Assembly (NCBI GenBank): GCA_038501195.1
Contig: JBBPUQ010000008.1
Coordinates: 1,932,501-1,996,500, forward strand
DNA: 64,000 bases
Reading direction: 5' to 3'
From: Nemania diffusa
Taxonomy: Eukaryota > Ascomycota > Sordariomycetes > Xylariales > Xylariaceae
Every line of letters starts with the position of its first letter. The stretch's first letter is position 1. The translations under genes were made by a program, and so were the position numbers. The notes under the pieces were generated by a model. The model made no database searches, was not told the DNA's origin, and worked only from the letters and a program-made list of their open reading frames with translations. Below are positions 1-64,000 of the stretch, piece after piece.

Positions 1-44
1 AATTAAATTAAATTAAATTAAATTAAATTAAATTAAATTAATTT
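1..44. repeat. (AATTA)n microsatellite
   Basis: About eight to nine perfect copies of a 5-bp unit at the left window edge. The true length is unknown because the window starts inside it. Confidence 0.8.
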
Positions 45-419
45 TAATTTAAAATATAAAAACTTATTTATAAATTAAACTTTTTAAAAAATTTATAATT
101 ATATTTATAATATAATTTATAATTTATTTTAATTTATTTATATATATTATAAATTTTAATATATTTAAAGTTTTTTTATATAATATATTAATAATATTAT
201 TTATTTATAATATAATTTAATATATATATAATAAAATATTATTAATTAAAATATTATATAAATTATAATTTTTTTATAATGTTTTAATTAATTATATTTT
301 ATTATATAAAATATTTATTATAAAATTTATATTAATATTTTATTTAAAATAAATAAATAAATTTTAATATATTTTAAATATAATAAATAATAATAATTAA
401 TTTTAATTATTTAATATAA

Positions 420-3300
420 TATTTAAATATAATTATATTTATTTTAATATAATATTTTTTATATAATATTAAAATAAATATATAATTAATTTATATTTTA
501 TAATATAAATATAAATAAAATTTAATTATTATTAAAGTTTTAAATTTTGTTAATAAATTATATAAATTTATTTTTATTTATATAAAATATTATTTTATTA
601 TTTAAATTATATTAAATTTTTAAAAAATTTTTAATATTATAATATAAATAAAAAAATAAATAATTATTTTAAATTTTATTATTAATAAATATATATATTT
701 ATATTTAATATATTTATATAAAATAAAAAAATATTTTTATATTTTATTATAATTTTATTATATATATTTTATAATAAAGTTTTAATTTTAAAACTTTATA
801 TATTATAAAATAATAACTTTTATAATTAATTAAATTTAATTTAAAATAAAAATTAAAAATAAAACTATATTTTATATATTATAATTTATTATTATATATT
901 TAATAAATTATTTAATATATTTATAAATTTTTTAATATTAAAAATTAATTTATTAAATAAAAATTTATATATTAATAATTTAAAACTTTTTAAAAATAAT
1001 TAAAAAAAATTTTAAATAAAACTATAATAAATTTAATATTAAAATATATTAAATATATTTAATAAAATTTAAAATTAATATTTTTAATTTATATTTAATT
1101 TTTTAATATATTAATATTTATTAATAACAATTTATTAAACTAATAAAAAAAATAATTATTAATTTAAACATTTAATATAATATTTAATATAATATTTAAA
1201 AAATTATTATAAATTATATTATTAGTTATATTAATTTAAATAATATATTTAATATATTAATAAAATTTAACTATTATTAATTAAAATTAAATTAATTTAA
1301 ATTATATTTTTATATATAAATATATATTATTATTTAAATTTTTTAAATTATTATAATAAATTTAATTAAAAATATTAATATATTTATTAAAAATAATATA
1401 AAATATAATAATTTTAATAATTTTTATTTAATTAATTATTATTATATAAAATTTTAATTTTTTTATATTAATAAATATATATAAATTTATAAAGTTTATA
1501 ATATTATAAAATTAAATTAATTTTTTAAATTAAATTTATTATTAAATAATTATTTTTTAATTTAATATAATATTAATAATAAATTATTAAAATAAATATA
1601 AGTTTATATTTAATATTATATATTTATAATTATATTTATTTTATTATTATTTTATTAAAAAAATATAATTATTAATAAATTATAATATTTAGTTTTAATT
1701 AAATAATAAAGAAACTATTAAATAAAAAATAATTAAAAGTTTTTTTAATATATATATATTTATATATAAAATAAAATAAAATTTTATTTAATATATAAAA
1801 TTTAAAATTTAAAATAATATATTTTAAATATAATAATAAAAAATAAAGTTATAAAAAAAAAATAATTAAAATATAAAAATAAAAAATAAAAAAAAAATAT
1901 TATTTTATATATTTAATTATATATAATAACAATTATTATAAATTATTTGATTATAAATATATAATATAATTATTTTTTTTTAAATAAATAAAATATTAAT
2001 TATAAATTAATTAATAAAATAATTAAATTATATAATATATTTTATATAATTAAAATATTTTAAAATAGTTTTAAATATAAATAAAATATTATTATAATAA
2101 ATAATTAAAAGTTTATTAGTTATTTTTAATATTAAAAAAAATAAATTATATATATATAAATTAATAAATAAAAATTTTATTAAATATTATTAACTTTTAT
2201 TAAAAAATAAATATTTTAATATAAATTATTTTATATATTATAATTTTTAAAAATAAATAATTATATAATTTCTTTTAAAAAATATAAAATTAAATTAAAT
2301 TAAATTAAATTATATTAAAATAAATTATTTAATATTTAAATTTAAATTAAAAGTTTTAATTTTAATTATATATTTAATTATTATATTAAAATAATTATTA
2401 AATTTTTTATAAACTTTATTTTATATATATATTAAATTAATATAATTTAAATAAAATTATATTATTTAATTTTTAAATATAAAAAAACAATATTATATAA
2501 TATTAATTTTATAATATATTATTATAATTTGAAAAAATTTATAATATTTAAATAAATATAATAATTTAAATTATTTTAAAAAAATATTATAAAAAATTTA
2601 AATATATAAATCTTGTTAAAATTTTATTTATATATATATTTTAAATATAATAATATTTATTAATATTATAAATTTTAATTTAATTAATTATAATAATAAT
2701 TATTTTATTTATATAATTATAAATTTAAATATATTAATTATTATAAATATTAAAATTATTTATATAAATTTATTATTTTTTAATTTTTTAATAAAATTTA
2801 TAAATTTATTTTTAAATATTTTTTAATATTTAATAATAATAATTATATTTATTTAAATATAAAATTAATAATAGTTATTATTAAATTTTATTATAAATAT
2901 TTATATAAATTATTAATTATTACATTTTTAATTTTATTTATATATAATTTTATATATATTATATAAAATATATTAAAAATAATAATAATATTTTATTATT
3001 TTAAATTAATTATTTTTATTTTAAATTTTTAATTATATTTTAATATATAAATTTATAATTTTAAATTTATTTTATTTATATTTTTATATTTATTATAATA
3101 ATTTTAAACTATTTTTAATTAATTAATTAATTTAAATAATCATTTTTTTTATATAAATAATTAAAAAATAAAACATAAAAGTTATTTTTAATTATAATCT
3201 TTTTATATTTTTTTTTAATTTATTTATTTATAATTATATATTATAATTATTAATTAATTTTAAAATAACTTTATATATTTATATATAAATTTAATTTAAA
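420..3300 (-). mobile_element. Partial RIP-degraded copia relic (copy C)
   Basis: Several stretches match, in order and on the same strand, the relic at 19393-25267. About 461-520 matches 22545-22600; about 2340-2460 matches 23590-23680; about 2880-2990 matches 24330-24420; about 3170-3255 matches 24880-24960. The last match ends where the reverse-oriented 5' LTR would begin, and only a degraded trace of LTR follows. There are several indels. It therefore looks like an older, truncated member of the same family as the intact element at 10417-16331, reverse orientation. The left limit is uncertain and may lie outside the window. Confidence 0.6.
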
Positions 3301-4772
3301 TATATATATATATTAATATTATTAATATTAATATAATTTTAAATTATATTAAATATTATATTTATATAATAATTTATTTTATTATAGTTATTAATTTAAA
3401 AATATTATTATATTTAATTATAAAATAAGTTATTGTTAATTTTTTATTATATATATAAAATATATAAATAATAATATTTTATTAATTTTAATAGCTTTTA
3501 TATAAAAATATTTTTATAAAACTTATTTTAATATAATTAAAATATATTATTTAAAATATTATTATATATTAAATTTAAAAATATAATAAAAAAATATTAA
3601 TTAAATAAATTTAAAATAATAATTTAAAAACTTTATATAATAAATATAATTTTATATATAAAAATATAATTAAAAATAAAAATATTTAATAAATTAATTA
3701 TATAAATAAAAATATATAAAAATTAATTAAATAATATAAAAATAATAAAAAAATAATAAATATTAAAATTAAAATTATTATATAAAAATAAAACATTTAA
3801 TAAAAATTTATAAAGTTTATAAATTATTTTAAATTTATATATATATAATTTTATTAATAAATAAAATATTAGAATTATTTAATTTTATTTTATTATTAAT
3901 AAAATTTATTTAAAAAAAGTTTAAAAAAATTAAAGTTTTATAAAAATATTTATTTAATATTTTAATAATTAAAATTTTAATATAAAATAATTAAATATTA
4001 ATAAAATAATAAAATTATTATAATATTAAAATTATTATTAATTTTATTTAAATTTAAAATTTTAATTTATATAAAAAATATAATAATATAAATTTTAAAT
4101 TAAAATAGTTTTATATAAAAAATAAAAATATAAATTAATAAAACTTATATATAAATATATTTATATAATTAATATTAACTATATAGTTAATTTTATTAAT
4201 TTATTAATATTTTATTAAATGTTATATTATTATAAAGAAATTATTTCAAACTATTTAATAGCTAATATTAATTTAATATATTATTTATTAATAAAATTTA
4301 TAAATTATAATATTGTTTTTAAATTTATATAATAACATAATTTATTAATAAAAAATAAAAAAAATAAAAAAGTTTTTATTATATATTATAATAAATAATA
4401 ATATAATCTTTTATTTAATATAATTAATATAATAAATAAAAATTAAATTATATATATAAATAAAAGTTTTATTAAATAATTAAATAAATAAAAAATATAG
4501 AAATTATTAAATTTTATAAAGTTTATAAATTATATATATATATATAAATTATTAATATATAATTTTTTTAATTAAATTTTGTTTTAATATATATATTTAT
4601 AAATTATTTTAAATTTATATATATATATAATTATAAAATAACTTTTATATTAAACTTTTTATTTTTTATATAAAAAATAAATTATACTTTATAGTTATTA
4701 AAAAAAAATAAAAATTATTAATTAAATAAAAAAAATTTAATTATTATTAAATTAAAAACCTTTTATATATAA

Positions 4773-4923
4773 TATTTTTATATTTTTATATTTTTATATT
4801 TTTATATTTTTATATTTTTATATTTTTATATTTTTATATTTTTATATTTTTATATTTTTATATTTTTATATTTTTATATTTTTATATTTTTATATTTTTA
4901 TATTTTTATATTTTTATATTTTA
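4773..4923. repeat. (TATTTTTA)n minisatellite
   Basis: Nearly perfect tandem copies of an 8-bp unit, about 18-19 repeats, inside AT desert 1. The regularity suggests expansion after the region became AT-rich. Confidence 0.85.
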
Positions 4924-6600
4924 TATAATATTATAAAAAATATATATAATTAAAAGTTAAAAATAAATAATTTATTTAAATATATTTTTAATATAATAGT
5001 TATAAATAATAAAAAATTTAAAATATATAAAGCTATATAATATAATAATAATAATAATAATAATAATATATTTATATAAATAATTTATAATAATTTAATT
5101 AAAATAAATTAATTTATTATATTTATAAAAGTTATAATAATAAATTATATAATATAATATATATTAAAATTAAAATATTTATTTTATTTTATTATTAATT
5201 TAAAACTATTAAAAAATAATATTATATAATATTTTTAATATTTCAAAAAATAAACAATATTATTTAAATTTTATTAATTTAATATATAAATAAAATAAAT
5301 TTTATATAATTCTTTATAATTATTTTTATATAATAATTAATTATAATAAATATTAAATTAATTAAATTATAATTTTTCATTTATAAATAAAACAAAATAA
5401 TTTAAAAAAAAAAAATATTTAAAATAATAAAAATTATAATTATTAAATTATAATTTATATAATATATATTAAAATTTAATTATTATAAATAATATTATTT
5501 TATATAATAATTATATTAATATATTTTAATATATTTAAATTTAAATTTGTTTTAATTAATTAAAACTTTATATATATAGTTTTATTGTTTAATTTATAAA
5601 TAAATTATTATTATATAATAAATATTTATTTTATTATTAAATAATATAATATTAAATATTTAAAATAATTATATAATTATAATTTTAAATAAACTTTTTT
5701 TTAAAATTATAATAATTATATAATAAAATTAATAAAAGAAATAATAATAAATATAAAATAAATTATTATATATAATATTTTAAAATAAAAAACTTTATTA
5801 TATAAAAATTATAATAAATTTATATTAAATTATAAAAATAATATAAATTTTTTATATAATAATATATTTTATAATAATTTAAATTTTAAAATTAAAAATA
5901 AAACAATTTAATTTTTAATAAATTTTATATATTTTTATTAAATATTAATATATATATATATATATTTAAAATTAAATATTAGCAATAAATAATTTTTATT
6001 TAAATAATTAATATAATTAAAATATTATTTATTAAAAAAAAAGTTTTATATAAATAAATTAACTTTAATATTTCAAATATAATATTTTTATTAATATTAT
6101 TATTATAAAATATAATTATATAATAAATTAATATAATAATATTTATTTTTTAATATTAATTAATTAAAAGTTATATTTAATATTAAATAAATATATATAT
6201 TATTTTATTATATATTTAAAATTTTATAAATAAAAAATATTATTATAAATAATTATAAAAATTTTAAAAAAATATAACTAAATTAATTAATTAATTAATT
6301 ATTTTCTTTATTTTTAAAGCTTATTTTAAAATTAAAAAATTAAAATTATATAAAATAATATAAAAATTAATATTAATTAAATTATATAAATAAAAAAAAA
6401 GTTTATATTATTATATAAAATATTTATTTTATTTTTTTAAAATAAAATTATAATATTATAAATAATATAATAAATAAAATAATTAAATTTTATTATATAT
6501 AAATTAAATTATATTATTAATAAAAAATTATATTTAATTTATTATATAAAATATAAAATTTTATATATAATATAATTAAATAAAATAATTATTATAATAA

Positions 6601-6935
6601 TTTATATAAGCTATTAATTTTTATATTTAGTTTATTAATTATAAATTAAAATTTATATATTTTATTATAATATAACTTTATAATTTTTATTAATATATAA
6701 AAACTATAATTTTTAAAAAACTTATTTTAAAAGATTTATTTTATAAAATTTCTTTTAAAAATTCTTTAATTAAATTTTATAATTTTAATTATAACTTTAT
6801 TTATAGTTTTATATATTTATATATTTTATATAATATATATATATAATTAAAGTTTTTTTTTATTTTTTTTTATTTTAAATCTTTTAATTAATAAAATTAT
6901 TTAATTAGTTTTTATTTTTTTTATAATTATAATAT
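6601..6935 (+). repeat. Dispersed degenerate repeat, copy 1
   Basis: About 330 bp that align in direct orientation with 17275-17575, sharing long A/T strings and the order of rarer G/C-bearing words, including the T-rich run followed by a TTTTAATTAATAAAATTATT word. The parent element is not recognised. Similarity fades on both sides. Confidence 0.6.
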
Positions 6936-9900
6936 AATTTTAAAGTTAAACTTTATATTTATTAATAAATGTTTAATTTAAATATATAACTTTTATTTAT
7001 TTTATATAATTTATATATTATAAATAAATTATTTTAATTATATATTTAAAATAAAACTATTAATTTAATATATTATTTATATTTTTTAAAAAAAATGTTA
7101 TTATTTAAAATTTTCAAATTAAATTTAAAAATTAATTAAATTTAATTAATTAATTAATTATAACTTTAATTATAATTTTATTTATTATTTAATTATTTAT
7201 AAAATTTATTAATAATAAAAATAAATTTAATAAATTAATTTTATATTAACAATTAAAAATAACAAATTAAAACAATAATAATAATTTTAATTAAAAAAAA
7301 AGTTTATTATTAACTAAAATATAATTATTATATATAAAATTTAAATTAACTTTTATTATTAATAAATAATTATATTATAAAAACAATTTAATTTTATTAT
7401 ATTTTTTAAATATAAATATAAAAGCAATATTTTTTAAAAAAAATTATAAATATTATGTTTTAGTTTTATAATATAATTATATAATTTATATTTAAAAAAC
7501 AATTAATTAAATTTAATAATTAATATATAATTTATTAAAATAAAACTAAAATAAAAGTTATATATTTTAAAAAATTTATTAATAATTAAAATAAATTTAT
7601 TAATAAATTTAAAAAAAAATAAAACTATTTTTTATAATAAAAAAAGTTAAATATATTATTTGTTTTTTTAATTTAAAAAATTTATTTTATAATTAATAAA
7701 AGTTTATTATTAATTTATTATTTAATTATTTAATAATATTTAATAATATAACTAAAATAATTTAAATATTAATTATTATTTATTATAATTTAAATTAAAT
7801 TATAATAATTTAATTATTTTTTATTAAATATTATTATAACTTTTTTAAATAATTAAATATTTATTAATTTATTTTATATTTTAATAGTTTTATTTAAAAC
7901 ATTTAAATATTAATTTCAAAAATAAAAATTTTAAAACTAATATTAATTTATATTTTATATATAAAAAATGTTATAATATAATTATTAATAATTATTAAAA
8001 AAAAAAAATTAAAAAGATTAAACTTTAAATATAAATAATTTTAAAAAAAGTTTTTATTTTAATAATAAATTTAATAAAATTAAAAAAAACATTAAATTTT
8101 TTTAAAATAATAAATATAAAAAATTAACTAATAATTAAAAAATATATATTAAAATATAAATTAATTTAAAAACTTAAATATTAATTTAAAACTAATATTA
8201 TTAATTAATTTTTATAATAAAATAATTAATAAAATAAATTAAATATTAATAATTATTTTAAAAATTTAAAATTATTAATATTAATTATTAAAATAAAACA
8301 TTTTAATAAATTATTAATATAAATAAATTATTTAATTTAATAATATTTTTATTTTTATATAATTGTTTTTTATAATTATTATTTTATTAAAAACTAAAAT
8401 TAAAAAAACAATTAATTTAAAAATTTAATAAATTATAAATTAATATAATAAAATAAAAAAAATTTAAATATAAAATTTAAATTAAAAAAAAAAAAAAATT
8501 TAAATAATATTAAAAAATGTTATAATATAATATATTAATTAATAATTTAATTTAAAATTTTAAAATTTATATTAATAATATAAAAGTTATAATTTAATTA
8601 AAATAAAATTATATAAATAATTTAAATTAAATTTATTAAAAAAAAGTTAATATATTTAATAAATTAATTTTAATTTAATATATTATAAAAATATTTAATA
8701 TTAATTAAATTATTAATATTAATATTTTCTATAAAAAATAATAAAAAACTTTTAATAATAAATTAATATTATTTTTATTTAATAAAAATTTAAAATATAT
8801 TAAATTTATAAAATAGTTAATATTTAAAAAATTAATTTATTTAAATTTTTTTTTTTTTAATTTAATTAATTAAAATATTATTGTTTTAATTTAGTTATAA
8901 TATAGTTTTAAAATTTAATAATAAATTTAAAAATAATAGCTTTTTATAATATTATATATTAATTTAATATATTTTTTTAAAATAAAAAATAAAAAAACTA
9001 TTAAAATTAAAATTTATTAAATTAAATATAAATTTAAATATAATATTTATTTTATTAATATTTAAATTTTATATTAATTTTTAATAATAAAATTAATAGT
9101 TAAAAAATTAAATTATTTAACTTTTTAATTTAAAAAATATATTTAAAATTTAATATTATTAATAATTAAATTTTATTTTTAAATTATAATTTAAATTAAA
9201 CTTAAAATTTTAAATTAAATAATATTATTATTTAATTTAAAAATAAAACTTATATAATAATAAAATTTTATTAATATATATATTAATAATATTTTAATTT
9301 ATGTTAAAATTATTATTATAAATTATTTAAATATAATTTTAAAAATTAACTAAAATATTAAAATAAATTTAAAAAAATTAAAACAATTAAAAATTAAAAA
9401 TTTTAAAATTTTAAAATTTTAAAAAAAAAATTTTTTATTATATTAATAATATTTTTAAATTATTTATATAATTATTTAAAAAAAATTATAAATAAATATT
9501 AAATTTAAAATAATATAAAACTTTTAAAATAATAAAAAAACTAATTATATTAATTTTAATATATATTAAAATAAATATTTTATATAATATAATTAAAAGA
9601 AATTATTTAATAAAATTAAAAAAAAAAAAAACAAATTATTAATTATTTTTTAAAAATTATAACTTTATATAAATAAATTTATTTTATATAAAACTAAAAA
9701 ATATTAATATTAATATAATTTTTTAAATATTGTTATTTTAAATTATTAAATATATAGTTTTAAATAATTATTAATTATTAATTATTAATTTATTAATTAA
9801 TTAAAAAAGCTTTTTTAATAAATTAAATTAAATAAATAAACTTTTTAAATAATTTTAACGTTATTTTTTAATATTAATAAAAAAAAACAATTTTATAAAT

Positions 9901-10416
9901 AATATATTTTTTTTAAAAAAAATTAATTTATTAATAATTAAAACTTAAAAATAAAATAAAAAAACTTTTATATTTATTAAATTAAATATAATTAAAAATT
10001 TTATAATTATTTTTTAATTTATTAAAATAAAAATATTAATTATAAAAAATAATAATTTAATTAATTTAATTTTAAAAAAAAAATATAATTTTAAATTTAA
10101 AAAGTTATAATAAATAAAATTATTTTTTTTAAATTATTTTATTATAAAAAATATATAAATTAATATTAATAATTTATTAAAATTAAACTAAATTAATATA
10201 AATATTTAAATAAATTTATTATTAGTTTTTTTTAAAAAAAAAATTATGTTAATATATTAACAATTGTTATAAATATAAATATAATAAAAAAATAAAAAAA
10301 AAAATTCAAAATTATTATATTTAATATTTATATTATAAAATATTTAAAAATATATAATAATAAATAACAAAAATATATTTTTAAATTAATATAAATATAA
10401 TTATATATAATTAATT

Positions 10417-10724
10417 TGTTGGACCAATGACCTGACAGGACCTGTACGTACGCACTAGGTGCGTACGACCAGGACCTGAACCAGGACCCTTATCAGGTAA
10501 CCGAATAGATAAGGAATACAGGGACCCACTGGGATCCACAGGACCCACAGGTCCCACGCACACACACATGTAAATAACCTGCGTACGACCCTTCTGGTCG
10601 TACTTCCCTTTGTAGAATACACACACGAATCAATACAGAACCTTAGGACCTGGAAACAGACCCCAAACCCCACGGATTACTCCGAATCCTCTTGTGTACG
10701 TACGTACGAAAAGTTCCACCAACA
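10417..10724 (+). repeat. 5' LTR of the intact copia element
   Basis: 308 bp from TGTTGG to CCAACA, identical to the 3' LTR except for one A/G difference. It contains five CGTACG palindromes (two overlapping near its 3' end) and should hold the element promoter, but I see no convincing TATA box. Bases just after it show no clear match to the usual tRNA 3'-end primer sites, so priming may use an internal or half tRNA. Confidence 0.96.
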
Positions 10725-11043
10725 CTGATCAGTGATTGCGGGACGCGATCACAGATTAGCAAAGTGAAGAGGCGGAGACCGGTTATTGTCAAGAATAACC
10801 TCCGTGCTACATCCTTTTTCCTTTCGTACGAGAAGTGGATTACCATTCTCGTCGATTGGCTGAAGACGCGTTGAATTGACCGTCGGACGAACAAGGCCTA
10901 ACTATCGTAGAGTTGAAGTTTCCTCTGCAATAGTCTGGTTGACCCTCGTACGAAGATCAACAAGACTGTGAGCCATTTCACACACCTACCCTTCCGACTA
11001 CCCTACCTACCCTACAACCCCTACCCTCCTACCTTCCACAATC
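10725..11043 (+). other. Element leader between 5' LTR and ORF1
   Basis: 319 bp of non-coding leader expected to carry the minus-strand primer site and packaging signals. The start (CTGATCAGTGATTGC) is self-complementary in part (CTGATCAG). It holds two CGTACG sites and ends in a pyrimidine-rich, C-rich stretch of CCTAC repeats just before the ATG. The corresponding bases in the mutated copy (about 24640-24959, reverse strand) can be matched base for base after C-to-T and G-to-A changes. Confidence 0.8.
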
Positions 11044-11985
11044 ATGTCAACACCGACGACAAGAGCAGCAGCGGCAGCGGCAGCTGCGGCAGCTGAACAA
11101 GCTCAAAACGACAATCCGGCAGCTTCGTACGATGAAGATGACTTTACGTACGAAGATATGGCCGAAGGCAGCAGCATCCAAATGAAAATTTGGAAGAAAG
11201 AGACAGATCCGAAGTATTGGGATACGACCATTGACCCTAATACCCCTTCGGAACCTATAAAATTGACAACATACTTCGCACGATGCCTACACGACTACAT
11301 ACGACTGAAAGTCGAAGGCGAACAGCTCGTACGAACATTTGCAATGGACTTTGACGGATGGACAAGATCTATGTTCGTAAATGTCAGTCGTACGTTCAAA
11401 CAAGAATTTGGCATTATGGTCGGACGTAACTTAGGTACCCGACTGCGCGGTACAACATACGATGACAAGTTTATCTACATTCTCAAGAAATATAGAGACG
11501 ACGATGATGACGAGTCGGACGATGATATGTCCGTACGAACGGCACCAGCTCCGGCATCTACACCGGCGAGCATATTAGAACCTCCCGTCGTACGAACGGA
11601 TCTTTTGGCACCACAACCGGCTGCACCAAGACCAGCGACACCAGCACGCCATGCGGTGCCTGGTACAAATGATCAAGTACCCAGTCCCTTCGTACGAACA
11701 GGAACCCAAGAACCTGTACCTACCCCGGGATTCCCACTGCGCATCCTGCGCCCCTACCCACGTACGAAGATCGGTCGTACGAACTTCCCCCTACCCGGAT
11801 TATTTACAATAGTCCGATTGAAACAGCCCAATTCACTGCGTTTACCAAGGTATGGCGATCCGACTGGAACTACAGCGGTAAGCCGTACGACATATTGTAC
11901 GACAAGGCTCGAATCTTTATTTCGACGTGCCGTCGACTCGGAATTACTGAAGGACAGTACTACGCAGTATTTCCTTCCGTACTAA
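11044..11985 (+). CDS. Copia ORF1: N-terminal gag-like protein
   Basis: The open frame encodes 313 residues from an ATG that follows the leader directly. It starts with a poly-alanine tract (about residues 8-17) and an acidic stretch. A middle region (about 45-160) could be a structural capsid-type domain, although I recognise no named family, and a proline/alanine-rich segment follows (about 165-245). The last residues overlap the second open frame, which is open from 11673 to 16037. The change from ORF1 to ORF2 requires a shift of -1 (or +2), or an unseen splice, somewhere in about 11673-11985. The gag-like sequence conserved in fungal copia elements appears in the ORF2 frame from about 11760 onward. 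That suggests the shift happens near the end of the proline-rich segment and that the last ORF1 residues are not functional. I see no canonical slippery heptamer. A simple indel in this copy is the alternative. Confidence 0.8.
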   Translation: MSTPTTRAAAAAAAAAAEQAQNDNPAASYDEDDFTYEDMAEGSSIQMKIWKKETDPKYWDTTIDPNTPSEPIKLTTYFARCLHDYIRLKVEGEQLVRTFAMDFDGWTRSMFVNVSRTFKQEFGIMVGRNLGTRLRGTTYDDKFIYILKKYRDDDDDESDDDMSVRTAPAPASTPASILEPPVVRTDLLAPQPAAPRPATPARHAVPGTNDQVPSPFVRTGTQEPVPTPGFPLRILRPYPRTKIGRTNFPLPGLFTIVRLKQPNSLRLPRYGDPTGTTAVSRTTYCTTRLESLFRRAVDSELLKDSTTQYFLPY

Positions 11986-14900
11986 AAGAAAGAGCCGAAC
12001 AGTACTATCTCAACTACATTGGTCCGACACGTAGATGGGACGAAATTTATACAATGCTCGACAATCACTTTAATACGACAGTTAACCATAGTCAGTACTG
12101 GACCGACTGGACGACTACTACCTTCGTACGAATGAAACAAGACAATCCGACGAAGACAATGCCTGAAGTATTAGAGACTATGATCGACAAGCTCCAACTT
12201 ACGCAACGTGCCCTAGGACCTGGCTACCATGGAGAAATACCACTTCATACAGCAGTCGTACGAGCATGCTCTGGCGTACCCGAGCTCGAACCTGCCCTGA
12301 TTAGTCAGAAACCTACGTGCGAAGCACTGTTTTCTGACCTGCGGGCAGCGCTGCAGGTTTCTCTCAATCGAGAGGTAAACCACTATCGTACGACAGACGT
12401 TCACTTCGTCGACAGACGGTATAATACCAAGTACCCGAAACGATCGTACGGTTATAGCCCCAAGAAGAATTTTCGTCGAGGACCACAGCGATCGTACGAT
12501 AAGAATAACAGAAGTGACAAGAAGTGCTTTATTTGCAAGAAGCCTGGTTGTTGGTCCACCAACCACAGCCAACAGGAAAGATCGAAGGCAAGAGAGCAAT
12601 ATCTTGCTGCGTGCGATACCCTAGAGCAAAAAGCCCCATCGTACGAAGAGTATGATGCATTTGTACTGGACTACGAAGGTGATGAGGACCTTCCGTACGA
12701 CAATGAATCTGATGACGACCTGGATTCTGAGACCGGAAACGAAACAGTCCAATTCTTGATGGATTCAGCATATCTCCATCGTACGACAGGAGAAGACATA
12801 TATGCCCAAGACCAAACGTCGACATCAGACAATTTCCACTTGGACAGCCAATATAGTACGAAATACCAAGGTATCCTATGGGATACTGGCGCAGCTAAGG
12901 TTTCGACTACTGGAAAAGCCCAAGCCGAAGCTTTCGTACGAGAGAACCCTTCCGTACGAATAGACTGGACCCCGGGCAGTGCAGCAATTCGATTCGGTGG
13001 TATCAAAGGCCTTGAAGCTATAGGTACTATGACGATTCCAACGTCGATTGGACCGATTGAATTCCACATTCTAGACGCACCGACCCCGTTCCTACTGTCG
13101 CTGCAAGACGCAGATCGACTGCACGCTTATTTCAACAACGTACAGGACGTGATCGTACGACAGGATGGTACAACAGTACCAATCGTACGAAAATGGGGAC
13201 ACCCGTTTTTCGACGTCAGCCGATCGGAAGCCGCAGGTTACTTCACAGAACAGGAGCTCCGAAGGTTACATCGTCGATTTGGACACCCTCGTACGGAGAG
13301 ACTTGTGAAGTTACTGCGAGAGGCTGGACATGATGACATTAACGTCTCAGTACTTCGAGAAATCAAGAAGTTTTGCCACCATTGTCAATCGTACGACCAA
13401 GCTCCAAGAAGATTTAAGTTTTCGCTGAAAGACGAATGCAATTTCAACTACGAAATAGTTATCGACGTCGTACAGATCAACGGACGACCGACTTTACACG
13501 TAATCGATACGAGTACTTCGTTTCAAGCAGCTAAATTTCTGAAGTCTTTGAGTGCGTACGATACTTGGGACGCACTATGCCAATGTTGGATTTTGGTATA
13601 CCAAGGGCCACCCGATTACATCGTACACGATCCCGGTACGAATTTTTCGTCCGAAGAATTTCGCAATAACGTACGACTAGTCGGAGCTTCGTGCAAAGAA
13701 ATGCCTGTCGAAGCACACTGGGCCGTCGGAAAAGTCGAACGGGCACATGCACCACTCCGTCGTACGTTTGATATTTTGTACAAAGAAATCGGTCACTGTA
13801 CGGACGAAGAAACAGTACTGCAAATGGCTATAAAAGCTTTAAACGATACAGCTGGACCGAACGGTCTCGTACCTACTCTACTAGTCTTTGGAGCCTACCC
13901 CAGAATCAACGGCGATTCACCCCCTTCGCCGGAAATTACCCAAAGAGCGGAAGCCGTACGAAAAGCTATGAAGATGTTGAGAAGTATTCGTACGAAAGTT
14001 GATATCGACCGAGCTATACAAACCAGAAACGGACCAGCATCATCGTACGAAGTACTTTCCCTACCCCTCCAGAGTGAAGTTATGGTATGGAGAGAACGAA
14101 AAGGCTGGACAGGACCGTATAAGATTTCTGCGATCGAAAATCGTGACATTACGGTCGATATGACGAACGGACCGGCCAAGTTCCGTTGCACACAGGTCAA
14201 GCCATACTACCGGCAAGAAGCTATGCCTGACCCATCGTACGAAGAGAATGACCCTTCGTACGACCCTCTCCAGGCTGTTGAACAGCCGCAACCCCGACGC
14301 AGAGGCAGACCGAGGAAGTCACCTGCACCCACTGGCGACCAATACCTTGCACCGAAAGAAGTCAACGATTACGCTCTAGCCGTACGACTGAGACAGGACG
14401 GTGTAATTACTACACCCGGCGCACCCTTTGAACAATCAGACGCAGCCGAAATAGACGCGCTGGCAACCCAGGGTGTATTTCAGTTCGTACGATATAACCC
14501 GGACCAACATGACCAAATGAGAATTTTCCGGACTAGGCTCGTACGAGAAGTCAAAGGTAAAACGACCAAGCCGTACGAAAAGTCCAGATTAGTTGTACAA
14601 GGTTATAGAGACGACGACAAAGTCCGAATTCTTACGCAAGCACCGACAATCCAGCGTATGAGTCAACGGTTTATCATGGCTTTGGGACCGTCGCTAATTC
14701 AAGACTACGGCATGCACGCGGAGCTGCGAGACATCTCTCAAGCATATACACAGTCGTACGACAAGTTGAACCGAGAGATTTATGCCTATTTGCCGAAGGA
14801 ACTGGAAAACAGGTACCCGGCAGGCACTATGTTTCGGATCGTACGACCATTATATGGATTGGCTGAGTCAGGATTATACTGGTATAAGACCTACCACAGA

Positions 14901-16037
14901 CATCACTGCCAGGAATTAGGCATGAAAGTGTCTACGTACGACCCATGTTTGCTGTATACTGAGAAGAAACCCGACGAATTTGCGATTACAGGACTTCAAA
15001 CGGACGATACGTTCAGTATTGTGTCTGAGAAGTTTTCGTACGAAGAAGAAACCAAGCTACCATTTCGCGCGAAACCAAAAGCAAAATTGACGCCCGAACA
15101 CCCCGTCGAATTCAACGGAAGCAAGATCCAAATGGACGGACAGGATTTCATCTTCACTCAACGGGGACAGGCCGAACAACTGCGTATTATTGACCTTCGT
15201 ACGGAAGATTATCCTCAGCAATATGTCGCTCAGCGAGCTCGAGGCGCATATATCGCGTCGGTATGTCAACCGGAAGCATCGTACGACCTGTCGATAGCTG
15301 CACAAGTTCAAGAGCCGTCAGAGGACGATGTTAAAGCATTGAACGTACGAATACAATGGCAGATCGACAACGCACAGCGAGGACTACGCTATATACCCTT
15401 GAATCTTAGTCGTACGAAGATCTTTATCTTCACCGACGGAGCGTTTGCAAACAACAAAGATTTGAGTTCTCAGATCGGATTTGTAATCGTACTAGCCAAC
15501 GAGAGCCGTACGAAAGACACCTTTACGATCGAAGGCAATATTGTTCACTGGAATTCAATCAAGTGCAAACGAGTCACACGTAGCGTACTGGCAAGTGAGT
15601 TATATGGCATGGTCAACGGATTCGACTGCGCTATTGCACTCGGTACGACCCTTCAGAGAATCATTCGTACGATGAAATTACCAACTGTACCACTGGTTAT
15701 ATGTACCGATTCCAAGTCTTTGTACGAATGTTTGGTCAAGCTGGGAACTACGCAAGAGAAGCGACTTATGATCGACATTATGTCACTTCGAGAAGCGTAC
15801 GAAAATCGTGAGATCACAGAGATACGTTGGATCGATGGCAAGGATAACCCGGCAGACGCTTGTACGAAGAAAGCACCTAACCAAGCACTGGAAAAGCTGG
15901 TTAGTACAAATAAGCTGGTCGTACGAGTGGAAGCATATGTAGATCGGTTGGACAGTGGAAGGAATGACGGAGGATTGGTTGACATTGGAACTGGAGTTAC
16001 CGCACAAAAGAAAGAATCTCCAGTGTTGGACCAATGA
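11895..16037 (+). CDS. Copia gag-pol polyprotein (ORF2)
   Basis: The first listed codon is TTG, not ATG. The frame is open further upstream to 11673, so it is probably translated by frameshift from ORF1. Counting from 11895: gag with a zinc knuckle CX2CX4CX4H (CFICKKPGCWSTNH, about residue 210); aspartic protease DTGA (about 330); integrase HHCC finger (H about 459, CHHC about 494) and a DDE core (IDVV about 523, HDPGTNF about 578, E in the EAHWAVGKVERAH region); reverse transcriptase with RDISQAY (about 946) and the TDD form of the catalytic box (LQTDDT, about 1035); RNase H with FTDGAF (about 1180), TDSK (about 1271) and DNPAD. No stop codons interrupt it. The stop lies 14 bp inside the 3' LTR, so the last residues are LTR-encoded. 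All catalytic motifs look intact, so this copy may be active. Confidence 0.95.
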   Translation: MYDKARIFISTCRRLGITEGQYYAVFPSVLKERAEQYYLNYIGPTRRWDEIYTMLDNHFNTTVNHSQYWTDWTTTTFVRMKQDNPTKTMPEVLETMIDKLQLTQRALGPGYHGEIPLHTAVVRACSGVPELEPALISQKPTCEALFSDLRAALQVSLNREVNHYRTTDVHFVDRRYNTKYPKRSYGYSPKKNFRRGPQRSYDKNNRSDKKCFICKKPGCWSTNHSQQERSKAREQYLAACDTLEQKAPSYEEYDAFVLDYEGDEDLPYDNESDDDLDSETGNETVQFLMDSAYLHRTTGEDIYAQDQTSTSDNFHLDSQYSTKYQGILWDTGAAKVSTTGKAQAEAFVRENPSVRIDWTPGSAAIRFGGIKGLEAIGTMTIPTSIGPIEFHILDAPTPFLLSLQDADRLHAYFNNVQDVIVRQDGTTVPIVRKWGHPFFDVSRSEAAGYFTEQELRRLHRRFGHPRTERLVKLLREAGHDDINVSVLREIKKFCHHCQSYDQAPRRFKFSLKDECNFNYEIVIDVVQINGRPTLHVIDTSTSFQAAKFLKSLSAYDTWDALCQCWILVYQGPPDYIVHDPGTNFSSEEFRNNVRLVGASCKEMPVEAHWAVGKVERAHAPLRRTFDILYKEIGHCTDEETVLQMAIKALNDTAGPNGLVPTLLVFGAYPRINGDSPPSPEITQRAEAVRKAMKMLRSIRTKVDIDRAIQTRNGPASSYEVLSLPLQSEVMVWRERKGWTGPYKISAIENRDITVDMTNGPAKFRCTQVKPYYRQEAMPDPSYEENDPSYDPLQAVEQPQPRRRGRPRKSPAPTGDQYLAPKEVNDYALAVRLRQDGVITTPGAPFEQSDAAEIDALATQGVFQFVRYNPDQHDQMRIFRTRLVREVKGKTTKPYEKSRLVVQGYRDDDKVRILTQAPTIQRMSQRFIMALGPSLIQDYGMHAELRDISQAYTQSYDKLNREIYAYLPKELENRYPAGTMFRIVRPLYGLAESGLYWYKTYHRHHCQELGMKVSTYDPCLLYTEKKPDEFAITGLQTDDTFSIVSEKFSYEEETKLPFRAKPKAKLTPEHPVEFNGSKIQMDGQDFIFTQRGQAEQLRIIDLRTEDYPQQYVAQRARGAYIASVCQPEASYDLSIAAQVQEPSEDDVKALNVRIQWQIDNAQRGLRYIPLNLSRTKIFIFTDGAFANNKDLSSQIGFVIVLANESRTKDTFTIEGNIVHWNSIKCKRVTRSVLASELYGMVNGFDCAIALGTTLQRIIRTMKLPTVPLVICTDSKSLYECLVKLGTTQEKRLMIDIMSLREAYENREITEIRWIDGKDNPADACTKKAPNQALEKLVSTNKLVVRVEAYVDRLDSGRNDGGLVDIGTGVTAQKKESPVLDQ
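16006..16016 (+). promoter_or_regulatory. Candidate polypurine tract
   Basis: AAAAGAAAGAA, a pure purine run ending 7 bp before the 3' LTR. Plus-strand priming in LTR elements normally starts at such a run, usually directly next to the LTR. The 7-bp gap makes this assignment tentative. It lies inside the end of ORF2. Confidence 0.45.
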
Positions 16038-16331
16038 CCTGACAGGACCTGTACGTACGCACTAGGTGCGTACGACCAGGACCTGAACCAGGACCCTTAT
16101 CAGGTAACCGAATAGATAAGGAATACAGGGACCCACTGGGATCCACAGGACCCACAGGTCCCACGCACACACACATGTAAATAACCTGCGTACGACCCTT
16201 CTGGTCGTACTTCCCTTTGTAGAATACACACACGAATCAATACAGAACCTTAGGACCTGGAAACAGACCCCAAACCCCACGGATTACTCCGAATCCTCTT
16301 GTGTACGTACGTACGAAGAGTTCCACCAACA
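16024..16331 (+). repeat. 3' LTR of the intact copia element
   Basis: 308 bp, TGTTGG...CCAACA, one difference from the 5' LTR. It supplies the last codons and stop of ORF2. It is followed directly by the target duplication TAATT and AT-desert DNA. Confidence 0.96.
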
Positions 16332-19300
16332 TAATTATTAATAAATTTAATAAAATTATTGTTATTTTATTTAATTAAAAAATAAATAATATAAAAAAAC
16401 TAATATTTAAATATTATTATATATTATATTATATTTTTAATAATATAAAACTATTTATTTTAAAATTTATAAAAATATTAAATTTATTAATAAATATTAA
16501 ATATAAATAAAATAATATTTATTATTTTTAAATATAAAATATTATAAAAATATAAATTATAATTGAAATTAAAAATTATATTTTTATATAAATAAATATT
16601 AAAAAGATTAAAATAAATATTTGTTAATTTTAAATTTTATATATAATTTTTTATAATGTTTAAAATTAAATTTTAAAATTATTTAGTTTTTATATTTAAA
16701 AAAAAAAATTTATTAATAAATAAATTAAATAAATATAAAAACTAATTATTTAAATATAATAAATTTAAAAATTTATATATAAAGTTATTAAAATTATATA
16801 AAAAAATTAAAAAATTTAAATTAATAAAAAATAAAAGTTTATTAATTTTTTTAAATATAATAAAATATAGTTATAAATTAAATATATTAAATTTATATAA
16901 AAATAAAAACTTATTTTATATAAATAAATTAAAATAAATAAATAATAATTAAATATTATAATAATTATAAAATTTAATATTAATTAAAAAAATTAATAAT
17001 AAATTAAAATTTAAAATAAATTAAATATTAAAATTAAAATAAAATAAAAATTTAATAATATTTAATATTTTATAAAAAACTTTAAAAATATATTTATTAT
17101 ATTAAATTAATATTATTTAAATTAATTTATTAAATTAAAATTATTAATTAAATTATAAAACTAAATAAAATTAAAAATTATAAATAAATTTATAAAAAAG
17201 TATAAAAATAATAATAAAATATTTAATTTAAATATTATATTTATTTAATTTTTAAAATAAATAATATAATAATTTATATAAATTATTAATTATAAATTAA
17301 AACTTATATATTTAATTATAATAAAATTTTATAATTTTTATTAATTTATAAAAATTATTATTTTTAAAAAAACTTATTTTATAAAATTTATAATAAAAAA
17401 ACTTTAATTAAATTTTATAATTTTAATTATAATTTTATTTATAATTTTATATATTTATATAATTTATATAATATATATATATAATTTAAGTTTTTTTTTT
17501 TTTTTTTTTAAGTTTTTAATTAATAAAATTATTTAATTAATTTTTATATTTATTATAATTATAACAGTTATTTTAATAAAAATAAACTTTATATTATAAT
17601 AAATTTTATTAATAATAAAATAAAAATAAATAATAAAAATAAATTAAAATTTAAATTAAATATATTTTTTTTATTAATTTTAAACTAGTTTTTTATTTTA
17701 TATTATATTTTTAAATTTAATATATAATTTTATTTTAAATAATATATTTTAATATAGTTTTTTTTAAATTATTAAATAATTATAATTTTAATATAAAAAT
17801 AAATTAAAAAAGTTTTATTATATTTATTAATAATTAATATTTAAATTATATAATAAAAATAAAATAATATAATTAAACAAAAGTTTTTTAAATTAAATTT
17901 ATATAAAATATAAATAAAAAAATGTTTAAATTATATTAAACTATAAAAATAATAATAAAATTTAAATTTATATATAAACTTTAAAACTATTATTAATATA
18001 AAATTATAAAATATTATTTAATTATATATATAATTATATAAAAAATTAAATTAAAAATATTTATATTTATTTATTAAAAATAAATATTTAATAAATATTA
18101 TATAATTATTATTAAAAATTAAATATAAAAATTTTAATATATAATTTATATTTAATATATATGTAAAAAAATAACTTTATAAATTTATAATTAAAACTTT
18201 TAAAAAATAATATTTTTAATATTATATTTAAATTGTTTTTATATAAAATTAAAACTAAAATTAATATTTAAATAATTTATTAAATTTATAAAAATAAAAT
18301 TTACATAAATAAATTAATTTTTTTTATTTATAAAAATAATTATTAATAATATATTATTTTTATATATTAATTATTATATAAATTTAAAAATTATTAAAAA
18401 TAATATTAAAAAATTAAACTTATAAATATAATAATAAATTAATAATATATAAAAAAATTATAATTAATATTTTTAAATTTTAATTAAATAAAAATGTAAA
18501 TTTTTAATTTAAATTTATAATTATATTAAATTATAAAAACTATATAAAAAATAATAATATTTATTAAATTTTAATTAAAAATAAATATATTTTTTTAATA
18601 TATTAATAAATTTAATTAAATAATTATATTATTAATTAAATATAAAAAAACAATTTAATATAAATAAATTAATTATTTAAATAAAAATATATATAAATTA
18701 ATTAATATTAAAATTAAAATTAAAGTTTATATATAAAAAAAATTATTAAAAAATTAAATAAATAAAAAATAAAAAAAAATATTATATTTAAATTATATAA
18801 TTATTATATAAATAAATTAATTTAAAATATATTATAATTTTAATTATAAAATATTAAATATAAATATATTTATATATAATTTAAATTTATTATATATTAA
18901 AAAAAACATTAATAAATTTATTATTATAAATTTTAAATTAATAATATTATATTAAAAAAGCTTTTATATAAATTTAATAATAAATAAATAATATATTAAT
19001 AATAATAAAAATTTAATATATATTTATATTATAAAAGCTTTTTATTTTAATAAAATAAAATAATTTATAAAATTTAATAAATATTAAAATTAAAAATATT
19101 ATTTAAAATTTTTTATTAAATTAATAATTTAATTTAATTTATATTTTTAAATATATAATTAAAAGTTTAATTATATTATTAAATAAATATTAAATAATTT
19201 TTATTTTATAATTTATAAATTTTATAAATTTTATATAAATAAATATTAATTTAAAATTTAAAGTTAATATATATAAATAAAGTTTTATTAATATTAAAAA

Positions 19301-19392
19301 GTTTATTTTAAAAAATATTTATTATATTTATAAATATTTAATAAATAAATTAATATAATAAAACTTTTATTATAATTTATTATTAATTAAAT
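16332..19392. other. AT-rich desert 2a, no genes
   Basis: Near-pure A/T continuing the desert that the intact element entered. Recognisable pieces: 17275-17575 matches 6601-6935, and about 18178-18240 matches about 26570-26632 (a shared run around AATTTATAATTAAAA, then TTTAATATTATATTTAAAT). Both are likely relics of further repeat families. Nothing else could be assigned. Confidence 0.75.
17275..17575 (+). repeat. Dispersed degenerate repeat, copy 2
   Basis: Direct-orientation partner of 6601-6935. It includes the same T-run plus AATTAATAAAATTATTTAATTA word. The family is unknown. Confidence 0.6.
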
Positions 19393-19700
19393 TATTAATA
19401 AAACGTTTTATATATATATATATAAAAAGATTTAAAATAATTTATAAAGTTTAAAGTTTATTTTTAAGTTTTAAAGTTTTATATTAATTTATATATATAT
19501 TTTATAAAAAAAAATAGAATTAAAAAAGTTATATATAAATTATTTATATATATATATATATAAAATTTATAAATTTTATAAATTTTAATAAATTTTTATA
19601 TTTTTTATTTATTTAATTATTTAATAAAAATTTTAGTTTAAATTTTAATTATATATATTTAATATATATATATAAATTTTATTAAATAATTAATTTAATA
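19393..19700 (-). repeat. 3' LTR relic of copy A
   Basis: 308 bp, beginning TATTAATAAAAC (mutated TGTTGGTGGAAC) and ending TTAATTTAATA (mutated TTGGTCCAACA). The tandem CGTACG sites of the intact LTR have become TATATA runs. At least one transversion separates it from the intact LTR, so its parent was a related, not identical, copy. Confidence 0.92.
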
Positions 19701-22700
19701 TTAAAGCTTTTTTTTTTTATATAATAATTTTAATTTTAATATTAATTAATTTTTTGTTATTTTTTTTTATTATTTAATTGATTTATATATATTTTTATTT
19801 ATATAATTTATTTATTTATATTAATTAGTTTTTTTAATATTTAATTAAATATTTTTTTTATATTAATATTTATTAAGTTATTTTTATTATTAATTTAATA
19901 TATTTTTATAATTTTATAATTTTTATATATTTTTTAAATTAATATAATATTAATTATAGGTTATTTTTTTAAATAATTTTTAATTTAATTAAATATTTAT
20001 ATAAAAATTTAAAATCGATATATATAACTAATAATATAATTAATAGTTTTATTATATAAATAATTTTTTAAAAAATTATATTAAATATAATAATATAATT
20101 AAATTTATTAATTATATTATATAATTTATTTATTAATATATTATATATAATTTATTTATATTTAATTAAATTTTAATAAATAATTTTATTTTTAATTATA
20201 AAAATATTTTTTATAAAATTTTTATTAGCTAATATAATTATAAATTTAATTTAAAAATTTAAATTTTTATTATTTATAAATATTTTATTAATAAAAATAA
20301 AAATTTTTATATAACTAAAATTTAAAAATATATAATATAATTTTTATTATATATTATTAATTTATTATTATATTTATATATTTAATATTTTAATGTTATT
20401 TTTTAATAGTTTTTAAATTTATATATTAATTAATAAGTTATATAATATTTTTAATTAATATATTAATATAATATATATATTTTAAATTTATTAAATAATA
20501 TATTATTAAAAATAGTTTTTTTTATAAAAATTAATAATATATAATTATTTGATTTATTTTTATTAAATAAAAAAAAATCATATTTATTTATTTAGATTTT
20601 ATTTTTATTAAATTTAATAAAATATTTAAATATTAATTTTATTTTTAGTTTTATATAAAATAATAACTTAGTTTTTTTTTTATATAAAGATTTTTTAAAT
20701 ATAATATTAAAAATATTATTTATTTAAAGTTTTATAATTATAAATTTATTAAATTATTTTTTAATATATAATAAATATAAAATATATTTAAATATTTTTA
20801 TATTTAATTTTTAATAATAATATTTATAATAAATTTTATATTAATATAATTTTAATTTAATTAATTTATATAATAATTATATAATTTAAAATATAATATT
20901 TATTAAATTTTAGTTTTTTAGTTTTTTTAATAAATAAATATAAATTTTATAGTTTAATTTATTATATAATTATATATATATTTTAAAAATATTTTATAAT
21001 TTTATATATATATATTATAGTTTTAAATTAATAATAATTTTAAAATTATAATAAATTATTAATTTATATATTAAATTATTAATATTTATATAAAAATTTA
21101 AACTTTGTTATTATTTTTATAACTTTATATAATTTAATTATTTTATTTTTAATATTTTATATAAATTTAATTTAAAAGATTTTTATTTAATTATATTAAT
21201 TTAAATTATATTTTAAATTATTAATATATTTATTTTAGTTATATTTAATTATTTAAAAAATGTATTAAATATAATAATTATATTATTTTATTTTAATTAT
21301 ATAATTAAAATATAATTATTAATTTTTTTTAATATAAAATATTAATTGTTAATAAATATAAATAACTTTTTTAGTTTATTTTTATATTAAAGTTATAACT
21401 ATTTAATAATTTAAAAAAAATTATATAAAAAGTTATTTTTTTATATAATAAATTAAATATAATTTTTTATTAATAATATAGTTTAATTTATATATAATAA
21501 AATTTAGTTAATTTATTTATTATATTAATTATAATATTATAATTTTTAATTATAAAAATTTTATATAATTTTATTTAGTTTTTATATTTTTTTTATATTA
21601 TAATTTTATTTTAAAAAAATAAAAAAAATATTTTATATAATAATATTAATTTATTTTTAATTTATATAATTTAGTTAATATTAATTTTTATATAAATATT
21701 TTTTAATATTTTTATATTTTTTTATATAGTTTTTATTTTTTAAATAATTTTTAATAAAAAAAATAAATCGTTATTAATTTTAAAATAAACTTTAAAAATT
21801 AATAAAATAAATATAAAACTATTTAATTTAATTATATTATTTAAAACTTTTATAATTATTTATAATATTATATTTTTATTTATATAATAATTGATTTTTT
21901 TATATAAAATATTAAATATATAATAAAATAATATATTTATTTATTTAATTTTTTTAATAATTTAATATATTTTAATAAATATTTTTTTATATAAAGTTTT
22001 AATTAGTTATATATTATTATAAAATTTTTTAAATAAAAAATTTATATTAAAATTATATATAATATAATTAAATAACTTTTAATATATTAAAATTTAATAT
22101 TAATATAATATATTTTAAATATTATATATATTTAAAAATTTTAAAAATTTAGTTATTTAAAATAAAATATTTATATTAATTATATATAAAATTAATTATT
22201 TATTAATTTATATAATATTAATAATAATTTTATAATTAAAATTATATTTATTTTTTAATTAAAATTTAAATTTTTTTAAAATTTAGTTATATAATTAATA
22301 ATAATAATAAAATTTTTTAATTTTTTAAAATATTAAAATATTAATATTATTATATTTAATTTTTTATAATAATTTTATAAATTTTTTTATATAAAAATAT
22401 TTAAATTAACAATATAATTTTTAAAATTTTTATTTTATAAAATAATTTATAGTTTTTAATTAGTTAATATTAAAAAATAAATATTTTTATTTTTATATAA
22501 TTAATATTATTATATTATTTTATTATATAATTATATTTTATATATTATTAAAATAAATATATAATTAATTTATATTTTATAATAATAATAAAAATAAAAT
22601 TAATATATTTAAAATATAAAATTTAATTAATTTAATTAATATTAAAATTATTATAATATTTATAATTTTAAAACTTTTAATATAATTAAATCAAATTATT

Positions 22701-24959
22701 ATATTATTTAAAATTTAGTTTATTTATATAAAAAAGTTTTTTTATATAAAAGTTTTAGTTTAAACTTTTTTAATAATTAAAATTTTAGCTATATTAATAT
22801 TTTATAAAATATTTTAATATTTTATATTATATTAATTATTTAAATAAAAATTATTTAATATTAATATTTAATTTTAAATATATATATATTTTTTTTATTA
22901 TATAATAAAAATATATTAAATTTATTAAAAATTAAACTGTTTTATTTTTAGTTTTAAAATTTAAATTATTATTAAATTTATTATTATATAAAAAGTTTTT
23001 ATTACTTTTATAGTTTAATATAAATATATTATATTTTTTATATAATAAAGTTTTTTATTTTAAAATATTATATATAATAAAATATTACTTTTTTATTTTT
23101 AATTTTTTTTATTAATTATAATTAATAAATTAATAATTAAGCTTTTTATAAATAAAATATTTTTTGTTATTTTTATTATTTTTATTATATAATTATTATA
23201 GTTTTTAATAAAAATTTTTTTTAAAGCTATAATTATATAATTATTTTAAATATTTAATATTATATTATTTATTAATAAAATAAATATTTATTATATAATA
23301 ATAGTTTATTTTTTAATTAAAAAAAATTTATAATATTATTTATAAATTAAAAAATAAAGCTTTATATATAAATTTTTAATTAATTAAAATAAATTTAAGC
23401 TTAAATATATTAAAATATATTTATATAACTATTATATAAAATAATATTTTTTTATAATAGCTAAATTTTAAAATATATTATATAAATTAAAATTTATTAA
23501 TTATAGTTTTTAATATTTTAAATATTATTTTTATTAAATTATTTTATTTTATTTATATAAAAATAATAATAATTTAGTTAATTTAATATTAATTATAATT
23601 ATTTATTATATTAAAATAATTATTAAATATTATATAAATTTTAATTTATTTATATATTAAATTAATATAATTAAAATAATATTAATTACTTTTTTTTTTT
23701 AATATAAAAAAAAATATTATATAATATTATTTTTTAATAATTTTAAATCGATAATATATTAAAATAAAAATTCGAGTTTTATTATATAATATATTATATA
23801 ATTTATTATTATAATTTTAATTAAACTATTATATTTTAATAAATATAATAAATTAAGCTGTTTTAATTAAATTATTATAAATAATTTAAATAAAAAAAAA
23901 TTTATATAATCGATTTTTATATATAAATAAAAATATAAAATATATAATAAAAATTTTAAAAGTAAATATAAATTTTTAAATTTTTATTTATATAAAAAAA
24001 ATAAATATTTAATTATTTATATTAAATATTAAAATATATATTAATATTATTAATTTTAATATAATCAGTTATAATATTAACAAATTTATTTATATAATAA
24101 AAAGTTTTAATATATTAATTAATATAAATATTAAAATTAATATTATTTATATAAATATATTATTGTTTAATTTATTATTATTTTTATTTTTATATTTTTA
24201 AAAAATATAAATAAATTTATTATTATATATTATATTATATAATTAAATATTTAAATTATTTTTAATTATAATATTAAATTTTTGTTTAAATATATAATTA
24301 ATATTTATAAATATAAATTTTATTTATTTATTAAAATTTATTGTAAATATTTATATAAACTGTTTTTTTTTAATTTTTAATTATATATAATTATATAAAT
24401 ATTATATAAAATATATTATTAATTTTATAAATTTTAAAAAAATATTAAAATCAATAGTTATATTTTAATATTTTAGATCTGTTTTTTTTTTAAATTTTTA
24501 TTTAAATATTATTATTTTTAACTATATTTTTATATATAAAGTTATTTTTATTATATAAAGCTATTAAATTGTTATTTTAAATTTATTTAATTATTATAGC
24601 TATTATTATTATTACTGCTTTTATTATTAATATTAATATAATTATAAAAAATAAAAAAATAAAAATTATAAAATAAATAAAATAGTTAAAAAAATAAATA
24701 TATAAAATAATTTATAGTTTTATTAATTTTTATATAAAAATTAATTAAATTATTATAAAAAAAACTTTAATTTTTTAATAGTTAAGTTTTATTTATTTAA
24801 TAATTAATTTAATATATTTTTAATTAATTAATAAAAATAGTAATTTATTTTTTATATAAAAAAAAAAAAAAATATAGTACAAAAGTTATTTTTAATAATA
24901 ATTAATTTCTGCTTTTTTATTTTATTAATTTATAATTATATTTTATAATTATTAATTAA

Positions 24960-25267
24960 TATTAATAAAACTTTATATATATATATATATATAAAAATTT
25001 AAAATAATTTATAAAATTTAAATTTTATTTTTAAATTTTAAAGTTTTATATTAATTTATATATATATTTTATAAAAAAAAATATAACTAAAAAAGTTATA
25101 TATAAATTATTTATATATATATATATATATAATTTATAAGTTTTATAAATTTTAATAAGTTTTTATATTTTTTATTTATTTAATTATTTAATAAAAATTA
25201 TAATTTAAGTTTTAATTATATATATTTAATATATATATATAAATTTTATTAAATTATTAGTTTAATA
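24960..25267 (-). repeat. 5' LTR relic of copy A
   Basis: 308 bp, direct repeat of 19393-19700 with scattered C/T and G/A differences, as expected if mutation struck each LTR independently. It is followed by TAAAT, the right target duplication. Confidence 0.92.
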
Positions 25268-27109
25268 TAAATTATATTAATAATTATAATTATATAATAT
25301 TTATTTTATTAATAAATTAATTAAATAATTTATAAATAAATATTATAATTAATATTAAATTAATTATAATATAAATATAATAATTAATTAATATAATAAT
25401 TATATAAATATATTTATATATATTTAAATTTAAAATTATTTTAATTATTTAAAAAGTTTATATATAAAATATTATTATTTTTATTTTTATATAATATTAT
25501 AATTTTAATTTAATTAAAAATTTATTTATTATTATATATTAAATATATATAATAATTTAAAATTTTTATATAAAAACTTTAAATATAAAAAAATTATTTT
25601 AATTAAATTAATATAATTTAAAGTTTTTATTTTTATATTTATTAAATATTTTAAATTAAATATATATTATATAATTATATAAATATTTTATTTTAAATAA
25701 TAAAAAATTTAAAATATATTATATTAATATTAAATTTCTTTTATTATAATATATATTTAATTAAAATATTATATTTAAAAATAATTATTAAAATATAATA
25801 TATTATTTATAAAATTATATAAATTTATATATAATTTTATTATATATTAAAAACTTTGTATAAAAATATTAAATAGTTATTTATTTAATTAAAAATTATA
25901 TTTATTTTAAAATATTAAAAATTAATTTTTTTTATATATTTTTAAAAAACTTAAATTATTATAATTATTTTAGAATTTTTTTTATAAATTATAACTTTAT
26001 TTAAAATTATAAAATATAATTTTAAAATTTTAAATTTATAAAAATAAAATTTTTTAATTAAATTATATAAAATATTATAAAAATAATAATAAAATAAAAT
26101 AATTTATATTTATTATATTTTAATAAAATTTTAATAAATTTAATATTTTAATTTTTTTTATTATATTAACTGTTTTAAATAAAAAATTATATTATTTATA
26201 TTAATATATAATAAAAAAAAAAATTTTTTTGTTAATAATAAATATTTTATTATATAAATTTAAAAATACTTTTATAATTTATTAATTTTATTAAAAAATT
26301 ATATATTAAATTAATATTAATTATTATATAATTATTAATAAATTAATTATAATAATATTATATTTTAATAAAAAATTAATAAATTAATAAAAATAATTAT
26401 ATAATTATAACTATTTAATTTTAAAAAATAAATATATAATAATATAAATAAATTATTTTTAAAGAAATATTTTAATAAACTTTTTATTATTTATTTAATT
26501 TTTTGCTATTAAAATTAAATTTAATTGTTTCGTTATAATTTTATTATTTATTTAAATAATAAATTTTAATAAATTTATAATTAAAATTTTAAAATAATAA
26601 TATTTTAAATATTATATTTAAATAATATTTATAAATAATAATTAAATTATTATTTTATATAAAAATAAATTAAATATTTATATTATATTATTATATTAAA
26701 TATAAATATTATATAATTTATTAATTATTATATAAATTAAAAAATTATAAAAAATTATAAAAACTTTTATATTTATTTATTAAATATATAATAATAATAT
26801 TAATATTAAAATTTAAATTAAATTTATATTTATATTAATTAATAACAACTATATAAATAATATATTATTAATTATAAATAAAATTAATAATATTAATAAA
26901 TTTTATTAAATTTATTTATTTTTTATAATTTTTATACATAATTATTAAAATATATATTTATAAAATAAAATAAATTATTAATTTAATATTAAAATTTTTT
27001 AATATAATTATTTAAATTATAATATAAAATAATATTTTATAAATTTATATATATTAATAATATTATATAAATTATTATATAATTAATATTTATATTATAA
27101 TTAATTTTT
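25268..27109. other. AT-rich desert 2b, no genes
   Basis: Near-pure A/T between two copia relics. About 26570-26632 matches 18178-18240, so sequence on both sides of copy A seems to share a second, older repeat family. No coding potential or RNA gene was seen. Confidence 0.7.
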
Positions 27110-29780
27110 TAAATATTTAATATAAATTTATTTTTATTGTTAATATTTTATAATTTTATATTTCTTAAAATAATATAATATTAATTTTAAATAATTTTTT
27201 TAATATTGTTTTTAATTTAATTTAATATTTATATATAAATTAAAATTTTATATATATTATTAATAATATAATTAATAGTTTTAATATATAAATAGTTTTT
27301 TATAAAATTATATTATTAATTTATTAATATATTTATATATTTAATATTTTAATATTTTATTTAAAATTTATTAAATATTAATAATAATTATTAAATTATA
27401 TAGTATTTTTAATTATAATGTATAAATAATATATTATAAAAAAAAAGGTTTTATATAATAATTAATTTTTTATAAAAAAAAAAACTTTTATTTATTTATT
27501 AAAATATTTAAATATTAATATTATTTAATATATTTAAAAATAAAAATTAAATTATTATTAATTTATAATTTTATAATTATAAATTTATTAAAATTATTTT
27601 TAATATATATTAAATATTAAATATATATAAATATTTTTATATTTTAATTTATTATAATAATATTTATAATATATATTAAATTAATATATTTTTAATTTTA
27701 TTAATATATATAATAATTATATTATTTTAAATAAATTATTTATTTAATATTAAAATTTAATATAATAATAATAGTAATATTAAATTAAATTATTAATATT
27801 TATATTAAATTTAAAATTTTATTATTATTTTTATAATTTTATATAATTAAAATTTAATTATTACTTTTTAATAAATATAAATAGTTTTTTTTAATTTAGT
27901 TTTATATTAAAGTTATAATTATTTAATATTTTAAAATTTTTTATATAAATTTATTTTTTTATATAATAAATTAATTATAATATTATGTTTTTTAATTATA
28001 AAAACTTTATTTATTTTAAATTTATTTAATTTAATTAATATTAATTTTTATATAAATATTATTAAATATTTTTAAATAACAAAATTTATTATAATTAATT
28101 ATAAAAATTATTTTAAAAATTAATAAATTAAATATAATATTATTTAATTTAATATTATTATTTAAAAATTTTATAAATGTTTATATTATTTTTTTTTATA
28201 TATAATAATATATTATTATAAAATTTATAGTAAAGTTATATATAATATAATTAAATAGTTTGTAAAATATTAAATTTTAATAATAATATAATATATTTTA
28301 AATAATATTTATAAAAAAAAACTTTATAAAATTAATTATTAAATATAAAATATTAATTTTAAATATTTAATCATTTATAATAATTTTATAATTTTTTATT
28401 TTATAAAATAACTTTTAATTTTTAATTAATTAATATTAAAATAATTAAATAATAAATTTATATTTTATTATAATTATTTAAATAAAATTTAATTAATTTA
28501 ATTATAATTAAAATAATTATTATTTAAATATATTTTATTTATATTAAAATAAATATATATAAAATTTTAATTTTAATTATATGTTATAATATATTAATTA
28601 TTTTTTAAAAATATTATAAAATATTAATATTTAATTTTATATATATATATATTATTTATAATAAAAATATAATTAATATATTAAAATATTATTTTTTTTA
28701 TTTTTTATTTTATTATTTAATTTATTATTTAATTTATTATTTTATAATAAATTTATTTTATTTTTAATTTTAAAAATTTTTTTATTAAATATTTATACTA
28801 TAATTTATAAATTAAAAAATAATATATTAATTATAAATTTTTAATTAATTAAAAAAACTTTAAATTAAAATATATTAAAATAAAATTATATAATAATTAA
28901 ACTATTTAATATATATTATATAAATTATAATTTATTAATTAAAAATTTAAAAATTTTAAATATTATTTTTATTAAATTGTTTTTTTATTTAAATAAAAAT
29001 AAAAATAATTTAATTTATATAATATTAATTATAATTAATTATTTAAATTAAATATTTATTAAATATTATATAAACTTTATTTTATTTAATTTATAATTTA
29101 AAAAAATATTATATTATAATATTTTTAATATTTTTTAATTAATAATATATTAAAATAAAAGTTTATAATTTTTATTAATATAATATATTTTTATAAATTT
29201 AATATATTTAAATATTTAAATATTATTAATTATAATATTATTATTTTTTTATATATAATTATTTATTTTTATATATATATTATTTAATAATATATATAAA
29301 TTTGTTTTTAATTATTTAATTTTAAATATATTTATAAATTATTTATTTTTAATATTTAATTTTATAATATTTTTAATATATTAATAATATTAATAATAAT
29401 ATTTTAAATTAATTTAATTATATTTTTATAATTAAATTTATTTTTATTATATAAAGTTATTAATTTATTAAATTATATTTATTATTATTATTTTAAATAT
29501 AAATAATAATAAATATAAAAATAATTAAAATAATTAAAATAATAACTTAATAATATATTATAAAAATTATTTTTAATTATAATTAATTTTTAATATAAAT
29601 ATAATTATTAATTTATATTTATATTTTATAATTATTAATTAATATTAATAAAATATTATATATATATATATATATAATTTATAAATTTTATAAATATTAA
29701 TAAATTATATTATATATTTTTTATTAAAATTATTATATTTTATATATTATATATTATATATATTTCAAAAAAATTCAAAA
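27110..29780 (-). mobile_element. Truncated RIP-degraded copia relic (copy B)
   Basis: Aligns in order with copy A. About 27110-27300 matches 19860-20080; about 27300-27430 matches 20340-20480; about 27560-27740 matches 20720-20900; about 29420-29480 matches 24520-24570; about 29600-29660 matches 24930-24980. The right end holds an internally deleted version of the 308-bp LTR (about 29643-29780). Total length is less than half of a full element, so it has large deletions, and I saw no left LTR. Same reverse orientation as copy A, but older by its indels. Confidence 0.7.
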
Positions 29781-32179
29781 ATTATATAATTAATAATTAT
29801 TATAATATTATTTTTAAAAAATATATATATTATAAAATAATTAAAATTAATAAATAATTAAATTAATATTATTATATTATTATTTTTAATTTAATTTATA
29901 TAAATATATTTAAATATATATAATTAAAGTTTTATTAATATATATAAATAAAATTTATATATTTATATATTAATATAAAAAATAAAAAATTAAATATATA
30001 TTTAAATTTTATAAATTATTTTAATTATTTATATATATAATTTTAATAATAATTATATATATTAAAAACTTTAAAATATAAACTTAATAATAATATTATA
30101 TAATTAAATAATATAAAAATATTTATTAATTAATAAAAAATTATAAATAAATTTATAAAATTATTATAAAAACAATATAAAAAAATATAAATATTTTAAT
30201 ATTTTAAAAAATTAAATTGTTTTATTATTAATATTAATTATAAAATTAATATAAATATTTTATTAATATATAAAACTTAAAATCAAATTTAATTTTAAAT
30301 TTATATTTTATATTAAAAAAAATTAATTATAAAAATAAATTAATTAATTTATTATATTAAATAATTTTATATATTTTTTAAAATTAATAATATTTTATTT
30401 ATAAATTAATTAATATATATAAAATAATAACAATATTATAAAATATTAATAAATTAAAAATTTAAAATAAATATTTTAAATTTATTTATTATTAATAAAT
30501 AATAATATTATAATAATAAAACTTTATTTAAATTTAAAATATTATAAAAAGAAAATATTAATAATATAATTTAATTTTTATATAATAAAATTAATATATT
30601 TATTATATTTAAAATTATTTATTTATATATATTATTTAAAATATTATTAAAATAATAATTATATTTTTATTTATATTAAATATAAATATATATTATAATA
30701 TTATTATATTAATTATAATTTATTAATTAATTTATTTATATTATATTTTAATATTTTTAATTTTTATTATATAAATAATTTTTTATAATATTATATTAAT
30801 TATATTTTATAATTAATTTTTATTTTATTTTATTTTTATAAATATTAATATTTATAATTATTAATATATTTTATTTAAAAAATTAAAAATTTAATAATTT
30901 AATTTTTTATATTAATATATAATTTAAAATATAAATTAAATTATTATTTTTTTATATTATAAAGTTATTATAACTTTATAATAATAATATAATTAAATTA
31001 ATATATTATATTAATTATAATTTTTTATAATATTTAATATAAAATATAATTTAAACTTTAATATTATAAATAATAAATTATAAAATTTAATTATTTAATT
31101 TAAAATATTTATAATTATTTATTAAATTATATTTATTAAAATTAAATTAAATTAAAATTTAAAAATTAAATGATTTAAAATAAAATATTTATATATAAAA
31201 ATAATTATTTAATAATTTATTTATTATTAATTATAATTTATAAATTAAATTATATTTAATTTTTATATTAAATTTAAAACATTTAAATAATTAAATTAAT
31301 AATTAAAATTTTTAAACTTTTTTTATAATGTATAATTATATTTTATTATAATAATAAAAATAAAATAAATATATTTAATATATAAATTTTAATTATAAAA
31401 TTAATATTTTATAAATATTATTATTATATTAAAACTTTTAATTATTTTTTTAATTTAAAATAAATATATTATATTTTTTATAAAATATATTTATTTATTT
31501 TATAATATATAATTAAATATTAATTTTATATTTATATTTTGTTTTTTATATAAATATTTGTTTATTTTCTTTAAATAATTAATATAGCTTTCAATAAAAG
31601 CTTTTTTTTAAAAAAATTTATATTTATTTAATAATAAACTAAATATTAATTTATAATAATTATTTATTTATAATATAAAACATTAAAATATAAATATATT
31701 AAAATATATTTATATAATGTTTATATAAAATAATATTTTTTAATAAATAATTACTTTTAAAATATATTATTAAAAATAAAATTTATTTATTATATTTTAT
31801 AATATTTTTAAAATTAGTTTTTTTTAAAAATATATTTATAATATTTTTATTTTAAATAAATATAATTTAATAATTTTATTAATTTATATTTATTTTTTAA
31901 ATTTATTAATTAATATTAATATATTTATAATTATAATATTAAATAAATAATATATATTTAAATTTTTAATTAATTATTTATATTTATATATATTATTAAT
32001 TTATATTAAAAATATTTTAAAACTATTATATTTTTATAATAATTATAATAATATATTTGTTATATTTAATTTTTAATTAAAATTATTTAAATTTTTTTAA
32101 ATTTAAATATTATTAATTTATTTTTATAAAATTTATTATATATAACAAAATTTATAAAAAAACTTATTAATATTAAATA
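29781..32179. other. AT-rich desert 2c, no genes
   Basis: Near-pure A/T with no open frames. Probably mutated repeats, but I could not align it to the copia family by eye. Confidence 0.6.
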
Positions 32180-32327
32180 TATTTATTATTTATTATTTAT
32201 TATTTATTATTTATTATTTATTATTTATTATTTATTATTTATTATTTATTATTTATTATTTATTATTTATTATTTATTATTTATTATTTATTATTTATTA
32301 TTTATTATTTATTATTTATTATTATTA

Positions 32328-32363
<36 letters not shown>

Positions 32364-33205
32364 TATTTATTATATTTATTTATTATTATTTATTTATTAT
32401 TATTATTTTTATTATTATTATATTTATTATTATTTATTATTTATTATTATTTATTTATTATTATTATTTTTATTATTATTATATTTATTATTATTTATTA
32501 TTTATTATTATTTATTTATTATTATTTATTATTTATTATTATTTATTTACTATATTTATTTATTATTATTATTTATTTTATTTTTTATTATTTTTTATTA
32601 TTTATTATTATTTATTTATTATATTTATTTATTATTATTATATTTATTATTATTTATTAATTATTATTATTTATTTATTATTATTATATTTATTATTATT
32701 TATTAATTATTATTTATTAATTATTATTATTTATTAATTATTATTATTTATTTATTATTATTATATTTATTATTATTTATTTATTATATTTATTTATTAT
32801 TATTTATTTATTATTATTATTTTTATTATTATTATTTATTTATTATTATTATTTTTATTATTATTATATTTATTATTATTTATTATTTATTATTATTTAT
32901 TTACTATATTTATTTATTATTATTATTTATTTTATTTTTTATTATTTTTTATTATTTATTATTATTTATTTATTATATTTATTTATTATTATTATTTATT
33001 TATTATTATTATATTTATTATTATTTATTAATTATTATTATTTATTTATTATTATTATATTTATTATTATTTATTTATTATATTTATTTATTATTATTAT
33101 ATTTATTATTATTTATTAATTATTATTATTTATTAATTATTATTATTTATTTATTATTATTATATTTATTATTATTTATTTATTATATTTATTTATTATT
33201 TATTA
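32180..33205. repeat. (TTTATTA)n and TTA/TTTA satellite tract
   Basis: Starts with about 20 nearly perfect copies of a 7-bp unit (32180-32320). It continues as about 900 bp of interrupted TTA and TTTA units. Within this part a longer block is duplicated: the only two TTTACTATA words lie at about 32546 and 32900, 354 bp apart, with closely matching surroundings. This points to slippage followed by larger unit duplication. Confidence 0.85.
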
Positions 33206-36200
33206 ATATTTAATATTATTTTAAAATTTTTTAATAAAATTTCAGTAAATTTATTTTTAAAAAAACAATAAAAATGTTTTATTAAAATTATTACTAAAGT
33301 AATTAATATATAATAATATATATTTAATATTTACAAGTTTAATTTTATAAAATTTATAAATTAAATATAAAATATAGTTAAAATAATTTAAAAATAAAAA
33401 AATATATTATAATTTTAAAACTTTATATTAAAAAGTTTTAATTATTAAACAAATATATTGCTATAAATTTTATATTTTAACTTTTGTTTTTATTAATAGA
33501 ACATTTATTTATTTCGTAGTTTTTTTTGCTGCTTGTTTTTTGTTTAAAATATTACTAAAGCGTTTATAATTAAAATTATATATATTAGTTGCAAGTATAT
33601 TTGATATATTTAAAGCTTTTTGCAGTAGTAGCAGTTTATTTAAACTATTAAATCTTTAATTAAATAAACTACAAGCTTTTTTATTTATTATTTTTTTTTA
33701 ATAGTTTGATTTAATCAAGTTTGATTTATTATAATTACTTATAACGAACAAAGCTGTAGCTGTTTTAAAGTAGCTTATATAAGTTCTGATAAAATTAAAT
33801 TTGCTAATATTTGCTTTACTATATATTAGTTTAAACGTTAGTATTAAAAGCAAATTATATATTAACTTTATAATAATTTTATATTAGTAATTATATTTAT
33901 ATTTATAAGTTTAACTGATTATATTTTTTTTAATTTATAGTTTATTTATATACTTTTGTTTAATTTAAGTTTTATTATTTATAATTGTTTTAGTTGCAAT
34001 TAAAACTGTTATATTTGTTTTTTTGTTTTTTAACTTATAACTAGTTAGCTTTAAAACATTTAAAACTAATTGAGTTTTTTAAGCTTTTTTTAAATTTTTA
34101 TTTTTTTTGTTGCAAATATAAAACGTTGTACTAATATTGATTGTTAAACTATTATTAGTTTTAACTTTATAATATTTAATAATATTGCTTAAAATAAAAA
34201 GTATATAAGTATTAACAAATAAAACATTTGCTAATATATTATTTTCTAAAGTAATTTATTTAAAAAGATTTATACTTATTTTTATATAGTTTTTATATAT
34301 TTAGTTTATAATAGTAAAAAAAATAAGAATTTAATTAATAAAGCTTATATAATTATTATATAAATTATATATATATATATTAATTAAATTGAAACTATAA
34401 ATATATTTGATTTTATTAATACAATTAATATAGCTAATATTACTGCGAATATATACTGCTATAATTAACTAAAATATAAACGAAACTTTTTTAATTATAA
34501 GATTTCGATTTAGAATAGTTTTGTATATGCTTTAATTTTTTGCAGTTTATATATTTTGTAAAACTAACAGAAAAAACAATAATAAACTAAAGCGTTAAAA
34601 TAATATAAACAAAATAAAAAAAAAACAAGTAATAATATATTAAATAACAATAAAAAATTAATTAATAAAAACAGAGCAAATAAAAATTGAACTAAAAATA
34701 TAATAATAAATAATAAAACTTGCTAAAGTTGTTGTAACAAAAGAAATAAAAATGTAATAATTTCTATTAAAAGCAAATATTGATTATATATGTAGATTTT
34801 TCAGTATAAATTTTGTTTATATATTGTTAAATATAAATAGTTTGTTATAAAGCAGTGTTTATTATATATTATATAAAGCAATAAGTATAAATAATAAATA
34901 AAAAAAAACAGTAAATAATAATAGTAAATAAATATAAAATATAGTAATTAAAAAAGTATAAAAACAATATAGCTAAAACAAGTTTAATTAAATTAAAATA
35001 ATATTATATTTTATAGTTTAAATTTAATTATATAAAAAGTTAAATATATTTTATAATATTTATATATATAAAGCTTTATATTTTTTTAGTTTATTTAATT
35101 TTATATTATTAAACTTTTTAATTATTAAATATAATAATTTAACTATAAATAATTTAAAACTTTAATATATTATTTATTTTTTTATTGTTTATTTATTTTT
35201 TTTTTTATTATTAATATATTTATATTGCTTTTTTGTAATATATACAGCTTTAGTTTATATTTCAATTTTTTTTTTAATTTAATTAAGCTAAACTTTTAAT
35301 TTTTACAAATTTGTTATTTTTGCTATTTTTATTGTAAATTTAGCGAAAATTTCCAAAAACTTTAACTTTTTTTTTTTTTTTATATTTTTTAGTTTTATAT
35401 TAATTAACAAATATTTATTTATATTTAATTCATTAAAATTAAAATTTACTAATATAAAGCGAATATTTTTTGCTTTATTTAAAATAATAGTAGTTTATAC
35501 AAATACTTTTAAAACTTGTGCTATTTATAACAATATATTGTTTTATTGAGCTATTATAATTTTTTTGTTAATATATATAATATATTACTTTTATTTTAGT
35601 TCTGTTAAATATATATAGTGCAATAGCAGTTATATATTTAACTCGATTGATTTTTTATTTTATATTTTTTAGTTTTTTATTTTTATAAATTATAACAAAG
35701 TTAACTAAACGCTAAATAATTTATAATAAATTATATTAGTTTAATATAATGTAATATATATTAAAAGATTATATTTTAAATTTATTTAAAATATAATAAA
35801 CTTTATTATAAAAAAACTAAAAAAATGTTTTAATAATTTAAATAGTTTTAATTATAAAAATATTATAGTTTTTAAAATAATTAAAAACAATTAGTAAATA
35901 TTACTAGTTATATCAAATAGTATTAATTAAAAAAAAAAATATAATAATAACTAAAATAAAAAATTAATAATATATAAATAATAAAAAAAAAATAAATAAA
36001 ATAAAATATAATAAAAATATATAAAAAAAGATTTTTGTAAAATATAAAAAAGTTAAAAAACATAAAAAACAGAAATAAATAGTTTAAATATTAATAAATT
36101 AATAAATAAAAAACTATATTAATTAATTAATATTTAAATTAATTATATATTTTAATATTGCTTTATATATTTTTGTATTTTTATAAACTTTAATAATATT

Positions 36201-37360
36201 ATATTATTAATTATATATTTAATTAAGTTTAATTTTAATAAATTATTTATATATTTTATACAATATAATTAAAATTACTGCAATTTTATATAGCAAAAAA
36301 AAAACAATATATTAAAAATTAAAAAATAAAATATATTATTTAGTAGTATTATTTTTATTTTAATTAATTATGTTTTAATTTTTTAAATGTTTTATTATAT
36401 AATATATTAATAAAGTAATCAAAATATTATATAGTAATATTGCTATAGTTATAATATAAATAATATATTTATATAAATTTATATTTTTGTTAATAATATA
36501 AATTTATTTTTAAAAGTTTTAATTAAAAAATATATTAACTAAATTTTTTAGCTTTAATAAAAATATATATATTATTTAATTAAATTATATTTATATTATT
36601 TAAAACATTTTTAAATTTTTGAAGCTATTAATAATTAAAAATAATACTTTTAAAAATATTAAAACAATATTTATTAATATAATATATTATAGCTACTATA
36701 AAATATATTTACTAATAAATTAAAATAAACTTATATAATATAAAAAAACTTTAAATTTTTTAAAAAATTAGCTATTAAAATTAATACTACTAAAAATATA
36801 AAAATAATATTTATTAATATAAAATATTATTGCTACTACTTAATATATTTACTAACAAATTAAAATATATTTATATAATATAAAATTAATTAAAATAGCT
36901 AAAAATATTTATAATTAAAATTAATACTGCTAAAAATATAAAAACAATATTTGTTAATATAAAATATAGTTATAACTAGCAAATATATTTACTAATAAAT
37001 TAAAAATTATTTATATAGTTTAAAACAAATTAAAATATTTAAAAATATTTGTAGTTATTTTTAATATTATTAAAAATATAAAAATAAAATTTATTTATAT
37101 AAAATTATATAGTAACTATAACAATTATAATAAATAAAATAAAATTAATAAAAAAATAAAATATATAAATTATATAAAATTAATATATTTATAAATTATA
37201 TATAACAAATTTAATTTAAAAAAACTATATTTAATTTATATAGCTATTTTAAAATATAATTAAATTAACTATATATATATTAATTTATATAAAAGTTTAA
37301 ATGAATTATTATTGGATTAAAAAAATAATTATAAAAAATTAAATTGCAAGTTTGATTTAA
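33206..37360. other. AT-rich region with intermediate GC, no genes
   Basis: AT-rich, but with clearly more G/C than deserts 1 and 2: some lines reach about 20 percent, for example 33721-33780 with 14 of 60. Surviving C is often in AGCT, TGC or AAC contexts, and CpG is present now and then. No long open frame exists. It looks like mutated sequence at an earlier stage of decay, or from a different parent. It contains a 140-bp tandem array at its right end. Confidence 0.65.
36600..37130. repeat. 140-bp tandem repeat, about 4 units
   Basis: The landmark TTAATAC/TTAATAT followed by TAAAAATATAAAA recurs at about 36641, 36781, 36921 and 37061, exactly 140 bp apart. The rest of each unit also aligns: AATATTTATTAATATA, then a TTTACTAATAAATTAAAAT word. 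Units differ mainly by transitions. The array sits just inside the edge of the AT block. Confidence 0.85.
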
Positions 37361-37963
37361 AAAGAAAAGTAAAAGAAAAAAGTAGGCCCAGTGGTGTCGG
37401 CATAATTACCTAAATTGAATTATGAGACAGTAAGCCCTGTGGGCGACCGTAACTGTGGTGTGCTGTGATGGCCAGCGACACGGTGAGCGAGACATGTGCC
37501 TTATCTACTTACCTATCTAGCGTAGCGGCTATGCCACTTACACGCTCTTACATGCTCCTTCATGCTGCCGCCGTTGCATTTGTCTGGTCGTGTCACGTGG
37601 CACTTGGAGACGTCCGGATGGCCTCGTCCCTATTCGTGCTCGCCGGCGCACGCGCTCGTCGACGTTGTAGGAATGAATATTAACCGTAGCCGTTCACTTG
37701 GGGGTCGTCGTTTTGGCTTCCTAATGGAACCGAGGTCACGGATCATGGCGCCGCCGATTCTCGCCGACCACCGGAGAAATATCAAACACGGCTCCACCTC
37801 TCCTTTTATAAACTGACCACATTGTCCCGTCCTGTCCTGTCGCAACTTGACTCCTTTTCTCCTTGTTTCCTTTCTCTCCAAGCCCGCCCGACCGTCCGTC
37901 CGTTGGCGCTGCAGTTCGTTCACCTGAGACCACCCTCCCCTCTCAACCACCCAGCCAGACAAG
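37361..37963 (+). promoter_or_regulatory. Desert/gene-island boundary and carrier promoter
   Basis: Composition switches sharply from AT-desert to balanced DNA at about 37380. Short open frames here look random. Just upstream of the carrier gene there is a TATA-like TTTTATAAAC at about 37804 and then a strongly pyrimidine-rich stretch (CCTGTCCTGTC, CTCC, TTTC runs) to the ATG at 37964, a common layout for highly expressed fungal housekeeping genes. Confidence 0.5.
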
Positions 37964-39508
37964 ATGTTCATCACCCGCGCAATTTCCGTCACGAACTTCT
38001 TCGTTGCCACCTCGGCACTGGGCTTCCAGGTCTGCGTCCTGTACCCATGGCATAAGCAGCTGGACGAGGACTTCGAGTCCTTGAAAAAAGAACACCTGCG
38101 AGTCTTGGACGTCATCAAACGCGGCGCCGGGAGCGCTAGCGCTGATGCTGCTGAGGCTCGCCAGGGCATCCGGGAGATGCTTGGCGGTCTCGCCCGATGG
38201 AGGTTGTGAGGAAAGAAACATCGATATCTATTATCGTTCTAACACTTATGCCATTTGCAGCACCCTCCCGCACTCGCCCGTTTCACCTTCGTCGCCTCCG
38301 TCTCTTGTTGCTACAGCAACCGAATCAATACCCCATAACCTACCCAAGTCGTCACTAGCTACATCGTTAAGCAAATCCAATGAACTTGCCCTCTATTCAA
38401 GATACGCTCTCGCCGGAGCCGTCTGTTGCTCATTCACCCACGCCATCCTGACGCCCATCGATATGTAAGCTCATTGTTTCACGCCTAAATGAGGACGCCT
38501 TATCCTCAGCATGACCGACATTTCGGCCTGGCGAGTCACATATCCATCACACCCTTTTATAGATAAGGCTACTAACTATGTCTTAGTGTTAAGACGAGGA
38601 TCCAGGTTGATCCTCTAGCTTACAACCATGGCGTCTCCGGTGGACTGCGACAGGTTGTGGCTAAGGAGGGTGCCGGTGCTCTTGCTACTGGACTTGGACC
38701 TACCGCCGCTGGATACTTCTTACAAGGTGCCCTCAAGTTCGGGGGCTATGAGTTTCTCAAGGCCCGCGCCATCGATACACTCGGATACGAGACGGCATGC
38801 AACAACCGCTATGCTATCTACCTAGGATCGTCTGCCCTTGCCGAGATAGCTGGTGACATCGTTCTCTGCCCCTTCGAGGCTGTCCGCATCCGGCTCGTTT
38901 CGCAGCCAGGCTTCGGGCGTGGTCTCGCCGATGGACTCGTAAGAATTGTCAGGGAAGAAGGTATTCGAGGCTTGTACTCCGGATTGGGACCCATCGTGCT
39001 CAAGCAGTATGTATTTTCTCAAAGTGCTCTCAGTTTCAGCATGACTAACTGCTCCAGGGTACCATACACAATGGCAACCTTCGTTGTATACGAGCACGCT
39101 CTTGAGCAAGCCTACAAGTGGGTTGACAAGTCGACCATCTCCAGCATCGGCATCACGGGAATCAATATGGGTTCAGGTCTTCTTGCTGGTATCGCCGCAA
39201 CACTCGTCTCACAACCAGCAGACACCATACTGAGCAAGATCAACAAAAGCAAGGGTGAAGCTGGGGAGGGGACTCTTCATCGGCTATGGACAATCGCCAG
39301 GGACACGGGCTTCCGTGGCAGCTATGCTGGTATTCGCGCTCGGCTATTCATGGTCGGGGGTATGACTGCTCTCCAGTTTGCTGTTTATGGTGACATTAAG
39401 AAGGTATGTTCTCCGCCATTACTGCTCCACCTACAAGACACATAAAGCTAATCGAGTAACAACGGGAAATAGGCGCTTGGTGCAACTGGCGGGATAGAGA
39501 TAAAGTAG
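37964..39508 (+). CDS. Mitochondrial phosphate carrier (MIR1-type), long N-terminus
   Basis: Imports phosphate across the inner mitochondrial membrane for ATP synthesis. Predicted exons: 37964-38205, 38261-38464, 38587-39006, 39058-39403, 39473-39508 (415 residues). All three carrier signatures are present: PIDIVKTR (about 146), PFEAVRIR (about 244) and PADTILSK (about 342). RLVSQP and the ending ALGATGGIEIK are typical of MIR1-like carriers. Introns have good donors and CTAAC-type branch points (first one at 38239). Odd point: the carrier frame has no nearby ATG, and splicing the 55-bp first intron joins it in frame to an 81-codon upstream ORF with a hydrophobic segment (about 8-28) and a charged, coiled-coil-like helix. 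If that intron is retained, a stop at 38207-38209 gives an 81-residue protein. Family members are usually about 300-330 residues, so two overlapping genes are the alternative. Confidence 0.8.
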
Positions 39509-40037
39509 TAGACTTGATGGGGTGCATACATTTTTCTTGAGTTTATAGAGATGGATAATAGACGGGGCCGGGGACGAGTGATGTAAGATGTTGAATATAC
39601 GGAAATGAATTGCCTGACTTTCACTTGCTTTTAACCATGATTTATTGGCAAGCTGCCGCGAGATGTCACCTTTCACAGTGAAGTCTGTCTTTGCTTCCAG
39701 CAATTATTAAGAGCATAGCATCACCGTTAATAAGTTAGGTACCTACTGTACAACGAAGCGTAAATTAGGGGATGGTCTAGCTCAGTGTTGCGTAAGACTT
39801 TGTCTGATCGGAATAAATATTAATACCGACTTCAATAGGTATTTTATCCGAAATTCCTGTAATGAAATAATGCTTTAACATCTACGAATCAATCAACCCC
39901 CAGAGCACCACGAGTACGGGGCGCGGACTGGGAGTTCTCGCCCCATAGACCGTTTCTCCTCAAACGCCCGTCGGGCCGTCAATCCCCAGAATACAATATA
40001 CAATAGAATGATGCTAAATAATACCACGTATGTGGGA
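39509..40037. other. Intergenic between convergent genes
   Basis: About 530 bp between the 3' ends of the carrier and the oxidoreductase. It contains no open frame or RNA gene I can support. It should hold both polyadenylation regions. Confidence 0.6.
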
Positions 40038-41236
40038 TTACTCTGCCTTCGATCTCACTTTAATTAGTATCTTTCCCACTGCTCTCTGAGTCGCTAGCAG
40101 ATCGAATGCCTTCTTGAGATTAGTAGAGGTGCTAGATTGAATTCAAGGGAATGTGACATGCCTTCTTGGCGTCATCCATTTCGAAGACTGAGTCGAGAGG
40201 GACCCCCTTAATGTAACCCCTTTCATACCAATTGACTACCTCGCGGGCCGAAGATCCCGCGGGATTACTGAAGACACTGGAGTAAGTTCGAGGTATTCCT
40301 CCAAGTAGAACGGGCCAATGGTTAAACTTGAACTGTTTGATGAATCCTAAGGGGCCTTTGTCAATGCTATGATACTTCCCGTCAGCCTTTAGATATTCCG
40401 GAGAACGGTAATAGAGCCTATCATCGCCTACGCAGTCGAAGATAGCGTCGAAAGGCCTGCTTCCAGTGGATGCAGTAAGAGAAGAGAGATGGTCGTAGAG
40501 ATCTTCATGGGCGGTATAGTCTACAACCTGCGATAAGAACGTTATTATTACATATGCGACGATGGGTGAGGGTGGCTGGTGGTCAACCTCGATGCCAAAA
40601 TACACGTACCTCTTCAGCACCTAGTCCACGAACTAGGAGCTCGTTTTTCGAGGAGCAGATACCTGTAACATGGACGCCCATCCCATGAAGCACCTGAGTC
40701 AAGACACAGCCCACCCCACCGCTCGCGCCATTCAGGAGGACTTTGTCCCCTTTTTGCAGGTTCGCAGCGCGCAACAACACAACAGCCGTCTGCCCAACGA
40801 TACCCAGGAGCCCTGCCGCAACGCCCCCCTCGAGGTCGCTAGGCTTTTCCACGACTGCGTGTGCGGGCACAACGAGGTACTCAGCTAGCGAGCCAACACC
40901 GCGTAAGATGCTTGTGAAGGGCACGGTGCCGGCAACGATCATTCCCAATTGCAGGTCCGGGGCCGGTGTGATGGCTGACGGCCCAACCTGGATGACTTCT
41001 CCGACGAAGTCCATGCCAGCGATAGCGGTTTTCCTGAATGGGATCGGCTTCGCGATCATTTTGGCATCGCCGGGGTTGATGGCCACGTAGGAAACCCTGA
41101 TCATGATCTCCCCAGCCTGAGGTGTCGTGGGAGTCGGCCAGTCGGGTTTTAGTTGAAGGACGTCATTGAGTGTGCCAGCTCCGAAGGCGACCCAGGCCTT
41201 CATCGTTCGCGGCGGTTCCGTACTGTTATGCATCAT
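40038..41236 (-). CDS. MDR-family quinone oxidoreductase-like enzyme
   Basis: An NAD(P)H-dependent oxidoreductase of the medium-chain dehydrogenase/reductase family, zinc-free branch (quinone oxidoreductase/RTN4IP1-like). The substrate cannot be told from sequence. Predicted exons on the minus strand: 41236-40610, 40527-40162, 40109-40038 (354 residues). Seen: the GroES-like N-terminal part with NPGDAK and GMDFVGEV, a nucleotide-binding GASGGVG (about 170-176), then a C-terminal DAKKAFDLLATQRAVGK, which is the usual end of the family. The second intron (40161-40110) appears to start with GC (GCATGT) and end with AG, with a TACTAAT branch point. Without removing it the protein ends early and loses the conserved C-terminus. 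The start is the first ATG after a TTG in the open frame. It is divergent from a Zn2Cys6 regulator 531 bp away, which may control it. Confidence 0.82.
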
Positions 41237-41767
41237 AGACAATCCGATTCACCGACATGAGATCCAGCTCGAGTAAACGACTTGAAGGGTTGGCTCGGCG
41301 GATCCTTTATAACATTGAGGAGTCTGAACCACATAGTGGGAAGAAACTGCCATTTTAGGCATCTTAGAATCAGGGCTATAGTAACAGATGTTACCAAAGA
41401 GTACGTTGGAATTGGTAAAGTGTTCGATATGTCAACTGATTCGAGCATCTAGTAGTACGGAAATGGTCATCGATTTCAAAGCTAGATCGGTTAGGATGGA
41501 CTAGTCGCCAAAAACGGCAGTGGTATCCGCATACTGGTTAGGAAGCGTAGGCAGATCCGCATCGTGCTTACGCAGTAGTCTATGTGGAAAGATCTTCCTA
41601 GTCTAGTCGCTCCCCGTAATATTTATCTCGTGTTAGGTGATACGATCATGACGCCGTAGGCTTCACAAGCTATTTGCCAATTATTGAACGATATGTTGAT
41701 TTGACTACTAGGCATACAGGTAGATAGAGGGCTACTACCATATGCGCATCGTTGACGAAAATTTATT
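41237..41767. promoter_or_regulatory. Shared divergent promoter region
   Basis: About 530 bp between the start codons of the MDR enzyme (minus) and the Zn2Cys6 regulator (plus). No coding capacity was seen. Zn2Cys6 proteins usually bind CGG triplets, but I could not single out a convincing paired CGG site. Confidence 0.4.
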
Positions 41768-43673
41768 ATGTCAGAACCCAGAGAGTCAGCTGTCGTTGTT
41801 CAGGATGACCGTTCTCCCCTCAGACTGAAGCCACGACATACACGTGCACGAAGCGGTTGTGAGCGGTGTCGTGCGCACCGTCGCAAGTGTGAGTCTAAAT
41901 TCAAACAATGGATTTTAGGTATAAATAAGAAACTCAAGCTAAAATATTGGGGATATATTATCTAGGCGACGAAGAAAAACCACGATGTAAGCGTTGCGCT
42001 AGTGCCGGTGCTGTGTGCAAGTATGTCACGCATGTATCCTTTAAAAGCAAGAACTCTCAGACATTATCAAACGGCCCTAGTCCAGATCATATCGCAGTTT
42101 CAACATCTCCCAAGTATCACACTATAGAGGTATTATGTCGTTCTAGTCGCTCAGTAATCAATACACTAATGAGTTGACACAGTTCATTTTTGATGACGGT
42201 CCTAGCCAAACAAGCCCCTCTAATAACGGACCACAGTCAACTGATGCTAACCATCTTGGAAACCAAGGATGCTCAACTAATGTTTCCCAGAGGCCGTCTA
42301 ATCAAGACTTGGATGAGGGAGGGCCCCCCGTTGGATCGAGTTCACTTTCAAGTATAGAAGTCGAGCTGCTGAAGTACTATAGCCACCATGTCGCCCCCTG
42401 GGTAAGCAAAAATGACATACCAATTGAGGTCACCATTTTAACACTGGAGTTGTTCTATCTTCTAGTTAGACGTCTATGACCAAGATCAGGCATTTGGCCA
42501 CTGTGTAACCAGACTCGCCATGAATTCGCCTTGCGTACTCGAAAGACTATTACAACTATCAGCAATATCATCTGGTCGCCCGGTAGATATCATAACACGC
42601 CGCGGTGCCGGGATCTTTCAGCTTCAAACAATGTCAAACCCGCTCGGCGCAGAATCACCATTCGAGGCCGTCCAAATGATCGCCTGTTTCGTCCTAGCTA
42701 GGGCACAGCTTTTTGTCGACAGAATTCCAGATACGTGGAAGCGTAGCCTCGAGGGAGATGGCGCGGTTTTCTACTTTCGCAGATTCAGCTTTCTTGACAC
42801 AGCCCAACAGCAGATGTGGCTCGGCTTTCTCACACTTCTCTTAAGACTAGGTACGTAGCATTTTGTTTAGCGGAAACCCGTTAAATATTTTGAATACTCG
42901 CAGTGCGGCCCCTATCAGCTAATCAACATTGGCATAATAAAGAGACGGCGTATTGTCTTATGAACCAGCAGCCACCAGTTTGGGTTCCCGAACTTGCGCA
43001 TCAAATCCAAATCCATTCAGGGGCGAACAGCACCAGCGACAATAAGTCTCAGCAAACCTTGAATTCCTCTCTTCAGTGTCTTGGGATTCTTGTAGATACA
43101 ATGAGCCTTTCTTTTCTCGTACCTGGAACTAGTGACGCCGCTGTCACACTCACCCGATCTAAGGCGACGATCACATCAGGCACTTGCGGGGCCGAGAATG
43201 GGAAAGACCTTATGGATCGGCTCTACGCATGGCAGGAAGCCCGCCCTTCAAATCTCGAACCATTACTGGAAGTTGAGAAATCCGAAGGGACCTTCCCCGT
43301 AGTTATATTCCCGAGCAGAGCTGGCATCTCTGCCAATATCCTGTATCACACTGCCATGTTCCTGATCCTCAGCAATAAGCTATACCTAGCGTCCTTCGAC
43401 AACCAGAACGCCTATTCATGGACTCATGCGGCCCAAATATCGCCACATTGGCATGCTCTGCGCGTATGTGCTATTGCGATCAACAGTGAGTCTGATTATA
43501 GTATCTGTTGTGATCCCGTTATGATCGCGGCATTCTCGCTTGCGGCGCAGCAAATGACAGACAGTTCTCAGCACAATGAGATACTTGGTTATCTCAATAA
43601 GTTGAAGGCAGCAGGGATGCATATTGACAGCCTTATAAACAAGCTACGCGATGGATGGAAGTCTATTAGCTAG
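41768..43673 (+). CDS. Zn2Cys6 fungal transcription factor
   Basis: Predicted nuclear DNA-binding regulator of 552 residues. Exons: 41768-41888, 41966-42129, 42183-42401, 42466-42850, 42904-43673. All junctions keep the frame and have good consensus sites. The first intron splits the zinc cluster, and removing it gives a perfect CX2CX6CX6CX2CX6C with cysteines at 31, 34, 41, 48, 51 and 58, preceded by a basic stretch. A second region (from about 150) reads like the fungal-specific regulatory domain (a KYYSHHVAPWLDVYD segment, then LAMNSP and LLQLSAISSGRP). There is no obvious DNA-binding linker coiled coil. Being divergent from an MDR oxidoreductase, it may be a pathway-specific activator of that gene. 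This is inferred from position only. Confidence 0.85.
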
Positions 43674-43962
43674 CGGGATGGTATGATATGCTCATCTCAG
43701 CACCAGAGACTACCCTTATCCTTCTAAATTTAACAATTCATTGGGCCAAGGAGTCTCTATTGTATTGCCAAGAAAGCGAGTTCATCGGCTGTCGTGACTT
43801 TATGAATATGGGGGCTGGCTTAAACTGGATCTAAACATCAGTACAGCCCGAGTACGTTTTCAAAGGTGCTGTAAAATAACCCGCTTTGCATGCGCTTTAT
43901 CTTAGAACAATACAATAAACCTATAAACATTCCCCCGCAATGAGAAAGAACGCCTCAATAGC

Positions 43963-44331
43963 ATGCGTTGGGCAGTATCAAGACATTTCTTCCCTGTGAA
44001 AGTGTCAGGTGATAAAGTAATCAGACCCTATAGGGTGGTTATATCTATGGATTTGGCTATATATAAGGGACCTTCGGTTCCCCTTATAGATCTAGAAGGT
44101 CAGGAATCAATGGATTCATCTATTGAGCCCTATACTACACCCTCCTACACCCTTCTTCCTAGCTGCTACAGGACTTCTTTCACTCTGACCTTCTACTCTG
44201 ATAACACCGTGTCCACCGTCATGTACGGCACGCGCCTGTCGAAGAAGTACGACATCGGGGGCCTCGCAGGTGCTGATATTTCTCCGAACCAGGGCATAAT
44301 GCCGCAACCCTCGGTGCTGAGTTGCATCTAA
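43963..44331 (+). CDS. Hypothetical small ORF
   Basis: Open frame of 122 codons starting with ATG. The product is not recognised. It has no signal peptide, membrane segment or known motif, and its N-terminal third is translated through a hairpin-forming repeat (44062-44088), which argues against a conserved gene. It could be chance, or the 3' remnant of an older gene. Confidence 0.2.
   Translation: MRWAVSRHFFPVKVSGDKVIRPYRVVISMDLAIYKGPSVPLIDLEGQESMDSSIEPYTTPSYTLLPSCYRTSFTLTFYSDNTVSTVMYGTRLSKKYDIGGLAGADISPNQGIMPQPSVLSCI
44062..44088. repeat. Imperfect inverted repeat (hairpin)
   Basis: TATAAGGGACC, a 3-base loop TTC, then GGTTCCCCTTATA. The arms are complementary except for two extra bases in the right arm. 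CCTATAGG, another palindrome, lies just upstream at about 44028. Perhaps a trace of a small inverted-repeat element; no ends or target duplication were seen. Confidence 0.5.
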
Positions 44332-44575
44332 ACGGTGCCCTAGCCCCGAAGATAAGCTATGTCGATATCCGCTCGCCTCGCGTACAGCGCCTTAGTCTAG
44401 GCTTTGCTCCTTTTTTTCGACCCTTCCTTCGTGATCCCCCCTAGTACCTACGATCAATATCAAGTCTATATAATGCCAGAACATTACATTGCGTGTTATA
44501 GCGTTCCCTCTTTCATAACACAGACATACACTGTACATGTTACTGTGCTGCGTTAGCTGCGTTGCTAGGAACATT

Positions 44576-44590
44576 AAAAGTGCTTATATT
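44576..44590 (+). repeat. 15-bp direct repeat, left copy
   Basis: AAAAGTGCTTATATT, identical to 50949-50963. The two copies bracket the whole AT block 44591-50948, which is what a target duplication or recombination site of a large insertion would look like. Confidence 0.65.
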
Positions 44591-44649
44591 TGGTTGGTTG
44601 GTTGGTTGGTATATTTGACGCCGGGGGGCCTCTGCGTAGCAGAGACCCC
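44591..44649. repeat. (TGGT)5 and GC-rich hairpin at AT-block edge
   Basis: Exactly five TGGT units (44591-44610). Then comes a hairpin: GGGGCCTCTGC (44625-44635), loop GTA, GCAGAGACCCC (44639-44649), 11-bp arms with one mismatch. A GC-rich hairpin beside an AT block is unusual. It resembles an element terminus (for example the sub-terminal hairpin of some rolling-circle elements), but no diagnostic end was identified. Confidence 0.6.
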
Positions 44650-47600
44650 AGAGCCTCCCGAAGGGCATTGAGGGCGTACTAAGCTAAGATCTACGCTTAC
44701 AACTATAATAGGTTATTTATTTAGCAACTTTTAACTATTGTCGATTTGCTGAAAATATTTCAGTTTTTTATTGCTTTTTTTTTTTTTTGTATAAGCAAAT
44801 ATTTAGTTATATATAGTCGATTATATAATAATATATTTATATTATTGTTAATTTATAAAATTTAGATATATTTTCTATAAGTTTAATTTATAATATTTTT
44901 AGTATATTATATTTATAAATAAAAAAAAAAGTGATTATAAAATATAGCTATAGCTATTAAATGTAGTTATATTATATTTTCTGTTTTTATTTTATATTTT
45001 ATTTATAGCTTTTTTTTTTTTTTTTTATATTTTTTTTTTTATAACTTTTTTTAATTAATAAATTATAAAATAAAATAAATAACAATAAAGTTATAAGTAA
45101 TAATTGTTTATATTATTATTTTATTTTTTATTATATATATATTTTAAAATAATTTATAATTTTTATAAATATATAAAAGTTAATTAAATTAGCTATAATA
45201 TATTATAAATATTTTATTTTTTTAGTATTATTTATATATTTTAAATATTTTAATATATTTTTAAATTAAAACTATTTGTTTTATATTTAAATTAATTTTT
45301 TATAATATATTAAATGTTTTAAGTTTATTATTTTATTATATATATATTTTGTTTTTATATTTTTATATTTAAACTTTTTATAATATTATTTAAAATTATT
45401 ATAGCTTATATATATTATTAAAAAATAATATAATAAAGTTTTAAATAAAATTTTTAATTTTTATAAATAAATAAAATAATATTATAGCTTTTAGTTTTAA
45501 TATTATTTAAATAGTTTTATAATAATTTTGTTTTATTATATTTTTTAAATAAACTTTTTTAATTTTTAATTTTTTATTTATATTTTATATATAATTAAGT
45601 TATAATTTTAATTAGTTTTATATAATTTTATATTAGTTTTAATTAATTTATTTATAAATTTATTATTTTTAATTTTATAATAATTAAAATATTATTTAAT
45701 TTTAATATTATATTTTTTTGTTATTTTTTAAAAATTTAAATAAATTTATTAAATTAACAATAATATATTATTTTATAAACTTTAAATTATTTTTATATTG
45801 TTAATATATATTTAGATATAATATTAAATTAGTTTTATTTTAATTATTTGTTTAAATTTTTTTTAAATTTTTGTTATTTTGTTATTAAAATTAATCAATT
45901 TTAATTTTAATTAATTTATATAAACTATTATTAATTTTTTATTTTTATAAATAATATATTTATAATTTATTATTTTTTTTTTTAATTATAAATTATTTAA
46001 AAAAATTATTATATTATTATTTAATAATTTATTAAATTAAAATTTAATTTTTTTTGCTATATTTTTTTTTAAAAGTTTTTTTTATTAAATTATTTTTTAA
46101 GTTTAATAAATATTGCAATATTATTAGTTTAAATTTTTTAATTGTTATAATTAGTTTTATAACTGTTTATATTTTAGTTTTTAAATATTTTATAATATTT
46201 GTTTTTTTTTTTTTTTTAATAATTTAATAATTTAAATATATTATTAAAAAATAATTTATATTTATAGTTTATAGCTAATATATAAATTTATATAATATTT
46301 TATTAAATATAATTTATATTGTTAAAAGTTTTATATTTTTAAAAATAGCTATAATTAAAATAATTTTTTATATTAGTAAAATTATTTTTATTATTATAAA
46401 TAATATATATTTAATTTTATTTATATAATATTTTAGTTTTATATTAATATTTGTTTTATTTAATTAAATATAATTTATTGCTAGTTTAGTTTTATTATTA
46501 TATTATATTTTATATTTATATAAAGTTATAAATATAATATATATAATTATAATTTTATATAATATTTATATTAATAAACTATATTTTATATTTATAAAGT
46601 TTTTTATAAAGTTCGTAAATTTTATAGCTTTATTTATTTATTTTTTAATATATTTATAAAATTTTAGTTTTTTATTAAATTAAATTTTTAATTATTATAA
46701 AACTAAAATTTTATTATTTTTTATATTTACTATTAAATTTATATAAAAGTTATTATTTATTATAATTTTTAAATTATAGTTATTTTTGTTTTTTATAATA
46801 TATAAAGCTTTATATTTTTTTAAAACAAAAAAATTTTTATTTATATTATTATAAATAAAAATATTTTATATATTTTATATAATTAAAAAAATATTTTTGT
46901 TTAATAATTAAAAAGTTTTTTATAAATTAATATTATTTATATATTTAATTTATAGTTTTAAATTTATATTAAATAGTTTAATTAAATATAATATATATAA
47001 AACTAATAATTATAACAATTTTTATAAAATGTTATATTTTATTAAGTAATATTTTATAATAACTATTTTAAACTTTATATATATTTTTTTTTTTATAAAA
47101 AAAAAGTCGATTATATATATTAAAATTAAAAGCTATTTTTACTGCTATAGTTTTTAAAATAAATATTTATAAAATAATATATTAAAAACTTTTTAAATAT
47201 TTATTATAACTATTATAATTTTTTTTTTGTTATTAAAATTAGTTTTATATTATATATAAATAAAATTATTAAATTTATAGCTAATTGTTTAAATAAAGCT
47301 TTTTTATATTTTAAACTTAAAATTTTATATTATAATATAATTTATATTATTTATTTTATATAAAGTTTTTTTAAGCTTTTATTTATATATAAAAATAAAA
47401 CTATAAAATATTAAAACTTAATTATTATTTAATTTTTTTTGTTAATTTTAAAAATTATTATTATTTTTATTTGCTATTAAATTTATAAAAAATATTTTAT
47501 TTATAAATATTTATTAAAAAATATTTTAATATAGTTTTTTATAATATTTTAATAAATTTAAAATAGTTAAATTAATATATAATTAAAACTTAGTAATATA

Positions 47601-50600
47601 TTTGTTATATTAATTATATTTTTTTTGATTTTTTTTATTATAACTAATATAATTTAAAAAATTTTTATTTCTAATTTTTTTTAATTATTTAACAAGTTAT
47701 AATTTAAGTTGTTTTTATTTAAAAAATATTTAAAAAATTTTTAATATAATATATTTGTTTTATTTAAATTATTTTTAATTATTTTATTATTAATTTAAAA
47801 CAAAAAAGTTTTAAAGTTTATATTTAGCTTTATTTATATTATAAGTTTATATAAATAATAGTTTGTTTTAATTTTGTTAATTTGTTTTATTTAATATATA
47901 TATTTAATTTTTTAAATTATTTAAAAATATTTTTTATATTTTTATATATATTTTTATTACTTTTATATTTTAAGTTTTAGTTTTAGTTTTATTTTTTGTT
48001 TAATTTAATATAATTTAAAAATATTTTAATATTTTTTTATTTATTAAAATATAATATAATTTTTATTTTATAATAGTTTATTTATTGTTTTTATTACTAT
48101 TATAAAAATATATAAAAGTTGTTTTATATAAATGTTTAAATATTTTATTTAGTTAGCTTTTTTTAAACTAAATTTAAATAATTTTATAATATTATTTATT
48201 ATATAATTTATAAAAACTAATTTATTATTTATTTTTAAATATAATTTATAATTATTTAAAACTAAAATGTTTTGTTTTAATAATATAATTATTTAAATAT
48301 AATAGTTTAATTTAAATAATTTGTTATTTAATAATATAATATTTACAAAAAAAATATTAAAAAAAACTATATTTATTATATATTTTATTTAATAAATTAA
48401 TATATTAAAAATATTTATAAAAAATATTTTACTATATATTAACTATTTAGTAAAATTAGTATTTTTATTTTTATTTTTTATTTTTAACTTAAATATTAAA
48501 TTTTTTATATTTTAGTTTTTTTTAACTATATAGTTTAATATTAATAATAAACTAATTATATAATTTATTATTTTTATAATATAAAATTTATAATATATAT
48601 TTAATATTATATATTTGTTAATATTTATTTATAGTATATTTTTTATTAGCAAAAGTTAATATTATTATATTTATAATTAAACTTTTTTATATATATAAGT
48701 TATTACTTTTAGTTGTTTATTTATTTTATTTTAACTATTTATTAATATATAAATGTTATATTTTATATAATTTTATTTTTAAATATTTGTTTTAGTTTAT
48801 AATTTTTAAATATATATTATATTTATTTTTGCTTTTTAGTATATATTAAATAGTTTAATTATTAGTTTAAATAATTTTTTTATATTTGTTTATATTATTT
48901 TTAGCTTTTTTTTTTTGTATTAGTTGCAAATATAGCTAATACTGCAATATTTTTTTATTAAAAACTTACTATTTATTAATTTGTTTATTTTTTAAGTTTA
49001 AAACTTAAAATAATATATTAAAACTGTTTTTAGTAATTTAAGCTATTTTATATAGTTTTTAACGCTTATTAGTTATAGCTATAGCAACTATAATTTTTGT
49101 TTTTATTAATTAAGCAATTTTTTAAACTTTTGTTATTTTAATATTATTTTATTATTATATTATTATTTTAGTATTATTTGTACTATTTTTAAAATTACTA
49201 TTTAAGTTTTTTTAATTAATACTGTTTTATATTGCTATTTTTAAAATATTTTTATTAATTGTTTATTTATATATTGTTTGTATTATTATTGCATATATTA
49301 TAGCTTATATTAAAAATAACTTTTATATTATTTTTTTTTTTATTAAGTTTATATCAATATAATATTTTATTTTAGCTTTTTTAATTGTTTAAAGTTTTTT
49401 TTTTTTTAATTTAACAATTATTTTATAAATTTTTTTAAATACTATAAAATATTTTTTATATTTTATAAAAAAAAACTTATAGCAATTAATATAATATATT
49501 AATAGTTTATATTTTTTTTTTTTATATTTGTTTTTATAGCTGCTATAGTTAATATATTAAGCAATTTTGTTATATTTATAAAAGTTGTAATATTTTTAAT
49601 ATTTTAAGTTATATTATTTAATAGTTAGTTTTTTTTTTATTGTTTAAGTTAAATTATTAGTTTTAAAAACTTTAAATAGTTGTATTTTTTTTTTAAAAAA
49701 AATAATTTATAATATTATATTATTAGTTATTATAAAGCTATATTGTAATTATTAATAGTTAACTAGTTGTACTTTTGTTTATATTTTTATTTTTTTAGCT
49801 ATTATTTATTTAATAATTATTTAGTTTTTACTATTAATTTAATTTAAAATATTTAAAAAAATATAAAATAATATATAATTATATTATTTTTTTAATAAAT
49901 TTATTTTTTTTGTAAACAATATTTATATTAGTTTTTTAATTTATTAAAGTTTTATTAGTTTGTTTTATATAATAAAATTAATATATTAAAACGTTTATTT
50001 TATTGCTATTTTTATATAATTTAATATATTTGTTAATTTTAAATTTATATTTATAAATATTGTTATTATAACTTTTTTTGCTATATATAATATAACTAGT
50101 TTAATATTAGCTTTAAAATAAACTGTTATATTTAATTATATTAAAATGTAGCAGTTTTTTTTAGCTGTTAATATTAACTTAATAAACTTTATATTTAATA
50201 AAATTTTTATATTAATTTTATTACTAAAATTATTATTATTATTATTGTTTAAATAATTTTATTTAGCTATGTTTATTTAAATTATTTATTTAAATAGTTT
50301 TTTAAAGTTTGTTTTAATAATATTTAAAAAGTTAGTTTTTATAAACTATATATTAAATAGCTTATATAATATATAAAAAATACTACTTATAATAACAAAG
50401 TTTTTTATTTTAAAATAGTTAAAAAAAAACTATATAAAGTTTTTTATTTATTAATAATAAAATTATTAATAATTATTTAAATAGTAACTAATAAATTTGT
50501 TTAAAGTAATAACTAAATTATAAAATATTTGTTTTTATATATTGTTTTATTTGCTTTTTTTTTTAAGTTAAATTTTAATAGTAATTATTATTAAGCTATA

Positions 50601-50948
50601 ATATTATAAAGTAGCTTTTTTAATAAAATTTAAATAAAGCAAAAACTAAATATTAATTTTTTTTTTATGTTTGTTTTAATTTAAGTTTAAAAGTATAATT
50701 TATTTAAAAAAACAAGTATATTAAACTTTTGTTATTAAAGCTAAATATAGCTTTATAAATATATTAAGTACTTTTATTGTTGTTATATTTTTATTTTTTA
50801 TAAAAAAAAAATAATTTTTTATAAAATTTTAATATAGTATTTTTAGTAAATTAGTAGTTTAAAAACTTAGTGTTAGTATTTTTAGTATAAAATATATATG
50901 CTATGTTAACAATAACAAATATATAAATATTAAATGTAAAAGAAAGTG
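44650..50948. other. AT-rich block 3 (intermediate GC), no genes
   Basis: About 6.3 kb, turning AT-rich within about 60 bp of the hairpin. G/C survive more than in deserts 1 and 2, often as AGCT, TGC or TTGT words, and there is no open frame of note. Transition-type decay of one or more inserted elements is the likely origin. Its size is near that of an LTR element, but I could not align it to the copia family by eye. It is bracketed by a 15-bp direct repeat. Confidence 0.6.
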
Positions 50949-50963
50949 AAAAGTGCTTATATT
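50949..50963 (+). repeat. 15-bp direct repeat, right copy
   Basis: AAAAGTGCTTATATT, the partner of 44576-44590. GC-balanced DNA resumes right after it. Confidence 0.65.
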
Positions 50964-51173
50964 ATTACTACAATTATAGCATAGTTGTTTGGGGTTAGAT
51001 AAGACGATTTGTTACTTATTTATTTTTATCCTCATTTTGCAATGACTATGTATAAACTAACTTGTAGATATGCGACAAATGTTGGTCATATCGTGATCTA
51101 AGAAGCGCGCCCTTAATTTTCATGTCTAAATATTAGGTCGCAGCAATGCTAGGGGGTATGTAGTAAACATCGT

Positions 51174-52590
51174 TCATGGCGCTATATTTTCACGTAGTAG
51201 TTGTATCGACTTTTCCATGTCCTTGCGCAGTGATGCAACACCTCCCTTCCCATTTTCCGGCCTACCCATTTCGTCTTTGGATAAAACGCTCTTGATGACT
51301 TCTTGGAAGTCGTCCTCTACGCACAAGCTACCACGATCTACACTACGGGTTGTTATCCTGAGTTCGGGAGGTAACCTGAGTAGACACTCGAGCTTCTCAA
51401 ATAAGCTAGTCGCTATTTGTATGAATAGTGTAGCCTGGAGGTTGCCAGACTCTACAAAGAATTCGTTAGTAGACTACCTGAGTTCCACTTCGAAGCTTGA
51501 ATACCTAATACGTACCGAGCGCGAATGTGCCAAATCCCATGTTGGGGAGGGGACAAAGAGTCGGATCATCGCTCTCGGCGATTTCCAAGAGGAACTGGTG
51601 GATGTGCGAGAAAAGGAGAGAGTAGAGTCGCAGCACTTGCACATAGCACGACAGGATTATTAGCAGGGTAGTAATGTCGACTCTTCCACTGCCGTCGAGA
51701 CTTGTAGGCGGTTCAGAGATATCGCTGGTAGAAGCTGGGCTTGATGATGAGGGCGTTGTGGAGGGTGTTGTCTTGCGGGATAGTGCTTCTAACACTTCTA
51801 TGAATTCATGTGTGGTACTCAGCATATTTTCAACGGGACTGGTTGATGAAGGATCAGACTCGTCTGATTTTGAGACGAGCATATCAAGTGTGACCTTGGG
51901 GGGACCTTGGTCGAGACGGCTGAGTTGAGAGATTAGCGAAAGATTTGTGCTAGAAAGTCGATGAATATAACTGTCTAAAGATTCGACGCCAGGCGAGAAG
52001 GTCTGGGACTCGCGAGCGCTCAAGGCGCCATCTAGCGAGAAGCCAAGTGCGTCACCGCTGCTACTACTGTTCTTTCCGATGCCCTGGCGACTTGGGGTAT
52101 CTTGTGTATCCTCGGACATCACGACATATGGCGAGATGGGCTGAGATGGTGAAAAGGTATGGGCACCAATGGTTGCGCATGTGTTGAAGGGTTGGCATTC
52201 TAGGGAGGACATGGCGATGTCTTCTAAGCCAGCGCCAAACTCGATATTGTTCAGCGAGCCGTCCCAAATCTGAGGCCATTCAAGCGAGTTAGCAGGGCTA
52301 CCGCGAGCCAGCCCATCCCTCGGCGGCCCGGGCCCGGGTCCCAGATCAGCATAAGCAGCAGGCGGCACATGCGACGGCCCAGGATGTTTCCGCTTTTGGG
52401 TTAAGGTTGTCGTGGAGAAGTTGGTAGAGTGGCTTCTTATGGTAGACGAGGGCGTCGTCAAGCACTCAGTATCGGCTTTCAGACACCGATCGCATCGGTT
52501 AGGGTCTTGCCTCTCTCGCAGACATCGGATTTTCTGACCGCGACAACGATCGCAAGCAAAGCGACGCGATGACAGGGCGACGGCAGCCAT
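51174..52590 (-). CDS. Zn2Cys6 regulator with AflR-type C-terminal domain
   Basis: Predicted nuclear transcription factor of 450 residues. Exons on the minus strand: 52590-51516 and 51451-51174, with a 64-bp intron carrying a CTACTAAC branch point. The zinc cluster is CX2CX6CX9CX2CX6C (cysteines 13, 16, 23, 33, 36, 43). A long Ser/Thr/Pro-rich linker follows. The C-terminal part (about 305-450: ITTLLIILSCYVQVLRLYS, then ESGNLQATLFIQIATSLFEKLE and LLRLPPELR) reads like the aflatoxin-regulator-type domain found in pathway-specific regulators of secondary-metabolite clusters. Without the second exon the protein would end at FALGTY and lose most of that domain. Neighbouring P450 and SDR genes fit a cluster role. 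The target genes are unknown, and nothing here shows which metabolite, if any, is made. Confidence 0.85.
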
Positions 52591-53473
52591 AACTTGTGGA
52601 GAGCCCGGGCTACCGACAGACCTCGGCCGTCTACCAGCTAGAGCGCGATCGGAAGTGTCAAGGACGAGACACGTATATCTGAACGTGAGCGATGTGCTTT
52701 TCGATCCGGCAGAGAAGGCGAAGGGAGTGCGATGACAGTAGAATCGCTCGATACATGGATTTAGTCTGTGGATTAGTAGATGACGATGATTTGAATTTGC
52801 TTTTGCTTTTGGTTGTTATTGGTTTGGATGAAAGGGGACGCGGCGATAAGTCATAGGGATTTAGTGATATCCAAGTATCTAGGTAGGTAGAGCTAGGTAC
52901 CTACTGCCTTGGTGGGGTGTTGCATAGAAGTACCTACCTATATGCCAAGGGCTGATCCGGTACGCTAATTTCCCCCCAGGCTCAGGTAGCCCTACCGTAC
53001 TACCGGGTGCTTACCGAGTACTAATGCGATGTTACATGCAGGGGTACATCCCTGGTTCGAGTGCATCACTCCAGCGCATCTCAACTGAATCTCGCATCTC
53101 ATTCGTACAATCATCACCCCCAGCCCTTCACTTAACAGTAGCATGCATTTAAGTATATCGTTATTTAGTACCTACTGTTTTAGATTTCTTAACTCTTTCC
53201 TCCTCTGACAGCTATAGCCGTGTTTTCGCGTTATCTAAGAGTAACAGTTATGTTTTATTGTATTTTGTAGATACCTTACGCCCTCTAACTTTTCTTAAGG
53301 CACCTGTTTCTATCGCTTAGTTTGGATCGACAAGATGGTGTTGAACTTTGCTTAGTTTACCGAGAAACAACTATTCGGTTTTTTATATTACTAGAAGCAC
53401 GGCTTGTGTTATCTTCACTATTCTGCGATTTTCTCTACTTGTTGCGCCAGCTTGGACTTGAAGACTAGTTCGC
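52591..53473. promoter_or_regulatory. Upstream region of the AflR-type gene
   Basis: About 880 bp without a supported gene. Around 52870-52945 there is a cluster of GGTAGGTA and GGTACCTAC words and their complements (TAGGTAGGTAGAG, TAGGTACCTACTG, GTACCTACCTA), a dense partly palindromic motif that may be a local low-complexity repeat or regulator binding sites. The position, 280-350 bp from the start codon, is compatible with a promoter. Confidence 0.4.
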
Positions 53474-54135
53474 TCTGAGCCGGATGTCCTAGCGACCCTC
53501 GTTGAAGAGATTAGGGGTAATCTCACGAGTTACGAGGGTATCGTGCCCGGGGCGCTGCTTTCGCTGCGTTACCTGCATGCCTATATCCAGGAGCTGCTCC
53601 GCATGATGAGTACGAGGCCTAACGGGATGCCACGAGTGAGCTCTGGAGCCATAGTTGATGGGGTTTACGTGCCTAATGGTGTAAGCAACCAATTCTTTTT
53701 CTCTCCTTCGGGTGTGCATCGAATTATTTATCATCAATTCTATTAGAGATTTAACAAAATACTATTAAAAGAAAATAAAAAATACTTAATATTAGCATTT
53801 GACACTCTTCACAGGTCGAATAACAAATGAATTTCTTCATCATGATTCTTAACGAGAAATACTTCCGCGACGCGCTGTCCGACCCGCCCCAGCGCTACCT
53901 ATCGCCGGACCACCCCAGGTGCAAGGCCAAGTACGCGGACAACATGCTCCAAGTGGTGGTCCCTTTCAGCACGGGCCCGAGGGTGTGTCTCAGGCGCGAG
54001 AGCGCGTGGATCCAGATGCGTCTGTTTCTGGCCAAGGTACTGTGGGCATTTGGCCTCGAGCTCGTCCGCTGGGGGGGTATCACGTTCGGCAAGAACTTTA
54101 GCGTATATACGATGTGGAACAATTCTAGTATATAG
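53474..54135 (+). pseudogene. Cytochrome P450 pseudogene, C-terminal third
   Basis: Remnant of a haem monooxygenase. The open segment 53474-53680 gives a J/K-helix region with YLHAYIQELLR, keeping the ExxR pair, then GMPRVSSGAIVDGVYVPNG. A good intron (53681-53814, GTAAGC...CACAG) joins in frame to the haem region PFSTGPRVCLRRESAW, in which the cysteine is kept but the usual CxG glycine is arginine. The tail to the stop looks complete. Breaks: the N-terminal two thirds are missing (in-frame stop at 53459-53461, no ATG) and a TAA at 53821-53823 follows the splice. That TAA may have been CAA, a C-to-T change of the RIP type. It probably once belonged to the same metabolic locus as the adjacent AflR-type regulator. 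It is not expected to encode a working enzyme. Confidence 0.85.
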
Positions 54136-54796
54136 ATGAACTAGGTCGTTGGTAATGGTTAGGTAGTGTTGTAATACGCTCCCAGGTAGTAGGCAGCTTA
54201 GTTACTCAATGTATGGTGTCGTGTAACCTATTGGTGCCGCGCTCAGCTTCCACATTGTAACTATGATGGATGAGATGAGGGTTGACTCAATGAGGTGTAA
54301 TCTTGAGTCTTTTCTAGTTGTTTTCTTACGCAAATGTTAGATCGATAGCTTTTCGCGAAGGAGTCTATTGCAAATGCCTCGTTTGACTATGTGTTGAGTG
54401 ATCCTATCATGGCCCCTTTTCTGCAGTTAGAAATGCATGTATCGAGAGTATTCATAGATTAGGTCTATGCATGAATTCAGCATGCATCAAAGCCATCTCG
54501 GACTCCGACTCCGTAGATGTCGGACCCGGAGATCCGATTCGAAAGACACCAAATTTAAACTAATAATAGTAAAAGAATAGGTAATCTAGTGGAACGAATT
54601 GTTTTATAAGTAAACAGAATCAAACAAATTAAACGCTATTATGTGACTTGTTTCACCTAATACCCCCCGATGAGGAGTGCTGAACATAAAAAGGTCCATC
54701 GGGGTCTGTCTAGCCTCTAAATCATATTCAATCTATCACGTCTCAGCGGCTACCTTCTTCAACTCACGGTATTCATGAATGAATGGATGAATCACG
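54136..54796. other. Intergenic, nothing recognised
   Basis: About 660 bp between the P450 remnant and the SDR gene. I see no gene. It should hold the SDR promoter; no clear TATA box. Confidence 0.4.
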
Positions 54797-55919
54797 ATGG
54801 CGCCCCCCATTCTGCAATATTTCCGCTCGCATCTGTTCCTCAAGCTTCCCGTGCCTAGTAGGACATTCTCGGGATTAACCGTCATCATCACGGGCGCAAA
54901 TTCCGGCCTTGGTCTAGAAGCTGCACGCCACATTGTGCGACTGGACGCGGCTAAAGTCATATTGGCAGTCCGCGACCAGAAAAAGGGCATCGCAGCCAAG
55001 GAATCCATCGTCGAGTCGACGGGGAAAGCAGAGAGTATTATCGATGTGTGGGAGCTCGATCTCGCCAGTCGCGCTTCGGTCAAGGCTTTCGCCGCACGTG
55101 CCGATAGCCTCGACAGATTGGACGTTGTGTTGGAAAATGCAGGAGTACTGACACATGAATTTTCCATGGCGGAAGATAACGAGAAAACCATTACCGTCAA
55201 TGTCATCAACACGTTCCTCCTAGCCTTTTTGCTGCTGCCCAAGCTTCGCAGTACCTCTGTTAAGCTCAGTAAAGAGGTGGTGCTGACATTTACGGGCTCC
55301 CTAACACACTGGCTTGCTGGCTTCCCCGAGCGGAATAGCCCGAGCATCTTACAAGTGCTTGCAGATAAAGACAAGGCCGATATGAAACAGAGGTGAATAA
55401 AAGATGAATGAGCTAGATCACTATCGTATTGATACAGACTTTACTAAGGTTCGCTATTCCAGGTATGTCCTGTCCAAGCTACTGGGGCTCTTGGCGTTCC
55501 GAGAGCTAAGCGAGGCCGTGTCGAAATCCTCCAAGCCGGGCGACATAGTGGTGAACATGGTCAACCCAGGATCTGTACAGACTGCGCTGGATCGAGAAGG
55601 CCACGGGCCAAGGGCCATGGTCTGGACAGTGTTTGTGGGAACTGTCGGACGCACAGCTGAAGAGGGTTCGAGAACTCTTGTGCATGGCGCACAAGGCGGA
55701 CCGGATACCCATGGGCAGTATTTGGATGACTGCAAAATCGGAAAGTAAGAATGAACATCATCCCAGTCCTGCTCAGGAGGGTATAGGCTTAATATTCGTT
55801 TCTTTAGGACATCGGATTTCGTCAACAGCCAAGCAGGGATGGATGCGCAGAAGAAGTTCTGGATTGAAATTAAGTCTCAGTTAGAAGAGATACAGATTGG
55901 TGTTACGCAAAGTGTTTGA
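54797..55919 (+). CDS. Short-chain dehydrogenase/reductase (retinol-dehydrogenase-like)
   Basis: NAD(P)-dependent oxidoreductase, substrate unknown. Exons: 54797-55392, 55463-55744, 55808-55919 (329 residues). Cofactor motif TGANSGLG at 32-39, ENAG at about 113-116, catalytic serine about 168 (TFTGSLTHW) and YVLSK at 200-204. The Tyr-Lys pair appears only after removing the first intron with its acceptor at 55461-55462 (CCAG), which joins MKQ-R to YVLSKLL. The other acceptor, at CTAAG, would break the frame. The last exon supplies the usual C-terminal tail (DAQKKFWIEIKSQLEEIQIG). Length and order are typical of fungal SDRs in secondary metabolism. It shares a plus-strand run with the NmrA-like gene and the second SDR, with large gaps. 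Confidence 0.85.
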
Positions 55920-55966
55920 GGATCTCGGTATTCACTCTTTCAGTCACATGAGGGGCATGTGCGTAC

Positions 55967-56173
55967 ATGGCAAAGCGGCGGCGAGTTACTTGGCGGTTAA
56001 TGGATGTAACCGAATTCAACGAGGTGAGGCCGATGGAGCAGTGGATTGATACGGTGGTTGCGGCAGGCATGCATCCTGCTGTCGCCGCGTTGATTGAAAC
56101 TTTCAATGAGCCGGGTGTGGAAAAGTATCCAAAGCTGCTTAGGACAAAGGAGGCATGGTACATCCATATATAG
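55967..56173 (+). CDS. Small ORF, possible 3' remnant of an enzyme gene
   Basis: 68 codons from ATG. The product is not recognised. Its end (EQWIDTVVAAGMHPAVAALIETFNEPG, then KYPKLLRTKEAWYIHI) reads like the C-terminal tail of a larger enzyme rather than random sequence, and its codon use is coding-like. There is no upstream reading frame to complete it, only 47 bp to the preceding SDR stop. It could be the truncated end of a deleted neighbour in the same locus, or a small real gene. Confidence 0.35.
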   Translation: MAKRRRVTWRLMDVTEFNEVRPMEQWIDTVVAAGMHPAVAALIETFNEPGVEKYPKLLRTKEAWYIHI

Positions 56174-57250
56174 CAAGGGGCCTATCGTAGTGAATACAGT
56201 ATTGGCGGTTTGATTGTTCTAGTGGCAGGCAAACGTGTTTCGAGGTGCTTGTCCATTGCCCAATTACGACACAAATCTACAAGTCCAACTGCATAGATTA
56301 TATTCTCAATCACCCGGCTGACCCCCAGACACTCCTTAGACAATACGAAGGCTTTCAGCTCCGGTTTAGAATCATGGCATGATGGCACTTTTATGATCAA
56401 AACAAAATCCAATGATAATCGGGCTATAAATTATCAACTATACCCTCACATCTAGCCTAAAAGGGTGAATGATTCAGCAGCTTCGACCACCGAATACTAT
56501 TGCAAAGTCAAATCATACTTCTAAACATTTAACTATTACCAAACCCTTATAATAGACGAAGAACTAGTTCCAACTACTTGTCCGTGGAAGACTCATTTTT
56601 ACAATCCTCTACACAAAGCGGAAGCGCCATGAGGCGGGGTTTTTTATGATTGATGTACCTGTAGGCAGTCTTGCGCCGGGAATTGAGTTGAGTAAGATGT
56701 TGGGGCAATGAACTTTGAGAAGAAAGCTGTTTACCTTTTTTTATTTTTGATTACATTGCATTGCATCGCGATTATTAAGTCAACATGAAAATGGGCTGAG
56801 AAAACAAGATCGATAAAGCAGGGAGGCAGGTGAGTGAAGCGCTGCCGACAAATCAAGTGCAAAGCTGATTACTGATCAAATTGTCGTCAACCACTCAGGC
56901 ATAGGACTAGGCCCTCGGCCTATTTCACGTTTACTGATCGTCTCCAAAAATGAAATCAATAATCCTATAATTTATAACAAACCAATGATTAGAGTTCAGC
57001 TCTCCGATTCAGGTCTCGATGGTGCTGGAATTAGGTTGCTTGCTAAGCTTGTAGGTGGTGATAGTTCGTGGGGGTGAAGGCGATTGCCTCTATATAATGT
57101 GTGTCGCCCTCCGATAAAGAAGAAATACGATAGAGAAAGCAGACAATTTACACATTACACCAAGAACCATAACATTCAAACACTATACATCAATCTCCTC
57201 AATTCCATACTTATAGCCTCCTCTATCAAACCTCCCACTTAGCTGCAAGA
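56174..57250. other. Intergenic and NmrA-gene promoter
   Basis: About 1.1 kb with no supported gene. The last part holds a TATA-like TATATAA at 57091-57097, about 155 bp before the ATG at 57251, followed by an A/C-rich 5' untranslated stretch typical of well-expressed fungal genes. Confidence 0.5.
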
Positions 57251-58339
57251 ATGACTACTACTCGTCTGATCTCAGTGATCGGAGGAACTGGTGCGCAAGG
57301 GATTCCAATAGTGAAGGCCCTCGCCTCTTCCGGTCTCTACACCGTCCGAGTCCTAACCCGAGACCCAACAAATGCCCGCTTCAAAGAGCTCCAATCCTAC
57401 GGGCCCGTTGAAGCCGCCACCGGCACCTTTGCCTCGGAGTCCGCTCTCCGCGCCCTATTCCGCGGCGCCTGGGGCGCATTCGTGAACATTGACGGGTTTA
57501 ACAGTGGTGAGAAGTCGGAGATCTTTTGGACTATTCGTGCCTGGGAACTCGCCATCGAGGAGGGCGTGCAGCTCTTCGTGTTGGGCAACCTGGACTACGC
57601 CTATAAGAAGTCCGGCTTCCGCCCGCAGTTCCACGCGGGGCATTACGATGGGAAGGGACGCGTGGGAGATTTCATACTCGCCCAGAACAAAGACGCAGAG
57701 TATAGAGAACAGACCAAGATGCGCTCGGCGCTGTTCACGACCGGGCCATACATCGAGATGACGCTCGGCAAGGACACGCCGTTTGCGCCGGTGGTCGAGG
57801 ACGACACGGTCGTGTGGCGCCTCCCGCTCGCAGGGGGCGCGGTCCCATTCACAGCCCTTGACGACTGCGGATATTACGTCAAGTACCTCTTCGATCACCC
57901 AGATGAGGCCGATGGGCTGAACCTTGCCGTTGCGCTGGACCACGTTACTTTCCCCGAATACACGCAGGCCTTTACAGCCGTGACAGGCCATCCCGCGCGG
58001 TGGGAGGACACCGACCTGCACCAATTCATTGAGCGCATTTTCGGGCCACAAGTCGACAAGCCGGCGGGTTACAACGCGGACCCGTCGGACCCGGCGACTA
58101 TGACATTGCGGCAGAACTTCACGGCCTTTTTCGAGCTCTGGAGAAACTCGGGTGGAAACAAGGGAATTATTAAGAGAGATTATGAATTCCTAGATAGGAT
58201 TCATCCAGGGCGGATTAGGAGTGTTGAGGAGTGGTTACGACGGGAAGAAAAGAAGGATCTAGGAGATCTTTGGACTCGCGCGAAGGATTTAGGGCATGTG
58301 CTCAAAGTATTGGAGGAGGGGCGGACGGGGAATATCTGA
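57251..58339 (+). CDS. NmrA-like NAD(P)-binding protein
   Basis: A single-exon gene of 362 residues. The N-terminal Rossmann motif GGTGAQG is at 11-17 (ISVIGGTGAQGIPIVKAL), followed by the second strand with VRVLTRDP and then WGAFVNIDGF. This is the NmrA-like branch of atypical SDRs, which lacks the classical Tyr-Lys catalytic pair; family members act as redox sensors, negative regulators or isoflavone-reductase-like enzymes. Here the role cannot be chosen from sequence. Codon use is GC-rich and even along the gene, with no breaks. No introns are needed. Its setting between SDR genes and a FAD-oxidase relic suggests metabolism, but it may be independent. Confidence 0.9.
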   Translation: MTTTRLISVIGGTGAQGIPIVKALASSGLYTVRVLTRDPTNARFKELQSYGPVEAATGTFASESALRALFRGAWGAFVNIDGFNSGEKSEIFWTIRAWELAIEEGVQLFVLGNLDYAYKKSGFRPQFHAGHYDGKGRVGDFILAQNKDAEYREQTKMRSALFTTGPYIEMTLGKDTPFAPVVEDDTVVWRLPLAGGAVPFTALDDCGYYVKYLFDHPDEADGLNLAVALDHVTFPEYTQAFTAVTGHPARWEDTDLHQFIERIFGPQVDKPAGYNADPSDPATMTLRQNFTAFFELWRNSGGNKGIIKRDYEFLDRIHPGRIRSVEEWLRREEKKDLGDLWTRAKDLGHVLKVLEEGRTGNI

Positions 58340-59001
58340 TGGGCAGATTCATGCATGATGAGGGTAGGTAGACCGGAGTCTTAGTGAAAGGGCATTGGAC
58401 AGGATGGTGGAATGTGAACGCGTGGTGAGCATGGATAGGGGAAGAGAGGTTGTGATGAAAGCCATGAATAATATAGACATTTCATATATCTCAAGTTAAA
58501 GTTGCCTGCAAACACAACTCGGTAAATAATTCTCTCTGAATACTGAGTGCAAACGTTAATACAAACGGCGGTTATATTGTTGGGTACAAAATATATAACC
58601 CGGGTCATAATAGGATAGGGTGTATACATCTGTAGACTACGCCCAGTGACTTGGTCAACTTCAAGCACTTCACATGGGCGTTTACTATAGTGGCTATATT
58701 AGATTTAGATGCATCATTTTAGTCTAAAGAGCTCAATTTTCAAGAAGAGTACGATCGGGTGAAAGGGGTATCGCGATAGGCATGTAGAAATTAAAAGAAT
58801 ATCCGCCAAGAAATAAAAGCACTACCTATAAAAAGAACTCAGCCACTTGTGGCCATACCATGCGCACCGCCTCAGCAAATGCCAATGCAACCCCTGCAGG
58901 TGTGAGCCACCGACGCAATACTGTATACATATACAGACTCAGAAGGCACATCGGGTCGAAGGCATAAGCACCCATTATTAGCTGCCCGTGAATAGATGCA
59001 G
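58340..59001. other. Intergenic, nothing recognised
   Basis: About 660 bp after the NmrA-like gene. Short open frames on both strands look random. Confidence 0.4.
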
Positions 59002-59253
59002 CTAATTTGAGCATTCCCTCCCGCAACCTCCCCCATCAGATACAATCCGGCTACTGTACATCATACACGTGCTGAAAGCGAACTCGGCCGCACCCCTGCC
59101 TTGTGCGCGTTTGCACGTGCTTTTCCGTTTGAAACCGTAGCCTAAAATTCTGATTACCAATCGAATATTATGCTGTTTTGCAAAAGCTAATCCCACAACG
59201 ATGTCGTCGATGGGGTTGCTTTCAAAGCTTCCCGGTTCTGAGGCGTCGATGAG
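59002..59253 (-). pseudogene. FAD-linked oxidase (BBE/FAD_binding_4 type) fragment
   Basis: Minus-strand fragment. The frame from 59253 begins after an apparent splice acceptor (TACTAG at 59259-59254) and reads LIDASEPGSFESNPIDDIVV, then GLAFAKQHNIRLVIR, matching the N-terminal FAD-binding region of berberine-bridge-type oxidases, where an IRNTGHD-like motif normally follows. Here it reads IRILGYGF, so conserved flavin-contact residues are lost, and similarity ends within about 30 residues. The substrate domain is missing. This is a relic of an oxidase gene often found in fungal secondary-metabolite clusters. Confidence 0.65.
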
Positions 59254-59256
59254 CTA

Positions 59257-60134
59257 GTAAAATAAGTAAAGAACCAGTTTTATAAGACGTTTTAATTTCA
59301 CTAAGTTAAGCAGCCTCATGAGATTAAATGAATTTAACATTTTATAATACATCTTATTAAAAAGAAGCTGCTACTTTGTATTCGTTGCTACACCCATAGA
59401 TAAGAGCAAGTCACTTTCCCCAGGTGAGGGTATAGATAGAGCCATGCAAGGCCAAGAATCCCGTTATGATACGAGGGTCGAACAACTTTCTTCGCCACAC
59501 GTGGCCTCGTAGCAGTCGTGGGCTACGAACACCGTGATCAGCAACGTCCTCCGCCTAGCACTCGCTAAAGGCTATCCGATATACTCGGGTACCTTCTTAT
59601 AGCTCAAGTTCCGGCTGGGCCCCAACCACTGCCCATGCCTATCGCCCAAGTAAGGAATAACATGAGATTATGGGTAAAGATATTGAGGACTAGGAGTTAG
59701 AATCCACGGTCAACCGTGGATAGATAAAGATTGGTTCATTCTAGGTCAGGATATTATGTTGATTGACCAACAAGGTAAGCCGAGAAGGTGTGAACTATTA
59801 TTCTACTTTTCTGCCTTAAGAGGTTTAGTTATATTTCTCGCTGCGTCCGATCCGGAAAGTTGGGATAATGACAGCCGATGGAAATGTTCACGATGAGGGG
59901 TAATGATTGCCTCCCGGATGTGGCTCACCTCGGCTTTCCCAATCTAAAAAAGGAGAAAATATGAAGCCAATCCCGAAAGACTCTCGAGTAGCTTCTTCAA
60001 GTGGCTATTGCGTATGTGGCTGTTATGTATGTGGAGGCTTTAAAAACTGAACACAACCTTGACATTACTCAAGCTTCTCGGTCTCTCTCAAGTAGAACTT
60101 CCCCTTTCGATCATCCAATCTCACTGGCGTCAAA
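59257..60134. other. Intergenic with possible further gene debris
   Basis: About 880 bp. Around 59530-59600 one frame reads NVLRLALAKGYPIYSGTF, which recalls the start of an NAD-dependent epimerase/reductase, but stops interrupt it on both sides, so I do not call a gene. A perfect 9-bp inverted repeat lies at 59702-59721. The end holds the promoter of the next SDR. Confidence 0.35.
59702..59721. repeat. Perfect 9-bp inverted repeat
   Basis: ATCCACGGT, a CA spacer, then ACCGTGGAT. CGG-type palindromes of this form can be binding sites for Zn2Cys6 dimers, two of which are encoded in this window. It lies about 410 bp upstream of the second SDR gene. Confidence 0.5.
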
Positions 60135-61121
60135 ATGGCTTCTCAGCGGCTCTTAGGGAGAGTTGCGATTGTCACAGGATCCTCCTCCGGACTTGGAAGA
60201 GCCATTGCCGTGGCCTACTCTGAAGAAGGCGCTCATCTGGTGTGCGCCGACTTGCGGGCCGAAGCCCGCGCTGATGTAGAATCCGAGCTTTCGGTCACTA
60301 CACATGAGCTGATCAAGAAGAATGGGGGACGTGCCATATATGTTCAAACTGATGTGAGCATTGCTGGGGACGTCGAGAGACTCGTTCAGAAAGCTGTCGA
60401 GGAGTATGGTCGGGTTGACGTGTATGTTTTCTTCTATGCTAGGACCATCCGATGTCTAACGTGATAACACAGGCTAGTAAATAATGCAGGAATATCTCTC
60501 GAGGCTGGGCGGCCGCCTCTGAGAATCCACGAGACTCCGGAGGGTATGTGGGATACGACTATGGCAGTAAACGTCAAGTCGGTATTTTTGGCAAGCAAAT
60601 TCACCATTGAACAAATGCTTAAGCAAGATCCATATCCCTCCGGGGACAGAGGATGGATAATCAACATCTCCTCGGTTTTGGGGCTCGTCGGCAGCCGTAC
60701 GGTTGGTCGGTTTTCCTCTCGTGACTAAGAAAACAGACTGAAGCTAACTAGACAGCGTCGTACTGTGCCTCGAAGGGGGCAGTCTCTAGTTTAACCCGCC
60801 AAGTAGCGATCGACTACGCCGATGTTGGTATCCATTGCAATGCGATTTGCCCAGGCTGTGAGTCTTTCACGTCCTGTCGGGAAAGGGAGGAGTTGCGATG
60901 AAACTTGCGCTGACACTCGTGCGGTACTAGATGTCAAAACTGCCATTTTTGTCGACACGGTAAAGGTCGTTGACAATGAGAAACTTCAAGCACTTCACCC
61001 GCTTCACGGCGTCGGGTCTCCTCGGGATCTTGTTGGTGCTGCTATCTTTTTGGCTAGTAACGAATCTCGGTGGATTACAGGAGTATGTCTTCCGGTAGAT
61101 GGCGGTTATACTGCTCAGTAG
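60135..61121 (+). CDS. Short-chain dehydrogenase/reductase (classical)
   Basis: NAD(P)-dependent oxidoreductase of 267 residues, close to the classical 250-residue SDRs (3-oxoacyl-reductase/glucose-dehydrogenase type). Exons: 60135-60421, 60473-60696, 60756-60857, 60931-61121, with 51-73 bp introns. Motifs: TGSSSGLG at 14-21, NNAG at 99-102, ISS at about 161-163, YCASK at 173-177, ICPG, and the C-terminal [15 protein letters not shown]. The third exon only joins in frame if the second intron starts at GTACGG (60697), giving GSPSYCASK. A donor at GTTGGT, 3 bp on, would break the frame. The substrate is unknown. It lies 1.8 kb from the NmrA-like gene on the same strand. Confidence 0.88.
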
Positions 61122-62289
61122 TTTCGAGACTTAGCTCATGGAGAGGGCGTTGACCACATGGATGTATGTTTTTCTAGAAAAGATAAACAAAGACGGTGAA
61201 TAGACAGGGGATGTGAAGCATGAGGCTAGAATCTGGATCGTGACCTCCTTCTCTTCCCCTAGATCTTAGTTAGTATGCAAAATTCGCTATTCCGACTTCG
61301 ATGCTAGGGCTAAGGTTAGTCATATTATGTTGGTGTTGCACGTTATATGATCGAACCGATTTTAAGCACATTTGAACAATCCTTTGCGTGGCTACCGGAA
61401 GGGGGTATATGTCGTGTTTGTAAGCTCCTAGAGGAAGACTATGATGACCTGTGCTTGAGTTGTCCACTTCTCAATGTGCACCTAGAAAGAGGGGATCATG
61501 TCGAGCTAGATGCTCAACTATCAAATAACGGCCTTAGGACATTCCTCTCGGGATACATAATCAGGGTTTAGTCAATCACCATATGCGCGTCGGATTGCAA
61601 TTGCCACGCTCGGCAACGGATAAGTAAAATGAGAACAGCAAACTGAGAGGATGAGGCATGCGATATGGTCGTAGTCACCCTGTGGCCACGCGTATGGATA
61701 CATTTGTATCGAGTTATGAATCAACACTAACAAACCTGACTGTTCCATTTCCTATAAGGCTATGTACCACGACATAACCTGACACATCGTGTTCAAGTTC
61801 CCAGAGACGTGCCCAATACCCGACACGCATTGCTTCATGATAGCGAATACAACAACATATCCAAGGTACACTGAAAATGGGACGAATTGAGAGTAGGAGA
61901 GCTCGGGGCTGCCAATGCTGTACTATCGGAGATGCCAATGTATCTATAGACTACATTGCATGTGCGTCTTGTTGAAACCACGGCAGCGTTATGGGTATAT
62001 AATATTTTACATAGTGCTGTACATGTAGTTTATACTACGAGATGGTAGCGATTTGTGGTGACGCCCTCATTTTATTCGTTTGGCTGAAACCCCCGCGATG
62101 CGGCAGCATCTCCCAGATGCATTATTTAGCTGACGTAGAGACGTGTATCGTGTGCCTAGACTCGACCGTACCAGTCCGCGCTTTATTTGTCCTAGATAGG
62201 TAGAGTCGCGGAGGGCTGGGTCGGTAGCGTGGCAACTCAATCTGGTCGCAGCTCTGATAGATATCTGATATGAACTCCAAACTAAAGTA
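61122..62289. other. Intergenic, nothing firm
   Basis: About 1.2 kb. One ATG-started frame (61347-61571, 74 codons) contains two CxxC pairs (CRVC and CLSC, 10 residues apart) that could bind zinc, but it has no other support. Otherwise I see nothing. Confidence 0.4.
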
Positions 62290-62604
62290 TCATAGCCGAT
62301 TTCTGTATTCTTGGGGGAGGTTCATGCCAACCCTCCGCGCACTCAGTCGGATGCGTTCTTCCTCTTCCATATTCATGCCGGGGTTATATCGTTCTACCAA
62401 CGTGACGTATTGACGCTGGGCCTTTAGATACCGTATGAATTGCTCGGCCTGACCAATCGTATTTTCCTGAGAGGCACCGTTGGAGAAGCTCTGTCGCAAT
62501 GTCTTGTGGAGGGGTGACCTCGTATCTGTTGACGAAAGAGGCCGAGGAGGAAGCTCCCGTAGGAAGGTCCGGTATAAAGACCGCAATCGGGCTGGCTGCG
62601 ACAT
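62290..62604 (-). CDS. FMC1: FMC1-like mitochondrial ATP synthase assembly factor (LYR family)
   Basis: 104 residues from ATG at 62604 (MSQPARLRSLYRTFLRELPPR). The frame is open another 79 codons upstream, but that part reads like non-coding sequence and the inner ATG matches the family start. Seen: the LYR motif (SLYRTFLR, residues 8-15), then AEQFIRYLKAQRQYVTLVERYNPG and RLSARRVGMNLP, a conserved block of fungal FMC1-like proteins. FMC1 is a matrix protein needed, at least in yeast at high temperature, for assembly of the F1 part of ATP synthase. No intron. Divergent from a mitochondrial GTPase gene 297 bp away. Confidence 0.75.
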   Translation of the reverse strand: MSQPARLRSLYRTFLRELPPRPLSSTDTRSPLHKTLRQSFSNGASQENTIGQAEQFIRYLKAQRQYVTLVERYNPGMNMEEEERIRLSARRVGMNLPQEYRNRL

Positions 62605-62901
62605 GGTGGCCTGGTCGCTGAAGGTTGATTGAGTTGAATGCAGTTGTGTAAGCAAGTAGCTGAGAATTGGCTCTCCTCTTAGGATGTTGCGACGAAGCTT
62701 AGGTACATTGGTACCTACAAAGTGCCTAGTCGGCGACCTGATAAGGTAATCAGAAGGCCCGATAAGAAACGATAACGTCAAATCAGATAAACGTGGGATA
62801 AGGTGATTCTTAAGAAACCTACTTAGGTATCTAGAGATCATTTAGGTACCTGCCTACATGGTTAAGAGTACTTGAAATGTCTCTGTAGTAATGTCATATG
62901 G
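62605..62901. promoter_or_regulatory. Bidirectional promoter between two mitochondrial genes
   Basis: 297 bp between start codons of the FMC1-like gene and the EngB-family GTPase. Both products are predicted to work in mitochondria, so co-regulation is plausible. It contains GGTACCTACA and GGTACCTGCCTACA words resembling those upstream of the AflR-type gene. Confidence 0.5.
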
Positions 62902-64000
62902 ATGATGCTGCATACGACATCGCTGCAGCTCAAGGCGCTTCTAGCAATGCCCACAGCGCTCCGGCCAGTGCTGCTGCTAGGCGCATTTGCACCATGCAGG
63001 TCACAATGGACGCAGTCCCGATTCTTCGCATCCTCTCTACCTTACAGCGCCCCCAAACATCCTAATGTCGCCGCCCTTGTTATACCCGAGTTTCGAACCG
63101 CCTCGATCGCCGAGATTACCCCCGAGGATTTATTCAAAACATCATCACTGACTTCTGCACCTGGCCAACCTCTGGAGGGGGAGTTGACCAAACTATACAC
63201 CAAGAATCCCGCGACGTTCGTGTACGCCGAATCCGACTTCTATAAACTGAAGAAGAATACTCGCGTCCCCGAGGTGTGTGTTCTGGGCCGTTCGAATGTC
63301 GGGAAGTCATCTTTCGTAAACGGACTAGCCCATCGTCCGAACAACGGCTTGGCATTTGTTAGCAGTAAGGCCGGGAAGACGAGGTCTATCAATATGTATG
63401 GATTTGGTCCAGCCCCGACGATAAAGGAGCTGCAAGCCCAGGGTTCCCGTTACAAGGACGAGGATATACCAATTCACACATTCCACCTTGTTGATATGCC
63501 TGGCTATGGCCATGCATCGCTGAAAGAATGGGGAAAGAACATCTCCTTATACTTGAATAAGAGGAGTGCTGTGAAGGGCGCGATCCTCTTGATTGATGCT
63601 GAGGTGGGCCCAAAGGATTCAGACCTTCATTTGCTTCAGGTTCTCTGTACCGCCCAACTGAAGACGGCTATCGTCCTAACGAAGGCGGATAAGGTCAAGA
63701 AAGGGTTGGAAGGGTTACGCGCGACATGCAAAAAGGTCTGGGATGCTCTCCATACCATTGAAACGAGGACTACAGAAGGCACTTGGGTCTGGGAGAAGGA
63801 CGTTTATGTTACCGCGGTGGGTGCGAGAGACTCCAACGTAGTGAGGTCAACAGTAACTACAGCAAGACTTGCCGTGGCTCGGTTAGCTGGGCTCGTGACA
63901 GACGAGCGGCCCGATGTTGCGAAGAATCAGAGGTGGTCTGGTAAGATGGTATCATTCGACGATTTACAGTACGCCCCCAGTAAAAGCGATGTCCCCGAGA
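62902..64000 (+). CDS. Mitochondrial EngB/YihA-family GTPase (MRX8-like), partial
   Basis: Circularly conserved GTP-binding protein of the EngB group, implicated in ribosome assembly or mitochondrial translation. The frame is open from ATG 62902 (first ATG after an in-frame stop) through the window end, at least 366 codons, so the 3' end is missing. The N-terminus is rich in Leu, Ala and Arg and ends near QSRFFASS, a typical matrix-targeting and cleavage pattern. GTPase motifs: G1 GRSNVGKS (129-136), G3 DMPGYG (198-203), G4 TKAD (260-263), G5-like TAVGA. A fungal insertion (about 160-185) separates G1 from G3. No intron is needed in the part seen. Confidence 0.85.
   Translation, partial: MMLHTTSLQLKALLAMPTALRPVLLLGAFAPCRSQWTQSRFFASSLPYSAPKHPNVAALVIPEFRTASIAEITPEDLFKTSSLTSAPGQPLEGELTKLYTKNPATFVYAESDFYKLKKNTRVPEVCVLGRSNVGKSSFVNGLAHRPNNGLAFVSSKAGKTRSINMYGFGPAPTIKELQAQGSRYKDEDIPIHTFHLVDMPGYGHASLKEWGKNISLYLNKRSAVKGAILLIDAEVGPKDSDLHLLQVLCTAQLKTAIVLTKADKVKKGLEGLRATCKKVWDALHTIETRTTEGTWVWEKDVYVTAVGARDSNVVRSTVTTARLAVARLAGLVTDERPDVAKNQRWSGKMVSFDDLQYAPSKSDVPE

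What the first reader, a model, noticed from the sequence alone, without database searches (positions are those of the whole stretch)
19393..25267. A full-length RIP-destroyed sibling of the intact copia element, decodable from the AT desert
This stretch looks like featureless A/T. Replacing every C with T and every G with A in the reverse complement of the intact 308-bp LTR gives the sequence at 19393-19700 and 24960-25267 almost exactly. Both relic LTRs are 308 bp, and the element is 5875 bp against 5915 bp for the intact copy. The leader beside the 5' LTR also matches base for base, and a TAAAT target duplication flanks it. One window therefore holds the same family before and after mutation, which shows where this desert came from and allows a site-by-site reading of mutation context.
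Basis: partly seen in the sequence, partly recalled or inferred. Interest (0 to 1): 0.9.

Follow-up and report, generated by a model that had tools for sequence, protein, structure and literature searches.

The report
Mutated retrotransposon with unusual mutation code
An A/T-only stretch of a fungal chromosome is a destroyed copy of a retrotransposon whose undamaged sibling lies nearby, and the graded series of damaged copies suggests that this fungus's anti-repeat mutation system chooses cytosines by the base before them (T or C) rather than by the base after them, as the classical form does.

Summary
Observation confirmed. 19393-25267 is a full-length, antisense, hypermutated sibling of the unmutated Ty1/copia-type element at 10417-16331: 5869 aligned positions, 2670 transitions, 52 transversions, collapsed identity 99.1% against 81-83% in six controls; both LTRs coincide (305 and 303 of 308; best elsewhere 188). 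About 95% of C:G pairs are gone.

The new part is the mutation code. The genome (55.6 Mb) holds at least six near-identical unmutated copies and a graded series of mutated ones. In the two least mutated, C after T or C is hit 4-6 times as often as C after A or G, and the 3' base hardly matters (deviance 5' v 3': 504 v 11, 637 v 19; next copy 606 v 53). Classical RIP reads the 3' base (CpA). A second family shows the same rule less sharply, and so do leftover C in deserts elsewhere (68 of 72 follow a purine in four sampled pieces). A slower tier at RpCpA/RpCpG follows. The genome encodes two RID-like, one DIM-2-like and one DNMT5-like methyltransferase. I read this as RIP with a 5'-pyrimidine dialect; the deaminating enzyme is unknown.

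The parts
10417..16331 (+). unmutated Ty1/copia-type LTR retrotransposon, 48% GC, inserted in a desert of about 2% GC
   Evidence: (RVT_2, E 3.3e-8); five further near-identical copies elsewhere in the genome
10417..10724 (+). 5' LTR of the unmutated copy, 308 bp
   Evidence: 307 of 308 identical to the 3' LTR
16024..16331 (+). 3' LTR of the unmutated copy, 308 bp
10412..10416 (.). target duplication TAATT (left)
16332..16336 (.). target duplication TAATT (right)
11044..11985 (+). first long open frame, gag-like by position only (313 aa)
   Evidence: no Pfam match
11895..16037 (+). second long open frame, pol (1380 aa), in another register
   Evidence: RVT_2
19393..25267 (-). full-length hypermutated relic of the same family, 2.8% GC
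24960..25267 (-). 5' LTR of the relic (antisense), 308 bp
   Evidence: 303 of 308 in the collapsed alphabet
19393..19700 (-). 3' LTR of the relic (antisense), 308 bp
   Evidence: 305 of 308 in the collapsed alphabet
19388..19392 (.). target duplication TAAAT (left)
25268..25272 (.). target duplication TAAAT (right)
1..10416 (.). A/T desert, 2.0% GC; leftover C preceded by A or G in 86%
45001..51000 (.). less saturated desert, 6.9% GC; leftover C preceded by A or G in 97%

Best explanation
The relic is a copia element that was inactivated by repeat-induced point mutation (RIP) or a very close equivalent, repeated over several rounds until almost no C was left. In this fungus the process has its own dialect. 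In the first tier a C is deaminated if the base 5' of it is T or C, almost whatever follows; one strand can be hit harder than the other along a whole copy. In the second, slower tier the spared RpC sites are lost, RpCpA and RpCpG first. Shown here: C-to-T on both strands of two repeat families with gene islands of the window spared, the graded series, the 5' rule in both families and in deserts elsewhere, and the presence of RID-, DIM-2- and DNMT5-like genes. Inferred: that the process is triggered by duplication in the sexual phase as in Neurospora, that RID paralogues are involved, and that the late CpA/CpG tier is a second enzyme or deamination of methylated C.
For: Relic v sibling: 2663 losses of C:G, 7 reverse transitions, 52 transversions. 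Graded series, C>T / G>A on the sense strand: L020 18/33%, L032 47/24%, L021 46/53%, L029 71/71%, L027 75/73%, L024 82/86%, relic 93/96%, L033 95/97%. 5' rule in the youngest: L020 TC .47, CC .36, AC .08, GC .06 while CA .26, CC .22, CG .24, CT .29; L032 TC .53, CC .64, AC .16, GC .12 while CA .40, CC .33, CG .32, CT .40; deviance for 5' v 3' base 504 v 11, 637 v 19, 606 v 53 in L020, L032, L021; cross-validated AUC for the -1 base .72-.74, for +1 .51-.55, in these three. Second family L044 v L050-L052: CC .79-.91, TC .64-.84, AC .47-.53, GC .40-.45, with 2 transversions in each of three comparisons of 1697-1699 positions. Deserts: leftover AC exceeds TC 4.5- to 26-fold in six window stretches (the relic among them), against 0.83 in two gene islands; 12 flanks under 5% GC: leftover C preceded by A 78%, T 9%, C 0.6%; the four desert pieces of a 40-point sample: A 50, G 18, T 4, C 0. 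Strand bias: L032 YC sense .81, antisense .38; same-strand patches decaying over about 200 bases in L020, comparable to the one-strand clusters reported for N. crassa (91.9% of clusters, passages of PMC7296669). Enzymes: two RID-like proteins 39% identical over the catalytic part with PPCQ and EQT motifs, a DIM-2-like protein with BAH and catalytic domains, a DNMT5-like one (label recalled).
Against: No cross, no timing and no methylation data: the trigger is inferred. In N. crassa RID is tied to CpA, so the presence of RID genes does not predict this dialect. The context tables rest on eight copies of one family and three comparisons in another; in the second family the contrast is weaker (roughly twofold or less) and CpA is the best 3' context (.69-.75), though those copies are already 58-66% mutated. 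In the saturated relic the 3' base matters nearly as much (100 v 66). Wider context (+-4) raises the AUC from .72-.74 to .78-.79, so the -1 base is not everything. The excess of same-strand over opposite-strand clustering is clear in L020 only; in L032 beyond 3 bases, and in L029, the two are alike. Six unmutated copies show that the process can be absent for some time.
Confidence: 0.8

Rival explanations
1. Classical CpA-directed RIP taken to saturation, other contexts being hit only late.
For: RID-like genes present; CpA is the best 3' context by a small margin in L021 (.56 v .37-.52) and in the second family (.69-.75 v .47-.68); the index (CpA+TpG)/(ApC+GpT) is below 0.7 in the three desert stretches tested and in six of the eight mutated copia copies, and TpA/ApT rises to 1.4-1.5 in the three least mutated copia copies.
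Against: In the least mutated copies the 3' base explains almost nothing and the 5' base nearly all. The index (CpA+TpG)/(ApC+GpT) does not move in fresh copies (0.79 unmutated, 0.79 in L020, 0.77 in L032) while the TpC index falls from 0.93 to 0.59 and 0.56; its late fall follows partly from ApC being spared.
Confidence: 0.07
2. A free AID/APOBEC-like cytidine deaminase edits the cDNA or the single-stranded DNA of retroelements, with no RIP machinery.
For: The YpC code is what such enzymes prefer (recalled). Two proteins match the Pfam family Inv-AAD (2.3e-60 and 9.2e-57), one being a paralogue of unknown role. Both families examined carry reverse transcriptases.
Against: cDNA editing would hit one strand once; here both strands reach 93-96% in a graded series. 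The closest solved structure of both proteins is 7DRZ, which I recall as an Aspergillus Rib2 riboflavin deaminase, so at least one is probably metabolic. APOBEC_N and NAD1 gave no match, but their controls did not ring, so absence is not shown.
Confidence: 0.08
3. Ultraviolet damage: C-to-T at dipyrimidines has the same YpC code (recalled).
For: The 5' pyrimidine rule.
Against: The gene island at 52-64 kb shows no TC loss (TC index 1.20), and six unmutated copies sit inside the deserts. Light cannot single out repeats, and loss of about 95% of C:G pairs with few other changes is not what a genome-wide mutagen would leave beside working genes (inference).
Confidence: 0.01
4. Slow deamination of methylated C plus drift to A/T in heterochromatin.
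For: DIM-2-like and DNMT5-like genes exist; CpG is lost late relative to YpC, as slow deamination would give (RCG/YC hazard .14.12.26 in L020, L032, L021 and .43-.96 later; rough at saturation).
Against: Two transversions beside 433-494 losses of C:G in 1.7 kb, and 2663 losses beside 7 reverse transitions and 52 transversions in the relic: too lopsided for drift. It may explain the second tier only.
Confidence: 0.03

Closest known systems
Repeat-induced point mutation of Neurospora crassa (RID-dependent)
   Same: C-to-T in repeats, strand bias, several rounds, RID-like genes in the genome
   Different: Neurospora prefers CpA, the 3' base (passage of PMC10787394; start of the abstract of PMC2621366 in the listing says so for most fungi); here the 5' base decides and the most saturated deserts fall to about 1-4% GC
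RIP-like hypermutation of Microbotryum (TpCpG)
   Same: a 5' T is part of the target (passages of PMC5381629)
   Different: there a 3' G is needed too, and PMC4352252 found no RID/Masc1-class gene in that basidiomycete (passages); here CpG is not preferred early and a 5' C serves as well as T
Strong RIP in the lichen fungus Cladonia rangiformis
   Same: deserts of retrotransposons, young copies of higher GC nested in them, RID and DIM-2 homologues (passages of PMC12542154)
   Different: ripped DNA peaks near 16% GC there; CpA and trinucleotide do not occur in its text and TpC only as a journal code, so its context is not given
AID/APOBEC editing of retroelements in animals
   Same: TpC/CpC code, strand bias (recalled)
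   Different: here both strands of integrated DNA are saturated over several rounds; no such enzyme identified

Membership tests
RIP (sensu Neurospora) | C:G to T:A transitions nearly exclusively | tested here: met
   2663 losses of C:G against 7 reverse transitions and 52 transversions; 2 transversions in each of three comparisons with L044
RIP (sensu Neurospora) | confined to repeated DNA, genes spared | tested here: inconclusive
   two repeat families mutated and the window's gene islands have normal TC and CC; unique non-coding DNA was not tested
RIP (sensu Neurospora) | CpA is the preferred target | tested here: not met
   the 5' base decides in the least mutated copies
RIP (sensu Neurospora) | clusters on one strand per round | tested here: inconclusive
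   L032 biased (.81 v .38), same-strand patches clear in L020 only; several rounds probably overlap
RIP (sensu Neurospora) | RID/Masc1-class methyltransferase in the genome | tested here: met
   two paralogues; no tree was made, and that EQT marks the class is recalled
RIP (sensu Neurospora) | acts between mating and meiosis, triggered by duplication | not testable with these tools
   needs a cross
Ty1/copia LTR retrotransposon | LTRs TG..CA, 5-bp target duplication, RVT_2 reverse transcriptase | tested here: met
AID/APOBEC editing | an AID/APOBEC-class DNA deaminase in the genome | tested here: inconclusive
   no match but controls silent; two Inv-AAD matches, both closest to 7DRZ

The most novel reading that the evidence does not exclude
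This fungus runs a two-step repeat mutation system: a fast step whose deaminating enzyme reads the 5' pyrimidine, as AID/APOBEC enzymes do, either a RID paralogue with changed specificity or a separate deaminase recruited to paired repeats, and a slow CpA/CpG step. Between them they remove nearly every C. Because the common context counts look at the 3' base, the same dialect could be present but unrecognised in other genomes.
Probability: 0.4. Interest if true: 0.85.

Novelty: new variant of a known kind. Interest (0 to 1): 0.7.

Why it matters
Which enzyme deaminates C in RIP is, to my knowledge, still open. A natural change of code from the 3' to the 5' neighbour, in a genome with two RID-like genes, makes that testable: the code is a reporter for the enzyme. 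It also warns that the common index (CpA+TpG)/(ApC+GpT) does not move in fresh copies and at the late stage would be read as CpA-type; the other common index, TpA/ApT, does rise but says nothing of context. The series of siblings from 0% to about 96% mutated in one genome gives the order in which contexts are lost.

Tried and rejected
Rejected: classical CpA RIP as the whole explanation, slow deamination plus drift, ultraviolet damage, cDNA editing alone (see rivals). The idea that the unmutated lineage itself carries old scars was tested and not supported: where it has T and a mutated copy has C, the 5' pyrimidine share is .12-.43 over seven copies against a background of .47-.48. Further relics of this family in the window's other deserts: only weak local scores (712 at 5071-9586, 417 at 16389-19246, 413 at 25287-30713, 362 at 119-3499, the other four searches, against 227 for one shuffled desert); not pursued. 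Rfam on the window: nothing.

Rows dropped: one search listed 41 LTR matches (it scored 40 of 77 candidates, so this is a lower bound); the 24 best were covered by the window and the loci (18 in nine pairs, 6 single), the 17 ranked lower were not looked at. Of the 20 loci, the context tables use seven (L020, L021, L024, L027, L029, L032, L033) plus the relic. Left out: L015-L019 (unmutated), L022 (poor alignment, 580 transversions), L025 and L026 (the same solo LTR), L023, L028, L030, L031 (stretches overlapping or next to copies already used) and L034 (partial). L027 and L033 are incomplete copies. Of nine deaminase loci, eight were scanned (L043, a short match with a stop, was not). Of 19 matches of the second family, the query and three others were compared.

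In the listings of searches (15 of 220 papers shown), 45, 46, 47, 67 and 79 I saw no paper that announces a 5'-pyrimidine RIP code, but I saw only listings and passages, the library is open-access only, the term TpC also matches a journal code, and none of the 13 papers holds the RIP phrase. 'Not described before' is therefore not claimed.
Full report
Observation. The stretch 19393-25267 (2.8% GC) was aligned with the reverse complement of the unmutated element at 10417-16331, allowing C-to-T and G-to-A at no cost. Of 5869 aligned positions 3147 are identical, 2670 are transitions and 52 transversions; 11 gaps total 52 bases; collapsed identity is 99.1%. Six controls gave 81-83% and scores of -14 to 222 against 5612. 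Both LTRs coincide, 305 and 303 of 308 in the collapsed alphabet, with a best of 188 at 23,900 other desert positions. The two relic LTRs are 291 of 308 identical to each other, those of the unmutated copy 307 of 308. The relic runs antisense to its sibling.

What the element is. The sibling has TG..CA LTRs, a 5-base target duplication and a pol frame with an RVT_2 match, so it is of the Ty1/copia type. The genome, 55.6 Mb in 16 contigs, holds five further full-length copies that differ from the window copy at a handful of positions, all with perfect 5-base duplications; all six copies are inserted in A/T deserts (flank GC 1-7%). In a systematic sample of 40 pieces of 300 bases only 4 had GC under 15% and 3 between 15 and 35%. 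Six of six young copies in deserts is therefore more than expected by chance, through targeting or through loss of other insertions; I cannot separate the two.

The graded series. Beside the unmutated copies there are mutated ones at many stages: L020 (C>T 18%, G>A 33%), L032 (47%, 24%), L021 (46%, 53%), L029 (71%, 71%), L027 (75%, 73%), L024 (82%, 86%), the relic (93%, 96%) and L033 (95%, 97%) (sense strand of the element). The complete ones, 6 of 6 with the relic, again have perfect 5-base duplications.

The code. In the relic alone nearly everything is gone, and 108 of the 150 C:G sites kept are RpCpT or RpCpC. The younger copies show the order. In L020 the mutated share is TC .47, CC .36, AC .08, GC .06, while by the 3' base it is CA .26, CC .22, CG .24, CT .29; in L032 TC .53, CC .64, AC .16, GC .12 against CA .40, CC .33, CG .32, CT .40. 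The deviance explained by the 5' and 3' base is 504 v 11 (L020), 637 v 19 (L032), 606 v 53 (L021), falling to 100 v 66 in the saturated relic. In 10-fold cross-validation the -1 base alone gives AUC .72-.74 in these three copies, the +1 base .51-.55, positions -2 and +2 .50-.58, and all positions within 4 bases together .78-.79. So the first tier is mainly YpC, almost whatever follows, with some weaker influence of wider context.

Second tier. Among the spared RpC sites the 3' base has no influence in L020 (.07-.08 for all four), but later CpA and CpG run ahead: L029 RCA .63, RCG .70, RCT .42, RCC .39. Relative to YpC, the RCG hazard rises from .14 and .12 in the two youngest to .43-.96 from L029 on (rough where YpC is near saturation). 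That fits a second, slower process at CpA and CpG; whether another methyltransferase or deamination of methylated C is open. N. crassa offers a parallel: a passage of PMC11969663 says that for older repeats a double knockout is needed to abolish RIP (that the second gene is dim-2 is recalled).

Not only this family, not only this window. A second element family with an RVT_1 domain (L044, C7) was compared with three mutated copies: CC .79-.91, TC .64-.84, AC .47-.53, GC .40-.45, with 2 transversions per comparison of 1697-1699 positions. The contrast is weaker than in the young copia copies and CpA is also the best 3' context (.69-.75), as at the middle stages of the copia series; these copies are already 58-66% mutated, and the reference L044 has itself two stops in its RVT_1 match. 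Leftover C in deserts shows the same rule without any alignment: AC exceeds TC 4.5- to 26-fold in six desert stretches of the window (the relic among them) against 0.83 in two gene islands; in 12 desert flanks under 5% GC, A precedes 78%, T 9% and C 0.6% of leftover C; in the four desert pieces of the systematic sample, which have 4-10% GC, 68 of 72 leftover C follow a purine. In the same deserts the 3' base is skewed too, T over A by about 1.6- to 4.7-fold, which is the trace of the second tier. Flanks of 5-30% GC are more mixed, with CC still present in some (L022, L024, L025, L027, L034); these probably join mutated and normal DNA but were not dissected.

Strands. L032 is mutated far more on one strand (YpC .81 sense.38 antisense), and in L020 mutated sites cluster on the same strand over about 200 bases more than on the opposite one; in L029 the two are alike, in L021 nearly so, and in L032 the excess is limited to neighbours within 3 bases. 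N. crassa shows clusters that are 91.9% strand-exclusive (passages of PMC7296669).

Genes that could do it. Four DNA methyltransferase loci were found: two RID-like (L009, in two frames, and L010, a 796-aa frame; 39% identical over the catalytic part, both with PPCQ and EQT), a DIM-2-like protein with BAH and catalytic domains and a DNMT5-like protein (this last label and the EQT signature are recalled). PMC4352252 reports one or two RID/Masc1-like genes in the five species with a CpA signature, some with CpT as well; its signatures are of the CpN type in the passages seen. Nine loci matched the cytidine deaminase family; eight were scanned. Two match Pfam Inv-AAD strongly, but their best solved relative is 7DRZ, which I recall as an Aspergillus Rib2 riboflavin deaminase. 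L038 is probably Rib2; L039, 49% identical to it, is a paralogue of unknown role. No dedicated AID/APOBEC deaminase is shown, and none is excluded, because the controls were silent.

A methodological point. RIPCAL counts CpN and, in its authors' words, was not designed to detect a trinucleotide bias (passages of PMC2621366). The index (CpA+TpG)/(ApC+GpT) stays at 0.79 and 0.77 in L020 and L032, as in the unmutated copy (0.79), is 0.65 in L021 and 0.23 in the relic, whereas (TpC+GpA)/(ApC+GpT) falls from 0.93 to 0.59, 0.56 and 0.39 in L020, L032 and L021. TpA/ApT does rise early, from 1.03 to 1.42, 1.41 and 1.53, and falls back to 1.07 in the relic (all). So early mutation of this kind is visible in the product index but not in the substrate index, and the late stage would be taken for CpA-type.

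Degree. The most saturated deserts of the window have 0.6-3.7% GC per kilobase, others 4-13%. This lies below the local peak near 16% reported for the strongly ripped C. rangiformis (passages of PMC12542154). A two-tier code that covers all contexts is a sufficient explanation.

Verdict. The added value is the 5'-pyrimidine code, a variant of RIP whose enzyme is unknown. I score it as a new variant of a known kind, interest 0.7. I do not claim that it is undescribed: the searches were few and limited to open-access papers.

Noticed in passing
10417-16331 and L015-L019: All six unmutated copies of the element sit in A/T deserts with A/T-only target duplications, although only 4 of 40 sampled points have GC under 15%: targeted insertion into heterochromatin or loss elsewhere.
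   Followed up: partly
G000 C14, C15, C16 and C3:908599: Nine full and two partial, nearly identical, unmutated matches to an RVT_1 element on three small contigs, and one on C3; the small contigs may be rDNA, a place known to escape RIP (recalled).
   Followed up: no
G000 C12 and C13: Several RVT_1 frames with TGA codons inside, as in a mitochondrial genome with many introns.
   Followed up: no
L022, G000 C8:989706-990397: Two nearly unmutated LTRs of this family only 76 bases apart.
   Followed up: no
L025, G000 C7:4161684-4161989: A nearly unmutated solo LTR with target duplication GCAAC, probably a recombined insertion.
   Followed up: no
5071-9586, 16389-19246, 25287-30713: Weak collapsed-alphabet matches to the element (scores 712, 417, 413 against 227 for one shuffled desert): perhaps older relatives under the deserts.
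   Followed up: no
L020, L021, L029: LTRs are less mutated than the whole element in some partly mutated copies (L020 .13 and .18, L021 .26 and .30 against about .25 and .50; L029 3' LTR .21 against .71); not so in L024 and the relic.
   Followed up: no
L038 and L039: Two Rib2-like deaminases in one genome, 49% identical; the second one's role is unknown.
   Followed up: partly
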